A stretch of 64,000 bases of DNA from Monosiga brevicollis MX1 (lineage: Eukaryota > Opisthokonta > Choanoflagellata > Craspedida > Salpingoecidae), in the NCBI RefSeq assembly GCF_000002865.3, contig NW_001865058.1, positions 391,483-455,482 of the forward strand, written 5' to 3'. Position 1 is the stretch's first letter; each line of letters starts with the position of its first letter. The translations under genes and the position numbers were made by a program. This document shows positions 1 through 64,000 of the stretch, piece by piece. The notes under the pieces were generated by a model, which was not told the DNA's origin, did not search any database, and was given only the letters and a program-made list of their open reading frames with translations.

Positions 1-2076
1 CTTTGGGCAGACGCTGAGCGGTTTGATGAAGCGTTTGCTTGAGCATGGCGCCAACATTGCGAGCATTCCGGCGGCCCTCGGGCAGCGCGGAGAGCAAAAG
101 AGCCAGAGATCCCGTCACAACGGGAGAAGCGACGCTGCAACCAGTCAGCAAAGCCGTGTTGAGTGTCAGAAGTGAGCGCGTGTGCAGCAAAGAGAGGCCC
201 CGTTGCTTCACCGCGGCTCACCTGGTACCACTCAGTGTCCGGCAACCGCCACCAGGTTTGGGGCCTCGAACTGTTGAGCCATAGGTAACAATATCAGGCT
301 TGACACGCCCCATTCCCCAGGGAAGCTCCCACAACGTCATGCCTGCATGGATAGGAGGGCAGGGGTGAATCGTTTATGGGCGGGATGCACAACAAACTGG
401 CTTCCGGCAGAATGTTACCTCGCGAGGAAAAGTGGGCCAGCTCATCCCGATAATCGATTCCACCCACGCCAATCACCTACGCAGAGGCATGTATAGGAGC
501 ATGACGAGAGGCTAGACATGATCATGCCAAGGCGCCATCGTGTCGAATGGTTTGGCGAGAGGATTGTCGTTGCGACCTACGCTGTTCATGTCACCAGGAT
601 TATTCAAGGTGCCATAGAGGGGCCCATCATTTCCAATGGCCGAGACCAGGACAATGCCACGCGCGGTCAGTTCCTGAACCTTGGCCACAAAGGGCTCGTC
701 GCGAAAGTCGGGACCTCCAATACTCAAGTTGATCAAGTGCACACGGCGGGCCATGGCATAGTTGAAGGCGTTGAGAAACCAGGAGGTATAAGAGACTTGT
801 TTGCGGGTAAAGACACGGTAGGCGTGGATTTCAGCCAAGGGCGCGAGGCCCTGGCAGTCGCTGTGGGATGCAATGACACCTGCGAGCCAGAGGCACGTGA
901 TTTAGACAGCGCTCGTGATATCGTGTGGTTGGTGAAGAGGCTGGGCAAGAGTACCATGCCGTACCGGCAACAAAAGTGCCATGTCCCAATTGATCATCCA
1001 GGACATGCTCATCGGTCCAATCTGTACGCTCCTGTTCCAAGTCCAGAGGAGCAAAGAGCATTTGGAAACGAACAGGAGAAGTGAGCGGGCGTCTGTTTTC
1101 AGCGTGAGTTGGCGGCCAAGTGTATGGGAAGGGGTCTATGTTGAGCGAGTGAGAGGGTGGTAGCGTGGCAGGCAGGCTATGTGGGTGTTAGACTCACGAC
1201 GATGTTCCTGATCTGGCGGTGGGTTGCCGCAATGCCGGTATCGAAGACAGCGACGCGCACGCCTGTCAACAGCGCGGGCAGACGGATGCAGTGTCAGATC
1301 TGGGAGAGCACGCATAGCGTCGAGATGCTTGGCCAAGACGCAGGTGGACGGGGGGCCTTGATGTACCTTGGCCTTGATAGCCAAGGGCCCAGAGACGATG
1401 CGCTTGCAGATGGAAGACCAAGGCGGCGGGGTCGTCAGCGGCTATGTTTTGAGGCGCTTGCAGGACGCGGGGGCCACTGTCACCCTCTGCGCTAGAGCCG
1501 CAGGGCCGGCGACTGGAATAGACAGTAAAAAAAGCTTGGGTGAAGGGGGGAAGAAGACGGACCAGGACGGACGAGGGAGGGGCCCCTGGAAGTCAGGAGT
1601 TGATACGAGCGAGGAGGAACGGGTTGAGCCAACCTGGCATTGAAGGAATCCAGGTGCTGCAACTGTCTGGGTTGAACTGGGCGATCGGGTTGTAGGGCAC
1701 GAAACGCGGGGCCCAAGTGGGAGGGAAGCTGTCGCTGCCAGGCCTGGTGCTCTTGATCGGAGCAGTTGTGCAACTCCACGACGACGAAATCGGTTGCGTG
1801 TGGGTGAAGCAGACGTCCCGGCAGGGCAGGGATGGTGACGCGGCAATTGGCTCCAGGGGAGGGGATCGCTGCAAGGCGAGCTTCCCATTCCCAGGGCATG
1901 CGATACTCGGACCAGGATACCATGTAGCGCGCGCGCGAGGCCACGGGTGTGGTACCTGCGCCCGTCAATGCCCAGCAGCTCAAGAGCGTGCCGAGCAGCA
2001 GAGCGCGCACCCCCGAGCCAACCGCCCCAATCATGCTACCGCTTGCCTCACCGCCCAGCGGCAAAAGCAGCGACAA
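1..2076 (-). CDS. MBTPS1: Membrane-bound transcription factor site-1 protease (subtilase), 3' part beyond window
   Basis: Subtilisin-type serine protease of the S1P/SKI-1 family, which in animals cleaves SREBP, ATF6 and other membrane proteins in the Golgi lumen. Exons readable on the minus strand: about 1600-2076 (start Met and hydrophobic signal peptide), 1367-1511, 1198-1262, 965-1031, 581-879, 419-476, 222-342 and 1-134, with GT/AG borders. The triad is present: Asp in VAVFDTG (about 1240), His in LGHGTFVAG (about 975), oxyanion Asn in [12 protein letters not shown] (about 640) and Ser in LSGTS/VASP, split by the intron at 135-221. Segments such as [14 protein letters not shown] and [10 protein letters not shown] closely follow animal S1P. 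The C-terminal half, including any transmembrane anchor, lies before position 1. The border of the first exon (near 1600-1640) is uncertain. Confidence 0.9.
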
Positions 2077-2976
2077 GCAGCAGTACCAACAGCACAGCCG
2101 CCTAGTCGTTCACCCACCTCATCTCCCACGCACAAACCTCAAAACCCGCCGTACCACATGGCTCCTTCCTCCGCCAGATGCGCCACCAGCAGCCGCAGCA
2201 GCAGCAGCAGCAGCAGCAGCCGCAGCAGCAGCAGCAGCAGCAGCAGCAGCGCCCGAGCCACCAACAAGGAGGGCCCTAAGAGATAGTGTGAATATAAGCA
2301 CACTTTAAAGTGAACCACTTTAAATATACATACCCCTCTAAGATAGTATAGCACAGTCTTTCATGTGGTAATAGCGAGAGAGAGTCAAAGAGAGAGAGAC
2401 AAAGAGAGAGACTCAGGAGAGACAGAGGGAGACAGAGCGAGACTTTGAGAGGGGAAGAGAGAGAGAGAGAGAGAGAGACTTTTGAGAGAGAGACTTTGTG
2501 AGAGAGAGAGAGAGAGAGACTTTTATTTTGTTTCTTCTGCTCTCTCTGTGGTTTGAGGTCAGTGGTGAAGGTGACGTGGGTATGTGTGTGTGTGTGTGTG
2601 TGTGTGGAGCCGCCAGTGCGACCCGAGAGAGGGAGCAGGGCGACCCCAGAGCGAACAGGGGCGAGGCGGACGGCCGTGGGCAACATGTGAAGGGGTTTGG
2701 CTTTGAACGTGGATGGGGGTCGGTGTAGTTGGGGCGAGCGGTCGAGGTTCTTTTGAATGTACGGCTCTGGTTGTGGTGCTCTCTCACTCATGGTGCTCGG
2801 ATGTGTCACTGGGTGCAGCCGTCGTGTGGTTTCTGCTTCTTCTCTGGGCGCACAGCAGTGGCAGGCTCGTTGGACCTGGACAGCGCATTTGCCACGCCTT
2901 GTGTGGCGCAGGTTTTTCCCCAGTCTTACTCGGCGTCGAATACGGACTTGACTCTGTCTACCACTTCAACAGCGCC
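2077..2976. repeat. Intergenic spacer with CAG, GA and GT microsatellites
   Basis: No gene is visible between the divergent S1P and PSMA2 genes. The spacer holds a CAG/AGC trinucleotide tract (about 2193-2255), a GA-rich polypurine tract (about 2370-2520) and a (GT)n run (about 2583-2607). The open frames across the CAG tract (poly-Ala, poly-Ser or poly-Leu) are repeat artefacts. Confidence 0.7.
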
Positions 2977-4738
2977 ATGACGTCGCGTTACAGCTTCAGT
3001 TTGACGACCTTTAGGTAGAATCTGCGCAGCGTCACCCTTTCTCGCTGGTGCTGGCCATGGAAGAAAAAAAAAACAACCGCACCCAGTTCAGTTCTGATGT
3101 TCCTCATCCCCCTTTCGACCGGTTGATGCCTGGCTGTTTGCCACTATAGCCCTTCGGGCAAGTTGGTGCAGATTGAGTATGCATTGCAGGCCGTGGCTTC
3201 GGGCAACACATCACTCGGCATTAAAGGTTTGTTGAGTGTGCAGGCCTCGTCCTCCTTCTTAGAGCGGTGCTTGAGAATCGTTGTTGTTGAGAAAAGAAGA
3301 GGCCAACTTTGTGGCCGGACTGGCCGCTTCGCCTGTGGGTGAATGGCGACAGCCGTGCCATCTACTTGACTGACCCTGCTCGCGTTGTGCTCTTGTGTTT
3401 GGTAACCAGCCATTGATGGCGCCGTCATTGCCACCGAGAAGAAGACCCCATCACACCTTGTCGACTCGGAGAGTTTCTTCAAGGTTGGTACCCCTGGCTT
3501 CCCGATTCACCAAGCAGATGCACCGCCGTCTGGGTTGCATGCTTGTTCTGGACTTGAGGTTAAACCACAATATTGCGTCTGCTCCTGAGGCGGGGGACGC
3601 GCTCAACTTATTCAATCGTCTTTGTCTTGTAGGTTGAGAAGTTGACCGAGACTGCTGGCATGGTTTACAGTGGCATGGGCCCGGACAAACGGTCGGTATC
3701 TTGGCACTGGTGGACTTTCTTGTGCTCCACTGTGTTGAACAGTCGTCAACCCGATCGTTTCTTGTGTTCAGTGTGCTTTCCTCTTGAAGCATGTGCCGCG
3801 TTTATTGGTCTTCCCGGTTTGGACCAACGGAACCTGTTCACCCCGCTCACGTTGGTTCCGCTGCTTTTGCATTTTGCTGTCGGGGCTTGTGCACCAGGGT
3901 GCTTCTGGCCAAGGCCCGCAAGCTTGCCCAGGCCTACTTTTTGACATACCGCGAGCACATTCCCGTGCGCCGTCTCGTGCAGCAAATTGCCCAAGTCATG
4001 CAAGAGTACACTCAAAAGGGGTCAGTTCCTTCTCCTTCTTTCTCTTGTTTCCTTCTCCTTCCTCCGCCATCCTTCTACAGCGTCATTCCATACCGTCTCA
4101 CCGGATCTGCTTTGTGGCATGTGCTCATGTTCTGTGGACAGTGGCGTGCGTCCCTTTGGCGTCTCCCTCCTGGTGATTGGCCTGAATCCTGATGGCAAAA
4201 CCACGGGCCTGTACCAAATTGACCCCTCGGTGCGTACCAAATTATGGCGGGCAATGTGGTGCTGCACGTTTGACACGGCCCCCATTCGATCCAGCTCCTC
4301 GTCCCTTGTACTCATCTTCTCTTTTTGTCGGGTATGTGTGGTGGTTCGCCGTGTTCGTCAGGGCTCTTACTTTGCCTGGAAGGCGGCTGCCATCGGCAAG
4401 AACATGGTCAATGCCAAAACCTTTTTGGAGAAGCGTTACAACGAGGAGCTCGAGCTGGAAGATGCCGTGCACACGGCCATCCTAACTCTCAAGGAAGGCT
4501 TTGAGGGTGTCATGACAGAGACCAACATTGAGATTGGCATCGTGAACAAGGACGGCTTCCGCCGCCTCGAGGTGAGTGTTTTGTATCGTGCTGGCTCGGG
4601 TTGTCTTGATTGATCAACGAGGCTGGCACCTGTTGCGCTGCCCCACTGACGGTTGTATGTGTGTGCGTGTGTGTGCGCGTGCGTATGGTTACCCAGCCAA
4701 CCGAGGTCAAGGACTATCTGGCCGCCATTGCTGCATAA
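2977..4738 (+). CDS. PSMA2: 20S proteasome subunit alpha type 2
   Basis: Alpha-ring subunit alpha2 of the 20S proteasome. Eight exons: 2977-3014, 3150-3226, 3410-3483, 3633-3691, 3898-4020, 4142-4229, 4362-4571 and 4697-4738. They total 711 nt including the stop, so 236 residues (the human protein has 234). All junctions keep phase. The N-terminus reads [10 protein letters not shown] then [12 protein letters not shown], the proteasome alpha-subunit signature. Further matches are [62 protein letters not shown] and the end [13 protein letters not shown], nearly identical to animal PSMA2. Alpha subunits are structural and gate the core particle; none of the catalytic beta-type Thr is expected. 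The start Met was chosen because it lies just before the conserved YSFSLTTF segment. Confidence 0.97.
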
Positions 4739-5140
4739 GGCTATTTTTTCTCTGCTGTGTGTTTGAGACCTCTTGCTTGTCCAAGACAAGACTGTGTTTC
4801 CCTGTCTCCGTCATGCCTTTCTCCCCTTATCAGTCCTAAGCCTTGCTTGTCGTTCTGCCAGCCTGGAGTTTTTGACCCTAACCGCCCTTGGCAGTTGCAT
4901 CTTGGCTTGGGTCATGTTGTTGCTACTTGTCCATCTCTCTCTCTACGACAATTTAGAGACATTTGTCCGTCGACAGCCCACTGATTTCCTCATTCTGATT
5001 TTGCAACATGCAGTGCCCGATCCTGGAGCCTTGCGCACCCTTCAATCCGAGCATGTCCTTTCGGATGGTTTGCCCTTGGCCTCCCAACGGCTTTGCGCTT
5101 GCCGCTACCACATGAAAGTCATTGGTCACTGATCACCAAG

Positions 5141-5196
<56 letters not shown>

Positions 5197-5716
5197 GGCA
5201 AAAAGGTCAGGTAGCAAGAAGAATAAATTGATCGACAAAAATCTGGTTTAATTAATTGTCATTTCTTTTCTCTGCCCTGTTCATCGCAAAAGGTCTGTGT
5301 GTGTCTCTGATGAAACTCGTGTGTGTGTGTGTGTGTGTGTGTGTGAGTGAGTAGTTAGACCGACGAAACGGCAGCGCCGGCCAGTGGCGTGAGCGCTGTG
5401 AGAGGGTTGTCTTCAAAGGGGGAAATACGAGTTTGTTGGTGATCATGGGGGAGACAAGGTCGGAGTTGGACATTGGTCGATTCTGTCAAGTCTTGTGCCC
5501 TCCTGATCTTAAAGCAGGGCATGCGACGTTGATGGCTCCCTGGCGAGCGGCAGCGCCGAGGCCACCACGGTGTTCTGGGGCCTTTGCTCGCGTCTGCGCG
5601 TGTGCATTGATCTTTCCATCCAACATGTGACATTGTGGCCTCAACTGATGGGCTCACGCTTTTTTTTTCTTTTTTTTTGCGCCTGTTTGGCTTCTTACGT
5701 TGACAGAACAAGCATC
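4739..5716. repeat. Intergenic spacer with CA and GT repeats
   Basis: No convincing gene. A (CA)n run lies at about 5143-5194, then an AATAAA at 5222-5227, then a (GT)n run at about 5320-5346. Open frames here (for example 4773-5132) show no recognisable domain and are probably chance. Confidence 0.6.
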
Positions 5717-6285
5717 ATGAGCTTTTTTTTCCGACCCGCTATGCGCAACGCGCGCCAGATGAACGGCCCCATGCGCCGTGCCATGTCCACCTTTGAAGAG
5801 CAGGTCGCCGAGTCCAAGCAGCATGCTGGTGAGGCCTTTTTCTGTGTGAAGACTGGGACTTCTTGGGCCCCTACCCCTTCTTTTTTTTTTTGGTTGCATG
5901 GTCACTTCAAGGGCGGGGAGGGGTGACAGGCTGGTTGCGGGTCAGCATGTCGATGATATCGTGACATGAATGGGTCGCGGCGCCTCAAGCAGGCCTGGTT
6001 AGTTCGTGTATTGCTCCGACCATCTCATGTCTGCTCATGGCCGACCTTGCAGAGACCATCGGCACCTTCCGCAACGTGTCGTACCTTGGTATGGTGGCTT
6101 GCGTGATCATCGCCTACAAGTCGTTCTTCCTGGCCGAGCACGAGCACGCCCCCGAGTTCAAGCCCTGGTCTCACATGCGCAAGCGCGCCACCAAGTTCCC
6201 CTGGGGCGATGGTGATCACTCTCTCTTCCACAACCCCGAGGCCAACGCTCTCCCCAGCGGCTACGAAGAGGGTGCCCACCACTAA
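5717..6285 (+). CDS. COX6A: Cytochrome c oxidase subunit 6A
   Basis: Nuclear-encoded subunit VIa of mitochondrial complex IV, a single-pass inner-membrane protein. Two exons, 5717-5828 and 6053-6285 (345 nt with stop, 114 residues), joined in phase 1. Exon 1 gives an Arg-rich, acid-free start (MSFFFRPAMRNARQM), typical of a mitochondrial presequence. Exon 2 contains one hydrophobic segment (VSYLGMVACVIIAY) and then the family signature FPWGDGDHSLFHNP followed by LPSGYE. The acceptor at 6050-6052 was preferred because it restores GAG across the junction and avoids the in-frame upstream Met. Confidence 0.95.
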
Positions 6286-6807
6286 CTTGCTTCTCGAAAG
6301 CGCTCCATGTATATTGGTGATGGCTCTTGCCTTTTCTTGTCCAATGGTTTGCTAGCGTTGTTGGGTCGAGGTGCCAGGTAATATAGCCCTGGCCTCGTAC
6401 GCATCAGCAGCCAGGCTTGTTTCTGGTGCTGATCTGGGCCCTTCCCTGTTCCGTTTTTTTTTTACCACCCTGCTCATGGGCCATCATGCCCGCTCTACCC
6501 GTGTCGCGCCGGTGTTGGGCTTCAGCAAGCCGCACCGGCTCTTCCTTTCTTAATCAACCTTGTTTTGGCGTATCCAGCTCTTCATCTCTCCGGTTGAAGT
6601 CACGACCTTTAACCTTCATGTTGTCTTGACTCGATCAAATGATTACGGGGTGAGAGGAGGGTAAGGCACTCTGCTCAAATTTAACCAGGGGGTGCACAGA
6701 ACCTTGCTCACAAAATGGGTCGGGCAACCACGGTTCATCGTCGTAATTATTGCAAAGGAAGAGGGGACACGGAAAGAGAATCAGGCTGTACTGTTAGTCG
6801 GAGAAGC
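6286..6807. other. Intergenic, nothing seen
   Basis: Convergent spacer between COX6A and CNOT10. No domain, RNA gene or marked repeat is visible. It should contain both 3' untranslated regions. Confidence 0.5.
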
Positions 6808-9800
6808 TCAGGGGTAAATGACTGGTTCACCACCCATCAGATGGTGGCGGGCCACACGCAGGGCCTCATCAGGCTTGTCAAGGGCCAAATGGCAATGCAC
6901 CAGCAAGCCGACGGCGTGGTTCAGAGTGGCTGGTGTGGTGATTTGGGCCATGGCCTTTTGTACGCACGTCAGCGCTGTCGTGTAGGCCTGTTGCCGGCAG
7001 TGAACGGCCGCCAGGCTAAGGAGAGCTTGGGCCGGGAACTCTGATTGGACAGTGTACGCTTGCTCCTGGCTGCCCGTCGCATGAGCAGCGGTGTCGCCAC
7101 CGTCATCATCGTGCTCATCGGCAGCCAATTTCGTGGATTCCGCGTGCAACGCACCAAGCCTTTCCGGATCCACGTGTGCAAGAGCCTCCTCTAGCCGATC
7201 TGCGCCAGAGGACGACCAAGTTGAGCAAGGTCGGCGCAAGCGCCGAACCAAGTCACTCATTGCTGGGGTATATGGCGGGCGAGTGCGCGGGTCAAAACTT
7301 TCAACAAACCTGCTTGCGCTAGAGCTTGAGCCATGTAGAGATGGGCATGGGCTTTTACGGCGCTTGAAGCACCATCCGCCTCGAGCACTTGCCGACCATG
7401 TGACACGGCATCCATGTAGTTGCCAGCCTCCACTGCCACAAAGGCCAAGAGCATGTGGATCTATAACACACACGTGCCATCAAAATCCAGCGTAAGCAGG
7501 ACGTGGATGAAATCGTTGCATGCATACCGAGGCACACACAGAGACAGAGACAGAGACAGAGACAGAGACAGAGACAGAGACAGAGACAGAGGCAGAGGCA
7601 GAGACAGAGACAGAGACAGAGACAGAGACAGAGACAGAGACAGAGACAGAGACAGAGACAGAGACAGAGACAGAGACAGAGACAGAGACAGAGATAAGAG
7701 ACACACTCCCTCTCGCTCTATCTCTAGCTGCCCCTGCCTCATTTTGCTGGGTGTTACGAACATGGAGAATGAGTCGGGTCAGCTCGCCCGCATCCAAAGG
7801 CCCTTGTAGTGTGCCTAAAGTATACGCTGCCGGCATTTTCGGCTCATCTGCACGTAGTGCGAGTCAGGGCAAATGAGACCCGTGTGGTTCCATACTGACG
7901 TTGGTTCCCAAGGTCAACCACCTTTGCCCCGAACCAAGCATAGGCCCTATCACCTTGGACACCATGCTTCTTCCCCTTCCTGTTGCCTATCGCTTGTTCT
8001 GATACAACAGGGTAGCCATTGCACAGGCGAATAATCCCAACAACACAGCGCACCTTTGTTTGCCAAACTATTCTGGAGCTCAGTGGCCAGGTGCAGCGCC
8101 CAAGTGAGGTGGCTGGCGGCATTGTCTAGCGACAGCTCGTCTGATGCTTCAGCCAGACTAGGTGGCGTCAGCAGCCAGAGGCATGGTGGGCAGTAGACAG
8201 CGCAGGCCGCTTGATGAGGGGCACGGCAACGTTTGACGGACACTTCTGATGCCGGGCATGTGGGTCAACGTACCGTGCTGGCTCAAAAGGCTGGTGGAGG
8301 AGCTTGCGGTGATCAGCAGCACCCACCATTGTGTTACCCGTGGGCGCAGCCCTTGCACGTGTGGCCTCACAGCAGGCATGGATACAACATTCAGCCAACC
8401 GCACCCAGTGGTGAGGGGATGAGGCACGCCACGGCGTTACCATGGTAAAGCGCTGAGAGGGCGCCGTCATCGGCCAGGAGTGAGAAAAGGAACCAGAAGA
8501 ATGGCCGGGCCTGGGTTGGGGAGCTGTGCCAAGGATACCCACCTCGTGAGCAGCCATATATTGATGCAGCTGGAAGAGGGCAAGTCCTTCGTTAAAAACG
8601 AGTTCAGCGCGATGGTCTTCGTGTGGTTGGAGAGGTGGGTTTGCTGCTTGCCGTTGCCGGTGCGCGTCCTGACTCTGTGCAAAATATAGGTGTGCCAACG
8701 AAGGCTTGCCCATCTGTGCCCCGGTTGACGATGTAGATGAGTCAAGCGGGCCAGGCATAACGCTGCTCTTCTTCTTTCATGACCATGCTTTCATGTGTGT
8801 CGTTGTGAGGGTTCGGGTGGGCCAGCCGTACAAGCACGGGCGCGTCATCACGCTACCTTGAGGTGGACACAACCCATGTTGTTGTAATACGTGATGCCAA
8901 GCTCATCAAGACGCGCCGCCTCCTATGCTCATCGTACAGAGCCACGGGCGCGTCGGCCGGTGAGGGGGCCATGGCGCTTGTGGGCGCTTCTAGACTGCTT
9001 GAGTAGTGAGCACGTACCAGATCTTTAACGGGCCACGAGTTGAGCAATTTGATGGCTTTGCGGCAATTGCCTCGCAGATATTCGTACGAGGCCCGCAAGA
9101 CCAGGGCCGTGATGTTCTGCCGACGACGTGGGTATGAGAAAGACCGTGACGGTTCCACAAAAGGACACGATATGCCCGAGCTGTGCCAAGTGCGCCACGA
9201 ATGTGTACCTTGGTCTGACTGTTCAGGGTTGCCTTGATCTCACGTTTACACGCTTTCATGTTGCGGGTCAAGAGGTGCAGGCGTGCGCGGAGCTGGGAGA
9301 GTTTGTTATGCAGTGCCTCCAAGTCCTGGTCCACAGTGCCTGGGTCACGAATGGATTGTGATGGTCGGTGGTGGGTGAGTGTCTATCAGCACATGTTGGC
9401 TAGCCATGTAGCGCACAAGGGCGCAATTGTACGGTGGCGGGCGTTGGATATCGGGGGTAAAGGCATGCGCTGCATACCCGTGGCAAGGTCAGTGCCCGCA
9501 TCAGTTGTCTCGGGTCCAGAGGAGGTGTTGCCTTTGCTCGTCGCAGATTCATCACCGTCGTTGGGACGTAGTGCGGCTTCAAGTTGGGCCAGAGCCTGTC
9601 GTGCTTGTTCCGGCTAGTGCAAGCAGACATGGGGGTTTGGATGAGCAAGCCCATGGGCTCGGCAGCGATGGGCTTGAAGGATTTGCGCTCGTACCTGGCC
9701 CTGTTGAATGAGAATGTCGATCAAAAGCATCGCGCGCAGTGCAGTGGTTGTCTCGTCTACGGGTGCGACGCAGGTGCGTCAGATATTAGAATGTGTAGTC

Positions 9801-10614
9801 TGATGCAAGCGGGCATCAAGCGGCAGGACAAAAGGCGGGGGCGGGGGGGGACGGCTGGGCGCACACACCGGCGAGGCGGACGTCTGGGGCCACGGTAGCG
9901 AGGCGGGTCTGGGCTTGATCAAACCGCTTATGCTGGTGAAGAAAAAAGAGGACAGGTCGGGGTGAGCAGGACAGGAGGGGGGTTGCTTCGTGTGTCTTGA
10001 AAAAAAAAAAAAAAAAAAAAACCAAACAAACAACTAACAACAACAACAACAACGCAAAAGCACGGGTTTTGGGGGTCAGACTGACCCTTTGATGTAGTAC
10101 GCTTTCGTTGTAGGCGATGAGGCCACGGAGATCGCGCAAGTCCTTGCCTGTCTCCGACTCGGCGGCTTGAGCCTACGACGTTGTAGCACAGGTAAGAAGA
10201 AGTTGTGCAAGAAGCAAGGAGGTCCACCCCAAAAGTGGGCGTGGATGAGGCAGCCTGTGCGGGATGGGGGACCTTAGTATCCAGATCTTTAAGGGCCTCG
10301 ATCAGTTTAGTATCATCGCCTTGCGGGTTGCGCGCAAAGGCAGCGACGGCTCGGTTGAGCTCAAGCTAAATGGGGAGGGCCAAGTCGATACACAAGGGCC
10401 AGGGTGAGAGAGCAGGGGTATGATGGCAGTTGCAGCAACGGCGTTCAGGGGTTTGGGGGTCGTTCTGAAGAACCTTGAGAAGTTGCACGGGTTTGCCCTT
10501 GTAAGCTTGCTCGAGTTGCTCGGTGAGCTTGAGGCAGCGGTCATATTCGTGCTTTTCAAAGGCCTCGTGCGCCTGTGCAGCAATGAGCTGAGCATTGTCC
10601 TCCTCCGATGCCAT
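6808..10614 (-). CDS. CNOT10: CCR4-NOT transcription complex subunit 10
   Basis: TPR-repeat subunit of the CCR4-NOT deadenylase complex, which in animals pairs with CNOT11. The start Met (10612-10614) opens [19 protein letters not shown], followed by [20 protein letters not shown], a first TPR. The second exon, 10273-10365, gives [18 protein letters not shown]. Later exons carry [14 protein letters not shown] (about 9275), [17 protein letters not shown] (about 9060-9120), [14 protein letters not shown] (about 8560), [13 protein letters not shown] (about 8380) and [15 protein letters not shown] (about 7420), each colinear with human CNOT10. The last exon ends at TGA 6808-6810 after [11 protein letters not shown]. 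Introns contain a (GAGACA)n array and a poly-A run. Several internal exon borders are unresolved. Confidence 0.87.
7537..7697. repeat. (GAGACA)n hexanucleotide array in a CNOT10 intron
   Basis: About 26 near-perfect copies of GAGACA on the plus strand with two GAGGCA variants. It is pyrimidine-rich on the CNOT10 sense strand. A six-base unit leaves every frame open, producing spurious ET, RD and QR dipeptide ORFs. Confidence 0.9.
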
Positions 10615-11566
10615 GTTGGCGGTCGAGGCGGCGAGGGGTTGCACTTGCGCCTGTTCAAGCGGAAAGGCGGCGAACGAGATGCGTGTGGTGAGTGCATTGA
10701 AAGGAAGCGAAGTCGATCAACACAGAAGGAACAAGGTGGAAGCGCTTGGAGGGTCGCTGGATTGGGGACCCTCGGCTGTTTCGGTCAAGCTCAGAAGAAG
10801 AACGGGAAAAAGGAGCCAGAGGCGAAGAAGACGAAATCCTCAAACGTTGAGACAGCGAAAAGGACGCCACATGACCAAGGATTCCCTGTGCCCATATCAT
10901 CCCGTCTCAAAGAGGCATGTTACCCCACAGCCGGCGAGACGGGAGCTGGTGCCAGTGCGATGTGTCGTCTGCTGCGCCCTGAACGGCTCGCTCGCGGCGG
11001 CGATGGTTGACAACACCTGTTGATGACAAAATTCGAAACTGAAAGAGCGAGGGAGAGAGAGAGAGAGAGAAAAGCGAGAAGAGAGAGAAGAGAGACGAGA
11101 CGAGAGAGAGAGAAAGAGAGAGAGAGAGAGATCAAGAGAGATCAAGAGAGATCAAGAGAGAGAGAGACGAGAGAGAAGAGAGAGACGAGAGAGAGATCAA
11201 GAGATCGAGATAATGTATCCAGAGATCAAGAGAGATCAAGAGAGAGAGGGAGAGAATTGGTTTGGTCAGACTCTTTCTGAAAGAGAGAAGAGAGATCCAG
11301 AAGAGACTCACATTTGTCAGACGTTTTCAGGGTTCTGATTTTAGTGACTGACGTCGTCGCTGGCGAGGTGAGCTGGTCTTGACTGGATGGTGCTTTGCTT
11401 TGCGTGCTTTTGCGTGCCGTTGGGTGCCGTTGGGTGCCTTTGGGTGCCTTTGGGTTTGGTTGCGCCATGCATCTTTGCCAATGTCTCACGTGAATGCGTT
11501 TTTGATTCGAGTAGCACGGAGCGCCTCATCCATCTTCGGCCCAGAGTTGTCTCAAGTATCCCGATC
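10615..11566. repeat. Divergent spacer with GA-rich satellite
   Basis: Spacer between the minus-strand CNOT10 start and the plus-strand membrane-protein start, so it must hold both promoters. A polypurine GAGA tract with interspersed GAGATCAA units fills about 11045-11300. A short repeated GTGCC(G/T)TTGG-type sequence lies at about 11405-11455. No gene is seen. Confidence 0.6.
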
Positions 11567-12480
11567 ATGTCGGCGCCCGAGCTGATTGATACGCTGGGGT
11601 CGGTGACGCACAATGCCGACGGCACCCTCCGACAAAATCGGACCGCAACGTACATTGTCCACTTCCTCTCGGCTGTGGTCCTGGGGGTTGGCGTTTTGAT
11701 CTTTCAGCCCAGCGCTTGGACGACTGTGTTAGTGGGCCTGCTCATTGCCTACCACCTCAACATTGGTCGCGTCTTGCTGATCAGCGAGCATCAGCACAAG
11801 TTCAAGTACTTGCCCAACGGCCACGTCTATGCCAATGGCCTGACACTGGTTCTCCTCGGTTTGTGTTGTACCCTGCATGTTCAGACGCCCACCCACGCTT
11901 TGCGCACTCTTGTCGGCTGCGATGGCCAAGGCACAGCTGTGCCAGACACTTGGTGCTCCACGACAAATACTTGGCTTGCCTCGTTTTTTTTTTTTTTTTT
12001 TTTTTTTTTGTTTTCTGACCCCTGTTGCTCACCCGATCTGTTGCTTCGCCCCGTACAGGTGCACTGCAGGCAGTGCGACTGCGTATGACCAACCTGCTCT
12101 TCTCCCATCTAACCGTTGGCCTCTGGTTCTTGGATGCAGCCGAGGTGTTGGCCATTGCTGCGTGGGCGTTCTATCTCCTTGTGCGTGGACGCAGCGCACG
12201 CTTTCGAATTCAGTTTCTTGGTCGGCTACAAGTTCTCTCCATGACGGCGCTGGGCCTAGCCTTTTTGTACAAACACCTGACGCGCCGTCATGTCTTTGTC
12301 CACATTCGCCACGATTGGCGGCTTCTCTATCTGGGCTTGGCCCAACTCAGTCAAGCTGGACTCTTGGCCCTGCACTCTCATCTTCCCGCCTGGATCCTCG
12401 AGGCCGCTGCCCTTCTTTCCCACGCCCTGACCATCGTCTGCGTCGGTCACGAACGCCTCCGTGCCTGGGATGGCAACTAG
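11567..12480 (+). CDS. Unrecognised multipass membrane protein
   Basis: Two exons, 11567-11858 and 12059-12480, join in phase 1 to give 237 residues. The protein starts MSAPELIDTLGSV and has about six hydrophobic segments: IVHFLSAVVLGVGVLIF, TTVLVGLLIAYHL, GLTLVLLGL, then after the intron LWFLDAAEVLAIAAWAFYLL, LSMTALGLAFLY and a Leu-rich C-terminal pair. Short basic loops (RGRSARFR, KHLTRRHV) separate them. There is no signal peptide and no catalytic motif I recognise. The intron carries a long poly-T tract just before its acceptor. The exon structure is well supported; the function is unknown. Confidence 0.75.
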
Positions 12481-13360
12481 CCTTGACCCTGCCAGCTGCG
12501 GGCCGGCTCCCGCACGCTTCCCCTTCAACCATTCTCTTTGAGAAAGACTCGAGGCCTGATTGCATGCTGCTGGTTCGGCATCTGCATCGACATCAATCTA
12601 CTCGCCTTGCCTGGACTGGTTTCAGCCACTTTGACTCTGGTTTTGCACTTGAAGTGCATGTCCTCCCTGCTTCCTCCGATCGGTCCGCGTCGGAGACCAG
12701 GACAACATGGGCAGATAAGATAGAGAGTTGGTGAGACAGCGTGACATACGGGTCAGAGGGGCTAGAAAAACAGACAATTCAGACTCACAAAAGGGACACA
12801 CGAACAGACAGAGACAGACAGAGCAAGAGAGCAAGAGAAAGAGAGGGAAGCAGAGAAATGGGTGCCAGACCAAGAGGCACGTGGTCTTGCAACCAAATTT
12901 ACAGACAGAGAGACAGAGAGACAGAGAGACAGACAGGCAGGCAGACAGACACAGACACAGACACAGACACAGGCACAGTCCAGTCCAAGTTGGGCAGTTG
13001 GGCAGCCAGACGCAGGCATCGTCGACATGAGCTCACAGGATAGGCCTGCTGTCTGTCGCGTGCCACAACCGCTCAAATTCCCCCCAAACCCAAATATTAT
13101 CTTCACAAACCTGAATTTCAAATACAAAAAACAACAAAGATGACATTAATAAATCTTCAATATCTCAAAGCATCACGCATATAAGTGTAGAAAGAGATAC
13201 AGTTTCTAAAGATATACCGACACTAACCACGAATTGTCAGCCTTTTTTCACGGCGAGCGTCTCGCAGGTGCCGTCTGCTCCGGCGTTGGCCATCGCGCTG
13301 TTGGCTTCATCCGCTGGACTTGCTGGCTCTATACCGCACGTTGGTGGAGGGCTGCCTCGG

Positions 13361-13396
<36 letters not shown>

Positions 13397-13639
13397 NNNN
13401 NNNNNNNNNNNNNNNNNNNNNNNNNNNNNNNNNNNNNNNNNNNNNNGGGGGGGGGGGGGGCTGGGGATCGTTCTGGGGCTGGGTTGGGTGGTGGTCGTTG
13501 TAGACCTGAACCAGTGGCTGTTGTGCTTGAGCTTGTCATGCGTGTCCTCATTTTGCGCTCCCGCTTCACCTTGCTCCCTCCTCCTCCTCGCGTGCGCCTC
13601 TCTTTAGCTGGCATTGCTGACGTCGGACATGAGCCGAGC
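12481..13639. repeat. Spacer with GACA repeats, AT-rich stretch and poly-G assembly gap
   Basis: A purine-rich region with ACAGAGAGACAG units at about 12900-12975, an AT-richer stretch at about 13090-13220, then a poly-G run (13362-13396), fifty Ns (13397-13446) and more poly-G (to 13460). The gap is an assembly break. The open frames that run through it are artefacts, including the long upstream extension of the receptor kinase frame. Confidence 0.8.
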
Positions 13640-16600
13640 ATGTTCTTTGTGAAGCGAGGCTGCGGGCACTGGCGTGCATGCTGCGGGATGGGGTGGATCT
13701 GGCTGGCAGTGGTCCTCTTGACGAGCGGGCTTGCTCCTGCCCTGGGGGCAGGCTCCTTGTGCGCCGCGCCCTGCACGCCCAACTTTAAAGGCACCTACGT
13801 GGTCTGCAGCTATCGCCGCTTGCTGAGCCTCGATGTTCCCCTTTGCCCCAATCAGATGTCTCCCGATGTTCGCGTGACGTGCGATCTTGACGCCGCCACC
13901 ACACCCGTCTCCCCCGACTGGACGGTGGCCGGCCCCCATGTGGCACCATTGTTCAACAACATGTCCTCGCTGTCTCTGCAAACCACCAATGGGCCCTGTT
14001 GCACGCTGCCCCAGCGCAACGACACGGCCTTTCCAACTCTCAAGAAGCTCGATTTGCAATGCACCACCTCCCTCGAATTCTGGGCGACCCTGCCCACACC
14101 CCTTTTCACGACGCTCGCCACTCTTCGCTTAACCGTCCCCGCCTCCAACGCCCTGAGCCCACGGGATCTTCCACCCCCGTCCCCACCGCTTGTTGGCGTC
14201 ACCGCCTTTGACATCAGCGCCGCCGATCTTGTGCAAGTCACCCCCGACGCCACCTTTGATGGTCTTCCCAATCTCTCCGTCCTCAATCTGGCGGGAAATT
14301 TGCTCACAGCTGCCCCTGGCCAGCTCTGGCAGCGTCTCACCGCGCTTCGTTTCCTCGATCTCAGCGACAACTACCTGCAAAACTTGGACTCTGCCGCTCT
14401 CCCAAGCTCGCTCCAAGTTCTCAATCTTAGCCGCAATCGCCTGCCCACCCTCCCGGCTGCCCAGCTCCAGGCCCTCACGCAGCTGCAAGAACTTCACCTC
14501 GGATCCAATGTGCTCACCACCTTAGCGCCTGGCGTCTTCGCTCCCACCTCCAATCTTCGGCAGCTCACCCTTGCGGCCAACCATCTCACCGATCTTCCTA
14601 GCACCGGTCTCTTCGCGGCCCTGACCCGCCTCCAACTCCTCGAACTGTCCGACAATGCCCTGACCAAGCTTCGAGCCGGCGCCCTGCGGGGCTTGGGACA
14701 GCTGCGCACCATCAACCTCAGTTTCAATCAATTGCAGACCATGGAAGCCCAGGCACTCGCAACCGTCCCCCAGCTTCGTGTGCTCAACATGACTGGCAAT
14801 GCCGGCCTCAAGACATTTCCAACCGAGCTCTTTGCACACCAGGGCTTGCTCGAGCAGCTGCTCTTTCCAGGGTGTGGGCTGACGGGCTTCGCCTCAAACC
14901 AGTTTGACGCTCTCACTAGTCTGCAGCAGTTGGCCTTTTATTCCAATAACGTGGCCACCATTCACCCTCAGCAGTTTGCACGCCTGACCAACCTCGTGTA
15001 CCTGCCCATGGCCTCTAATCGGCTCAAGGAGCTTCCCCCGCACATTTTTGATTCCCTGACGCGCCTTGAGGTCCTCTACATTGACTCGCACCGCTTCACC
15101 AGTCTCCCGCCGGGCATTTTTGACCGCCTCACAAACCTTCAGCAGCTTTTTGCTTACAATCTCAATCTCACGAGCATCGATCCTGGCCTGGTGCGCCACA
15201 ACACCAATCTACGCTATCTGGACTTGAGCAACTCCTTCCAGCCTGCCCACAGTCAAACTGTGGACCTCCAGCTCTCGGGCCTTGTCAACCTCACGACTCT
15301 GCTCTTGACCAGCCTCCAGCTGCCCGCTGGCACCAATCAGGCCCTGCTGGCGCGCACCAATCTGGAACACGTGGAACTCGGCGGGGCCTCGGTGTGCGAC
15401 CCTGCAACTGGTATTGGCAATTTTACACTGAGCGACGCCATGTCGCGGTTCGTGCTGCAAGACACCAACTGCGAGGCCATCTGGGTGGCGGCCCATCGGG
15501 TGGCGGCCGAAGTTGTGCTCATGTACAACAAACAACTGACCAGCGTCACGGTTCGCGCAATTGATCTGCACGAGCTGGCCGTTTCCCACAACCCCGTGCT
15601 GCGCACGCTCTCCAGCCCAGCCTGCACTGAATTTGATATGAGCGGCACACCCTTGCCGTATGACGACCGATACTGCCAGGCCTGGGGGCAGAATGTGTTT
15701 CAGGCACGGAGCCTGAGCGATCCAAGTTCGTACAGCGACAATCTGGCTCGTTTTTTGCGCAATTGCTTTTATAATGCTGCCATTCTGGATCTGAGTGGTA
15801 ACGGCTTTATGAACCGGCTCACCGTGATGCGTGAGACGCTCGGCCAACCTTTTCTGGTGGGCACGGGGATGGTGCAGCCGCGGGTGCAGATCAACCGAAT
15901 GTGGACGCCCGTGTTGTCTTTTGCAGCGGTGCCTGCTCTTGTGCTGCAGGATGTGCCGGCCAAGTGTTCCCTGCAGTCACGCTGGGACCGCATATTTGAC
16001 CAGGCCAACAACAACGAGGCTGTGGACGTGTATCAGCAGTTTGACTGCGCATGCGTCCCAGGGTACTCGACTCAGGGCGCAGCAGGTACCTGCACGCGCA
16101 ACAAGACGTTCTTGGACCATTGGTGGGGCATTCTCATCGTGGTGGTTGCCAGCACGCTGGTTACGCTGCCGTTTTTCATCTGCGTGCTGCGCGTGATTTT
16201 CCGCCGCCTGCGCAAGGTGGAAGATGATCTCGAGCTCAACGCGCGCCTTCTTGAAAACGCCGAGACTGTGGTTTCGGCCCTCAAGAAGGGGTGGGAGATC
16301 GACTTTGAGGAACTCGCGCTCCGCGAGCGCATCGACGGGAGCATCCCAGGCACGTTTGGGGAAGTGTATCGGGCCGAGTGGGGCAAGTTTGAGGTGTGCG
16401 TCAAGGTTTTACGCCTCAACTGGCTGCATATGGACCCAATGGTACGGCAAGACTTTGAAAAGGAGGCCGAATTTTTGCAACAGACCAAGCACAGGAACCT
16501 CGTGCGTTTCTTTGGCCTGGGGGAGACCAACTGGAGTCCGCCAGCTCCCTTTATCGTGCTCGAGCTGGTGGAGCGCGGTGCTCTCAACGATGTCCTCAAC

Positions 16601-17308
16601 AAAGAGCATCTGCCATGGCGCACCAAGCTGAGCATTGCAGCGGACGCTTCGCGTGGTTTGGCTTTTATTCACAGCCTGGGCCATCTGCACCGAGACGTCA
16701 AGAGCGGCAACTGCCTGATTACGAGTGATTATCGCTGCAAAATCAACGACTTTGGGACCCTGAAGCGGCCTTCAGAGGATCGCGAGCGAGAGCATCTCAG
16801 GGGCGTGGAGGATGACGAGGGCTGGATTGCTCTGGGTTCGCTAGCCAGCACGGTTGCGTCGACGGGCTCGAGCCAAGCCGCTCTTATGACCATGTCGACA
16901 ACGGCCGGCACACCCATGTACATGGCGCCCGAGTGCTTGTTGCAGGGCAAGGTGTCTCCTGCCGCGGATGTTTTTGCTTTTTCACTTATTCTGTGGGAAC
17001 TGCACTTTGAGCGTAGCCCGGACATTTTGCGCGAGCTTGAGGTTCCGCTGCGCGGACCGCTGTTTCCCACCCTGTGCCGAGTGTACCGCGAAGGGCGCCA
17101 CTTGCCCTTGGAGGGCATGGTCGACTGGTATCAACGGCTTTGCGCAGCGTGCATGAGCCTCGAGCCGGCTGATCGACCCTCTTTTGACAGCGTCTTGCAC
17201 GAGCTTGAAGCAACCTTGGCGCACCCGGACCTTGACATGGAGGTCAAGGCGGTGGTGTCTCAGCCCCAACTTGACCTCGACACCTCTACAGAAGAACAGC
17301 GCGTTTAA
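13640..17308 (+). CDS. Leucine-rich repeat receptor kinase, TKL type
   Basis: A single open exon encodes a type I receptor of about 1222 residues. The Met at 13640 (or 13688) precedes the signal peptide WIWLAVVLLTSGLAPALGAG. The ectodomain has a Cys-rich cap, then at least a dozen LRRs (clear from about 14265 to 15240) of the type LxxLxxLxLxxNxLxxL, then a Cys-containing juxtamembrane part. One transmembrane helix spans about residues 828-853 (GILIVVVASTLVTLPFFICV). The kinase domain (about 888-1190) has glycine loop GTFGEVY, Lys922 in VCVKVL, catalytic Asp1019 in HRDVKSGN, DFG Asp1037 and APE (MAPECLL), so it should be active. The HRDVKSGN loop and DFG context point to the tyrosine-kinase-like group. 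In design it resembles plant receptor-like kinases. The frame stays open upstream to 13268 only by crossing the poly-G gap. Confidence 0.92.
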   Translation: MFFVKRGCGHWRACCGMGWIWLAVVLLTSGLAPALGAGSLCAAPCTPNFKGTYVVCSYRRLLSLDVPLCPNQMSPDVRVTCDLDAATTPVSPDWTVAGPHVAPLFNNMSSLSLQTTNGPCCTLPQRNDTAFPTLKKLDLQCTTSLEFWATLPTPLFTTLATLRLTVPASNALSPRDLPPPSPPLVGVTAFDISAADLVQVTPDATFDGLPNLSVLNLAGNLLTAAPGQLWQRLTALRFLDLSDNYLQNLDSAALPSSLQVLNLSRNRLPTLPAAQLQALTQLQELHLGSNVLTTLAPGVFAPTSNLRQLTLAANHLTDLPSTGLFAALTRLQLLELSDNALTKLRAGALRGLGQLRTINLSFNQLQTMEAQALATVPQLRVLNMTGNAGLKTFPTELFAHQGLLEQLLFPGCGLTGFASNQFDALTSLQQLAFYSNNVATIHPQQFARLTNLVYLPMASNRLKELPPHIFDSLTRLEVLYIDSHRFTSLPPGIFDRLTNLQQLFAYNLNLTSIDPGLVRHNTNLRYLDLSNSFQPAHSQTVDLQLSGLVNLTTLLLTSLQLPAGTNQALLARTNLEHVELGGASVCDPATGIGNFTLSDAMSRFVLQDTNCEAIWVAAHRVAAEVVLMYNKQLTSVTVRAIDLHELAVSHNPVLRTLSSPACTEFDMSGTPLPYDDRYCQAWGQNVFQARSLSDPSSYSDNLARFLRNCFYNAAILDLSGNGFMNRLTVMRETLGQPFLVGTGMVQPRVQINRMWTPVLSFAAVPALVLQDVPAKCSLQSRWDRIFDQANNNEAVDVYQQFDCACVPGYSTQGAAGTCTRNKTFLDHWWGILIVVVASTLVTLPFFICVLRVIFRRLRKVEDDLELNARLLENAETVVSALKKGWEIDFEELALRERIDGSIPGTFGEVYRAEWGKFEVCVKVLRLNWLHMDPMVRQDFEKEAEFLQQTKHRNLVRFFGLGETNWSPPAPFIVLELVERGALNDVLNKEHLPWRTKLSIAADASRGLAFIHSLGHLHRDVKSGNCLITSDYRCKINDFGTLKRPSEDREREHLRGVEDDEGWIALGSLASTVASTGSSQAALMTMSTTAGTPMYMAPECLLQGKVSPAADVFAFSLILWELHFERSPDILRELEVPLRGPLFPTLCRVYREGRHLPLEGMVDWYQRLCAACMSLEPADRPSFDSVLHELEATLAHPDLDMEVKAVVSQPQLDLDTSTEEQRV

Positions 17309-17602
17309 TTTATGAGGGCTATACCACGAAATTGACATTGTCTTGTCTTTTATGCCGATCAAATGATACTCTTGTTCTAGTCGAGAGCAGCCGTCTTTGC
17401 ATGCATTATCATGTGCATGACATAAGATGTGTGCGTGTATGGGGCGGGGGAGGGAGGATCTGTGCACGACGGGCTCTACGCCGCCTCTCACAGGCCGCCT
17501 TGTTTCTCTTGCTCTTTGTGTTCATAGATCAATTTTGTGATTTACATGTAAGGAAAAGTGAAGAAGATGAGATTTTGACACAAAATTTTCATTTTTTTTT
17601 TG

Positions 17603-17653
<51 letters not shown>

Positions 17654-17703
17654 CGAGAGAAGTGTGTGCGGGGAAAGATCGAGAGAAGTGTGTCCGAGGA
17701 AAG
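17309..17703. repeat. Spacer with (CA)n microsatellite
   Basis: No gene seen. A (CA)n run lies at about 17606-17650, followed by two copies of a GAGAGAAGTGTGTSCG-like segment just before the start of the next gene. Confidence 0.6.
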
Positions 17704-19490
17704 ATGGGCGGTGCTGTGGAAAACGCCCTGCAGCGGGCCGTGCAAGAGGCCTGGCGATGCCGGCTGCAGGAGCACGATGTTGTGTGCCAACGCCTTCAAA
17801 ATAGGGCCAAGACGTTGGAGCTTTGGTTGGATGGTGTTGAGGCTCCGCCCGCTGAGGCTAACAGCAAGGTGAGGGTCGACGCCAGGCCGGTGCTCCTCCG
17901 CTGGGCTCTCGTTCCATTTGAGCTGATGCGCGTGTGTGGGTGGCATCACTTCTGCCGGGCGCCTTGTAGACGGACACGACGGTGGGGCGGCCTGTCCTGC
18001 ACGATCTTGAGCGAGATGTCAAGGTGAGCCGGTGAGACGGTTAGGTGTTGCGACGCCCGACCTCGCTGTCTGATGTTTGGCTGCTTTTGTGCATTGGGCT
18101 TTTTGCAGAATCAGGTCGAGGCGCTGTCAGCACTTGTCGCATCGACATCGCCGACCGTGCACGCCGAGGCAGAAAATGGCATTGCTTCAAGTACGGGACC
18201 TGATGGTGCCCCGCCGGGCCCGGAAGCAGTCTTGCACGACATGCGCTGCCACCAGGTGGCCGAGGGCTTGCGAATCCGGCAGCTCGAGGAGCGATATGAG
18301 CACGCTGCAGCAGCGCGGGAAGAGCGGGTGCAACAGCTTTTGGATGCTGGAGCTCAGCAGGTTCAGGGACAGGGCGCACAGAGTGCTGCCGTGACACAGG
18401 CCTTGCTGAAGCACTATGTATCGGTCGCGGGCCGTGAGGCAGCGCTCTCACAGGCTCATGCACATCGTGCGCAGCTTGATGACCTTTTGGTGGAGCGTCT
18501 TGGTGCCGGGGAGCGCATGCAACAAGCCCATCATGCAGTCACACATTTTGAAGACGTTTTGGCAGAGACGGAGGGCGCCATTCAGAGTCTGGCGAGTGAG
18601 CTAGCATCCTTGCGACGGGTGGTGGAGGAGGAGCGGCAGACACTGTGGCAAGCGTCCGTAACGCACCGCGCGACGCTACGCGCACAAGTTGAAACGGCTG
18701 TCACCAAGCAGCAAGTTGCGGCGCGACGTGTGGCACAAGCCGTGAGTGCTTTTGCCTGGCATCTGAACGCCACGGTGGATGGTTCGTCGTCCATGCCTCA
18801 GCTTTGGCATGAGACATCAATGGCCTTGGCCGATCCGGCAGCACCGGCCACACGTGCTGGCATATTTCCGCTGCTTCGGCGTGGCCATGAAATTGTGGGT
18901 GTCCAGCGTGATCCGATTGCGGTTGTTCAGCATTTGCAACAGGCCATCAAGGCGCTTGAGACAGATAATACAATCCTGGCTGAGGCGTTGACGCGGGCAC
19001 GGTCCAGTCGCTTGCTGCAAGTTGGACCTTTGGCCCGGCAGGCTGGGGAGGAGGAGGCAGCGGTTCTGCAGCGCTTGGAGGCCGTGCGCGAACAGCAAGC
19101 GCAGGTTAGCGTGGCTAAGGGCTACGAGTTACTACAGCAACGGTATGTGCATCAAATTGTCCCCACTCGACTTGTCTTTGCCCTTGGGTTGCTGGCACGC
19201 ACGATCACGTCGCCACGCATTCATGGGCCCGTGCGCGCATGTATATATGTATATATTTATAGGCGAGATCAGCCGGCCCTTCGCATTCAAGTGCCCGAGT
19301 TTTGACAACAGCCCGCTCGATTCCCCGTCTCGTCAAGTTTCGCGCTGGGCCATGTTCAATTGTCCGCCTGCTGGACACGAATCAATTGACAAAAGTATCA
19401 AGGACTCAACTTGAACAACCGTTCTTGGAACCGTCAAGCCCCGCCCTGCTCAAGAAGGAGGTCAACCTTTTGACCAACGCTGCGGCATAA
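17704..19490 (+). CDS. Coiled-coil protein, unrecognised
   Basis: Exons 17704-17868, 17970-18023, 18109-19142 and about 19292-19490 join in phase to about 483 residues. The first three borders are textbook GT-AG. The last acceptor (19290-19291) was inferred from phase and is less sure. The protein is Ala/Gln/Glu/Arg-rich with heptad-like stretches (LRIRQLEERYEHAAAAREER, QLDDLLVERLGAGERMQQAH, EDVLAETEGAIQSLASELAS, LQQAIKALETDNTILAEAL), consistent with long coiled coils. The C-terminus SPALLKKEVNLLTNAAA is not part of the coil. There is no membrane segment or enzyme motif. It could be a cytoskeletal or spindle-associated protein, but I do not recognise a family. Confidence 0.7.
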
Positions 19491-19726
19491 GATCACCAGT
19501 GTCAAGGAAAAAAACCGAGCAAAAGTCACTCAAAATATGATTGTAAATTGCGAAAGAAAAAGGAAAAGGGGGGAAAGAGCCATAACTCGGTTGATTGGGA
19601 ATGGAGGGTGCCCGCGCAGCGGGACGGGACGTCAGACAAGCCAGGACGACAAGCTTGGTCATGCACAAGCATGCACGGCTCGTTTCATACACAGGACCAG
19701 CGTCCTCGGGCCTCGCGCCGAATACT

Positions 19727-19975
19727 TTAGGCAATTTTGTCGGAGCGGACGGGCGTCGATGCACTAATGAGGGTATCAGATACAATGTGGTGAAGCTCTG
19801 TGCCCGAATGCTCCTTCTCGTAGCGGCGCTTGCAGCGGTAGATGCGAAAGCTGATGAAGAAAACCACCAGCAGGCCAGCCACGAAAAAGACGGCGATCAA
19901 AGCCGCCACAAGAATGCCCATCGACTCTGGGTCCAGCACCTCTCGATCGAGATACTCTGGCCGATCACCGTTGCT
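19727..19975 (-). CDS. Probable last exon of a small single-pass membrane protein
   Basis: The minus-strand frame reads NGDRPEYLDREVLDPESMG, then a strongly hydrophobic helix (GILVAALIAVFFVAGLLVVF), then a basic stop-transfer RIYRCKRRYEKE and a roughly 30-residue tail to a stop at 19727. This is a convincing type I membrane anchor. No start or upstream exon could be fixed, because the next several hundred bases are repeats. It may be a short gene with a first exon near 20000-20130, or the stray end of a longer gene. Confidence 0.4.
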   Translation of the reverse strand, partial: SNGDRPEYLDREVLDPESMGILVAALIAVFFVAGLLVVFFISFRIYRCKRRYEKEHSGTELHHIVSDTLISASTPVRSDKIA

Positions 19976-20114
19976 CGCTACGTTTGAATCGTGCCGGCAG
20001 GACCGCGACGTGAGTCAACATCAGCGAGCACGCATGAGCGGTTCAAGTTACAACACACCAGGAGCAAGCGCAACTCACACATGACGCACGGTCCACGATC
20101 TCGCTGTCAATTCA

Positions 20115-20533
<419 letters not shown>

Positions 20534-20656
20534 TCATATGACATTACGAATAGCGAAAGCAGTGACATTAGCCGTGTTTTCTCTGTGTGTGTGTGAGAGA
20601 GAGAAAAGCCAAAGTGTAACATTTATTACAGTATCTCTCAGCCGCTACAAGTGCGT

Positions 20657-20694
<38 letters not shown>

Positions 20695-20712
20695 ACACAC
20701 ACACCCGACGAA

Positions 20713-21556
20713 ATGGCGGCGCCACTGCGAAGTGAACAAGTGCTGGATGCACGCTGGGATCGTTGCCTGACCAATGCCATTACTTTTACAGGTGCGTGGC
20801 GAGGAGGTCGTTCATGTCGTCTTCAATCAACGGCTGTGCTTGTGCGAGGGCATGATCAGTGAGCCCTTCCCGCAAGTTGCACGCGGCTGCAAGCTGCGCG
20901 GGTCGGCTCCAAGCATACAAAAAACGGGATGCGCTGCCCTCGGCGTCTCTCGTACTGCTGGTTCCATCGAGCCCGGCGCAGGCTTGATTTTCGTCTTCAC
21001 CATGGCGCGCACTTTGCCTTGTTGTTGTCTTTTCCTTCGCTCTTTGCCATCTGTGCCATCTGCTCATGCTGGTGTCCTGCATGAATTTGCGGTCCTATTA
21101 GGCACTGGCTTTGGCTTGGGCGCTCTCTTCTCGCTGGTGCTGTTCCGAAGTGCGGCACCTCGTTTTTTCGCCGAGCCCCCCTCCTTGTCGCTTCCTGTCT
21201 CACGTCTGTATTGAGGCCTGGCACATATCTCACCCACTCCCTCTTCATTGCTTCGTGCTTTTTCGCCACCGTTTCTTGCTTCCCCTTGGCGCTTGGCAGG
21301 GCGGCCATGGCCCTTGGCCATGGGTACGGGCTTTGGTGCGGGCATGGCCTTTTCAGAGTGCCAGTATGACTTTTTGCACATGACTGCGCCCGCCCCCTCA
21401 AAGGCAGCGGCCAGCACTCCCGTCCAAACTTCCACGGATTCAACCCCGCCGGCCGAGGTGAGCCCCCACCAATTGGCACACGCCACTTTCAAAAGCTCTG
21501 CTGCCTCCACAGCAGCGCCCCTGTGCCATCCCCTCATTCAGCGTGCTACACTTTGA
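20713..21556 (+). CDS. MICOS10: MICOS complex subunit MIC10
   Basis: Small inner-membrane protein that bends cristae junction membranes as the core of MICOS. Exon 1 (20713-20791) gives EQVLDARWDRCLTNA, matching the N-terminal WDRCLADA-type motif of MIC10. Exon 2 (21102-21149) gives the first glycine-zipper helix GTGFGLGALFSLVLFR. Exon 3 (from 21300) gives RRPWPLAMGTGFGAGMAFS, the second helix with its GxGxGxG motif, followed by ECQYDFLH. Phases agree at both junctions. After the helices a Ser/Thr/Pro/Ala-rich tail follows. It either runs on to a stop at 21556 or is spliced at a good donor near 21458, so the C-terminus is open. The family is normally about 75-100 residues. Confidence 0.9.
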
Positions 21557-22173
21557 TAGTCCAACATCAACGGCCACAACTAGTTTTTTTTTTCTCCCGT
21601 TGCCCCCCACCTGTTTCAGCCGCCCAAGGGTTTACTCGTAGCTTGAGCACGTGTCTCCAAAGCCAGCCAGAGGAGTCACCCTTCTCATCTGCTCTTCCTT
21701 TCTGCTCTTGTCCAGTGGTGACTGCTCGCAGTCAAGCATGGCTTGCGGTATGGAGACATCTCGTTGTTCTCTCAGCCATCCCTCTTGACAATTCACCCAT
21801 CAACATCAATGCTCAAACATCTAGTCCTGGCTGCGCAACACGTGCTTCTTCCTCCTGATGGTCAAGAGATGCCGATCAGGCCTCTGTCAATTAAATCCCA
21901 ATGGTCAACTGCAAGGGGGAGCGAGCATAAAAAAAATGGCACAAGGCAACAGGGACAACAGCACCAACCAGGAACAATATGCTTCATACAAAAACACAAA
22001 AAAAAACAAAAAAACAAAACAAAACAAAGAGAAAACTTGAACGAACACACACACAGCTGCTGAATTATTCCGACTCTAGCAAGGCTCTCCCATTCATTGC
22101 CCAGCTGGAAAGGCAAAGTGTCTCAATCAAAGCGTCTGCACATCGCACGATGGTTGAGGAATAGATCCGTTTC
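21557..22173. other. Convergent spacer, A-rich
   Basis: No gene seen. An AAAAC-type A-rich run at about 21985-22035 is the only feature. This is the 3' side of both MIC10 and the cold-shock gene. Confidence 0.5.
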
Positions 22174-25100
22174 TTAATGGGCCACCTCTTCCTCGACTGA
22201 CAACGCCGCAACGGCAGCACCAGCAGCCTCGACAGCCGCCGGACTAGCCTCAGCACTGTACTGTGGGACCATCTCGCGGCAGCGGCCCGGAGGAAAGCCT
22301 TCGCCGGCCACTGGTCCGCGAGGCAGTCGCACCACCAATGACCTTCAGGGAACATGGTAGACAAGAAAACGAGAGGAGTTGACAGAAATCGTGAGGCATA
22401 GCTCGGGGATCCTTGCAGATGACATGGCCATGCCCGTCAATCAAACTTACCGAGAGGCGCTGGCCTCGGCAGGACGAAGTTGCAGACTCTGCGGGCGTGC
22501 CTTGACCCTGGTGATCAAAAGCAAAAAGGGCACGAGCATCATATTCAATCAACGTCAGTTGCGACGCCAAACCGAGAAACAAACAGGAGGTCCCCCTTTG
22601 CCCACAACGATCACGACAAGTCGAAAAGCCGCGCCGAACGACCCACTCTTTGCGAATGTTGACGGCTTGTGCTCGGCCTCGTTGATGATCCACTTCAATA
22701 TCAAATGTTACCTACAGCCCGCCATCAGTTGGAGCCAGCCAAAGGGTGAGCATCAACCCACCAAAAAATTGATTGTGTGCGTTTGCATGAAAGTGTGTGC
22801 GCAACAATTGATCGTGAGCTTCGACATACAGCATCGCGCGTCGCCAGACGTTGATTGACACCCTTGCGCACAAAGTAAACACGCTTTTTTTCCTGTCAAG
22901 TCCAAAAACAACAACACGTGCGTGAGGAAAAACATCACCGTCCTCGAGCCGCATTGCCAGGTGGCGCAAGAAAAACCAACCTCAGTTTCGATGTAACCAT
23001 ACGTATCGCGGAGTGTGACGACGACGCCTTGAGCATCCTTTTGAGACTTCAGGTCGATGACCTTGAGCATTTCAACGGCCTTGAGATGTGCCTCGTCAAT
23101 GAAGACAATGCGGAAGCGCACAATGTCGCCGACGGACAGGGTAGCGCTGCCCTCATCGGCCGAGAAGGAGTTGAACAGGACCGAGTCCCCCACTTTGGGA
23201 CGTGCCAAGCCGGTGTCCTTTGAAGATGATCGGCCTTCGGCCTCCGAATCAGCCTCGGTTGACGCCTGAGACTCCGCCTCTGGCTTGGCGGATGTACCGT
23301 CCGCCGTTCCGGCTGCTGTGGCCGATGCGGGGTCTTCAGCATCCCCGGCATCCACATCGGCTGCGGCCAGCTCGGAGAAAACAACCTGTGGTACCTCAGG
23401 GGTAGGTGACGAAGGAGGCACCTTGGTGATAACGACTGTGCCACGGGACGATTGCCCCGCGCGCTGAGCTTGCGTCACGCGCCCCTCAAAAGTGCCAGGC
23501 TCAAAAACTTCGACCACATCCAAGTTGTCCTCATCCATCTACGTGCACGGACGCACGCATTGTGAGCTCAGGGCTTGTTTGAACATGCGCGCGCAAGGTT
23601 TGCTACGGTCGAAGCGGGGCCAAGTATAGCGTACTTTGATGACTTGGACGGCAATGGGCTTTTCCTCAGTCGTGTCCACGACATACGAGACCCAGTCACC
23701 TTCGCTGAGGGTATTAAAGCCGTCAGCCACCTCACTATGGGAGAAACAACAACCAAACACAAAAGCAACCAAAGATCAACAGGTGAGAGCAGCACAGATG
23801 AGTGGCATGCAGTTAAAAGTTGAAAGGTGGGGACGCAACAGAAACAGGTAGCACCCTCAAAACAACGAGGGCCAGGAGACCATGGAGTGGCCTCTGTTCA
23901 ATCCTCTCGACTCGTACCTGCCGTGGAAAAAGTATTGGCTGTCTGAAACATGGGCCTCGACAAACCCATAGTTTGTGCACAGTCGCACGACTCGTCCCTG
24001 CTCAAGATGGACACGCATCATGCGTTCGTCACAAGGTGAAGACTCGACAAAATGTGACACGCGCGATACTTGGTGATTGTGCGCGCTTGGGCGCACAAGG
24101 TGGCGAGATGGCACGATGACGTACCAGTTCAGCATTCTCATCGATAGTCTGTTCAGCATCGACATCCACAGCTTGCCACGCCTTGCCCATGTGCTTGACA
24201 TTAAAGTCAATCTGCACAGCATAGACAGCATAGACAGGTGAGGGGCCAGGTGGATGGGCTACGCACTGGAGGGGGTGACCAGACGCAAGCCGCGGACCGG
24301 CTAGACAGAGACAAAGGAACGTCAATGCACACCTCTTGTTCACTTGCAAGGGGCCGGCCAGGACGGTTGATGTTAAAGACAAGGGCAGAATCATCGCGCA
24401 GCGTCGTGGTGATGTCGGTCAAAAGATCATCAGTGGGCAGGCGCAGGCTGGTCACGTGGGCGCGGCGTGTGCCATCAGGCTTGACGCTGACATAGCCCTG
24501 GAAGCGGCGGGCGCCTTGGGTATCACGGGCCAGTACAGCTTGCAGGTCTGCAGGCGTCTGGTCAGCGGTGGCGGGGCGTACGGCGCAGGCCACTGGATAT
24601 CGGGTGGTACCAATGCGGGAGGTACCACGGAAGAAGGTCACGGGTTGCCACTCGAGGGTCGAGCTGGAGTGAGGGCGGGGCCAGGGGCGGCTATCCAAGG
24701 CGACTTCAGCCGAAGAGGCCAGTTCGCCATCGTGCACGGGAAGCATGGTCCAACTGGCTGGCTTGTCCTCAGTTTGGGGTTCCCACACCACCACGAGACC
24801 AATGACGTCAAGCCGAGAGCGAACACGAGCGCGCGGGTACGTCAGATAGATGCCGACCGCTAGGGGTTGGGCGGGGTCAAAGTCCACCAGGGTCAGGGTT
24901 CCAGGCCGGAGGGGTTCGATAGCCATGGCCGCTTCTCGGCCGCGGGAAGAACCGAGGTCAAAGGCCACTTCGGCGCCCATCTTGAGATCCACTTCGCGCT
25001 TGGGGCCGGTAAACTCGGGCAACACGTTGCTTTCGTGATAATAAACGTCCTCGGCTAAGCCGAGGGCGGCGATAAATCCAAAACCACCACGACGAACGAG

Positions 25101-25992
25101 TTTGACAATGCCTGTGTGCCGCGGCTTCTCTTCGACGGCCCAGCGATGAATCTACATGTTTCGAGGTCGATGAACGTGTGGCCGAGGCAAAGCGGTGGAA
25201 AGAGGACAAGAGAAAAAAAAACATAAAATACAGAAACAAGAGGAGAAAAAAAAAAAAAAAAAAAAGGCAGGGGAAACAAAATGAAAAAAGAAAAAGGCCC
25301 GAATAAAAAACAAGCTATTTTGAGAACATGTTGGATGAGGCAGGGGGGTAGGGGGCAGGGGCGCGCACCGTAATGGCTTTGGGTTGGCCATAGCGAAGGG
25401 TCAGGCGGAAAGTGACTTGGTCGCCCGGGGCGAGGCGGACATCATCGGGAACCTCGCGTCCAAGGAAGGGGATGTGGTAAAAATAGGGAAAGTCGGGGCG
25501 CGGGTCGTTGAATTGCACCTGCAAGTAGGAAAAGTTGTTGTTACGTTGCGGTTTACGCTTGGAGCGTGGGGGTTGGGCCTCGACAATGGTGCCAAAAACG
25601 GGGAAAGCCAGGACGGGCTGCTGGGTGTCAACGGGGATGGATTGAAGGTCTACGGCAAAGTAGCTATCGTGGTGGCGGTGAATGCGAAACTTGAGGGGTG
25701 CACCGATCGCGACCTCCTCGGGCTGGCATTTGAGCTCGCGAAAGTTGAAGTAAATTTGTCCAGTGAAGTGGCTGCTGGCAATAAAGCCGTAGGTGTCCAT
25801 CAGGCGGGAAATGGCACCAGTGCAGAAGCCGCGGTTCTGGGCGGCCTGTTCGATGGTGGCGCGCTCTCCATAGAAGGTTTCGTTAACAAAGAGAGTGACG
25901 TCCCGGAACTCACGCCCTGTGAAATCTGGTGCCACGGGCTCCTCGGGCACAAAGGGTGCCAGCCCGTGATCGTCTGAGGTGCGGTTTGCGCG
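22174..25992 (-). CDS. CSDE1: Multi-cold-shock-domain RNA-binding protein, CSDE1/UNR-like
   Basis: Cytoplasmic single-stranded-RNA-binding protein; the animal homologue UNR regulates mRNA translation and stability. Several cold-shock domains are readable on the minus strand: TGAISRLMDTYGFIAS with GQIYFNFRE (about 25780), TGIVKLVRRGGFGFIAALG (about 25080), GRVVRLCTNYGFVEA with SQYFFHGR (about 23950) and GVVVTLRDTYGYIETE (about 22990). Degenerate linker domains lie between them (DGFNTLSEGDWVSYVV at about 23720; a Ser/Glu/Ala-rich insert at about 23200-23450). The last exon reads VVRLPRGPVAGEGF, similar to the conserved VKRQPRGP-type tail of animal UNR, and stops at TAA 22174-22176. The frame at 25992 continues from an acceptor, so a further 5' exon with the start Met lies upstream and was not identified. 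Confidence 0.85.
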
Positions 25993-26991
25993 CAGGTCGG
26001 TGCACGAGGTTGGGGCGCGGTGAGCACATCGCTAGGCAGTAGCAATGGACACCGGGGTGAAACGGTGAGACGGTGAGATGGCGTGACACAAACCCATGCT
26101 GGCTGATCTGCGGGGCGGAGGGAAAGTCGACGAGCCTGCTGTGACACAGGTGATGTGATGGAAATCCGGCGAGGCGAGCTATCGACGCACAAGGTCGAGA
26201 GTGAGGCCAACAGCAGTGGTAGGTGTACGCAGCCCTCTGAGGATACCCGACCCGGAGCTTCACAGCGGGGAACACGCTCCACTCCCAGCAATGGGGTGGG
26301 GGGGGGGGGGGGGGAACAAGGGTGCGTCGGAGTCAAGGTGGGAAGGGACCGACCGCTTCAGGTTCAGTGAGCTCGTCGCCCTCGTCGTCGTTCGTCGACC
26401 TTCGTTCGCGAAATAAAATCTGACGTTGGTTCTCTGTGAGATCGGTTCAAGTCTTCGCTCTCTCTGAGTTTGTTGGTCACATCATCATCTTCTCTGGTTT
26501 CGTGTAATAAACATAGTGAAGGCAATTTGCTGGTTTCACTTATTCTCTGACATTGGTCCTGGTTCAAGTCAACGGCCCTGCCAGTACACGTGTACTTCCG
26601 ACCCCTCTCTGGTGCTGGCACAGCATGTGATGACCCCTCTAATTTGAACATGTTTAGATACAGGATGTAACTCGATTATGCAATCGTGAGGCGTCTGACG
26701 CCGGGCACCGGGGGTGCCCGAAGCAGTTCTTTTTGGGAGCAGCAGCTGTGAGTCTATGTGGGCTTGCAGGTGTTCATCCTTTCTATCGTCATCTCTATCA
26801 TCACTTAAAAAGAGCGGGAGGGGGAGTGGAATGACACTCATCTTCTCGTCGCTGCACACACTTGGACACCAACGGCTGGTTGGGTAAACGGACAATCACG
26901 ACCGACTCGTAGGCGCGACAGAGAGGCATGGCAGAAGATACTCGCTAGTTAACAATGAAACAGTTGAACAGGAACGGAGGCTGCTTCGTCC
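25993..26991. other. Spacer, probable 5' exon(s) and promoter of the CSDE1-like gene
   Basis: No firm gene. A G-run of about 17 bases lies near 26289-26313. The CSDE1-like first exon should be here, but several minus-strand frames are open and none has a decisive start. The part from about 26400 to 26940 looks non-coding. Confidence 0.4.
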
Positions 26992-28215
26992 TCAGCGACA
27001 GTGGCAGGAGCCCGATTTGTCGTCGTACTCTGCGCCGCACAAGTAGCAAAACTCGGCACAGCAGAGGCAGACCATGCAGTCGCAACCCTCGGAGCGCTCG
27101 ACCACAACGTGGCAGACGGGACAGGGCATAAAAGCCTTGTTGTCGACAAAGAAGGCCACTTGGGGGTCCAAAGCTTGCCGATGGCGCAGCTGGACGGCAG
27201 TGCGGTTGACCACAAGCATGTGGGCCAAGAAGGGCTCGATGCGATGCATGTCGTCCACATCGAGTTGGTGCTTGCAATTGGGGGCAAGGCACGGCATCAC
27301 ATGCCCGCCACGGCGCAGCTTGTCCGCATAAGCCTGTTTCATGCAATCTCGGCAAAAGGCGTGCTCGCATGTTGATTTGCTATGCTACAATCATCATCAT
27401 CATCATCATCATCATAATATTATTATTCGGCATCGAGAATACCATCCCCCCACACGAACAAACACGCAGCGCAAACAGATGAGTGACGGAAGGACCCACA
27501 AAATGCAGCGCCGGCAGGGCCTGGGACGGCGCAAAATTAATCGACGTACCGACTCCAGGCCGTGATCGTAGATACTTGGGTTGAGAGCCACGTTTTCTTC
27601 CAAACAAATGTCGCACTGTCCTTGCCTGGTATCACAGTCACTCACAACCCCGTAATTGCTCAAAACGCGACAGACGCGGCACTCGCTACTGCAATCAAAT
27701 CGTTGCCATTGTTCGTCAAAGGAGAGCTCGCTCTCGGCGCTGTTCTGACCCTGCTCGTCGTAGGTATCCTCAACAAAGGGGTATTCCTCGAGCCATAGCG
27801 CAACACACAGTGGTGCTGCGACTGGTGCACTATCGGTAGCGGCTTCAAGCTGTGTGCTCTCCGAGGGTGCGTTCTCTGCGGGAGTGCTCTCCACGGGGAG
27901 GGGGTGGACAGTGCTTTCGGGGGCGACGCATTCGCTGGTCGTGCGAGCCGGGGCCGACAGCGAACGCTTCACCAGCTGCAAGGGGAGGGGGCTGATGGGG
28001 GGCTCGAAATCGCGTCGACTTGTGGGCGCCTGATTAAACTCGGCTTCAGTGTGTTGGTGTGACTGCTCGAGCTCGAGCATGGCCTCCGATTCCAGACTGA
28101 CCGGGCGGGGCTCGGGTGCGGGCAGGGCAAACATGTTGCCGAGATAGGCCTCAAAAGTGTCGGCCAGCCGCGCGGCCCATCCGCTTTGATCGACTCGGAC
28201 AAGTGAAAAGGACAT
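26992..28215 (-). CDS. RBR (RING-between-RING) E3 ubiquitin ligase
   Basis: Two exons, 27550-28215 and 26992-27384, join in phase 0 to give 352 residues. The N-terminal ~200 residues are acidic and Pro/Ser-rich with no domain. RING1 spans the intron: CDICLEENVALNP, then CEHAFCRDCMKQAY. The in-between-RING part has MPCLAPNCKHQLD. RING2 reads MPCPVCHVVVERSEGC, then MVCLCCAEFCYLCG and a final CHC. The Cys in SEGCDCMVC sits where HHARI and Parkin have the thioester-forming Cys, so HECT-like transfer is expected. The start Met at 28215 was chosen as the first ATG in the frame. The intron contains an ATC/ATT trinucleotide run. I could not assign it to a named RBR subfamily. Confidence 0.88.
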
Positions 28216-28735
28216 GGGATGCAAAGATTGGGGCACGCGGACAGCGAGCGGCAAGCGGGATGGCTCGTGATGTGGCGTCGGGTCTGGCGATGAGTCTGGT
28301 TAGGGGCGTGCTTCGAGTAGCACTCAAAGTCAATCTAGATCAAGTCAAGACCAAGGCTAGGAAAATGAATGTTGGAGTCGATGATGGCTGGGAATGTCGG
28401 CGACAGCGGTGGATCAGAAGTGCAAGTGAGTTATGGGTGAAGGTGCAAGCACGCAGCGATGCAAGGCCCTTCCTTCTCTTACCATCCACCAATGGCGAAT
28501 GACGAATGACGGGAGCAATTAGGAAATCGATCGATCGATCGATCAATCGTATTCATTCTTGCTGGCGTGTTAGGTTGGCGTTATGGTCTTGTCTGGGCCG
28601 GACTCCCATAATTGGCTTGCGCGCCAGCTATTCTTAAAAGCGGAAGGTGGGGATGGTAGTTCACTGTCTTCGTGGGCTGGTTGTGCCTGCTAAGAACAGC
28701 TGTTACAAACAAAGTTGTCAATAACAGAGTCTGGC
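28216..28735. other. Spacer before the transposon
   Basis: No gene seen. A short (ATCG)n run lies at about 28527-28548. The sequence from about 28550 up to the transposon end at 28736 has no counterpart on the other side of the element. Confidence 0.5.
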
Positions 28736-28975
28736 TAAGTCTTGTCCGACGAAAAAGGGTCCATCGAAAAACACGTGTGCAAAACAGCTGTTCACTTGAT
28801 TACACAATATTACACTTCAGACTCAAAGCATCCCGAGGCGTTGTATCGCCTCGACTTTGCCCTCGGGATTCTCCCCCCTCCCAACACCACGTAAGCTTTA
28901 GTAAGCATGTAGGCTTGGGAAAAAATCTTTTACAAGCCTACAACGTTGTGCAAGCTTATCTTTTCAGTAATGTTT
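28736..28975 (+). repeat. Left terminal inverted repeat
   Basis: Left arm of the Mutator-like element. Within it are two further palindromes: CCCGAGG/CCTCGGG around 28831-28872, and GTAGGCTTG/CAAGCCTAC around 28909-28941. Each arm can fold on itself. Confidence 0.88.
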
Positions 28976-29184
28976 TTTATTTTATTTTTATCTTTTATTT
29001 TTTTTTATTTATTTAATTATTTTTTTTATTTCCAAGCCTTCAGCGTTACGTGTAATCAAACTCTTCACTGATTTTCCTCATTAGATTCTTTTCTGAAACT
29101 CAACGGCTCTCCTCCTTTTATTTTTTTCTTTCAAGCTCCCAGCCAATTGGCACCTTCGCATCAATGGCCATACGGCCCAGCTAA

Positions 29185-32100
29185 ATGTCTAATCACCCCG
29201 TCTGTGCTCTTTGCGACCAGCAACAAGCCAAGCCTCATCAGCATGCCGAGGCTCATCATCCAGACGTCTCGCTTGACGTCCTTTTCCCCACTTTCATGTG
29301 GACGCGCTGCCCAGCTCCCGAATGCAATTTCGTGGCCCATGAACAAGATGTTTATCGGTTTGAAAAGCACTGTGTCAGTGCGCATCCCCTGGAGGCTTTG
29401 GTGATATTTCGAGGGCTCCGCCCAGCAGCTGTTCAGTGCGATTGCGGGCGCCTTTTTGCCACCAAGTCGGGCCTCCGGCGCCATGTTCGGGACCACCACT
29501 GTGGATCTGGCTTGAAAACAGCCGAAAAGGTGTGTCACTGGCGACGCCATGCTTTGTCGATGGCGGATCACTGTGCATCAACGCACAAGTAAGCTGTTCA
29601 TCTACACCTAACTGTGCGCATGTCCTTGCTGGCTTCGCAGAGTGAGAAGTGCGACGAACCAGATTGTAGCTTCGTTTCAGTCAGCGAGGCTGGACTGAAG
29701 CGGCACAAGCAGAAAAAACACGGTGCATCAAACGTACGTGTGACGATGCGTCTTTCGGTTCGAAGGAGCAGTGCTGCATTTTTGTTTTTTTTTACCATGA
29801 GCTTTGTCTGTGTATAATCGGTCCTTCCGCAAGCGTTCGCTAAGCCATGATACGCCCATGATACGCTTTGGATTTGTAGATGACTAAGGGAGTGATTTGT
29901 CAACGTCTCGGCAACGGTAGCAACTGCATATTTGACCCACAGCAGTGCGAGCGTCGGTTTCACACTCGCGAGAAATGGCTGCAACACGCCATTGAAGATC
30001 ACAAAGCACCGTTCGAGCTCAAGCAGCTATCGTTTCTCGATGAAGCAGCGTTCGATGCCTGGAATCATGCTCTGCATCAAGAACGAGGGCTACGCTATGA
30101 TCTTCACGGTACACTGTACAACTGTTCCTATAACCGTTCAAGCAGCGCCCTCAAGAGTGTTAGGGTCAGAAATCAGGACGCGATCAACCTCGATCTAACA
30201 CCCGAGATGCTCGACAAGGCCGCCGGTGATCGCTGCTACTCTTTCTTCCGAAAACACGAGCTACCATCCGGAGGCATTGAGGCAAGAAAAATGTCTCCTC
30301 CTCTCCTGCTTTCTTCTAGTTTGTGTGCCGCTGCCTGGCACTTCTTGTCTCATGACCTGCCCTGTCGGCTTGCTCGACTCACTGGCCATGCCGTCTGCAC
30401 CTCATTTCAAACGCGGGCGGGCATTCGCGCCTGGGGTAGGTTTCTTTCTTTGACGCTCATTCTCACCCGTACGATCCGAGTCGTGCAACGCTCTCTCAAG
30501 CCACGATTGATGAGATTCGCCAACTCTCGCGCCTGGGAGTTTCGCCAGCTCGTGGCATTCGTAAGATTCAGTCAACCAAAGACCATTACGCGCGAGATGC
30601 TTTTGTCGATCTGAAGGATTTTGCCAATCATGGCGTGAATGACGAGGAAACGCGCCTTCATGAAAACGACGATTTGTCGATGCAGCTCAACGTTAATCTC
30701 AATCGCAGTCTCCCCGACGATGAGCGCTTTATTTTGGTGTGTGCCATTCGCCTTTGCATGTCACCTTCTTGAATTAATTCGCCGTCTCATATGCCCATCT
30801 CATCTGCGTTGAGTCTTGACATAGATGGCGTACTATGGCCAAGAGTATCAACTGGTTTACTTTCCGTCTGGTGGGTCGTAACAGCTGCGACTGCGTTAAT
30901 CGTTCTGTCGTGGCCAGTTGGAGGCACGCCCTGATAATAGGTCTTACCATTAGAAGTGGAACTGCCAGACCTCGGGGATGTGCAGATCTTTGTCATTCAG
31001 TATGAAAGCCAGCGGCGTTGGATGCGGACGTTCGTTCAAGAAGATTCCACTATTTATCTCGATGCCACCCATCATACAACACGCTACGCGCATCAATTGG
31101 TAGGTCTGCGCGTACGTGACTTTAAACAAGAGTCTGTTCGTTTCGCTTGCCCGATATTGTTTGCTGTTCTCATCTGTTTTATTTTTCTATTTTTTATTTA
31201 TTTCTTTTTTTCTTTGACGGCGGGTGTGGCACAAGTTGTCACTCGTTGTTGAGGATCCCGAGACAGGCCGAGGCCTCCCCGTGGCTCATGCGCTCGCATC
31301 GTCGGTTAACACCGCTACAACGGCAATATTTCTCGAAGCTGTGTGGCGTCATTCGACCCTCGTGCCCGCACCAGCCGTCGTGTTGACAGACATGGATAAC
31401 GCTCTAATCGCTGGATGTTTCGATGCGTTTTGCACGCGGCTTCAAGTGCCCCGGGCACCCAAGTCGCGCTGGTGCATTTTTCATGTGTACCGGGCCTGGT
31501 TTGGCCGAGTATCAGGCATTGCAGGCGATGCGCATAATTATAACGCTGATGAAATGCGTGCGGGACTCAAAGCACTGGCACGAGCACGCACGCCAGAAGC
31601 GTACCACTCCAAGCTGGCTGAGTTGCGCAGCCGCTTTGAACATGCAACCATTCCAGCAAGCACATCTCGTCTCGGTGGCAGTCACACAAGGCAATCTTTC
31701 TGGCGCTACTTCGACACGTATTTTGACAGCTACAAGGTATGTCGTTCTTGGGAACTTGATGCTCGAGAAGCGATGATGACACAGATATTGGCCCACTATC
31801 TCATGAGCACAGCTATATGAGATATCAGACTGTTCTACAAAGTCTTATTTCACTTATTATTGTCAATGTCACTGGCTCATCCCAATAGGAGAACTGGAGC
31901 AAGGCATGGCGCGATGGACATGCAACGACAAACAATTTTATTGAGTCATATCACGCCAGCTTCAAAGTGAGTGCAAGCAAGACGGTTGATAATGATATGG
32001 TTCTTTGATCAACGATTGTGAATTCTCATGACACACATTGATGCGATGTCCGGGTGACAGAACCTTCATCCCAGTCACACAAGCTGTCGCATGGACACAA

Positions 32101-33570
32101 CTCTTGGAAAGCTCCGCGAGGCTGCGGACTTGTATGCCAGCGAAATCCGTGCCCAGATATACAAAGAGAAGCTCACGCGTTATGACAAACTGATCATCTC
32201 CTGCGTCAAAAAAGGCAAAACCTTTCCGCGAGAACACATCACCAAGATGGACCACTGCATGTTCCGAGTGCTCTCTGCTTCCATGCCTGGCGAATATTAC
32301 AATGTCCAGGAGTCTGTTACTGGTACTTGGACATGTCAGTGTGATTGGTTTGACGCTTATCGACGGGCTCCAGCCGTGGCCGCGCGGACATGCAAGCACA
32401 TCGAAGCAGTGCGTTTCCATGTCTTTCGCATCGACAACACATTACGATCCGGTTGCAGTTTTGGTGCCGACATCGAAGCACGCCTCGAGCCATACAACTA
32501 CACATGTCGGGCACGGCACACCATTTCGGAGGCAGAGCGTCGTCAGCGAGCGATTCCGAAATCAGACTGGCCTGCAGCGACCGCGCTGGGTGCCAAGGCT
32601 AGTAAGCTTCTGAAGGAACTTTCGCGTGCAGTTGACGCTATGACGCTCTCTGCAACCAGCCCCACACCCGCCTCGACGAGGTTTCTTGCACGCCTCTGCC
32701 CTCTATTAAGCGAGATATTGTGCGACCACGCCGGTCAGTCTGTTCGTCATGCCCTGTTATGCCACTCCGAATCACCATCACCTCAGTCTGCCAAATGCAA
32801 TGATGTACGCAGAAATTGCGGTCAGTCAACAAACGGGGCCTGAGCCGGGTCCGTTGCCAGAGTCGACTCTGGCACCTTCATCCCATTCATCACCTCCTCA
32901 GACATCTGTCCTTCCCAGCATGACGCACGGCCCCATGGATGATTGGTTGTTAGGCGCAAGACGCCATTCGCGAACAAGCCATCGAGTTCAACAGCCCAGC
33001 ACAAAGCGTCGGACCAGGCGGCAACCCATGCATAGCGCATCAGGCACGCGTCGCAGTTTCCCCCCGTGTGCCTCCCTTCTTGGCTCAGGTACTTCAGCCC
33101 TTTCACACTCGCAAAACGCGAACCATGAGTCATCGCACGAGCCATCACCCAAGAAGCAGAAGGTATGTCGCCACAGGGCTACATGCATGTAATTAGCCTC
33201 TTGTGACACAGGCTCATGCGTCTGCACCAATTAGGTCATGCGTCACGGGTTTGAAACCTTTGTCGATCCGCACAATCCGAGTGCTTTGACCACAGGCTCA
33301 GCAGTGACATTTGCAGCTGCGACCTTCACACCCCCTAGTCTAACGCAGACCAGCTCTGAAACAACCGCCACTGAGCATAACATCAAAACGACCGAACCAC
33401 AACGACTACAGCTCTCTCGCCGAATAAAACGAACGTCACAATTTGTGCAACAGCTGAACGGAGCTGTTTCGAAGGAGAACGATGCTGTGCAAGACTCGAC
33501 ACCAATGCCAGCTCGCTTACTTGTTCCAGTGGTTTCCGACAAAGCGACGGGCAATGACGAGACAGGATAA
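29185..33570 (+). CDS. Mutator-like transposase: C2H2 fingers, MULE DDE core, SWIM finger
   Basis: Multi-exon transposase. Exons 29185-29588, 29643-about 29732 and from 29880 encode C2H2-type fingers (CDCGRLFATKSGLRRHVRDH; CDEPDCSFVSVSEAGLKRHK) and a Cys/His segment. Around 30459-30738 an exon reads HSHPYDPSRATLSQATIDEI and then DDERFILV. The DDE core is next: first Asp in IYLDATHHTTRYAHQL (about 31050), second Asp in VVLTDMDNALIAG with WCIFHVYRAWF (about 31380-31500), and Glu in TTNNFIESYHASFK (about 31930-31970). The SWIM finger is WTCQCDWFDAYRRAP with RTCKHIEA (about 32330-32410). A Ser/Thr-rich tail ends at the stop 33568-33570. No disabling stop was noticed in the conserved parts, so it may be recently active. 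Some exon borders (30280-30450, 32700-33240) are not resolved. Confidence 0.85.
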
Positions 33571-33749
33571 GACAAGGTGTGTCAGAGTCAATTAGAGCTG
33601 ATTTACATGTTAAAAAAAAATTGAGATTAACATGTTAAGGAAATACCAAGTGATGGGGGGTTTTTTTTTAACGTAGGCTTGAATAATAGGGGAAAAAACA
33701 CGTATGGTTGGAGTTAAAGGGAAAAATAAAGTAAATGAAAAAAAAAAAA

Positions 33750-33991
33750 ATAACATTACTGAAAAGATAAGCTTGCACAACGTTGTAGGCTTGTAAAAGA
33801 TTTTTTTCCCAAGCCTACATGCTTACTAAAGCTTACGTGGTGTTGGGAGGGGGGAGAATCCCGTGGGCAAAGTCGAGGCGACATAACGCCTCGGGATGCT
33901 TTGAGTCTGAAGTGTGATATTGTGTAACCAGGTGAACAGCTGTTTTGCACACGTGTTTTTCGATGGACCCCTTTTCGTCGGACAAGACTTA
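33750..33991 (-). repeat. Right terminal inverted repeat
   Basis: Right arm, the inverted copy of 28736-28975, with the same internal palindromes. Differences include a TTATGTCG versus TTGTATCG change and a few substitutions. This indicates limited divergence since the two ends were identical. Confidence 0.88.
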
Positions 33992-35166
33992 TTCCGACTA
34001 GGATAGCTGCTCCTTTGCTCCTCCCACATCACAATCACAATACGACTAATAATCATCGTCAAACAATTCACTGTTTTGCAAGTATGCATCTCGCCCACAT
34101 CCCACGATCACGATGCTAACATGCAAGCACAACAAACTTTGAGCGCGAGGGTTGCATTGCGTGCATGTACGCAAAGTGGGGCGAGAAAAAGGGCGCATCA
34201 AGCGCACCGGCTTGGTCCCAACGGTTAAACAATCAATGCAGTGCCCAGGCTTGTGGCTCCCTTTGGTCGTCTCCCTGTGTCCGTTTCACCCGGTCCCTCG
34301 TGCATCATCAGACCATAACCGCCAAGCACATTCACCAGTCCTCGTCAACCATTCAAGGGTCTTTTCAAACAAAGAGCAAATTTCGTGTCCGTTGTTGATG
34401 GATGCATGCATCTCACGCTCCCTCCGCCCCCGTCGGTGCTAGCGATGGCCACAGCGAGCTCATACTTTTGATTGTTTTCGCTCTTGCTTTCCCCCCCGTT
34501 TAATGTTAAACGCCACGCGCCTGTATCGCCGGCCGTCAAGTCTCCCTGTTGGTGGATGATCGTTTGCCGTTATACCTCTGTCATCAACGTGCATCATCAC
34601 CAACCGGGCCCTTCATTTGGCCAAGCTTCCCTTCCCCATTGATCACTTGGTGAGCTCAGGCGTCCCTTTGCAAATCTCATTCCGTCGACCAAGCCCCCCC
34701 CCGCCCCCGCCGGCGCTCTGCCGTTCCGGCTCTCATCTTGCCTGTAATTTCGTGGTCTCGCACCCAGCCCACGATCTCGTCGACTTGCATCGGCGCTAGT
34801 CGCATATTTCCCCTTTCCCTTCCCCTGTGGGCTCTCCTCCCCCCCTCTCTCGTTTCTTTGCTCCTCGTGCTCCATCTCCGTTGCTCGACTTTGAGGTGCG
34901 TCGCAGTCATCCGTTGCCGTTTCGAAGCTGGCCTCGCCATCTCCATTTTATCGTGTGTTGTGCTTTTGTTGGACCCTCCTTGCATCGCCTGCCACTTATC
35001 TTCTGCGCCTTGCTTCTGTCGTGGCCTGCTTGATTATCGTCCCACCCGTCAATCAACCCGTTGGCGTCTACGCTGCTTCCTACCGCCGCTCGTTCCTCTA
35101 GGTCGATCCAACCCATTTTCCAGCGTACTTCTTTCTTCGCCTCGGCTTGTCGGCCGTGCCACCACA
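33992..35166. other. Spacer / upstream region of the mosaic protein gene
   Basis: No gene seen. The last ~400 bases before 35167 are pyrimidine-rich and C-rich and probably include the promoter and 5' untranslated region. Confidence 0.5.
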
Positions 35167-38100
35167 ATGGCGTTGTCTCATGCCACGCTGGTGGCGGCCC
35201 TGGCGCTCACCTGCGCCAGTCTGACGATCGCCCAAGTCGTCTCGGGCGACGGTGTCACCTGCATCAATGGCGCTCTCCAATCGGATGGTGCCAGCTATCG
35301 CGGCAACCTTTCCACCACCGAAACGGGCAAGACTTGCCAGGCCTGGGCCTCGCAAACGCCGCATGCTCACAACCGCGTCCCTTCCAAGTAGGCCTGTTTC
35401 TTGCTTCGTCAAGCCATCTCTTGGGCCGCCCAAGTCCTTCATGTGGAGATAACCCCAGGCTCACCTTTGCCCTGCCCCTTGTCTGCTTTGCTGCTCGTGT
35501 AGCCCATTTTTTGCCAATGCGGGCCTCGAATCCAACTATTGTCGCAATCCAGATGGCAATGATGCCCCTTGGTGCTACACCACCGACCCAGACCAACAGT
35601 GGGAGTACTGTGACGTCTGCGGTGCGTATCTCGCGGCACGCCGTGGTTTCCCTTGGTCGCTCATGCCTGCAATTTCTTTCCAACCTGACATTGGACGTGT
35701 GCACAGCTGATCTCTCTGCAGGTGTAACCGCTGCTCCGACCACGTCGACCACCACGACTACTACCACGACCACTACCACAACTACTACAACTACTACAAC
35801 TACTACCACAACTACAACTACTACCACAACTACCACGACTACCACGACTACCACGACTACCACGACTACCACGACTACCACGCCTGCAACGACGACGACC
35901 ACAACTACCACAACCACCCCAGCCTCGACCACCACCACCACCACCACCTCCGCTACGGGCACGCGCACGTACACCCTGGCCCTCAACAGCGATGCTACGC
36001 TGTACGAAGACGATGGCATTGGCGAGAGTTTGATGGCAAACGGCGCTGGTCAATTCCTCTTTGCTGGCAACAACGGAGTCAATTCGATTCGTCGCTCCAT
36101 CATGACCATTTCGACTGCTTCGCTTCCGGTGACCGGTCTCGTACGTCACCCCTTGCGCTCGCATCGGTCTCTTGCATGCATACAATTCTTGTATCTCATC
36201 CGTCGCCTTATTTTTCCTCTATTCTTTAATTTTGCTTTTGCATAGGTTCTGGATGCTACCTTGGTGCTGCACGTCAACCGTAGCTCGGCTGGTGGACAAA
36301 CCTTTGCCCTTCACCGACTCACGTCCTCCTGGACTGAAGGTTCCGTTGATCCCGATGATGTGAGTTGATCAGCTACCCCTTGCCCTCCGATTCATGTCGA
36401 TGCGCGAGTTTGGCATGCTCAGTCCTTGAGTGCCATTGCCTCATCCGCGATGCTGTCTGTCCACTGCGGTCCTTAGATGGAGGGCACTGGTGCGCCAGCC
36501 ACGCTTGGATCGGCCACCTGGAATCACCGTTCTTATGGCAGTGCATCTTGGAACACCCCCGGTGGTGACTTCATCTCTGTGCCATCAGCCTCGGCCAGCG
36601 ATGCCGGCGAAGATTCCTACCTTATTTTTGAGGGCTTGCAGACAGACTTGGCCGACATGATTGCTAACCCAGCTACCAACTTTGGTTGGATCCTCAAGGC
36701 CGCGAATGAAAACACGGCCGCCACTGCCAAGCGGTACGTCTTGCATGAAGGTCACGTTGAGGCAGTACCATTTCTTTGGAAGGCCATCTTCTGACCGTTT
36801 CCTCCATGATTTGCATTGCCACCGTAGATTTGAATCGCGTGAGAATCCTGATGTGAATGGAGTGCGTCCTCGCTTGGTGGTGAACATTCAACTTGGTGGT
36901 ACCACTACTACTACTACCACTACCACCACCACTACCACTACCACCACTACTACCACCACCACCACTACCACTACCACCACCGCCGCTCCCACCACCACGT
37001 CTGTGGTATCTGGGGAAATTACCCTACCTTCGGCTTCGTACACCGTTGCGCTGGCTGCCGTTGACGCTCAAGTGGCCGTGTTTCCAGCCAGCACCAGCGT
37101 CACGGCTCCTGTCACCATTTCCGAGACTACCGTCTCCATCTTCCCGCGCCTCAATGGCAACGATGAGGTGCGCTTCAAGTTCAGCATTGCGCATCTCAAC
37201 AGCTCTCAGTCTTGCATCAAACCGCTCTTGTGTTCTCATTTGCTTTTGCCGACCTGGGCCCGGCTTGGCTCACTTTATGACCTGCTATTTGATTGAATGT
37301 ATAGACGCTGACAGTCAACCTCAACGGGCTGGGCTTGATTGGCGTGTTTACTCCCGGCTCGGGCGTTCTCGAGATTGCGGGTTTCGCTGCCCCCAGTGTG
37401 TACGCAGAGGCTCTGCGTCGTGTTGTGTACTCCAACACGGCCGGCAGCAATAAGATCGTGGGCACGCGCACCATCACCACGACTTTGACACAGTCGAATG
37501 GCGCCACCTTTTCCACCCAGACCTTTGTGTTTGTCTCGGGTGCTGCCACTACAGAGGAGCCAGAGACGACGACCACCACCACCACCACTACGACCACCAC
37601 TACTGTTGCCTCCACCACCACGCCAATGGAGCCCTACGCATCTCTGTTGACGGGCCTGACTCTCGAGCGGTACACCGACTTTGTGTTTCTTTTGGCCGCC
37701 AGCAACATGCAGAATTTGCTTGCTACCGGCAACTTTACCGTCTTTGCACCTTCGCGCGAGTATTTTGCCAACCTAACAGGCGAGGAGTACAACAACCTCC
37801 TCGCCGATCGTGTGGAACTCGCAGCGGCTGTTGGGTTGCACATTGTCCCCGGTGTGTTCACCGCACATGATTTCATGGGTGGTGTCCGCTTGACCACGGA
37901 ACAAGGTGCTCGTCTGCGTGTTCGCGACTTGGAGGGCTCGTTCACCGTTAACGGCGCTCTCATCACCCGCACCAATATCATGGCCCAAAACGGCGTCATC
38001 CACGAGATTGACGCGCTCCTTCTGCCAGAGGACCTGACAACCGCCACCTCGACGTCTTCCTCCACCTCCACCTCTACTTCCACCTCGGCCTCGTCTTCCT

Positions 38101-41100
38101 CTTCCACGTCGTCTTCCACCAGTACCAGCACCGCCACCAGCACGTCTACTAGCACCGACACAGATGTGGTCGAGCCCTCAACTACGCTGGCTCCCACGCG
38201 TACGCTGGCTGATATTGTCTTCTCCGATCAGCGTTTCCGTAATTTTGTTTTCTTGGCTGCCTCGGTGAATGCCCTTGGTATTTTTTACGGTCCAGCTGAC
38301 CACACCGTTTTCTTGCCAACGGGTAACGCTCTGACCAGCCAGTTGGTGGCCGAGGTGACTGGCAACACGACTGCTATCAGCGCCATTATCAACTACCACA
38401 TTGTTGCTGGCACGCACCTTTCTGGCGACCTCGTTACAGGCGCTCGCCTCAACACACTGCAGGGCGGTGCAGTCCGCACCAGTGCCGCTGTCAACGGCGG
38501 TCTGGCCGTCAATGCTGTTCCCGTGCTCGAGGCTGATGTTCGCGCTACCAACGGTGTTGCGCACATCATTGATGAGGCTGCTCTCATGCCCTTTGGTCCG
38601 GGCAGCGGGGATCTGGTCTCCACTTCGACCTCCACCTCCACCTCCACCTCCACCTCGACCTCGACCGCGACTTCGACCTCGACTGTTGTTTCAACGAAGG
38701 CACCCGAGCCCACCACGCGCGTGTACGCCTCGATCAATGAAGTGCTGACTTCCAACTTCCAGTTTTCCGATTTTATGTTCCTGAGCGTGGCTCTGGGTCA
38801 AAATTCGCTTTGGTCCGTGTCGGGTAACACCACTTACACGGTTTTTGCCTTCACCTCCAACGCCTTTAACAACCTCGATGCCAGCTTCTCCAACCAGCTG
38901 CTCATGGATCGTCCCGAGGGCACGCGCGTGCTGCTGTACCACGTTGTGGAGGGCACCTACGCTCTGAGTGATCTTACCCATGGCACGAAGTTGCCAACCC
39001 TGCAAGGATTTAGCGTCCGCATCACCGTAGATGTGGAGGGCACTGTCATGGTTGACGGCGTTCCCATCAGTGAGGGTGATATGATGGCCTCAAACGGCGT
39101 GGTGCACACGCTGGACGCTGCCGTCCTCGTGCCGCCCCTCACCACCACTACCACCACCCTGTCCTCGACCTCCACCTCCACCAGCACCAGCACCTCAACC
39201 AGCACCTCCACGAGCTCTTCCACCAGCACCTCCACCAGCACCAGCACCTCGGTGACCACGACGGGCGAGACCTTGGCCAGCGCGTTGCTCAACAATTTCG
39301 AGTTTAGCAATCTCGTTACGCTGATGTACGCCTCGGGCTACTTTGACGAACTCGAGAACCAATACCCTGTGACGCTCTTTGCACCCACCGACGACGCGCT
39401 GCTTGAATCGGCGGATACGATTGCACTGCTGCGCGACCCCGCTGCTGCGCGCGAGTTTTTGAACTACCATGTGGTCGCCGGTCGTTTGTACTTGAGCGAC
39501 CTCTTTGACGGCCAGCGTCTGCAGACTCTGAGTGGACGCAACATTCGCATCACGATTGAGGAAGGCTCCGTCTTCCTCAACGGGGTGATGGTGAACATGG
39601 GCGATATCAAAACTGCCGACGGCGTGGTACACATCATGACCAACGTGCTTACCCCCAATGACGATTCAACCAGCACTATGACCTCGACCAGTACTAGCAC
39701 CAGTACTAGCACCAGCACCAGCACCAGTTCGTCAACTTCGAGTAGCACCCTGGTGTCCGACGTGCTCGAGGCCTTGACGCGTCGTTTTGAGACCTTCTCC
39801 AGCTTGCTGGTCCTCATCACCTCGTCGCGATGGGAATCAGCGTTCCAGGCTGAAGACATTACCATTTTTGCTCCAACCAACGATGCCTTTGCTGCTCTGT
39901 CTGGGGGTACTTTTAGCCGTTACCTCTCGAATAATGCCGAGGCTCGCCGGGTGTTGAACAACCACATTGTGCTCGGTCGCCTCTCATATGAGGATTTGCA
40001 GGGCCGCACGTCGCTCACGGCCGTCAGCGGTATGCAATTGACGGTGAGCCATACTTTGGATGGCGTCGTCTTTGTCAATGGCTATGTGGTTGATTCTGAA
40101 ATGATTGAGGCCGGAAACGGCATGTCTTTTGCCGTGACGGGTGTCCTACGCTCTGGTGTCATGGGTCCGGGTACGACATCCACGACCACAACTACGACCA
40201 CCACGACTACTACGACCACGACGACGACGACGACGACGACCACCACCACCACCACCACCACCACCACGTCCTCGACAAGCTCGACCACGAGCACGGCTAC
40301 GATTCCAGACTTTACGTGCCCCGCAACCAGCAGCGGCATGTGCGCCATCTTCGACACAGTGGATCAAACGCGTTGCGTCAACTGCCGGCGGTCGGTTCTG
40401 TTCCAAGGTTGTTGCCTGGATGCCTGTCCAACCGTGCCTTCAGGCAACGGGCAACCGCGATATGTGGTTCAGGGCACCGGTAATTACAAGCGCCGATGCA
40501 TCGAGAATCCCTTGTGGATCCCTGCTGGCTCGACTGTGAACCAGCCCACCTCTGGACCTCTGGGCACCACGCCTCGTACCTGCCCGTTGGATTCGAGCAG
40601 CAACTGCAATGCCTTCCAGGGCACTAGCTGCACGCAGTGCCGCAACGGATACTACTTTTTGGACGGTTGCTGCTACTCGACTTGCCCGTCCGGGTATGTG
40701 AACGTGCCCAGCGGCACATTTAATTCATTCTGCAATGAGGAAAGCGACGGCGAGTGCCCCAACAACGCGGTTGATTGCAACGCCTTTACGACTGGCACTG
40801 ATCAGTGCACGCAATGCCGCAACTCGGCCGGCCTGCTAAATGGCTGCTGCTTTGATGCCTGCCCCTGTGGTTTCCGCATGGTGGGTACCGGCCGCTTCAA
40901 CCGCGTGTGCCAGCCCGATGCAACGCAAGTCTGCACCACCACGATCGCAGCGACGACGACGACGACCACCACCACCACCACCACCACGACACAAGCTTCA
41001 GTGTCGACGACCTTGCTCCCAGAGACGAGCGGTGATCTTACTTTGACGCCCGACGTGGCGTCAACCACCACCTGTGCTCTGACTGAATTGGTGTATGACT

Positions 41101-41519
41101 ACGAAAGCACCAACGACAATCGCGTGCAGCGCTTTGGCTCATCGGTGCGGGTGGCCAGTTCGGATGTGCTGGGCGTGTCATATTGGCAATTGAGTTCGAG
41201 TGTCGAGTCCAACATTGCCTTTATCACGTACGATGTTCCAGTGGATGGCCGTTACGCCGTTGGACTGGCGTTCCCGGTTTTGGCGAACAACTCGCAAACA
41301 GCGGTTGTAGAAGTGGTGACAGGTGGTCAGGCAGCGCAAACGTTCTTCGTGAACCAGCAAACGCCCTTGCCCGTGGATGGCTTTACTGAGATTGGCGAGT
41401 TTGACTTCCAGGCTGGGAGCTTTGTGCAGTCTGTGTCCATTGCCAACCACAACTCGGGCACGCTTGTATCAGGCAACGTCGTCATTGATGCCATCCGCTT
41501 GCGTCAGACAGAGTGTTAA
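35167..41519 (+). CDS. Secreted mosaic protein: kringle, DNRLRE/CBM96-like, five FAS1, three Cys-rich modules, golvesin-like end
   Basis: Seven exons (35167-35387, 35503-35621, 35707-36140, 36246-36359, 36477-36733, 36828-37167, 37305-41519) total 5700 nt, 1899 residues, all in phase. A signal peptide ([20 protein letters not shown]) is followed by a kringle (32-113: [36 protein letters not shown]). A Thr-rich linker precedes a DNRLRE/CBM96-like beta domain (about 197-405: [36 protein letters not shown]). A second Thr linker and an unclassified beta domain follow (to about 590). Five FAS1 domains start near 603, 793, 966, 1150 and 1310, each with a TVFAPS- or LFAPTDDA-type H1 motif and a YHVV- or NHIV-type H2 motif. 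After another Thr linker come three Cys-rich modules (about 1499-1702), then a golvesin-like domain (1750-1899: [19 protein letters not shown]). With no transmembrane or GPI signal, it is likely extracellular matrix, theca or an adhesive. The exon 6 donor at 37168 was chosen by phase. Confidence 0.9.
35733..35952 (+). repeat. Coding ACN trinucleotide tract (Thr linker)
   Basis: An almost uninterrupted run of ACT/ACC/ACG threonine codons with a few Ala/Pro breaks, inside exon 3 of the mosaic gene. Similar Thr or Ser/Thr tracts lie at about 36899-36995, 37566-37620, 38040-38155, 38618-38690, 39145-39255, 39665-39745, 40175-40300 and 40950-40990. They separate the globular domains and should be heavily O-glycosylated. 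Confidence 0.85.
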
Positions 41520-42377
41520 AGGAGTCGCTATTCAATTGTTCTTGTTACCTTATTTTTTTTCCCCCTCTTGATGTGTCATCGATGGATCGCTTCTTCCCAT
41601 CGGCCATCATCTCAAGGTGGTTCGGCCAGCGAGGTATTGATCAGAGCCCAGTCCAAGACGCTTTGTGCATGATGCTGCATCTCATGAGCTCTTTCGAGAC
41701 CAACATCGACTCCACTTGTTGGTTTTGATCTAGCGGGTACCTGAAGGGATGATGGCATCTCTGAGTGGATGCATGGCTGTGGAGCGCTGCGACTGGTTTC
41801 GCCTAGACGCCCCCGCCTTGCATGCATATGCCCAGAGTCCATCACATCCAATCCCGGTCTTTTCCCCGCGTTGATAGCATTGATTGTCTTGACGACTGAC
41901 CTGCCTTGAGTTTTTTCTTGATTTCCTGTTGTCTTGTGTTTGGCTGAGGTCGCACCCATGCCTTGGAATGTTGTTCCGTCTCTCGTGTGTGCGTTCCGTG
42001 TGTTTAGCCAACTGTTTGTACCTGCGGTGGCGCTTTCGAGAGAATTGACGGCATAATATCTTTCGTCGACCAGTCGAGCTCCAGCCGGCCGCCTTTTTCT
42101 CATATCAATTCATCTGTCGGATTCGTTTTTCCACCAGTCGCCTATCATATCCAAAGCTGCCTTTCATGTATGTACGCCTAAAGCTGAGCCCAGTCTTGAA
42201 GCCTACCATGATTGCACAATTGCTCAAACTGAATCTAATCACCCATGTCCCTGTGTGATAGCTTTTGCCCCCATGCACAACACACTAACGGTACTGCCCC
42301 TTGATTCGCACAACAGACCAACACCTGCCATTCACGCTGCCGATCTCATGAGCTCTGAAGCAGCAGGCAGCAGCAGT

Positions 42378-42413
<36 letters not shown>

Positions 42414-42484
42414 ACACAGAAGAAGAAGAAGAGAGATGCTTGTACAAGATCTTGTTTTATTTTAGAAGCGATCAAGTCGGTGTG
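41520..42484. repeat. Spacer with (GT)n
   Basis: No gene seen. A (GT)n run at about 42377-42410 lies about 75 bases before the start of the PLC-like gene. Confidence 0.6.
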
Positions 42485-43939
42485 ATGATGATGGCGATCG
42501 GAGGCAGCCGGTCATGGCTGGTGGTGGGTCTTGTGGCCTGTCTGGTGGGGGGTCAGGGGGTAGCAGTGGCTTATCCTCGAGATGATGGGCGCTTGCTGAA
42601 CCAGGTTCCCATGATCTTCACACACGACAGTGCAACCGGTGTGTAAACGATCGCCCGCTCTTAAGTGTCAGGAAAAGACTCACGAGATCTCCATGACGGC
42701 TGACAGGCTACCTCCTGCACGACAACCTTGTGACGCAGTGGGCTCGGACCCAAAACGTTACGTTGCCTGGTCAGGTTAGTGCGTCCCTCGCCGACCTTTT
42801 CTTTTCTTTTCTTTTTTAAGCGTCATTCTCCACCCTCTTCGTGCTTCGCGTGACTATGCGATCGCGCCCTCCAGGATTATCCGATGACAGACTCATGCTG
42901 TTTCAAAACACGCTAGCTGGACTGTGGTGCTCGTGGGTTTGACTTCCGGCCCATGGTCCGAGAGGATGGCCAGCTGGTGCTGCACCACGGTGATGTGATT
43001 GTCCATGTTGAGGTGAGAAGGGTCTGCACACCCCCGCTTCAGTGAGCACTGTGAGCTTGCTTGAGCTCTCTCTAGCCTCTCGAGCAGTGTACCCGGGCAC
43101 GCTCTCTGCTCACTCTGGATGGCCACGACGCGTCATATGGGCCGATCTCAGGTTGAAGTGGCCCTACAGGAAATCATCAATTGGAGTCGAACGCATCCAG
43201 ATGATTTGGTGGTTGTCTACATCTCCCATTGCGACGGAACCAACTGCACACAGATGGCGCAATCCGCTGTGGAAGCCGCCAGCCTCTATGCAATCCAGGA
43301 TTGTAGTGTTCTCCGCAACCTCACCTATGCCAACGCTGCCCGGGCTGCCAATGCCAGCACTTCGGGTGCCCCTGTTCTTGCCCTCTTTGGTACTTGATTG
43401 CAATCCACGCCTCTCCCCATGGGCCAGCCCTGATCTTCGCTGCACCTGGAAGAAATAGCTCAGCAAGTCCCTCCCCTCATGTTTGTGTTAGACTGCATGG
43501 ATGAGCTGTACGATCCATCTGTCGAGTGCTACATGCGTGAATCTGAGTTGCACGAGGCCGTTTGTTATGATCCGGCTACGGAGTCCTTGCCCGTTAATCA
43601 TTTCCTGTCCTACCTGTCAAGTGGGTACCCTCTTGCAGCCGTGTTCCAAATCCACTTCTCTCGCAATTGCTTTTCCGCCAAATCCTCCGCCCCCTCTCTG
43701 CCTAATGCACAGCACACCAACGACCAATTGCCTAGACACGACAGCCCCTGCGCGTCACGAAGACGACGGCCTCCTGTGGCTGACGCAGGCACACTGGCAG
43801 TACTCGACAGCCAGCGTCACGGCTGGTCAGTTATTCCAGCTCAATCTTCAATCTCTCTTTCGCTTGTTCAGTCGATGTTTCGATCTCGCGGCAATATGTG
43901 CAATGCACGTTCGTTTCATTTTTGACTCTCCATGATCTT

Positions 43940-43970
<31 letters not shown>

Positions 43971-44291
43971 GTTTTCTTTTTGTCTGCCGCTGTACAGGCA
44001 TGGCACACGAAAGTTCGATTCTTCTGGACGAGGAGAGGAGCCAAAACAACCAGCGAATCGCCAAACTTTTGCAGCAAGGCGCCTTCAAGCATCTGAGTGT
44101 GCTCGAGGTGGGTTTTTTTCGACAAGCACTGTCTGTCGGTGCCACTTGAACCCATCACGCCTTTGATGCTGACCACTGGCGCGACTCGTAACACCTGCCG
44201 CTGCGCTGCTCTGTCTGCTTGTTGAACGCAGCTAGACCATGTATGCGACCAAGGCAACGTCATATATAATCTGTTGGCCCAACGAGCCTAG
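42485..44291 (+). CDS. PI-PLC X-domain phosphodiesterase-like protein, secreted
   Basis: Eight exons (42485-42638, 42707-42774, 42917-43012, 43152-43389, 43492-43624, 43713-43825, 43998-44107, 44232-44291) keep phase and give 323 residues. The signal peptide is SWLVVGLVACLVGGQGVAVA. Family marks are IFTHDSATGYL, with the first catalytic-type His, then LDCGARGFDFRP and LVLHHGDVIV with the second His pair, then WSRTHPDDLVVVYIS. This is the arrangement of the short X-domain-only phosphodiesterases (PLCXD/bacterial-type), without the Y, PH or C2 domains of animal PLCs. The C-terminal third (CMDELYDPSVECYM; NCLDTTAPARHEDDGLLWLT) is Cys-containing and less conserved. A secreted or luminal lipid phosphodiesterase is expected; the substrate is unknown. 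The acceptor at 43151 was selected by phase. Confidence 0.82.
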
Positions 44292-44478
44292 CTGCAGCAG
44301 AGGTTCGCGATCAGCAGCGCCATGTTTCTTGTTTTTTTTTTTTTTTTTTCGTATCCACTCACACTCAAAGTTTTCCTCAATTGCAAATCTTGGGCAGGCT
44401 AGGTTTACTTCAAGGCATCCCGACTCAGGCCAATCGTTGAGTATGGAATTCAAAAACTCAAATCTTAATTGACATTTT

Positions 44479-47292
44479 TCATTCTTGATCTGTGGAGGCC
44501 TGGGGCTGGCGATCGACCAAGTGGCCCGGTGCAGTGGACGCGCTCTCCGACGCCCACGAGGCAGGTGTGACCTGACGAAATGTAAAATTCAACTGCGTGG
44601 GCATACCCGCGTGGGCCACACTCGACCATTCGGGGGTAAATGCAAAAACAGGCTGAATAGCGTGGCTTGGAGCACCAGCAACACGTGCTTCCTGCTGCAG
44701 AACCTGGGCACGACCCGTGACCTTGCAGTCGATGCCGCCAAATGCATACGGATTGCCACTTGCGTTGCCTGCCTTGGGCAGATCGCATCGGGCTGAAATT
44801 TGGTTGCAAGGATCGCCTCGAGCCAAGGGATCATTCTCGTAGTCATTGGCATTCAGCAGTGCACTCATGCTATTCAATGAGGTCACCTGATAGAGAAACA
44901 AGAGCCAGGGAAACGGGGATGCGAAAAACAACAATCAAGCTTTTCATCAGAGTCAAACATGCATGCGTACGAGGCGGAGAGGTCACACAAGTATGTTGCC
45001 TGACCGTATGCTGATCGCGTCGGAAGATGCGAGCCCGCGTGTCGTTTTCATAGCTGTAGCCTTGTGCCGCATAGCCAGAAATCTCAAAAATGACGGGCGA
45101 ACGGGGAATGTTGTATGAAGCGATGTACCCCTCTTGGTTAATGACAGCACTCAGATCCGACCTGGCCGCATGGTCAGAGCACAGGGCAGCATGAGGCGGT
45201 GTAGTGAAGAGAATCAATGCCTGACATGGGTTTAAGCTCGACGATTTCCCCAGCATGTTTGCCAAGACAAGGTGGGCCAGGCAGAGTGGAACACGAGTCC
45301 ATACGTTTCAATAACGGCCACCATTTGCTCCAGCATACTCACGGCGTGAGCTGGCAGATCCGTGCCCGGCTACAAGGCACCAACACATTCATGAACAATT
45401 GAAACAGAGAAACGATATCCCTATTGCCAGCAGGCGGGACTGACCGTAAATAGATTGTAGTTGGACACGATCCATTGGTTGTTGTGCGTGCCGCTGTTCT
45501 CTCGAGCAAAGAACTGTTGCACAAGGCGGTCAGAGCGGGTGATTGGACGGTAGAGCACACGCATGCTAGTGGATGTGCGCGCATCAACACAGGCCCAGCT
45601 CACCTCCATCCATGTATCACTGCTTGTGGCCAGACGATTGGCAATCTGGGGAAGGCCGCCAAACGTGCTGCTGGTCAGGGATAACTGTGTTATGTTGTGT
45701 TGTGTTGTGTTTTCTTTTCATTTTTTTTTTTTTCATTTTTCTTCTGCTATAGCTCGGACACGAGTGTAAAGCCAACTGACCTGACTGCGCATCCAGCAAG
45801 GGACCGAGTTGGGCTGAAGTGTGTTGTATAGACTCTTGTTGAAGACTGTCAGGGAGGTTTCAATCACCGTGAGGTTGGCGCTGGTCTGGAAATAGTCATC
45901 CTTGCTGTGCAAATCGCCTGGACGTGAACTGAAGGACACCACGTTGCCCGGAACACCCGGAACAATGTAATGCTATATCACGAGCATGATCATGGCCGAG
46001 GTCCAGCCGCGGAAGAGTCACGGACATAAATGGAGTGGAGACAAGGTGCAGAAGACGGGCAAGCAGCGGCATCGCGTCAACGTATGAGCTCATGTACAGA
46101 TGCGCCATGACTGCAGGCCAACAGTAACGAAGCAAAGGCCGAGTTGAAACCAAAAAGGTCGGTTGTACCTTGTAGATGCGCAACATGCACCAGTACGCGT
46201 TGAAAGTAGTGTGGCCCGTGAAAAGGTCGTCGCGACTTATCGTAAGTTTCACCAAACCAGAGCAATGCATGTGTTCGTAATCCGGGAACTCGTTGTGGAG
46301 AGGCTAGAGACGCAACAAGCAAGGTGGCGCGGGACAGCACGATCATATTTTTTTGTGAACAAGGTGACCATCGGCATGCCAGGGCGCACCGAGGGCTGGG
46401 TGTCGTGGGTGGACGGACCGCCACATAATCGACGAGTGCTGAAGCCAAGTCCTCCAGGTCCCCGGCCAAAGTCAGAATCAAAATCTATGTCAAGCCGGAA
46501 GGCATCCGCATATTCAACATCAAGTTGAGACAAACTAGCTCACTTCAGGGAAGCCTTGGCCAGTGATGCTTCGCACTTGATCTGGTTGCAACTGCTGCTG
46601 CTGTGGAGCAGTCAGCATGTATCCATCTTGCACACCCCGAGCCTGCGCAAGCAGATGCCCTGCTTGTCGCCAGAAGGGATCGGCCGGATTGCGGCTCCAC
46701 TGCGAGTGACGCGAGAGCGGGTACGGTGCACGTGAGTCAACGCTTTCGCGTCAGCAGCGAGATGAGGCCTGAATTCTGATCAGCATTGGTTTAGTGACCT
46801 GGTCTGAAATGTACTTCAGCTGAGCATCGACAAAAGCCTGCAGCTTCGAGGGGAGGTGGCCCTTGTCCAGGTAGCCGTTGGAGGCTTCAAAGTTGAGAAA
46901 GGCGTCGTAGATCAGGGGTTGACTTAAGGCACCCTCAAGCAGACCCATGGCATAGGCAGCCTCAGACGAGTTGCAAACTCCAGTCAGGGCTTCTACCGTG
47001 AGATCTGCCCAGCCCGTTTCATTGACGCCCGGAAAGTAGCTGGCCCGAGCACAGTCTTGGGGCGAGGCGGAGCTGCTCAGGATTGGGTCTATCACAGGGG
47101 CAGGGCGCGCGAGTGAGGCGTGTCGGTGCAGAGGTAAAAAAAGTGGTCCTCAGCAATCACTCCTCGCGCACCTCCTGTTTCTGAAAAGCTGGCATAGAGC
47201 AGCTGGGTCGTTGGCATTTGGTGCGCTGCTAGCCTCCCCGCCAGCGCCAACAGCGCCAGCAACGCCAGTGTGAGTGCTCTTGCTGAAGGCAT
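44479..47292 (-). CDS. PLBD: Phospholipase B-like protein (PLBD/lamina ancestor family)
   Basis: Lysosomal or secreted Ntn-hydrolase fold protein. The start Met (47290-47292) opens a signal peptide (LTLALLALLALAGRLAAH). Conserved blocks in order: GWADLTVEALTG with MGLLEGALSQPLIY (about 46900-47020), HCSGLVKLTISRDDLFTGHT then FNAYWCMLRIYK (about 46160-46265), SSRPGDLHSKDDYFQ with VIETSLTVFNKSLY (about 45820-45930), GTHNNQWIVSNYNLF (about 45450-45500), GYIASYNIPRSP and RARIFRRDQHTV (about 45010-45140), and finally DPCNQISARCDLP with a Gly/Pro-rich end. HCSGLVK carries the Cys that serves as the autocatalytic nucleophile in PLBD2-type proteins. It lies tail to tail with the PLC-like gene, 187 bases apart. 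Confidence 0.9.
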
Positions 47293-47834
47293 TTTGTAGC
47301 AGCTATACAAACAAGCCGGACCCCCAGCATGTAAGATCAGGCCAGCAGGACAGTGGCAACACCAAATCCAGGACCAGAAGCCATAAAATCAGTGCTAGGA
47401 CCAGGTCCAAGGCCAGGAACCAGGGATTCCGGGAACCAGGGAACCAGGGAACCAGGGAACCAGGGATCTAGGCACCAGGGTCTAGAAAATAGGAACCAGG
47501 AAACAGGGACCAGGTTACCAGGAACCAGAGTCTAGAAAATAGGAAACAGGAACCAGGGAGCAGGGCACCAGGGCACCAGGAACCAGGGAGCAGGGAGCAG
47601 GGAGCAGGGCACCAGGGAGCTGGGCATTAGGGCACCAGAGCATCAGCGGATCGATCAACTTGCCACTTTTTTGCTGACAAAAATGTCAGCAGAAGAAGCT
47701 GTGCCGTATGAAGCAAGTATTTTACTTTACCCGTTCCCAGTTAGAAGTTACATCATCCAAACAGTCGAAAGGTCAAAGGGTCAAGTCGAGCACGATTTGC
47801 AGGTCAGTCAGTGGCAGCGCCGGGGACGGGGACG

Positions 47835-47870
<36 letters not shown>

Positions 47871-48046
47871 CCTCTGTGTGTGCGCGCGCGCGTGTGTGTG
47901 TGTGCGTGGTTTGGGGGCAAGAGGGCAGGGAGGTGAGAAAAAGGGATCGGGCTGTGACAGGATGTGGGGTGAAGGGCCGGGTCGGAAACTCGTGTCTTCA
48001 CATCGGATGTTGTTGCCTGGGGTCGGATGTAGGAAGACTCGGAAAG
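47293..48046. repeat. Divergent spacer with degenerate CCAGGGAA minisatellite
   Basis: A tandem array of short AACCAGGG/AGCAGGG/CACCAGGG units fills about 47380-47640. Short TCTCTG and GT runs follow at about 47835-47910. Promoters of PLBD and the acylpeptide hydrolase gene should be here. No gene is seen. Confidence 0.65.
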
Positions 48047-51000
48047 ATGGGGGAGGAAGGCTCCGACTCAACCAGGGTGGACCAGGCCATGGACCTGTAT
48101 GCCAAGGCAGCTACTTGGCCTGTCGTGACCGAGGGCACTGTCCGCTGCCGCGAAAGGTAGGCTGGTCGCAATGTGTGGAGCGGTACAAGCACCGCTCTGG
48201 GCCTCTGCCGACCATTTCAATCCTCACTTACTTCCTGCACATGGTGGGCTGATAGCGTGTGGCGCGTAGAGCTTGCTGTTCGACAGCGTCACTTGGCAAC
48301 ACACACCAAACTCGAGAGCACCACTACTGTGGCGCTCAACGCCGCCAATCTTGCTCAGGTAATCTTTCCTCGTCTTGGCAGTGTGGGTGTCTCAGCAGGT
48401 CTCTGTTCAAACGGTATGTTGATGTCACGTCATCCTTTTGCAGCTCTATACCTCGTCGACTCCAAAAGCCAACAACATTACGAGCAGCCATGCCGCCGAC
48501 GATGGTGCCGACCCCGAGACATTATCCAGCGCCCGTATCGACCACGTGGAAATAGAGGCGGCCGGCGACAAGCGTCGCTTCCTTCGCTACTACTCGAGCC
48601 CAGATAACTTGGCCCACAGCCTCGAAGTCACCCACCTTCTCGACGTCAGTGTCACGCCCCACAGCGTACCTCGCGCCAGTTGATTCTCTCGCCCGTCCTG
48701 CTTCCACGTACCAGCATGGCTCAAGTAACCATGGCTCAGGTCTGCCATCTCATGAGCAACGTGGCAAATGTGGCCCCATAGTACGTCTACGGAGAGGACG
48801 TTGAATTTGCTGGACACGCTTGGTCCCCAGACGCCCTTCACTATGCTTTTGTGGCCGAACAAAAGCAGCCGCGTCAGGATCACTGGTGCGTGTGCCCCTC
48901 CCTTCTACCCTCTCTTTGTTATGCGCGCGCCATTCTTTTCTGCTGGCTGAGTTGCTCGACCTCTTTCCCTTCGGCGGCGTTGTGTCCTGATAAACATCTG
49001 CCTGTACATGTAGGTGCAAGGACCGCGAGCACCCCCAACCCAAACCGACCTCTCAAGCAGAACAAGCCGCGCACAGCACCTTCCTGGCTCGAGAGAACTG
49101 GGGAGAGGGGCGAGCAAAGGTGATGGCGCCAGTGCTCTTTCTATTCGATTGTGTGACTGGCCGCCTAAGCACTGCCACTCTACCTGCGGGCGTGCTGCCC
49201 GGCCAACCCCTTTTCCTCAACTCGACACAACTAGCCATGGTGGCCTGGTCCAATACTGCGCCCCGCCCACCCGGCATTCTCTACTGCGCCAACCGAGAAA
49301 GCCGGTGCGTTCCAAGCTCTCCAGGCGTTCGGCACCGAGGGTGTGCTTTTTGGGGGTTTTGGTATGATTCGGCGCAAAGCATCAATCTGGAGGCAAGGGC
49401 TCACTGGAATGGCCCCAAAACTTCTCTGCTCTTTGCTGCAGTTTGCTTGTGTACCAGCTTGACGAGCAAACCTCGAAATTCGTGACGCCCGTGGGTGAAC
49501 ACGTCCGCTCGCCACGAGTAAGTGCCCCGCCGCCAGAGTTTACATCCACGTGCGTATAAACTCCCGTGGAATACGGTAAGGCGCCACACACGTCTCATGG
49601 CTGTCATGAATGTACGACGTCGTTTGTGAACGCTCTTAGCGCGCCCCTGACGGCAAAGCCCTCTGTTGGCTTCAAAACGAGGCTTTGGGCACTCACGGCA
49701 AAGCCAGCAACCTGGTGGTCTGCACAGATCTGGATGCTTTGCAATACAACGTGGTGTTTACATCCCCAGGCAGGTTCAGGCTTTGGCTGCTTGGAGACCA
49801 TCATAAGGGGGCGCCATCTCAACCTGCATGGGGCGACTTTGTAGAGCACGGCGAGACCCCAGGCCTTTACCTCTTACAGCTGCCCAAGATGTGCTGGCAT
49901 GCCGTCAACGTCCGTTAGCTTGCCCCTACCTTGTACATCTTGATGAGTCGATATCGATTTGCTTCTGTTCTCGCCACTTGGAGCAGGGCAGCGTGTCACT
50001 CTTCTGGCCCCAACCCCTATCCATGGCACGCAGGACAAATGGGCCGTTTGCTGTGATACCCTGCTGCACACCCATCGAGTGGCCGTGCAAATTGACTTGA
50101 CCTCTGGTGAACTCACGGTTCTACATGGTAGGTTGAACCAGTGTGCACTTGCTGGGTTTTGTTTGATTCATTGCAATCGTTTCTTGCAAGGGAAAGGAGG
50201 GGCGGAAGAGAGACTTTGGAGCTCCGCCAGCACTCACCCCGATGGGTTTGTTGGGGCTTAGCAACGGCTGGAGATGTTAAGCTTTTGGCCTCGACCCAAG
50301 GCCGTTTGCTCCTCCTGGAACAGTCGCCCGCCTCACCCGGCCGCGTGATTCTGCTGGATGACCAGCACGAGCATCCCGTACCCGTCTGGGGTAATCAGGA
50401 CCACAAAATGGATGGTATGTGATTGAATCGTTGGAGAATCTTTGGAGCATCACTGTACTCACGAGCTGCATTCGTACATCACCCACCATGTGTGGTAGTG
50501 GAGTGGTCCTCCCATGTGCATCAAGTGGGCGCGGGCGCCACAGTGCCCTACATTTTGATGAAGCCAGGAACGCTTGCGCCACGTGAACTCATCTTGTTAC
50601 CTCACGGCGGGTATGTGTCCATTCAGCAATAGCAAGCGACGAATGGGGGGGAGAGGGGGGGAGCGGGGGAGAGAGAGAAAGGTTCTTTTCTTGTTTTGGA
50701 GGGTTTCCCCAAGACTTTGCTTTGTTCTTGGTTTGTAGCATCGTTGCCGTGATTTGTTTATTTATTTATTTTGCTCCTTTTTAGGCCCCACTCGGCAGTG
50801 AGCTGTGGCTTTACCCCACTCTTGAGTGCGCTCGTTGCTGTGGGCTATGGCATCTTGCTGCCCAACTATCGTGGCTCGCTTGGGAATGGCACTGCAGCCG
50901 TGGCTTCGCTCGTGGGCAAAATTGGCCAACAGGTGTGGTTCACTGTGGCGATGGGACGCAACAGGCCCACACCAAGTGCAGGGTAAACCACCTGAGAGGG

Positions 51001-51835
51001 CTTGCATTCTTTCACCTTGTCTTGCATGCCGCTTACTGCGCAGGACGTGGCCGATACCATGGCCTGCTTGGATGAGGTGCAGGCTGCCGAAGCTTGGGCA
51101 GCATCGCTGCCGGTGCACGTCTTTGGAGGCTCGCATGGTGGATTTTTGACAGCGCACCTCAGTGGGCGATTCCCGCAACGCTTTCAAAGCGCAACTTTGC
51201 GCAATCCTGTCATTGACGTGGCCTCAATGATTTGTGCGACGGATATCCCCGATTGGTGCTTGGTGGAGTGCGGTATTCCCGAATCCACTCTTGTGTGCAA
51301 CATGACGACAGCGCAGTGGGAGATGCTCCGCCAAGCCTCGCCCTTGCAGTATGCAGGAGCTGTACGTTTACATGCCAGTGTTTGAGACTCAAAGCCACTC
51401 GGGCTGGTTATCCTTTCGCCTTTTCAAATGGGCAAATGATTTCTTCTTCTTTTTTTTAAAGAGAAAAGACAACTGACATGTGTGCGTTCGCTCCCATTGC
51501 TGGTGTGAACCATCACCACAGGTGGCTTGCCCGTCCCTGGTCTTGCTGGGCGCAAATGATCTGCGTGTCCCTCCATTTCAGGTATGTGCAGCCGACGATT
51601 GGGCAATTTACTCAAGCGCCATGCCAGGCTCACAATGCATTTGGTTTTTCATGTGAATGTACCCATCCCCGTGCGACCATGCCCATAGGGCCGTATTTGG
51701 CATGACACCTTGCGCCGTTGTGGACGGGCCTCGACCTTGCACATTTACCCGGACGACAGCCATCCCTTGAGCTCCAGCGCCTGCGAGAGCGACGTCTTCC
51801 GTACCCTCATCCACTTTTGGTCCATGCTAGAGTAA
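48047..51835 (+). CDS. APEH: Acylaminoacyl-peptidase (acylpeptide hydrolase)
   Basis: Prolyl-oligopeptidase-family serine peptidase that removes N-acylated residues from peptides in the cytosol. The gene has many exons. The N-terminal part forms a beta-propeller, with pieces such as YVYGEDVEFAGHAWSPDALH (about 48780), NLVVCTDLDALQ (about 49710), LLASTQGRLLLLEQSP (about 50285) and VPYILMKPG (about 50545). The alpha/beta-hydrolase part is LPHGGPHSAVSCGFTPLLS, YGILLPNYRGSLGNG, DVADTMACLDEV, then the nucleophile Ser in FGGSHGGFLTAHL (about 51135). RNPVIDVASM, TDIPDWCLVE, Asp in GANDLRVPPFQ (about 51555) and His in YPDDSHPLSS (about 51761) complete the triad. The sequence around the nucleophile follows animal APEH closely. 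The stop is TAA 51833-51835. The start Met at 48047 is the first ATG of the frame that contains VDQAMDLYAKAATWPVV. Confidence 0.9.
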
Positions 51836-51977
51836 CCCCCAAACCATCAGCTACTCCACCTCAAGCCACCTCCGCGACCCCCTTACCTCATGATCCAATG
51901 GAAGAAGAACAAGAAGCTTTCGGATTTTGAGTGTGTGCAGCGTTTTGTGCCAATTTAGGCTTGATCCCTTCAAATGT

Positions 51978-52042
<65 letters not shown>

Positions 52043-52316
52043 GGGGCGGGGCTCTGTTTTATTTTATTTTCTTATTTTCTTGTGCGTGTGGGGGGGATCC
52101 GGATGTATTTTTGTTCAGCGCTGGTCTGCTGTGGTCTGCTGTGGTTTGATGGGGGTTGGTGCCTTGACACACAGGGCCACGGGTGCCGACCGTGGTAGTT
52201 GGCTGCGCGTGTATTGAGCGGGAGGGTTTGTTTGTTTGTCTCCGCTTGTCTGTGCATCCGTTGACGGTGATTGATTGCGGGGCTGCTGTCGGGACGGATC
52301 TGCCCATCTGCCCATC
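51836..52316. repeat. Spacer with (CA)n
   Basis: A (CA)n run at about 51979-52040. No gene seen; this includes the promoter region of the small basic protein. Confidence 0.6.
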
Positions 52317-52730
52317 ATGTCGTTTGCTCCCCGATCCAAAAAGGCCAGCGCGAGTGCCGTCCAATCGGCACCCATGGACTTTAAAACGGCTGGCTATGAA
52401 GCCGATGATCAAACTGCCGGTGCTTACTCTTCCATGCCCGCGCCCACGTTTGGGGCCAAGGGCGGGCCACAGAAGAAGAAGATGGCCAAGAAGGCTCCCC
52501 CCAAGAAGGAGCCCGCTCAGAAGAAGGCGCCTTCCAAAGCCAAAATGTTTTCAAAGTCAGCCGCCAGCTTTGCATCTGATGACGAAGGTGATGATGATTT
52601 CAACCTGTCGGGCTTGAGCGCCAAGAGCAAAACCAAAACCAAAACGGCGCAGTCTGCGACCAAAACGCAATCCGCCTATGATCGGTTCGTGACAGCCACA
52701 TTGAGGCAGCGAGAAAGCGACGCCAGCTAG
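52317..52730 (+). CDS. Small lysine-rich protein of unknown function
   Basis: An intronless frame of 137 residues. It begins MSFAPRSKKASASAVQS, has a Gly/Ala/Pro stretch and then a lysine block (QKKKMAKKAPPKKEP) that could act as a nuclear localisation signal or contact nucleic acid. An acidic SDDEGDDDFNLSG patch and a Lys/Thr/Gln tail follow. It has no folded domain I recognise and is probably disordered. Composition alone argues for real coding: Lys and Ala codons ending in G or C match neighbouring genes. Function unknown. Confidence 0.6.
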   Translation: MSFAPRSKKASASAVQSAPMDFKTAGYEADDQTAGAYSSMPAPTFGAKGGPQKKKMAKKAPPKKEPAQKKAPSKAKMFSKSAASFASDDEGDDDFNLSGLSAKSKTKTKTAQSATKTQSAYDRFVTATLRQRESDAS

Positions 52731-52810
52731 CCGCCATGATCTGCCGTGTGCGCCTGCTCCCCATCTCTTGAGCATTGGTCAACCTGAACACCTCTCTTGC
52801 TCATGATTGA

Positions 52811-55800
52811 ATGGTCTGGTCCATGATGCTCGGGCATGGCTTCGACTGGCTCGCCTGTAGCCTCTTCAAGTTTGTTCTCGTGGGCAGCAGTGAATCGGGC
52901 AAAACCAGCCTTCTCAATCGCTTCGCAGGCGGCACAGGCGACAACATCTCCACGATCGGCATTGATTTTGTACGAAGCCCAGCCCCGCCTTACTCATGGC
53001 CTTACCTGATGGCCAGTGACCAGCGATCTGGGTCGGTGTCAGCCTCTACTTTGGAACATCTCACGACCAGTTGCTTCTTGGCGTGTTTCTTGATGATTTG
53101 CAATCCTGCTAGAAAGTGAAGCAACTGCAAGTAGACGGATCCACCGTCAAACTTCAAGTGGTCGGTCCCTGTATGCTTTTTGGTGTTTGCCAGCGGTTCT
53201 CTTGTTCGCCGGCTTGAAGCTGACCGCTGACCTCGCCCTCACTTTACTCGGCAGTGGGATACCGCTGGCTCTGAGCGTTTCAGGCATGATAAATCTTGCA
53301 ATGGCCCGCCCTCCTTCTTGCTCACGTATCCAGATAGCCATCTACCACCTGCATGTTGCTGATCTTGTGTTCCCCTTGTGCGCTCATAAAATGCCCTGAC
53401 AGGTCCATCACCACCAGCTATTATCGTGGTGCACACGCTGTCTTGATTTGTTTTAGCGTGACAAAGCGCGTAGGTTGTCGTCATTGGCCGTGCGTGGCAT
53501 GTCAATCGTCTCTGGCCCCCGCTCTGGCCCCCGCTCACCCCTCTTCCTGCACATCCCACATTCAGGCCACTTTTGACTCGGTGCAAAGCTGGATTGATGA
53601 GATTGAACGCAACGTTGGTGAGGATGTACAGTGGTGTCTTGTCGGCACGCAGGCAGATGAATCTGGCAGCCGCACTGTTTCGGCACAAGAAGCCTCTTCG
53701 CTGGCCCAACAAAAAGGCATGGACTACTTTGAAGTCTCAGCCAAAACCGCTCAAAACGTTGAGCTCCCCTTTGAGACTATGGCACGGCGCTTAATTGCTG
53801 CGTACGAGCTCCGCCCCACGCTCCCTCACTCCCTTCCTTTGAAGCTCTCAGCTCCATCAAGCGCCTGTGCTGACCGCATGCATCTCATTTCAATGCTGAC
53901 TCTCATCAACACCTATTATCCCGTCATTGCGTCACGCGCAGCTCCAATGGCTCGCCACCCTTGCCACCACAGAGCAAGACCATGGCCACACTGACTCGTG
54001 AGGAGATGCTCATCGCGGCTCTTAATAAAGCCCAGGGTAACACCACTAAGAACCGCAGCGTCGTGTGCGTGCTAGTGGGTCCTGGTGCTGCGGGCAAGAC
54101 TACAACCGCACGTTCCCTACAAAACATTGAGTTTTCTGAGGTTCGTGCCGATCGCGCGTAAGACTGTGCTCCAAAAAAAGCGCAGTCGAATTTGATCACA
54201 CAACACTCATGTGCATGTACTCAGGAGCGTGTTTCCACGCGAGGTGGCGATCGCATGGACTTGCTGTGTCAGCTAGACCAAGACCACGTGATAGTAGACA
54301 AGAATGCTTTCGTCAAGGTACATCCTCGCTGAAAAAAAGGCCGGGGGAGAGGATGGAGGGGTTCATCGGGTGCGGGAGGAGCGGGGGCTGCATTGCGGGA
54401 AAAAGGCATAGATCATTGCTTTTGAGTTTTTCTGATCAATCTTTGCATAAGTGCAATCCCCATCGTCTGCAGGCACACTGACCAGCTGTTACCCATTTTG
54501 CGGCTTTCTTTCTAGGTCGGGGGCGTTAATCACACGTCGCGCGGCCTTAAGGTGGAAGATCACGCTGGAGATGGTCAAGACTTTAATGCCGGGCGAGAAG
54601 GCTATGAGTTCCAGTCCATGGTTGAAGCAGAAGCACGTTTGCAGCTGGACTTGCCTGAGGTCGACGATGATGAGGATAATCTGATTGAACTCGACAGTGA
54701 TGTCACGACTGAGGCTAAAGGTCGTGGGCGTAATCGTCGCCGCAACAAGAAGGTCAAGGACAAGAGCAAAGAAGTTGACAAGAACGGTACCTCAAGTCCT
54801 CGACGTCGCTTTTCTGCCACCCAGCCTCAGGTGGCTGAAAAGGCGCAAATGACTCGTGCACAGCAACAAGTTATCTTGGCGTCAATGGATGAGTAAGTCA
54901 CTCATAGCTTTCTTTGTTCTCGACCATACACGTACACCTGGGTAAAAATGTCACGTCTCACTCGTAATTCGATTTGCCTAGTTCACAGGCTGAAGGCACA
55001 CACGTCAACTTCTTTGACATGGGTGGTCAACTCGAGTTCAAGTCTCTTGTTGAGGGTTTTTTGCGCTCAGGCAACGTTATCTGCATCTTCTTCACCATGA
55101 CGGAGCTTCTGGCCAATCTGCAGAATGCTCAGAGTCTTCATCCAGACGACAACTACACGGGTCTTGAGCATTTCATGTCCTGGTGCAATTCAGTTGTCTC
55201 GACTTCGAGCTACGGGCCGGTATTTCTCGTTGGCACCTACGCTGATGCCGTACCCGACCAAGCTGACCGCCAAACCATTTCAGATGGCATCCGCCGAGAG
55301 TTGGCGCAGCGTTATCACGAGATTCGTGATCGCATTGTGGCGCCGAGTTCGAACGAACCCGGTGCCAGCGCCCTCTACTACTTTCCCGTCGACAACACCC
55401 GCTCAGGCGAGGATGCAGGTGTACAACAACTGCGTGCTCAGCTGCAAGATGCACTCAACTCAAGCCGGATTGCCAACATGGAGGTGCCATTGGAACTTCG
55501 CATGTGGCAGGATCTTATCAATACCCTAGCTTACCCAGTAAAGGAGGAGGCGGTCATGAGTGCTGCGTGCCATGCCATACGGCAGCGTCATGGTCGCCCT
55601 CTTGAGGGTTTGGGATCCATCACCCTGCGCGACCTGGCTGAGTTGTACGATGAGACCTTCCAGACTAGCCAACGTACCTCTACCACCGACGCTGACTTTC
55701 GCAAGGTATGTGGCACACCGGCCCTTTGAGCACCCGCTTCACATAGAGGAACATGATGAATGCCGTTTCATGTATAAAAGCGGGACACTTCGCTTTTCGT

Positions 55801-58800
55801 GTCGACTCAATTTGGCCGGGAACCGCGTGCGCTTTGGTCTGTAGTGGGTTGATGCAATCCATGCGCTAGGTACCATCACACATTTCAACTCGGCGCACCT
55901 TGAAAATGTGGTTGTCCTCAACCCCATTGAGCCGCTCAGCTATATGACGCTTCTGGTGCGGGATTTTCGTCTCCATCGCTTGGCGCTGGATAACGAGGTC
56001 GAATTTAGCGACGACTTCAAGTTGTTGCGAGATGAGGGTGTGCTCGTTCCTGAGCTGGTGCGCCATTTTTTGGGGCGTGCTTCTGAGGCGGATACGCGAC
56101 TGCGCAATCTTGACGAGCAGCAACAGCAACAGATTCTGGCACTCATGATGCAGGTCTGCCTATTCCTCAATGTTTTTGAAATAACTTTTTTGTAATTTTG
56201 AGCTTCTTCTTTTTTTTTTTTTTTAATGTGGCTTCAACGCATGATTGCTCATTCTTCTAACCCCTTTTTTTTTCGACTAGTTCAAAGTAGCAGTACCCAT
56301 CACATACGGAACGGGCGCTGCTTATCTGCTCCCGGGTCTATTACCACAACGGCAACCCACGCTGGTCGACCAAAATATTCGACCAACCGAGGTATGTGCT
56401 GTGTATCCTTTTGAAATTTTCGCGCCAAGCCTCTTCTTGTGCTTTCTTAACTGCTCTTTGATGGCCTGCCACGGCTATTTTGATAGCTTTATATCGCACC
56501 GTACATGGGAGAAACTCTATCCCGTTTTGCTGCTGTGACGCATGATCAGCTTGGCGCACGGACCAATCTGCCGGCCGGCTTTTACGATAAAGTAAGCACC
56601 CAGTGCACCCTTTCGTTAAAAAAATCGATACTGCTGCCCGTTGGTCATTTGTGCGGTCACAAGGAGATAAGTTTGCACGCTCACCAACGGATCGTGGCTG
56701 TGCATCTGTGGTCTAGCTCGTGGCTGAAATGACAAGCCGAGCAGAGGGCAGCGCATCCACCACGCGGCGCCCTTTGTTGTCCAAGAGTTTGTCGCGTGTA
56801 CATTTCGGACAACATGCCGTTGATCTCGAGGCCAATCGCCAGCTGGGCTGCGTGATTGTGCGCTTTTATGCCAAAAATGCCGTCGGGCTGATTCACCAGG
56901 TGCAAATTCGCTTTATCGCATTGCATTTGACTCGTCTCATTTGCCATTCTGCCAACAAGCCTCACAACTTCACCATTGGCTGTCTTATTAGATCAACGAG
57001 ATGATTGCAGATGTGTTGAAGGGCTCTTTTTTTTCTTTGAAATACGACATCTTGATTGGTGCCAACGATGACATCCTGCTGCCGGTGCGTGCTAAAATGG
57101 CCGTGCGTTAGCCAATTTGTGCCTGCGTCTGTTCCACGCACGTGCGCTAATGAGCTTTGTTCTTTGCCGCAGATCAGCGTTGTACGCGATTTTTATTACC
57201 GCAAAGAGCAAACCTTGAATTTAGACTCGTGCTCATTGTCGCGAGCTGATGTTCTTGACAAGATGGGGAGCATTTTGCCCATTCAACTCCAAGCTGAATA
57301 CTATCACGTCTTCATCTCTTACAGGTCTGAAGCACCATTTTCACGATGCATCAGCTTGATGATTCTTACGTTGCTCGTGGCATCACTGTATCAACTTGCA
57401 TCAACTTAGGCACGAGCCAGACTCAACCAAAGGCGCTGCCACCTTTGCAAATGAGCTGAGTCTACACACGATTGGTCAAACAGGCGATCACATCAGCAGC
57501 TTTTTGGACGTGGTGAATTTGGAGCATGGCAAGCGTTTCGACATCAGCTTCCTCAAGGCGCTCGCAAAAAGGTGTGTTCTCCACCTGCGTACACAATAAT
57601 GCATCACATTCTCACTTATACAAGCCTACACAGTCTAAACCTGTATGCAAATGCTGGCCGTTACGTGCCATATACAGCTTGGTCTATGTTCCACTCGTGT
57701 CGGCCAAAGCCTTGGAGCGCATGGAGGGCGAAGTAGGCTTGGCTCAGGTGGATCATTTCATGCTTGAGCTTATGGTTGCGGTTACGTTGGAACGTGCACG
57801 TGGCTTTCCTCGCATCTTGCCCATCTTTAGCGGCGAGGTTGGTCAAGCTTTGAGTTCCAAACTTTTTTTTTTTTTTTTTTTGTCTCTCTCTTCCGCTGTC
57901 AGAGCCGCTGATGCTGCTGTGAAGCATTGTCATGATTCATGATTGAACCTGATTGCCCTTGTTTGAGACAGATCGGCGAAGATGACGAAGGATTTCCGCG
58001 CATGGAGAGTTTCTTTTCCAAATACGACTTTGAGCATCGACTGCCAGACCACATCAATGAGCACACGGTAGCAGCGGCACGTGAGTTTCTTGAGCAGCAC
58101 ATGGGCATTCCGCTCGGGAAGCCGCTCACTGTGCGTGGCCTGCTGAACGAGATCAAACTCTACAACTCGCCATTTCTGCTATGGAACTACATGCAACGGG
58201 ATGCCACAACCCCGGATGGACATGGCGGTCAAGGCTTGCGCACCCTAGCCCAGACATACCTGAATCTGACCCATGCCTTTAGCCATGCAGCTCGAGAGTC
58301 GCTTCATCATCTGGAGAGCGCCTTCGAGGAGTATGTTCAGGACAAAAACCAGTTGGCGCCCCGCGACCCCTTGCCAGCCTCAACCTCGACTCTCCCTGTT
58401 GGACGCTCTGCCAGCACAAAGCCGACGCCCACGGCAACGTCGCGAGCCGCCGCCCCGACGCAAAGTCCCAAAGATTGGGATATTGATCAAACCTGCGCTT
58501 GGCTCCGCACCACTCCCATTCGCACGTTCGAGGATACCTTCAAGCAGAACCAGGTGGATGGCGTGCTTCTCCTACAACTTGTGGACGCAGACCTGCAAGA
58601 GATGGTGAGTTCCGGCTTCTGCACTGTATCGGGGGATAGCCTCGCTGTGGTGATTGCACTGGCTGCTAACATTGAACCCGTTTTGCTTCCAACCCATCCA
58701 GGGACTCAAGCCCTTGCATATCAGACATTTCTTTGCTGCCCGAGAACAACTCACGGGCTTACCAGCGCCAGCAACCAAGAAGCGCTCTGCCGCTAAAGTG

Positions 58801-58815
58801 TGCATTGTCATGTAG
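52811..58815 (+). CDS. Rab-like / Roc-COR GTPase with TIR, SAM and CaaX box (possible fusion)
   Basis: Nineteen exons (52811-52969, 53113-53160, 53255-53283, 53403-53469, 53566-53801, 53942-54140, 54225-54317, 54516-54892, 54982-55705, 55845-56153, 56281-56391, 56487-56591, 56717-56899, 56992-57084, 57173-57324, 57410-57571, 57678-57837, 57972-58604, 58702-58815) give 1317 residues with every junction in phase. Rab-like domain 18-179: GSSESGKTS, WDTAGSERF, SYYRGAHAVLICF, GTQAD, SAK. Roc domain from about 220: GPGAAGKTT (226-234), a long basic insert, FFDMGGQ (Switch II), VGTYAD (488-491). COR about 530-930 (GTITHFNS, VVVLNPIEPLSY, YLLPGLLP, GCVIVRFY). TIR about 953-1068 (YYHVFISYR, FLDVVNLEHGKRFD, VYVPLVSAKALERM, VDHFMLELMVA). 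SAM about 1237-1300 (WDIDQTCAWL, MGLKPLHIRHFF). End KKRSAAKVCIVM, a polybasic CaaX box. If the Rab is a separate gene, the Roco protein would start at Met 53982. Confidence 0.8.
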
Positions 58816-58837
58816 TGTGATTTTCTGACAATTTTTA

Positions 58838-58843
58838 AATAAA
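58838..58843 (+). promoter_or_regulatory. Candidate polyadenylation signal AATAAA
   Basis: AATAAA lies 23 bases after the TAG of the Roc-COR-TIR-SAM gene, a usual position for a cleavage and polyadenylation signal. It supports 58815 as the real gene end. Confidence 0.6.
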
Positions 58844-59320
58844 ATATATCACCCACAAGCCAATTTATGTTTTGCGATGTATATAAACAAAAATGCAGCC
58901 AACATATAGCATACTTACCTGCAGGTGCAGTTCGGTGGATCACGTAGCACTGACTGTCTCTCTGAGAGTTGCTTCATTGCACGCGGAAGTTCAGCTTGAC
59001 GGGAGTGCCGGGGCCTCGTGTCCCGCGCGACCTGGTCATTTTTGGTTTGTGGACTGCGTTCGCGCAGTCCATGCTTTTCTATGAAATCTAACTGAAGCAC
59101 TAGTGATGATTGGTTAATATGATGATGACAATGCACAATCAAAGTACCTGAACTTTGTGCCTGTGTCACTACTCCCATCACATCTGTCCTTTTGAGCATT
59201 CGCTTTCCTAGGCTTGATGTATGATAATAACACAGTGGGATACCCCCTAATTTTGAAACAGAAAGTAAACCGAATTACAATTTTCCCCGAGCAAGGGCAT
59301 CAGGACGTCAAACCAGTTTT
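58844..59320. other. Spacer, nothing seen
   Basis: AT-richer sequence between the last recognised gene and the repeat-rich end of the window. A short inverted pair flanks GTTCGCG (ACTGCG...CGCAGT, about 59051-59071). No gene. Confidence 0.4.
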
Positions 59321-60797
59321 GGGTTGCGAGGAGCAGTAGGTTTGAGAAAGCGTTTTGAGAGACGAGACGGGGCGGAGCGGAAGCTTTTGCTGTTGTCTTG
59401 AGGTCAATGGAACCAGCTGCGGTCGACAAGCATTCACAGTGACCAGACCAGGTGCACCGTCAGAATAGCCGTAGAGTCACTCAATCCCGAGGATAGGGAA
59501 AGTGCAACTCGAACCCGACCGCAGGTGTCACAGCAAGGAGAAACAACAGTAGTCACAAGCGTATCGCCCAAAGGCAGCTGCTCGGGGATTGCGAGGCCCG
59601 CGATACACGCGGTGTTTACTCATGTGACCCCATAAGAGGGGTCAAGCCCAATGGGTTTATGTTAGCGTCAAATCCGTGCTTCCACGCATTTACGTGTTGG
59701 AGCCTGACAGTTTAAGTGTAGGTGTGTATGTGAGTCGGGGAGTGAGGTCGTAGCAGAATACTCATTGTGAACGGCACTGAGTGTGTGCGAAAGCAATGGG
59801 TGTTCTCAAATGTGTGGGAGCACGGATTTGACGCTAACAAGAGGTGTCTGTTGGGACAGCAAACTTTTACTGGGACCGGGCCAGGTGCACCGTTAGAATA
59901 GCTGAAGAGTCACCCAATCCGACGGATAGGGTGAGTGCAACCTATGCCCAAATGCAGGTGCCACGACAAATAAGAGATGACAGGAGACACAAGCTTATTG
60001 CACAGGGCAGCTTGCAAAGGCATTGCAGAGTACACGAGGCATCTGATGATGACAGGCGAGTGGTTTCGTGTGCCTCTCACGTGAGAGGGCTTGGGGTCAA
60101 TAAGTTGCAGGTGTGTGTTTGTTGGTCAGTGAGTAGAGTCGTACGACCTATGGGAATTTGTTAGCGTCAAATCCGTGCTTCCACGCATTTGAACACTCCC
60201 ACTGCTTTCGCAAACACTCAGCATCGGTCGCTATGGGTCTTCCTATTGGTATTCCATAGCTGCGACGACCTCACACATTGACACCTACACTTGGACCCCC
60301 TGGGCCTGATCCTCCTCGTGGGAGTCACATGAGTAAACACCGCGTGTGACGCGGTCCCCACGATGCCTGCGCAGCTGCCCTGGGGCAATAAGCTTGTGAC
60401 TACTGTTGTTTCCCTTTGTTGTGGCACCTGCGGTCGGGCACGAGTTGCACTTTCCCTATCCTCGGGATTGAGCGACTCTACAGCTATTCTAACGGTGCAC
60501 CTGGTCTGGTCACTGTGAATGCTTGCCGACCGCAGGTACGTCAAGCCCCCTGCCATTCTGTCTTCCCCTTGCTCTCCTGTGTGCTCTGCTCTCTTGTGAA
60601 CTTTCCCTATCCTCGGGATTGAGCGACTCTACAGCTATTCTAACGGTGCACCTGGTCTGGTCACTGTGAATGCTTGCCGACCGCAGCTGGTTCAATTGAC
60701 CTCAAGACACCACCAAAGCTTTCGCTCCGTCCCGACGGACGTCTCTCAAACCTCTCTCAAAACGCTTCCTCAAACCTACGCGCTTCCTCGCAACCCA
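59321..60797. repeat. Fold-back repeat element with nested copies
   Basis: The segment 59321-59640 recurs inverted at about 60320-60797, for example GGGTTGCGAGG against CCTCGCAACCC and GGTGTTTACTCATGTGAC against its complement. A diverged third copy in the left orientation lies at about 59860-60080. A 31-base motif starting GTTAGCGTCAAATCCGTGC occurs at 59661 (+), 59808-59838 (-) and 60160 (+). The right arm carries an extra exact 86-base duplication. No transposase or other coding domain is seen inside, so it looks like a non-autonomous fold-back or MITE-like element. Confidence 0.75.
60450..60686. repeat. Exact 86-bp direct duplication, 151-bp period
   Basis: Copies at 60450-60535 and 60601-60686 are identical, starting CTTTCCCTATCCTCGGG and ending GCTTGCCGACCGCAG. 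The first is followed by GTACGT, so the stretch 60536-60686 has the outward form of a GT-AG intron. Confidence 0.85.
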
Positions 60798-60839
60798 AAG
60801 ACGGCCTCCAGACGTGCTCGAGCCTGGCATCAATCTATT

Positions 60840-61080
60840 CTACGACTTGGGCCTGCTCTGAACGAGGCCGGTCTGCTCAGGCTGGGGCTGGACTGCTCAT
60901 CTGCTCAGGAAGAATCTGCTCGGGCCGGATATGAACAAAGCTGGTCTGGTCAGCCCGAATTTGCTTGAGCTCGCACTGAACGAGGTGTCTGACCAACCCA
61001 GGTCTGCTCGGTCCGGATCTGAACAAGGCTGGTCTGCTCAAACTGGATCTGAACAAGGTTGTTGTGCTCAAGCCAGCTCG
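60840..61080. repeat. Degenerate CTGGTCTGCTC / CTGAACAAGG repeats
   Basis: Loose tandem units built from GGTCTGCTC, GGATCTGAACAAGG and variants, leading up to a short open frame. Confidence 0.6.
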
Positions 61081-61091
61081 TCCCTGTGGCG

Positions 61092-61298
61092 ATGACGACA
61101 ACTGGTGGGATTGCCTCCTCCTTCGTGGATCTGCTTGGTCAGCTCGCCCGCTGCGCCGAGGCCCGTGGTGTGTACCAGCCGGGGCTGGATGAGGCCTTTG
61201 TTCCTCGGTGGAAGGGTCGCTTTGCGGCGCTGGTCCATCAGATGAACGCTGACCACATCCAGCGTCGCTTTGGCGGTGTCTGCCTGCGCTCGTCGTAG
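61092..61298 (+). CDS. Short hypothetical open frame (68 residues)
   Basis: ATG at 61092 to TAG at 61298. The peptide includes FVDLLGQLARCAEARGVYQ and ends HIQRRFGGVCLRSS. Its composition is protein-like and the frame starts just after the degenerate repeats, but no domain is recognised and no exon partners were found. It may be a gene remnant carried in repeat sequence, or chance. Confidence 0.2.
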   Translation: MTTTGGIASSFVDLLGQLARCAEARGVYQPGLDEAFVPRWKGRFAALVHQMNADHIQRRFGGVCLRSS

Positions 61299-61658
61299 GT
61301 AGGCACCGCCTCGGGGGTCCCTCTGTGGGGATCCCTGTGTGCACCTGTCGCTCCCAGGGTGGTTCCTCGTTGTGTCTTTTGATGGCTTGACTTGTATTTT
61401 TGTTTAAATTTTGCTTTAATTTTTGCTGTATTTTGTGGTATTTTTGCTGAATTTTTGTAAGGTCCTTTGTATGATGTCTTTGTCTACTGTGGCCGGTTGT
61501 TTTCCTCAATCCGACGTTGTGTCTCGTTGGATGTGAGCGTGCCGTGGTGATCATTGTGTTTGTGCTGTGATGGCTTATACTTGTGATGTGTGACTGCCTT
61601 TTTTGGTGTCTTGTGTTTAAAATGGCCGTATTTCTGGTTATACTTGGTCGTTTTGTAC

Positions 61659-62740
61659 GATTCTTCTATGTGCGTGATTCTTCGCGCTTGTACTTCTTGG
61701 CATGATAGGAGCCGATGAAATTGTCTTGTTCACTTGTGTTGTTCTGCGTGCCGTCGTGATTTTGATCTCGGTTTGTACGATCTTTTTTTCTATGTGCGTA
61801 ATTCTTCGCGCTTGTACTTTTTGGCATGATAAAAGCCGATAAATGTAGCTTGTTCTCTTGTGTTGTTTTGCGTGCCGTTGTGATGTTGATGTCGGGGTTG
61901 CACAGCTTTGCTTTCAGCTCTGAGGTTCAAATACCTAATTTATTATTAGTTGGTACAGCAAGATGTTACACAACAAGGTGGGACAACATCAAGTACCAGA
62001 GGACACACAACGTGGTAAAGTATACCGTCTCAGATTGTGCCTCTAATACTGCCGGCCAGGGGTGGTGCTCCGTGCACTTTTGGGTATGAACATGGTGTCT
62101 ACTCGTGCGTCGGGTGCACTAGTTCGCAAAGCATTGGGTGTTTTATATTAAAGGTGTATGTCCAGTACAGTGTAACGTGTGTGGACAAGGCGATTGTCAC
62201 AGAGGTATCCAACCAATCGAAGTGCATACGAGAACATGGATTGAAGCAAGGCGAAGGAACAAGACAGAACAAGACAGAAGGAGGGAAGTGGAACGACCGA
62301 GGTCAAGAAGGAAAATGGTACCGATCCAGGGAGATCGCTCCCATTTATAGCAGGTGGAAACACACACACACAGTGGAGACAGAGAATGGACTATCACACT
62401 GAAGACAGGTGGAAGCGATATCAGCAATCTGTTGGGACCAACAGATGCCTCAACAAGATGGTACAACCAGATGTTACACAACAAGGTGGGACAACATCAA
62501 GTACCAGAGGACACACAACGTGGTAAAGTATACCGTCTCAGATTGTGCCTCTAATATTTTACCCTTTCACGCGATAAATAAATTAGGTGTTTGAACCTCA
62601 GAGCTGAAAGCAAAGCTGTGCAACCCCGACATCAAAATCACGACGGCACGCAAAATAACACAAGAGAACAAGGTACATTCATTGGCTTCTATCATGCCAA
62701 GAGGTACAAGCGCGAAGAATCACGCACATAGAAACAAACG
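61659..62740. repeat. Second inverted-repeat element with internal 98-bp direct repeats
   Basis: Arms at about 61788-61946 and 62577-62735 are inverted copies (CTTCGCGCTTGTACTT...TCAGCTCTGAGGTTCAAA against its complement). The left arm is partly duplicated in tandem at about 61659-61787. Just inside the arms, 61951-62048 and 62459-62556 are near-identical direct copies (TGTTACACAACAAGGTGGGA to TGCCTCTAATA) around a 410-base centre. No coding domain is seen. Confidence 0.75.
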
Positions 62741-62862
62741 CGATCTGGAGTACTCAGCGCCTGCGTGCATTGTCTGAATATCCAGACAAGCGCTCGTGGG
62801 TCTCTGTTTTGTTTTCCAAGCTTCCTGGTGGTCGCAAACGTTCTTGGGTAGCTATTGCCAAG

Positions 62863-64000
62863 ACCTGGACCCTGCTCGACAAGGCCAGGCTTGTGCAGCC
62901 CACTGCGGGCCAGGGGTGGTGGGGATCAGACCCTGCACGACAAGGCCAGGCTTGTGCAGCCCACTGCGGGCCAGGGGTGGTGGGGATCAGACCCTGCACG
63001 ACAAGGCCTGTCCTGATCAGAGCACTGCGGGCCAGGGGTGGTGGGGATCAGACCCTGCTCGACAAGTCAGGCTTGTGCAGAGCACTGCAGACCAGTGGCA
63101 GTGGGGATCAGACCCTGCACGACAAGACCTGTCCTGATCAGAGCACTGCGGGCCAGGGGTGGTGGGGATCAGACCCTGCACGACAAGGCCAGGCTTGTGC
63201 AGCCCACTGCGGGCCAGGGGCGGTGGGGATCAGACCCTGCACGACAAGGCCAGGCTTGTGCAGAGCACTGCAGACCAGTGGCAGTGGGGATCAGACCCTG
63301 CACGACAAGGCCAGGCTTGTGCAGAACACTGCGGGCCAGGGGTGGTGGGGATCAGACCCTGCTCGACAAGGCCAGGCTTGTGCAGCCCACTGCGGGCCAG
63401 GGGTGGTGGGGATCAGATCCTGCTCGACAAGGCCAGGCTTGTGCAGAACACTGCGGGCCAGGGGTGGTGGGGATCAGACCCTGCTCGACAAGGCCAGGCT
63501 TGTGCAGCCCACTGCAGACAAGTGGCAGTGGGGATCAGACCCTGCTCGACAAGGCCAGGCTTGTGCAGCCCACTGCGGGCCAGGGGTGGTGGAGATCAGA
63601 TCCTGCTCGACAAGGCCAGGCTTGTGCAGCCCACTGCGGGCCAGGGGCGGTGGGGATCAGACCCTGCACGACAAGGCCAGGCTTGTGCAGCCCACTGCGG
63701 GCCAGGGGCGGTGTGGATCAGACCCTGCTCGACAAGGCCAGGCTTGTGCAGCCCACTGCGGGCCAGGGGCGGTGTGGATCAGACCCTGCACGACAAGACC
63801 TGTCCTGATCAGAGCACTGCGGGCCAGGGGTGGTGAGGATCAGACCCTGCACGACAAGGCCAGGCTTGTGCAGCCCACTGCGGGCCAGGGGCGGTGTGGA
63901 TCAGACCCTGCACGACAAGGCCAGGCTTGTGCAGAGCACTGCAAAACCAGTGGCAGTGGGGATCAGATCCTGCTCGACAAGGCCAGGCTTGTGCAGCCCA
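62863..64000. repeat. 61-bp minisatellite, continues beyond the window
   Basis: About 18.6 head-to-tail copies of a 61-base unit (CTGCACGACAAGGCCAGGCT, then TGTGCAGCCCACTGCGGG, then CCAGGGGTGGTGGGGATCAG). There are recurring variants: CTGCTCGAC, CCTGTCCTGATCAGAGCAC, GCAGACCAGTGGCAGTG and GGCGGTG. Because 61 is not divisible by three and the unit lacks stops in all three plus-strand frames, long repetitive open frames arise without being genes. Confidence 0.93.

Follow-up and report, generated by a model that had tools for sequence, protein, structure and literature searches.

A gene in the window, a 64,000-nucleotide stretch of the Monosiga brevicollis genome, probably encodes a Roco protein that carries its own Rab GTPase, in one probably farnesylated chain that runs from Rab through Roc-COR, TIR, a conserved region and SAM to a CaaX box and by which a SARM1-like TIR domain would be steered (Table 1). 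That the Rab and Roco parts are predicted to form one fused protein is well supported, because a diverged paralog at another place in the genome, C46, keeps the Rab-Roc join and the position and phase of the intron within it. The evidence for fusion consists of two Rab-bearing copies inside one genome rather than of a second species.

Table 1. Features of the Rab-Roco gene, in window coordinates
Feature	Position	Strand	Remarks
Proposed first exon, MSFAPRSKK...AYDR	52317..52684	+	basic/acidic low-complexity; tentative; would replace ATG 52811
Rab-like GTPase module	52861..53801	+	exons 52861-52969, 53113-53160, 53255-53283, 53403-53469, 53566-53801
Junction intron separating Rab from Roc coding parts	53802..53941	+	phase 2, 140 nt; C46 counterpart 138 nt, equal in position and phase
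Linker, pre-Roc block and Roc GTPase	53942..55483	+	three whole exons and the start of a fourth
COR region (COR-A, putative COR-B)	55484..57274	+	COR-A match directly C-terminal of Roc, below curated cut-off
TIR domain, YHVFISYRHEP...NLEHGK	57275..57837	+	putative catalytic Glu1000 at 57522-57524
Conserved region (residues 1070-1195), then low-complexity linker	57972..58475	+	no Pfam match
SAM domain	58476..58749	+	58476-58604 and 58702-58749
CaaX box CIVM	58801..58812	+	behind basic KKRSAAKV; stop 58813-58815
AATAAA, likely 3' end signal	58838..58843	+	only other one in 52301-59100 is at 54024

Gene model and paralogs

The joined chain has 19 exons and 3954 nt, reads as 1317 codons and a stop codon, and contains no internal stop; its introns measure 84-198 nt, and 17 of the 18 are GT-AG, the remaining one being GC-AG (GC donor at 53284). 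This reproduces the 19 in-phase exons and the 1317 residues that an earlier note on the sequence had proposed, including the end of the last Rab exon at 53801 (GC/GT) and the acceptor at 53941, across which GC + C makes an Ala codon. The genome is compact here, with a U1 snRNA gene starting 95 nt beyond the stop codon of the gene.

Of the single 1317-residue protein proposed in that note, the single chain stands, as C46 keeps the Rab-Roc join with its intron position and phase, but the length is probably too short N-terminally. The first exon of the model, which begins at ATG 52811, is probably 5'-truncated. In the C46 model a separate MSF... exon is joined in phase 2 to the Rab coding part, at a site equivalent to CTGTAG/C (52860) in the window, and this AG tentatively points to an upstream first exon and a protein of about 1423 residues. 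A start at ATG 52317, spliced from 52684 (CG/gttcgtga, one of seven phase-2 GTs in its ORF) to 52861, gives 1423 residues and no internal stops. It is unlikely, in our judgement, that ATG 52811 is the true start and the upstream ORF (52317-52730) an unrelated small gene. The ORF is complete, as a separate gene would be, and the proposed exon has no significant similarity to the first exon of C46 (697 of 1000 shuffles reach its score); however, the 17 residues from ATG 52811 are not significantly similar to C46 either (584 of 1000), this ATG is immediately preceded by an in-frame TGA, and Rab coding in C46 begins at an internal phase-2 acceptor.

A tblastn search gave at least 53 matches, at least 40 of them in three loci including the window and at least 13 to query residues 17-182 (Rab) only; these are lower bounds because 35 of 63 candidates were scored. 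When the C52 protein was used as query and all 36 candidates were scored, the same three loci were returned, together with three SAM-only matches. C46 (model of 20 exons, 1352 residues) is 73% identical to the window protein. The 18 introns after its first match the 18 of the window in order and phase (0,0,2,0,2,0,0,2,0,0,0,0,0,0,2,2,0,0), and 13 of the 18 exons after window exon 1 are equal in length, an agreement that was partly guided since the C46 model was built on homology to the window; even so, the sizes of exons, the reading frames and the splice dinucleotides had to fit. Between the two copies dS is at least 1.5 or saturated in all 12 segments compared, and dN is 0.05-0.5 in 10 of them; the domains are under constraint. 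The third paralog, C52, is modelled as Roc-COR-TIR-SAM, and no Pfam match above cut-off was found in five pieces of its N-terminal part. Rab and CaaX co-occur in the other two paralogs, and C52, as modelled, lacks both.

Scans of bacterial and archaeal contigs (30 pattern matches) and of viral contigs (48 pattern matches) with the three-paralog alignment yielded no confirmed relative, and distant ones could be missed because each scan used two short peptide patterns only. A bacterial promoter scan was set aside as irrelevant, the gene being eukaryotic.

The Rab-Roc junction

The exon preceding the junction is 236 nt long in both the window and C46. The junction intron is 41% identical between the two copies (other introns, 28-50%) and is flanked by exons of 58% and 68% identity. 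Its splice sites are of moderate strength, since 77 of the 319 GTs in the gene score as high as or higher than the donor and 35 of the 318 AGs do so for the acceptor; within 53760-54000 no other GT or AG scores better. The linker that follows (residues 181-194, 14 codons) shares only 21% identity with C46 and has a dN of 0.93, and the joining piece itself therefore shows no sign of coding constraint. The flanks of the window gene (40001-52860 and 58816-64000) have no blastn or tblastx similarity to those of C46 (2.7 kb and 1.2 kb), and thus Rab and Roc stayed adjacent while their neighbourhood did not.

The same locus could be read as two neighbouring genes, duplicated as a pair to give C46. 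One would be a stand-alone Rab whose read-through ORF stops at 53992-53994, the other a Roco-TIR-SAM gene with its start at Met 53982. We consider this reading very improbable. The context of ATG 53982 is reasonable (AAGACCATGGC), but the corresponding Met194 is Leu in C46, where the exon region has, after its last in-frame stop, only one in-frame ATG, situated after TLTREEKLIAALKDAQGK. C46 has no in-frame ATG ahead of the conserved pre-Roc block, so that the block has no separate start there. An AATAAA is available to a Rab gene at 54024, but it lies inside Roc codons and is missing from C46. The unconstrained linker, the Rab-less paralog C52 and the compactness of the genome, with U1 so close to the stop codon, all fit two genes; however, the Roc coding sequence would share its initial 13 nt with the end of the Rab ORF, and no similarity is visible between the two read-through tails, which end in WPH (window) and HFH (C46), with a C-terminal prenylation cysteine in neither. 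Identity of the junction intron in position and phase, though the compared flanks are dissimilar, also argues against a duplicated pair and for the fused protein.

Two further arguments against two genes were dropped. The distance argument of the earlier note, by which 140 bases are too few for a 3' end plus a promoter, carries little weight because the U1 snRNA gene begins so near the stop codon. Poly(A) signals were likewise abandoned as an argument: only two AATAAA or ATTAAA hexamers occur in 52301-59100 (at 54024 and 58838), and C46 has neither hexamer in the 6.6 kb scanned, which reaches about 300 nt beyond its stop codon.

Domains of the joined protein

The domain search suggested in the earlier note, run with Pfam, gave Ras/Rab and SAM_2 matches to the joined protein, COR-A and TIR_2 matches below curated cut-offs, and a Roc match above cut-off once the Rab part was left out. 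The Rab module (residues 20-177, E 1.2e-56) is a Rab-type G domain with RabF motifs, and the best 60 of its 896 PDB matches are all Rab/Ypt/Sec4, with Rab1 at the top. It contains GSSESGKTS, IGIDF, WDTAGSE, TQAD and VSAK, which we take to be G1, RabF1, G3, G4 and G5, as well as KLQVW and YYRGA. Rabs normally hydrolyse GTP with the Gln of WDTAGQE, and their G4 consensus is NKxD. Neither of these canonical features is found in either copy: the Gln site is occupied by Ser75 (53270-53272) in the window and by Ala in C46 (WDTAGAE), and G4 reads TQAD and THVD, respectively. Because the Gln for GTP hydrolysis is lost, the Rab module may switch slowly or not at all. The module has no C-terminal prenylation Cys motif of its own, as it runs into Roc, and its read-through tail also lacks one.

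The conserved pre-Roc block (residues 195-217) lies in a region aligned in all three paralogs. The Roc GTPase behind it has a P-loop (G1 GPGAAGKTT, 54078), G3 DMGGQ and G4 TYAD, and is interrupted by a charged low-complexity insert at residues about 291-400. Its Pfam match has an E of 3.5e-8 without the Rab part and 5e-11 with the insert removed, and the Roc of C52 is also above cut-off (E 2.3e-6). COR-A was matched with an E of 1.3e-4 in the whole joined protein and of 4e-5 right after Roc in a further search, and in the paralogs with 4.6e-5 and 0.0015, all below the curated cut-off. The COR region shows 86% identity in one paralog and 51% in the other, with a dN of 0.083 against saturated dS between window and C46. 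No Roco structure was among the PDB profile-search matches to this region. The COR-A profile gave 0 matches in the whole genome, the three loci included, which is uninformative when a gene is split over exons.

The TIR domain is putatively SARM1-like and NAD-cleaving. The Glu of SARM1 LEAGK, in the alpha-B region, is the catalytic Glu, and Glu1000 (in LEHGK) aligns with it and is identical in all three paralogs; a Glu by itself does not establish NADase activity. The SARM1 TIR is the top match in the PDB profile search (E 0.05), and the ten matches comprise seven SARM1, two flax TIR and one unrelated structure. TIR_2 is below its curated cut-off in all three paralogs (E 1.1e-3 in the window, then 6.2e-3 and 0.05), and TIR-like matches in NCBIfam (E 0.0043) and in PADLOC (0.011) for one of two TIRs are far below cut-off. 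PHROGs gave no TIR match. At the level of the genome, the PF01582 profile had no match, and none of the 11 PF13676 matches at E up to 0.1 fell at the three paralog loci. Scaffold roles are common among eukaryotic TIRs, and the protein could be a fused adaptor rather than an NADase, in which TIR, Rab or both are non-catalytic, the one a scaffold and the other a pseudo-switch. The weak similarity to SARM1, the Ser or Ala in place of the usual Rab Gln and the divergent G4 are in line with this, but the putative catalytic Glu is invariant in the paralogs and no segment is more constrained between window and C46 than TIR (92% amino acid identity, dN 0.046, dS 1.68), and we regard an adaptor as less likely. 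A single Glu is needed for TIR activity according to a passage of the published literature.

Downstream of TIR, residues 1071-1195 are 74% identical to C46. SAM_2 was matched at residues 1238-1296 (E 2.7e-8; 6.9e-16 in C52). A C-terminal Cys-a-a-X is found in the window protein and in C46, whose model ends KSKFCLIM (box CLIM), and prenylation itself is putative; the C52 model ends KQLE, with the Cys absent. The 20-codon tail that carries the box is unconstrained except for the box (25% identity and dN 0.94 against C46).

Known relatives and a proposed mechanism

SARM1 consists of ARM repeats, two SAMs and then TIR. The window protein shares with it the combination of TIR (FISYR and LE.GK motifs) and SAM, and the SARM1 TIR is its best PDB profile match; it does not have the layout of a SARM1 ortholog, since Pfam lists no ARM and one SAM, which follows TIR, and the match is weak. 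In Rab44 and Rab45 the Rab is C-terminal, behind EF-hands, whereas that of the window stands at the N terminus with a second GTPase behind it. The two are named as multidomain Rabs in part of a published text (PMC3192815) and likewise hold the Rab module within a larger protein.

The earlier note knew of no protein with this architecture. Rab plus Roco in one protein was indeed not found in the open-licence full-text literature searched, but Roco plus TIR has already been reported in Aplysia, in excerpts that describe TIR-ROCO proteins of TLR-, MyD88- and TIR-type (PMC9334734). These resemble the window protein in having TIR and Roc-COR within one predicted protein; the same excerpts name Mbt and EF-hand accessory domains for the TLR-type pair and mention no Rab, SAM or CaaX (PMC9334734). 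Like other members of the Roco family (LRRK2, LRRK1, DAPK1, Dictyostelium Roco proteins and bacterial Roco), the window protein is multidomain, with Roc followed by a COR-like region and an effector domain. It differs in that no LRR or kinase was detected, the effector being TIR plus SAM, and in its entire Rab before Roc, its C-terminal CaaX and the large charged insert in Roc. Excerpts on LRRK2 state that Rab29 recruits and activates it (PMC10786121), that its N-terminal part binds Rabs and that Roc-COR dimerises (PMC6337361). In both cases the partner of a Rab at membranes would be the N-terminal side of a Roco protein, but Rab29 and LRRK2 are two proteins acting in trans, whereas the Rab of the window protein belongs to the Roco chain itself, lacks the usual Gln and is accompanied by no kinase that we could find.

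It is a reasonable reading that two GTPase modules would drive a TIR effector at a membrane. The CaaX box and the basic stretch before it would be farnesylated and anchor the chain, standing in for the prenylated tail missing from the Rab. The Rab module, probably slow or GTP-locked, would pick the membrane or partner, and Roc-COR would serve as a nucleotide-dependent dimerisation switch. SAM and TIR would then oligomerise, and TIR would cleave NAD+ or form a signalling assembly. The recruitment of a Roco protein by a Rab, which occurs in trans for LRRK2 and Rab29, would thereby take place inside a single chain, the output of which would be a SARM1-like TIR and not a kinase. We tentatively propose, as a serious possibility, that this natural Rab-Roco fusion is a membrane-anchored TIR enzyme controlled by two GTPases.

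If so, the direct Rab coupling on the N-terminal side of Roc-COR that is known from Rab29 and LRRK2 would also exist as a single polypeptide in a unicellular organism, where it would feed into cell death or immunity through a TIR rather than into a kinase. The protein would also be a case, outside animals, of a SARM1-like TIR controlled by small GTPases, and it comes from the choanoflagellates, a lineage from which the origin of innate immunity in animals is inferred. Together the paralogs make a natural series of three, in which Rab and CaaX are both present in two members and, as modelled, both missing from the third. If translated as modelled, the covalent Rab-Roco pair would be a natural test of Rab control over Roc-COR, a central question for LRRK2 and Parkinson's disease.

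Gene model and domains of the window protein

The chain of 19 exons proposed in the earlier note was reproduced from the sequence as 3954 nt (1317 codons plus a stop, with no internal stops). Its intron borders also held, 17 of the 18 being GT-AG and one GC-AG (53284), as did the position, length (140 nt) and phase (2) of the intron that joins the Rab and Roc parts; intron lengths in the gene range from 84 to 198 nt (n = 18). A splice-site matrix built from the other 17 introns and applied to this junction gave 2.84 bits for the donor, a score reached by 77 of the 319 GTs in the gene, and 4.65 for the acceptor, reached by 35 of the 318 AGs; between 53760 and 54000 they are the top GT and the top AG. 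Such scores are in keeping with an intron without proving one.

Pfam searches with the joined protein bore out the Ras/Rab and SAM assignments of the earlier note and left COR-A and TIR_2 below their cut-offs. Roc passes its cut-off (3.5e-8) once the Rab part is left out of the query, and reaches 5e-11 with a charged insert removed. The protein ends in CIVM.

Features of the window gene, its surroundings and related loci
Feature	Location (strand)	Description
Rab-Roco gene	52811-58815 (earlier model)	
Ras/Rab		joined window protein, Pfam 1.2e-56
SAM_2		joined window protein, Pfam 2.7e-8
COR-A		joined window protein, Pfam 1.3e-4, under cut-off
TIR_2		joined window protein, Pfam 1.1e-3, under cut-off
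Usual Rab Gln codon	53270-53272	Ser in window, Ala in second paralog; Gln missing from both fused Rabs
Junction intron	53802-53941	
U1 spliceosomal RNA gene	58911-59073 (+)	complete, Rfam 92.7 bits
Repeat clusters	59386-60717 and 61661-62738	long repeats, both inverted and direct, whose longest arms are 215 nt (89% complementary) and 162 nt (93%); may be non-autonomous mobile elements
Tandem array	62764-63977	61-bp unit; seen as 16 overlapping copies of 300 nt, in register and spaced 60-61 nt apart
Second paralog (L029)	contig C46 (-)	20 exons, 1352 aa, 73% identical to window protein
Third paralog (L030)	contig C52	Roc-COR-TIR-SAM, 45% identical over aligned part
ORFs upstream of Roc in third paralog	L030:526-3018	long ORFs
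Another TIR gene, same genome (L031)	contig C26, about 248036-248506	ORF ends in TIR start (HIMISYN) after long upstream region

Paralogs and the Rab-Roc junction

A search of the genome from which the window comes (39.5 Mb, 57 contigs) with the window protein, in which 35 of 63 candidates were scored so that counts are lower bounds, returned at least 53 matches: 40 lie in three loci, the window locus included, and at least 13 outside them cover the Rab part only (residues 17-182). The third paralog's protein as query recovered the same three loci and three more matches, to SAM only (36 of 36 candidates scored).

The second paralog, whose gene model was built by homology, contains Rab, Roc, COR, TIR and SAM and ends in CLIM. 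From the second onward, its introns are the window's 18 in the same order and phase; exon length is the same for 13 of the 18 later exons, including the 236-nt exon before the junction, and the junction intron is 138 nt long. Between the two genes dS is at least 1.5 or saturated in all 12 segments, and amino-acid change is restrained in 10 of them. The TIR is the most conserved domain (dN 0.046), followed by COR (0.08), Roc G1 (0.08), Rab (0.40) and SAM (0.42); the 14-codon linker after Rab and a 20-codon tail show no sign of constraint, since dN exceeds 0.9 in both. The third paralog has no Rab and, as modelled, no CaaX. The ORFs upstream of its Roc, which gave no Pfam match over a cut-off, are perhaps a candidate for another module at the place of Rab in the other two.

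The Rab and Roc coding parts might instead be two genes. Counted against a single gene are the homology-based model of the second paralog, the unconserved linker itself, and an AATAAA at 54024, within Roc codons. Against two genes, the second paralog has Leu opposite window Met194, and its sole in-frame ATG past the last in-frame stop comes 3' of TLTREEKLIAALKDAQGK, a block that is 74% identical over 23 codons (window residues 195-217). Unspliced, the two Rab ORFs enter dissimilar tails ending in WPH and HFH, neither with a C-terminal prenylation Cys, and in the window the unspliced Rab frame, stop included, would end 13 nt into the Roc coding sequence. Between the compared flanks (window 40001-52860 and 58816-64000 versus 2.7 kb and 1.2 kb of contig C46) neither blastn nor tblastx gives any similarity, and Rab and Roc have thus stayed adjacent while their neighbours changed. 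The earlier argument that an intron-sized gap leaves no room for two genes is weak at this locus, because only 95 nt separate the Roco stop codon from U1. Judged from these sequence comparisons, the two parts very probably form a single gene.

The start of the protein is less firmly placed. The ATG chosen earlier, at 52811, sits directly after a stop codon. In the second paralog, as modelled, the Rab exon opens at a phase-2 acceptor and is joined to an exon beginning MSFMPAKN; the window equivalent of this acceptor is CTGTAG/C at 52860, and an upstream ORF (MSFAPRSKK...) holds seven phase-2 GTs, the last of which (52684) would give 1423 aa. Neither this proposed exon compared with the paralog's first exon (697 of 1000 shuffles as high) nor the 17 N-terminal residues of the earlier model compared with that paralog (584 of 1000) showed significant similarity. 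The upstream exon is probably part of the window gene.

Rab, TIR and C-terminal motifs

The best 60 of 896 PDB matches to the Rab module are all Rab, Ypt or Sec4, with Rab1 first, and RabF motifs are present. Where WDTAGQE is usual, the window has WDTAGSE and the second paralog WDTAGAE, and TQAD or THVD stands in place of NKxD; these replacements suggest that the fused Rab may switch slowly or be locked in its GTP form.

Searched against the PDB, a profile built from the three TIRs placed SARM1 first at a weak E of 0.05, the ten matches comprising seven SARM1, two flax TIR and one unrelated structure. The LEHGK motif aligns onto SARM1 LEAGK and its Glu is identical in all three paralogs, in each of which TIR_2 lies under the Pfam cut-off. 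Rab and CaaX occur together in two paralogs and are both missing from the third (n = 3 genes), a co-occurrence that fits, and only suggests, a CaaX standing in for the lost Rab tail.

Described relatives and proposed mechanism

Full-text search, within the portions of the open-licence literature that it covered, found neither a Rab-Roco fusion nor a Rab-Roco-TIR-SAM protein. Roco plus TIR is reported in Aplysia (PMC9334734). Two Roco proteins (2010; PMC2927912) and organism-specific Rabs (2011; PMC3192815) have been reported from Monosiga, and the genes found here may be among them. Reports also exist of choanoflagellate SARM1 homologs that have the NADase Glu and of SARM1-like TIRs (PMC6040629, PMC13142454).

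The nearest working parallel is LRRK2, which is recruited and activated by Rab29 (PMC10786121), acting via the LRRK2 N-terminal part according to a review (PMC6337361). With the anatomy of the fused protein read from the sequence, we consider a membrane-anchored Roco protein to be, on balance, the most likely mechanism, held less firmly than the fusion itself. The chain would be anchored at a membrane and the Rab module would pick that membrane or a partner; the Roc-COR tandem would switch dimerisation, and the TIR, aided by SAM, would cleave NAD+ or nucleate signalling.
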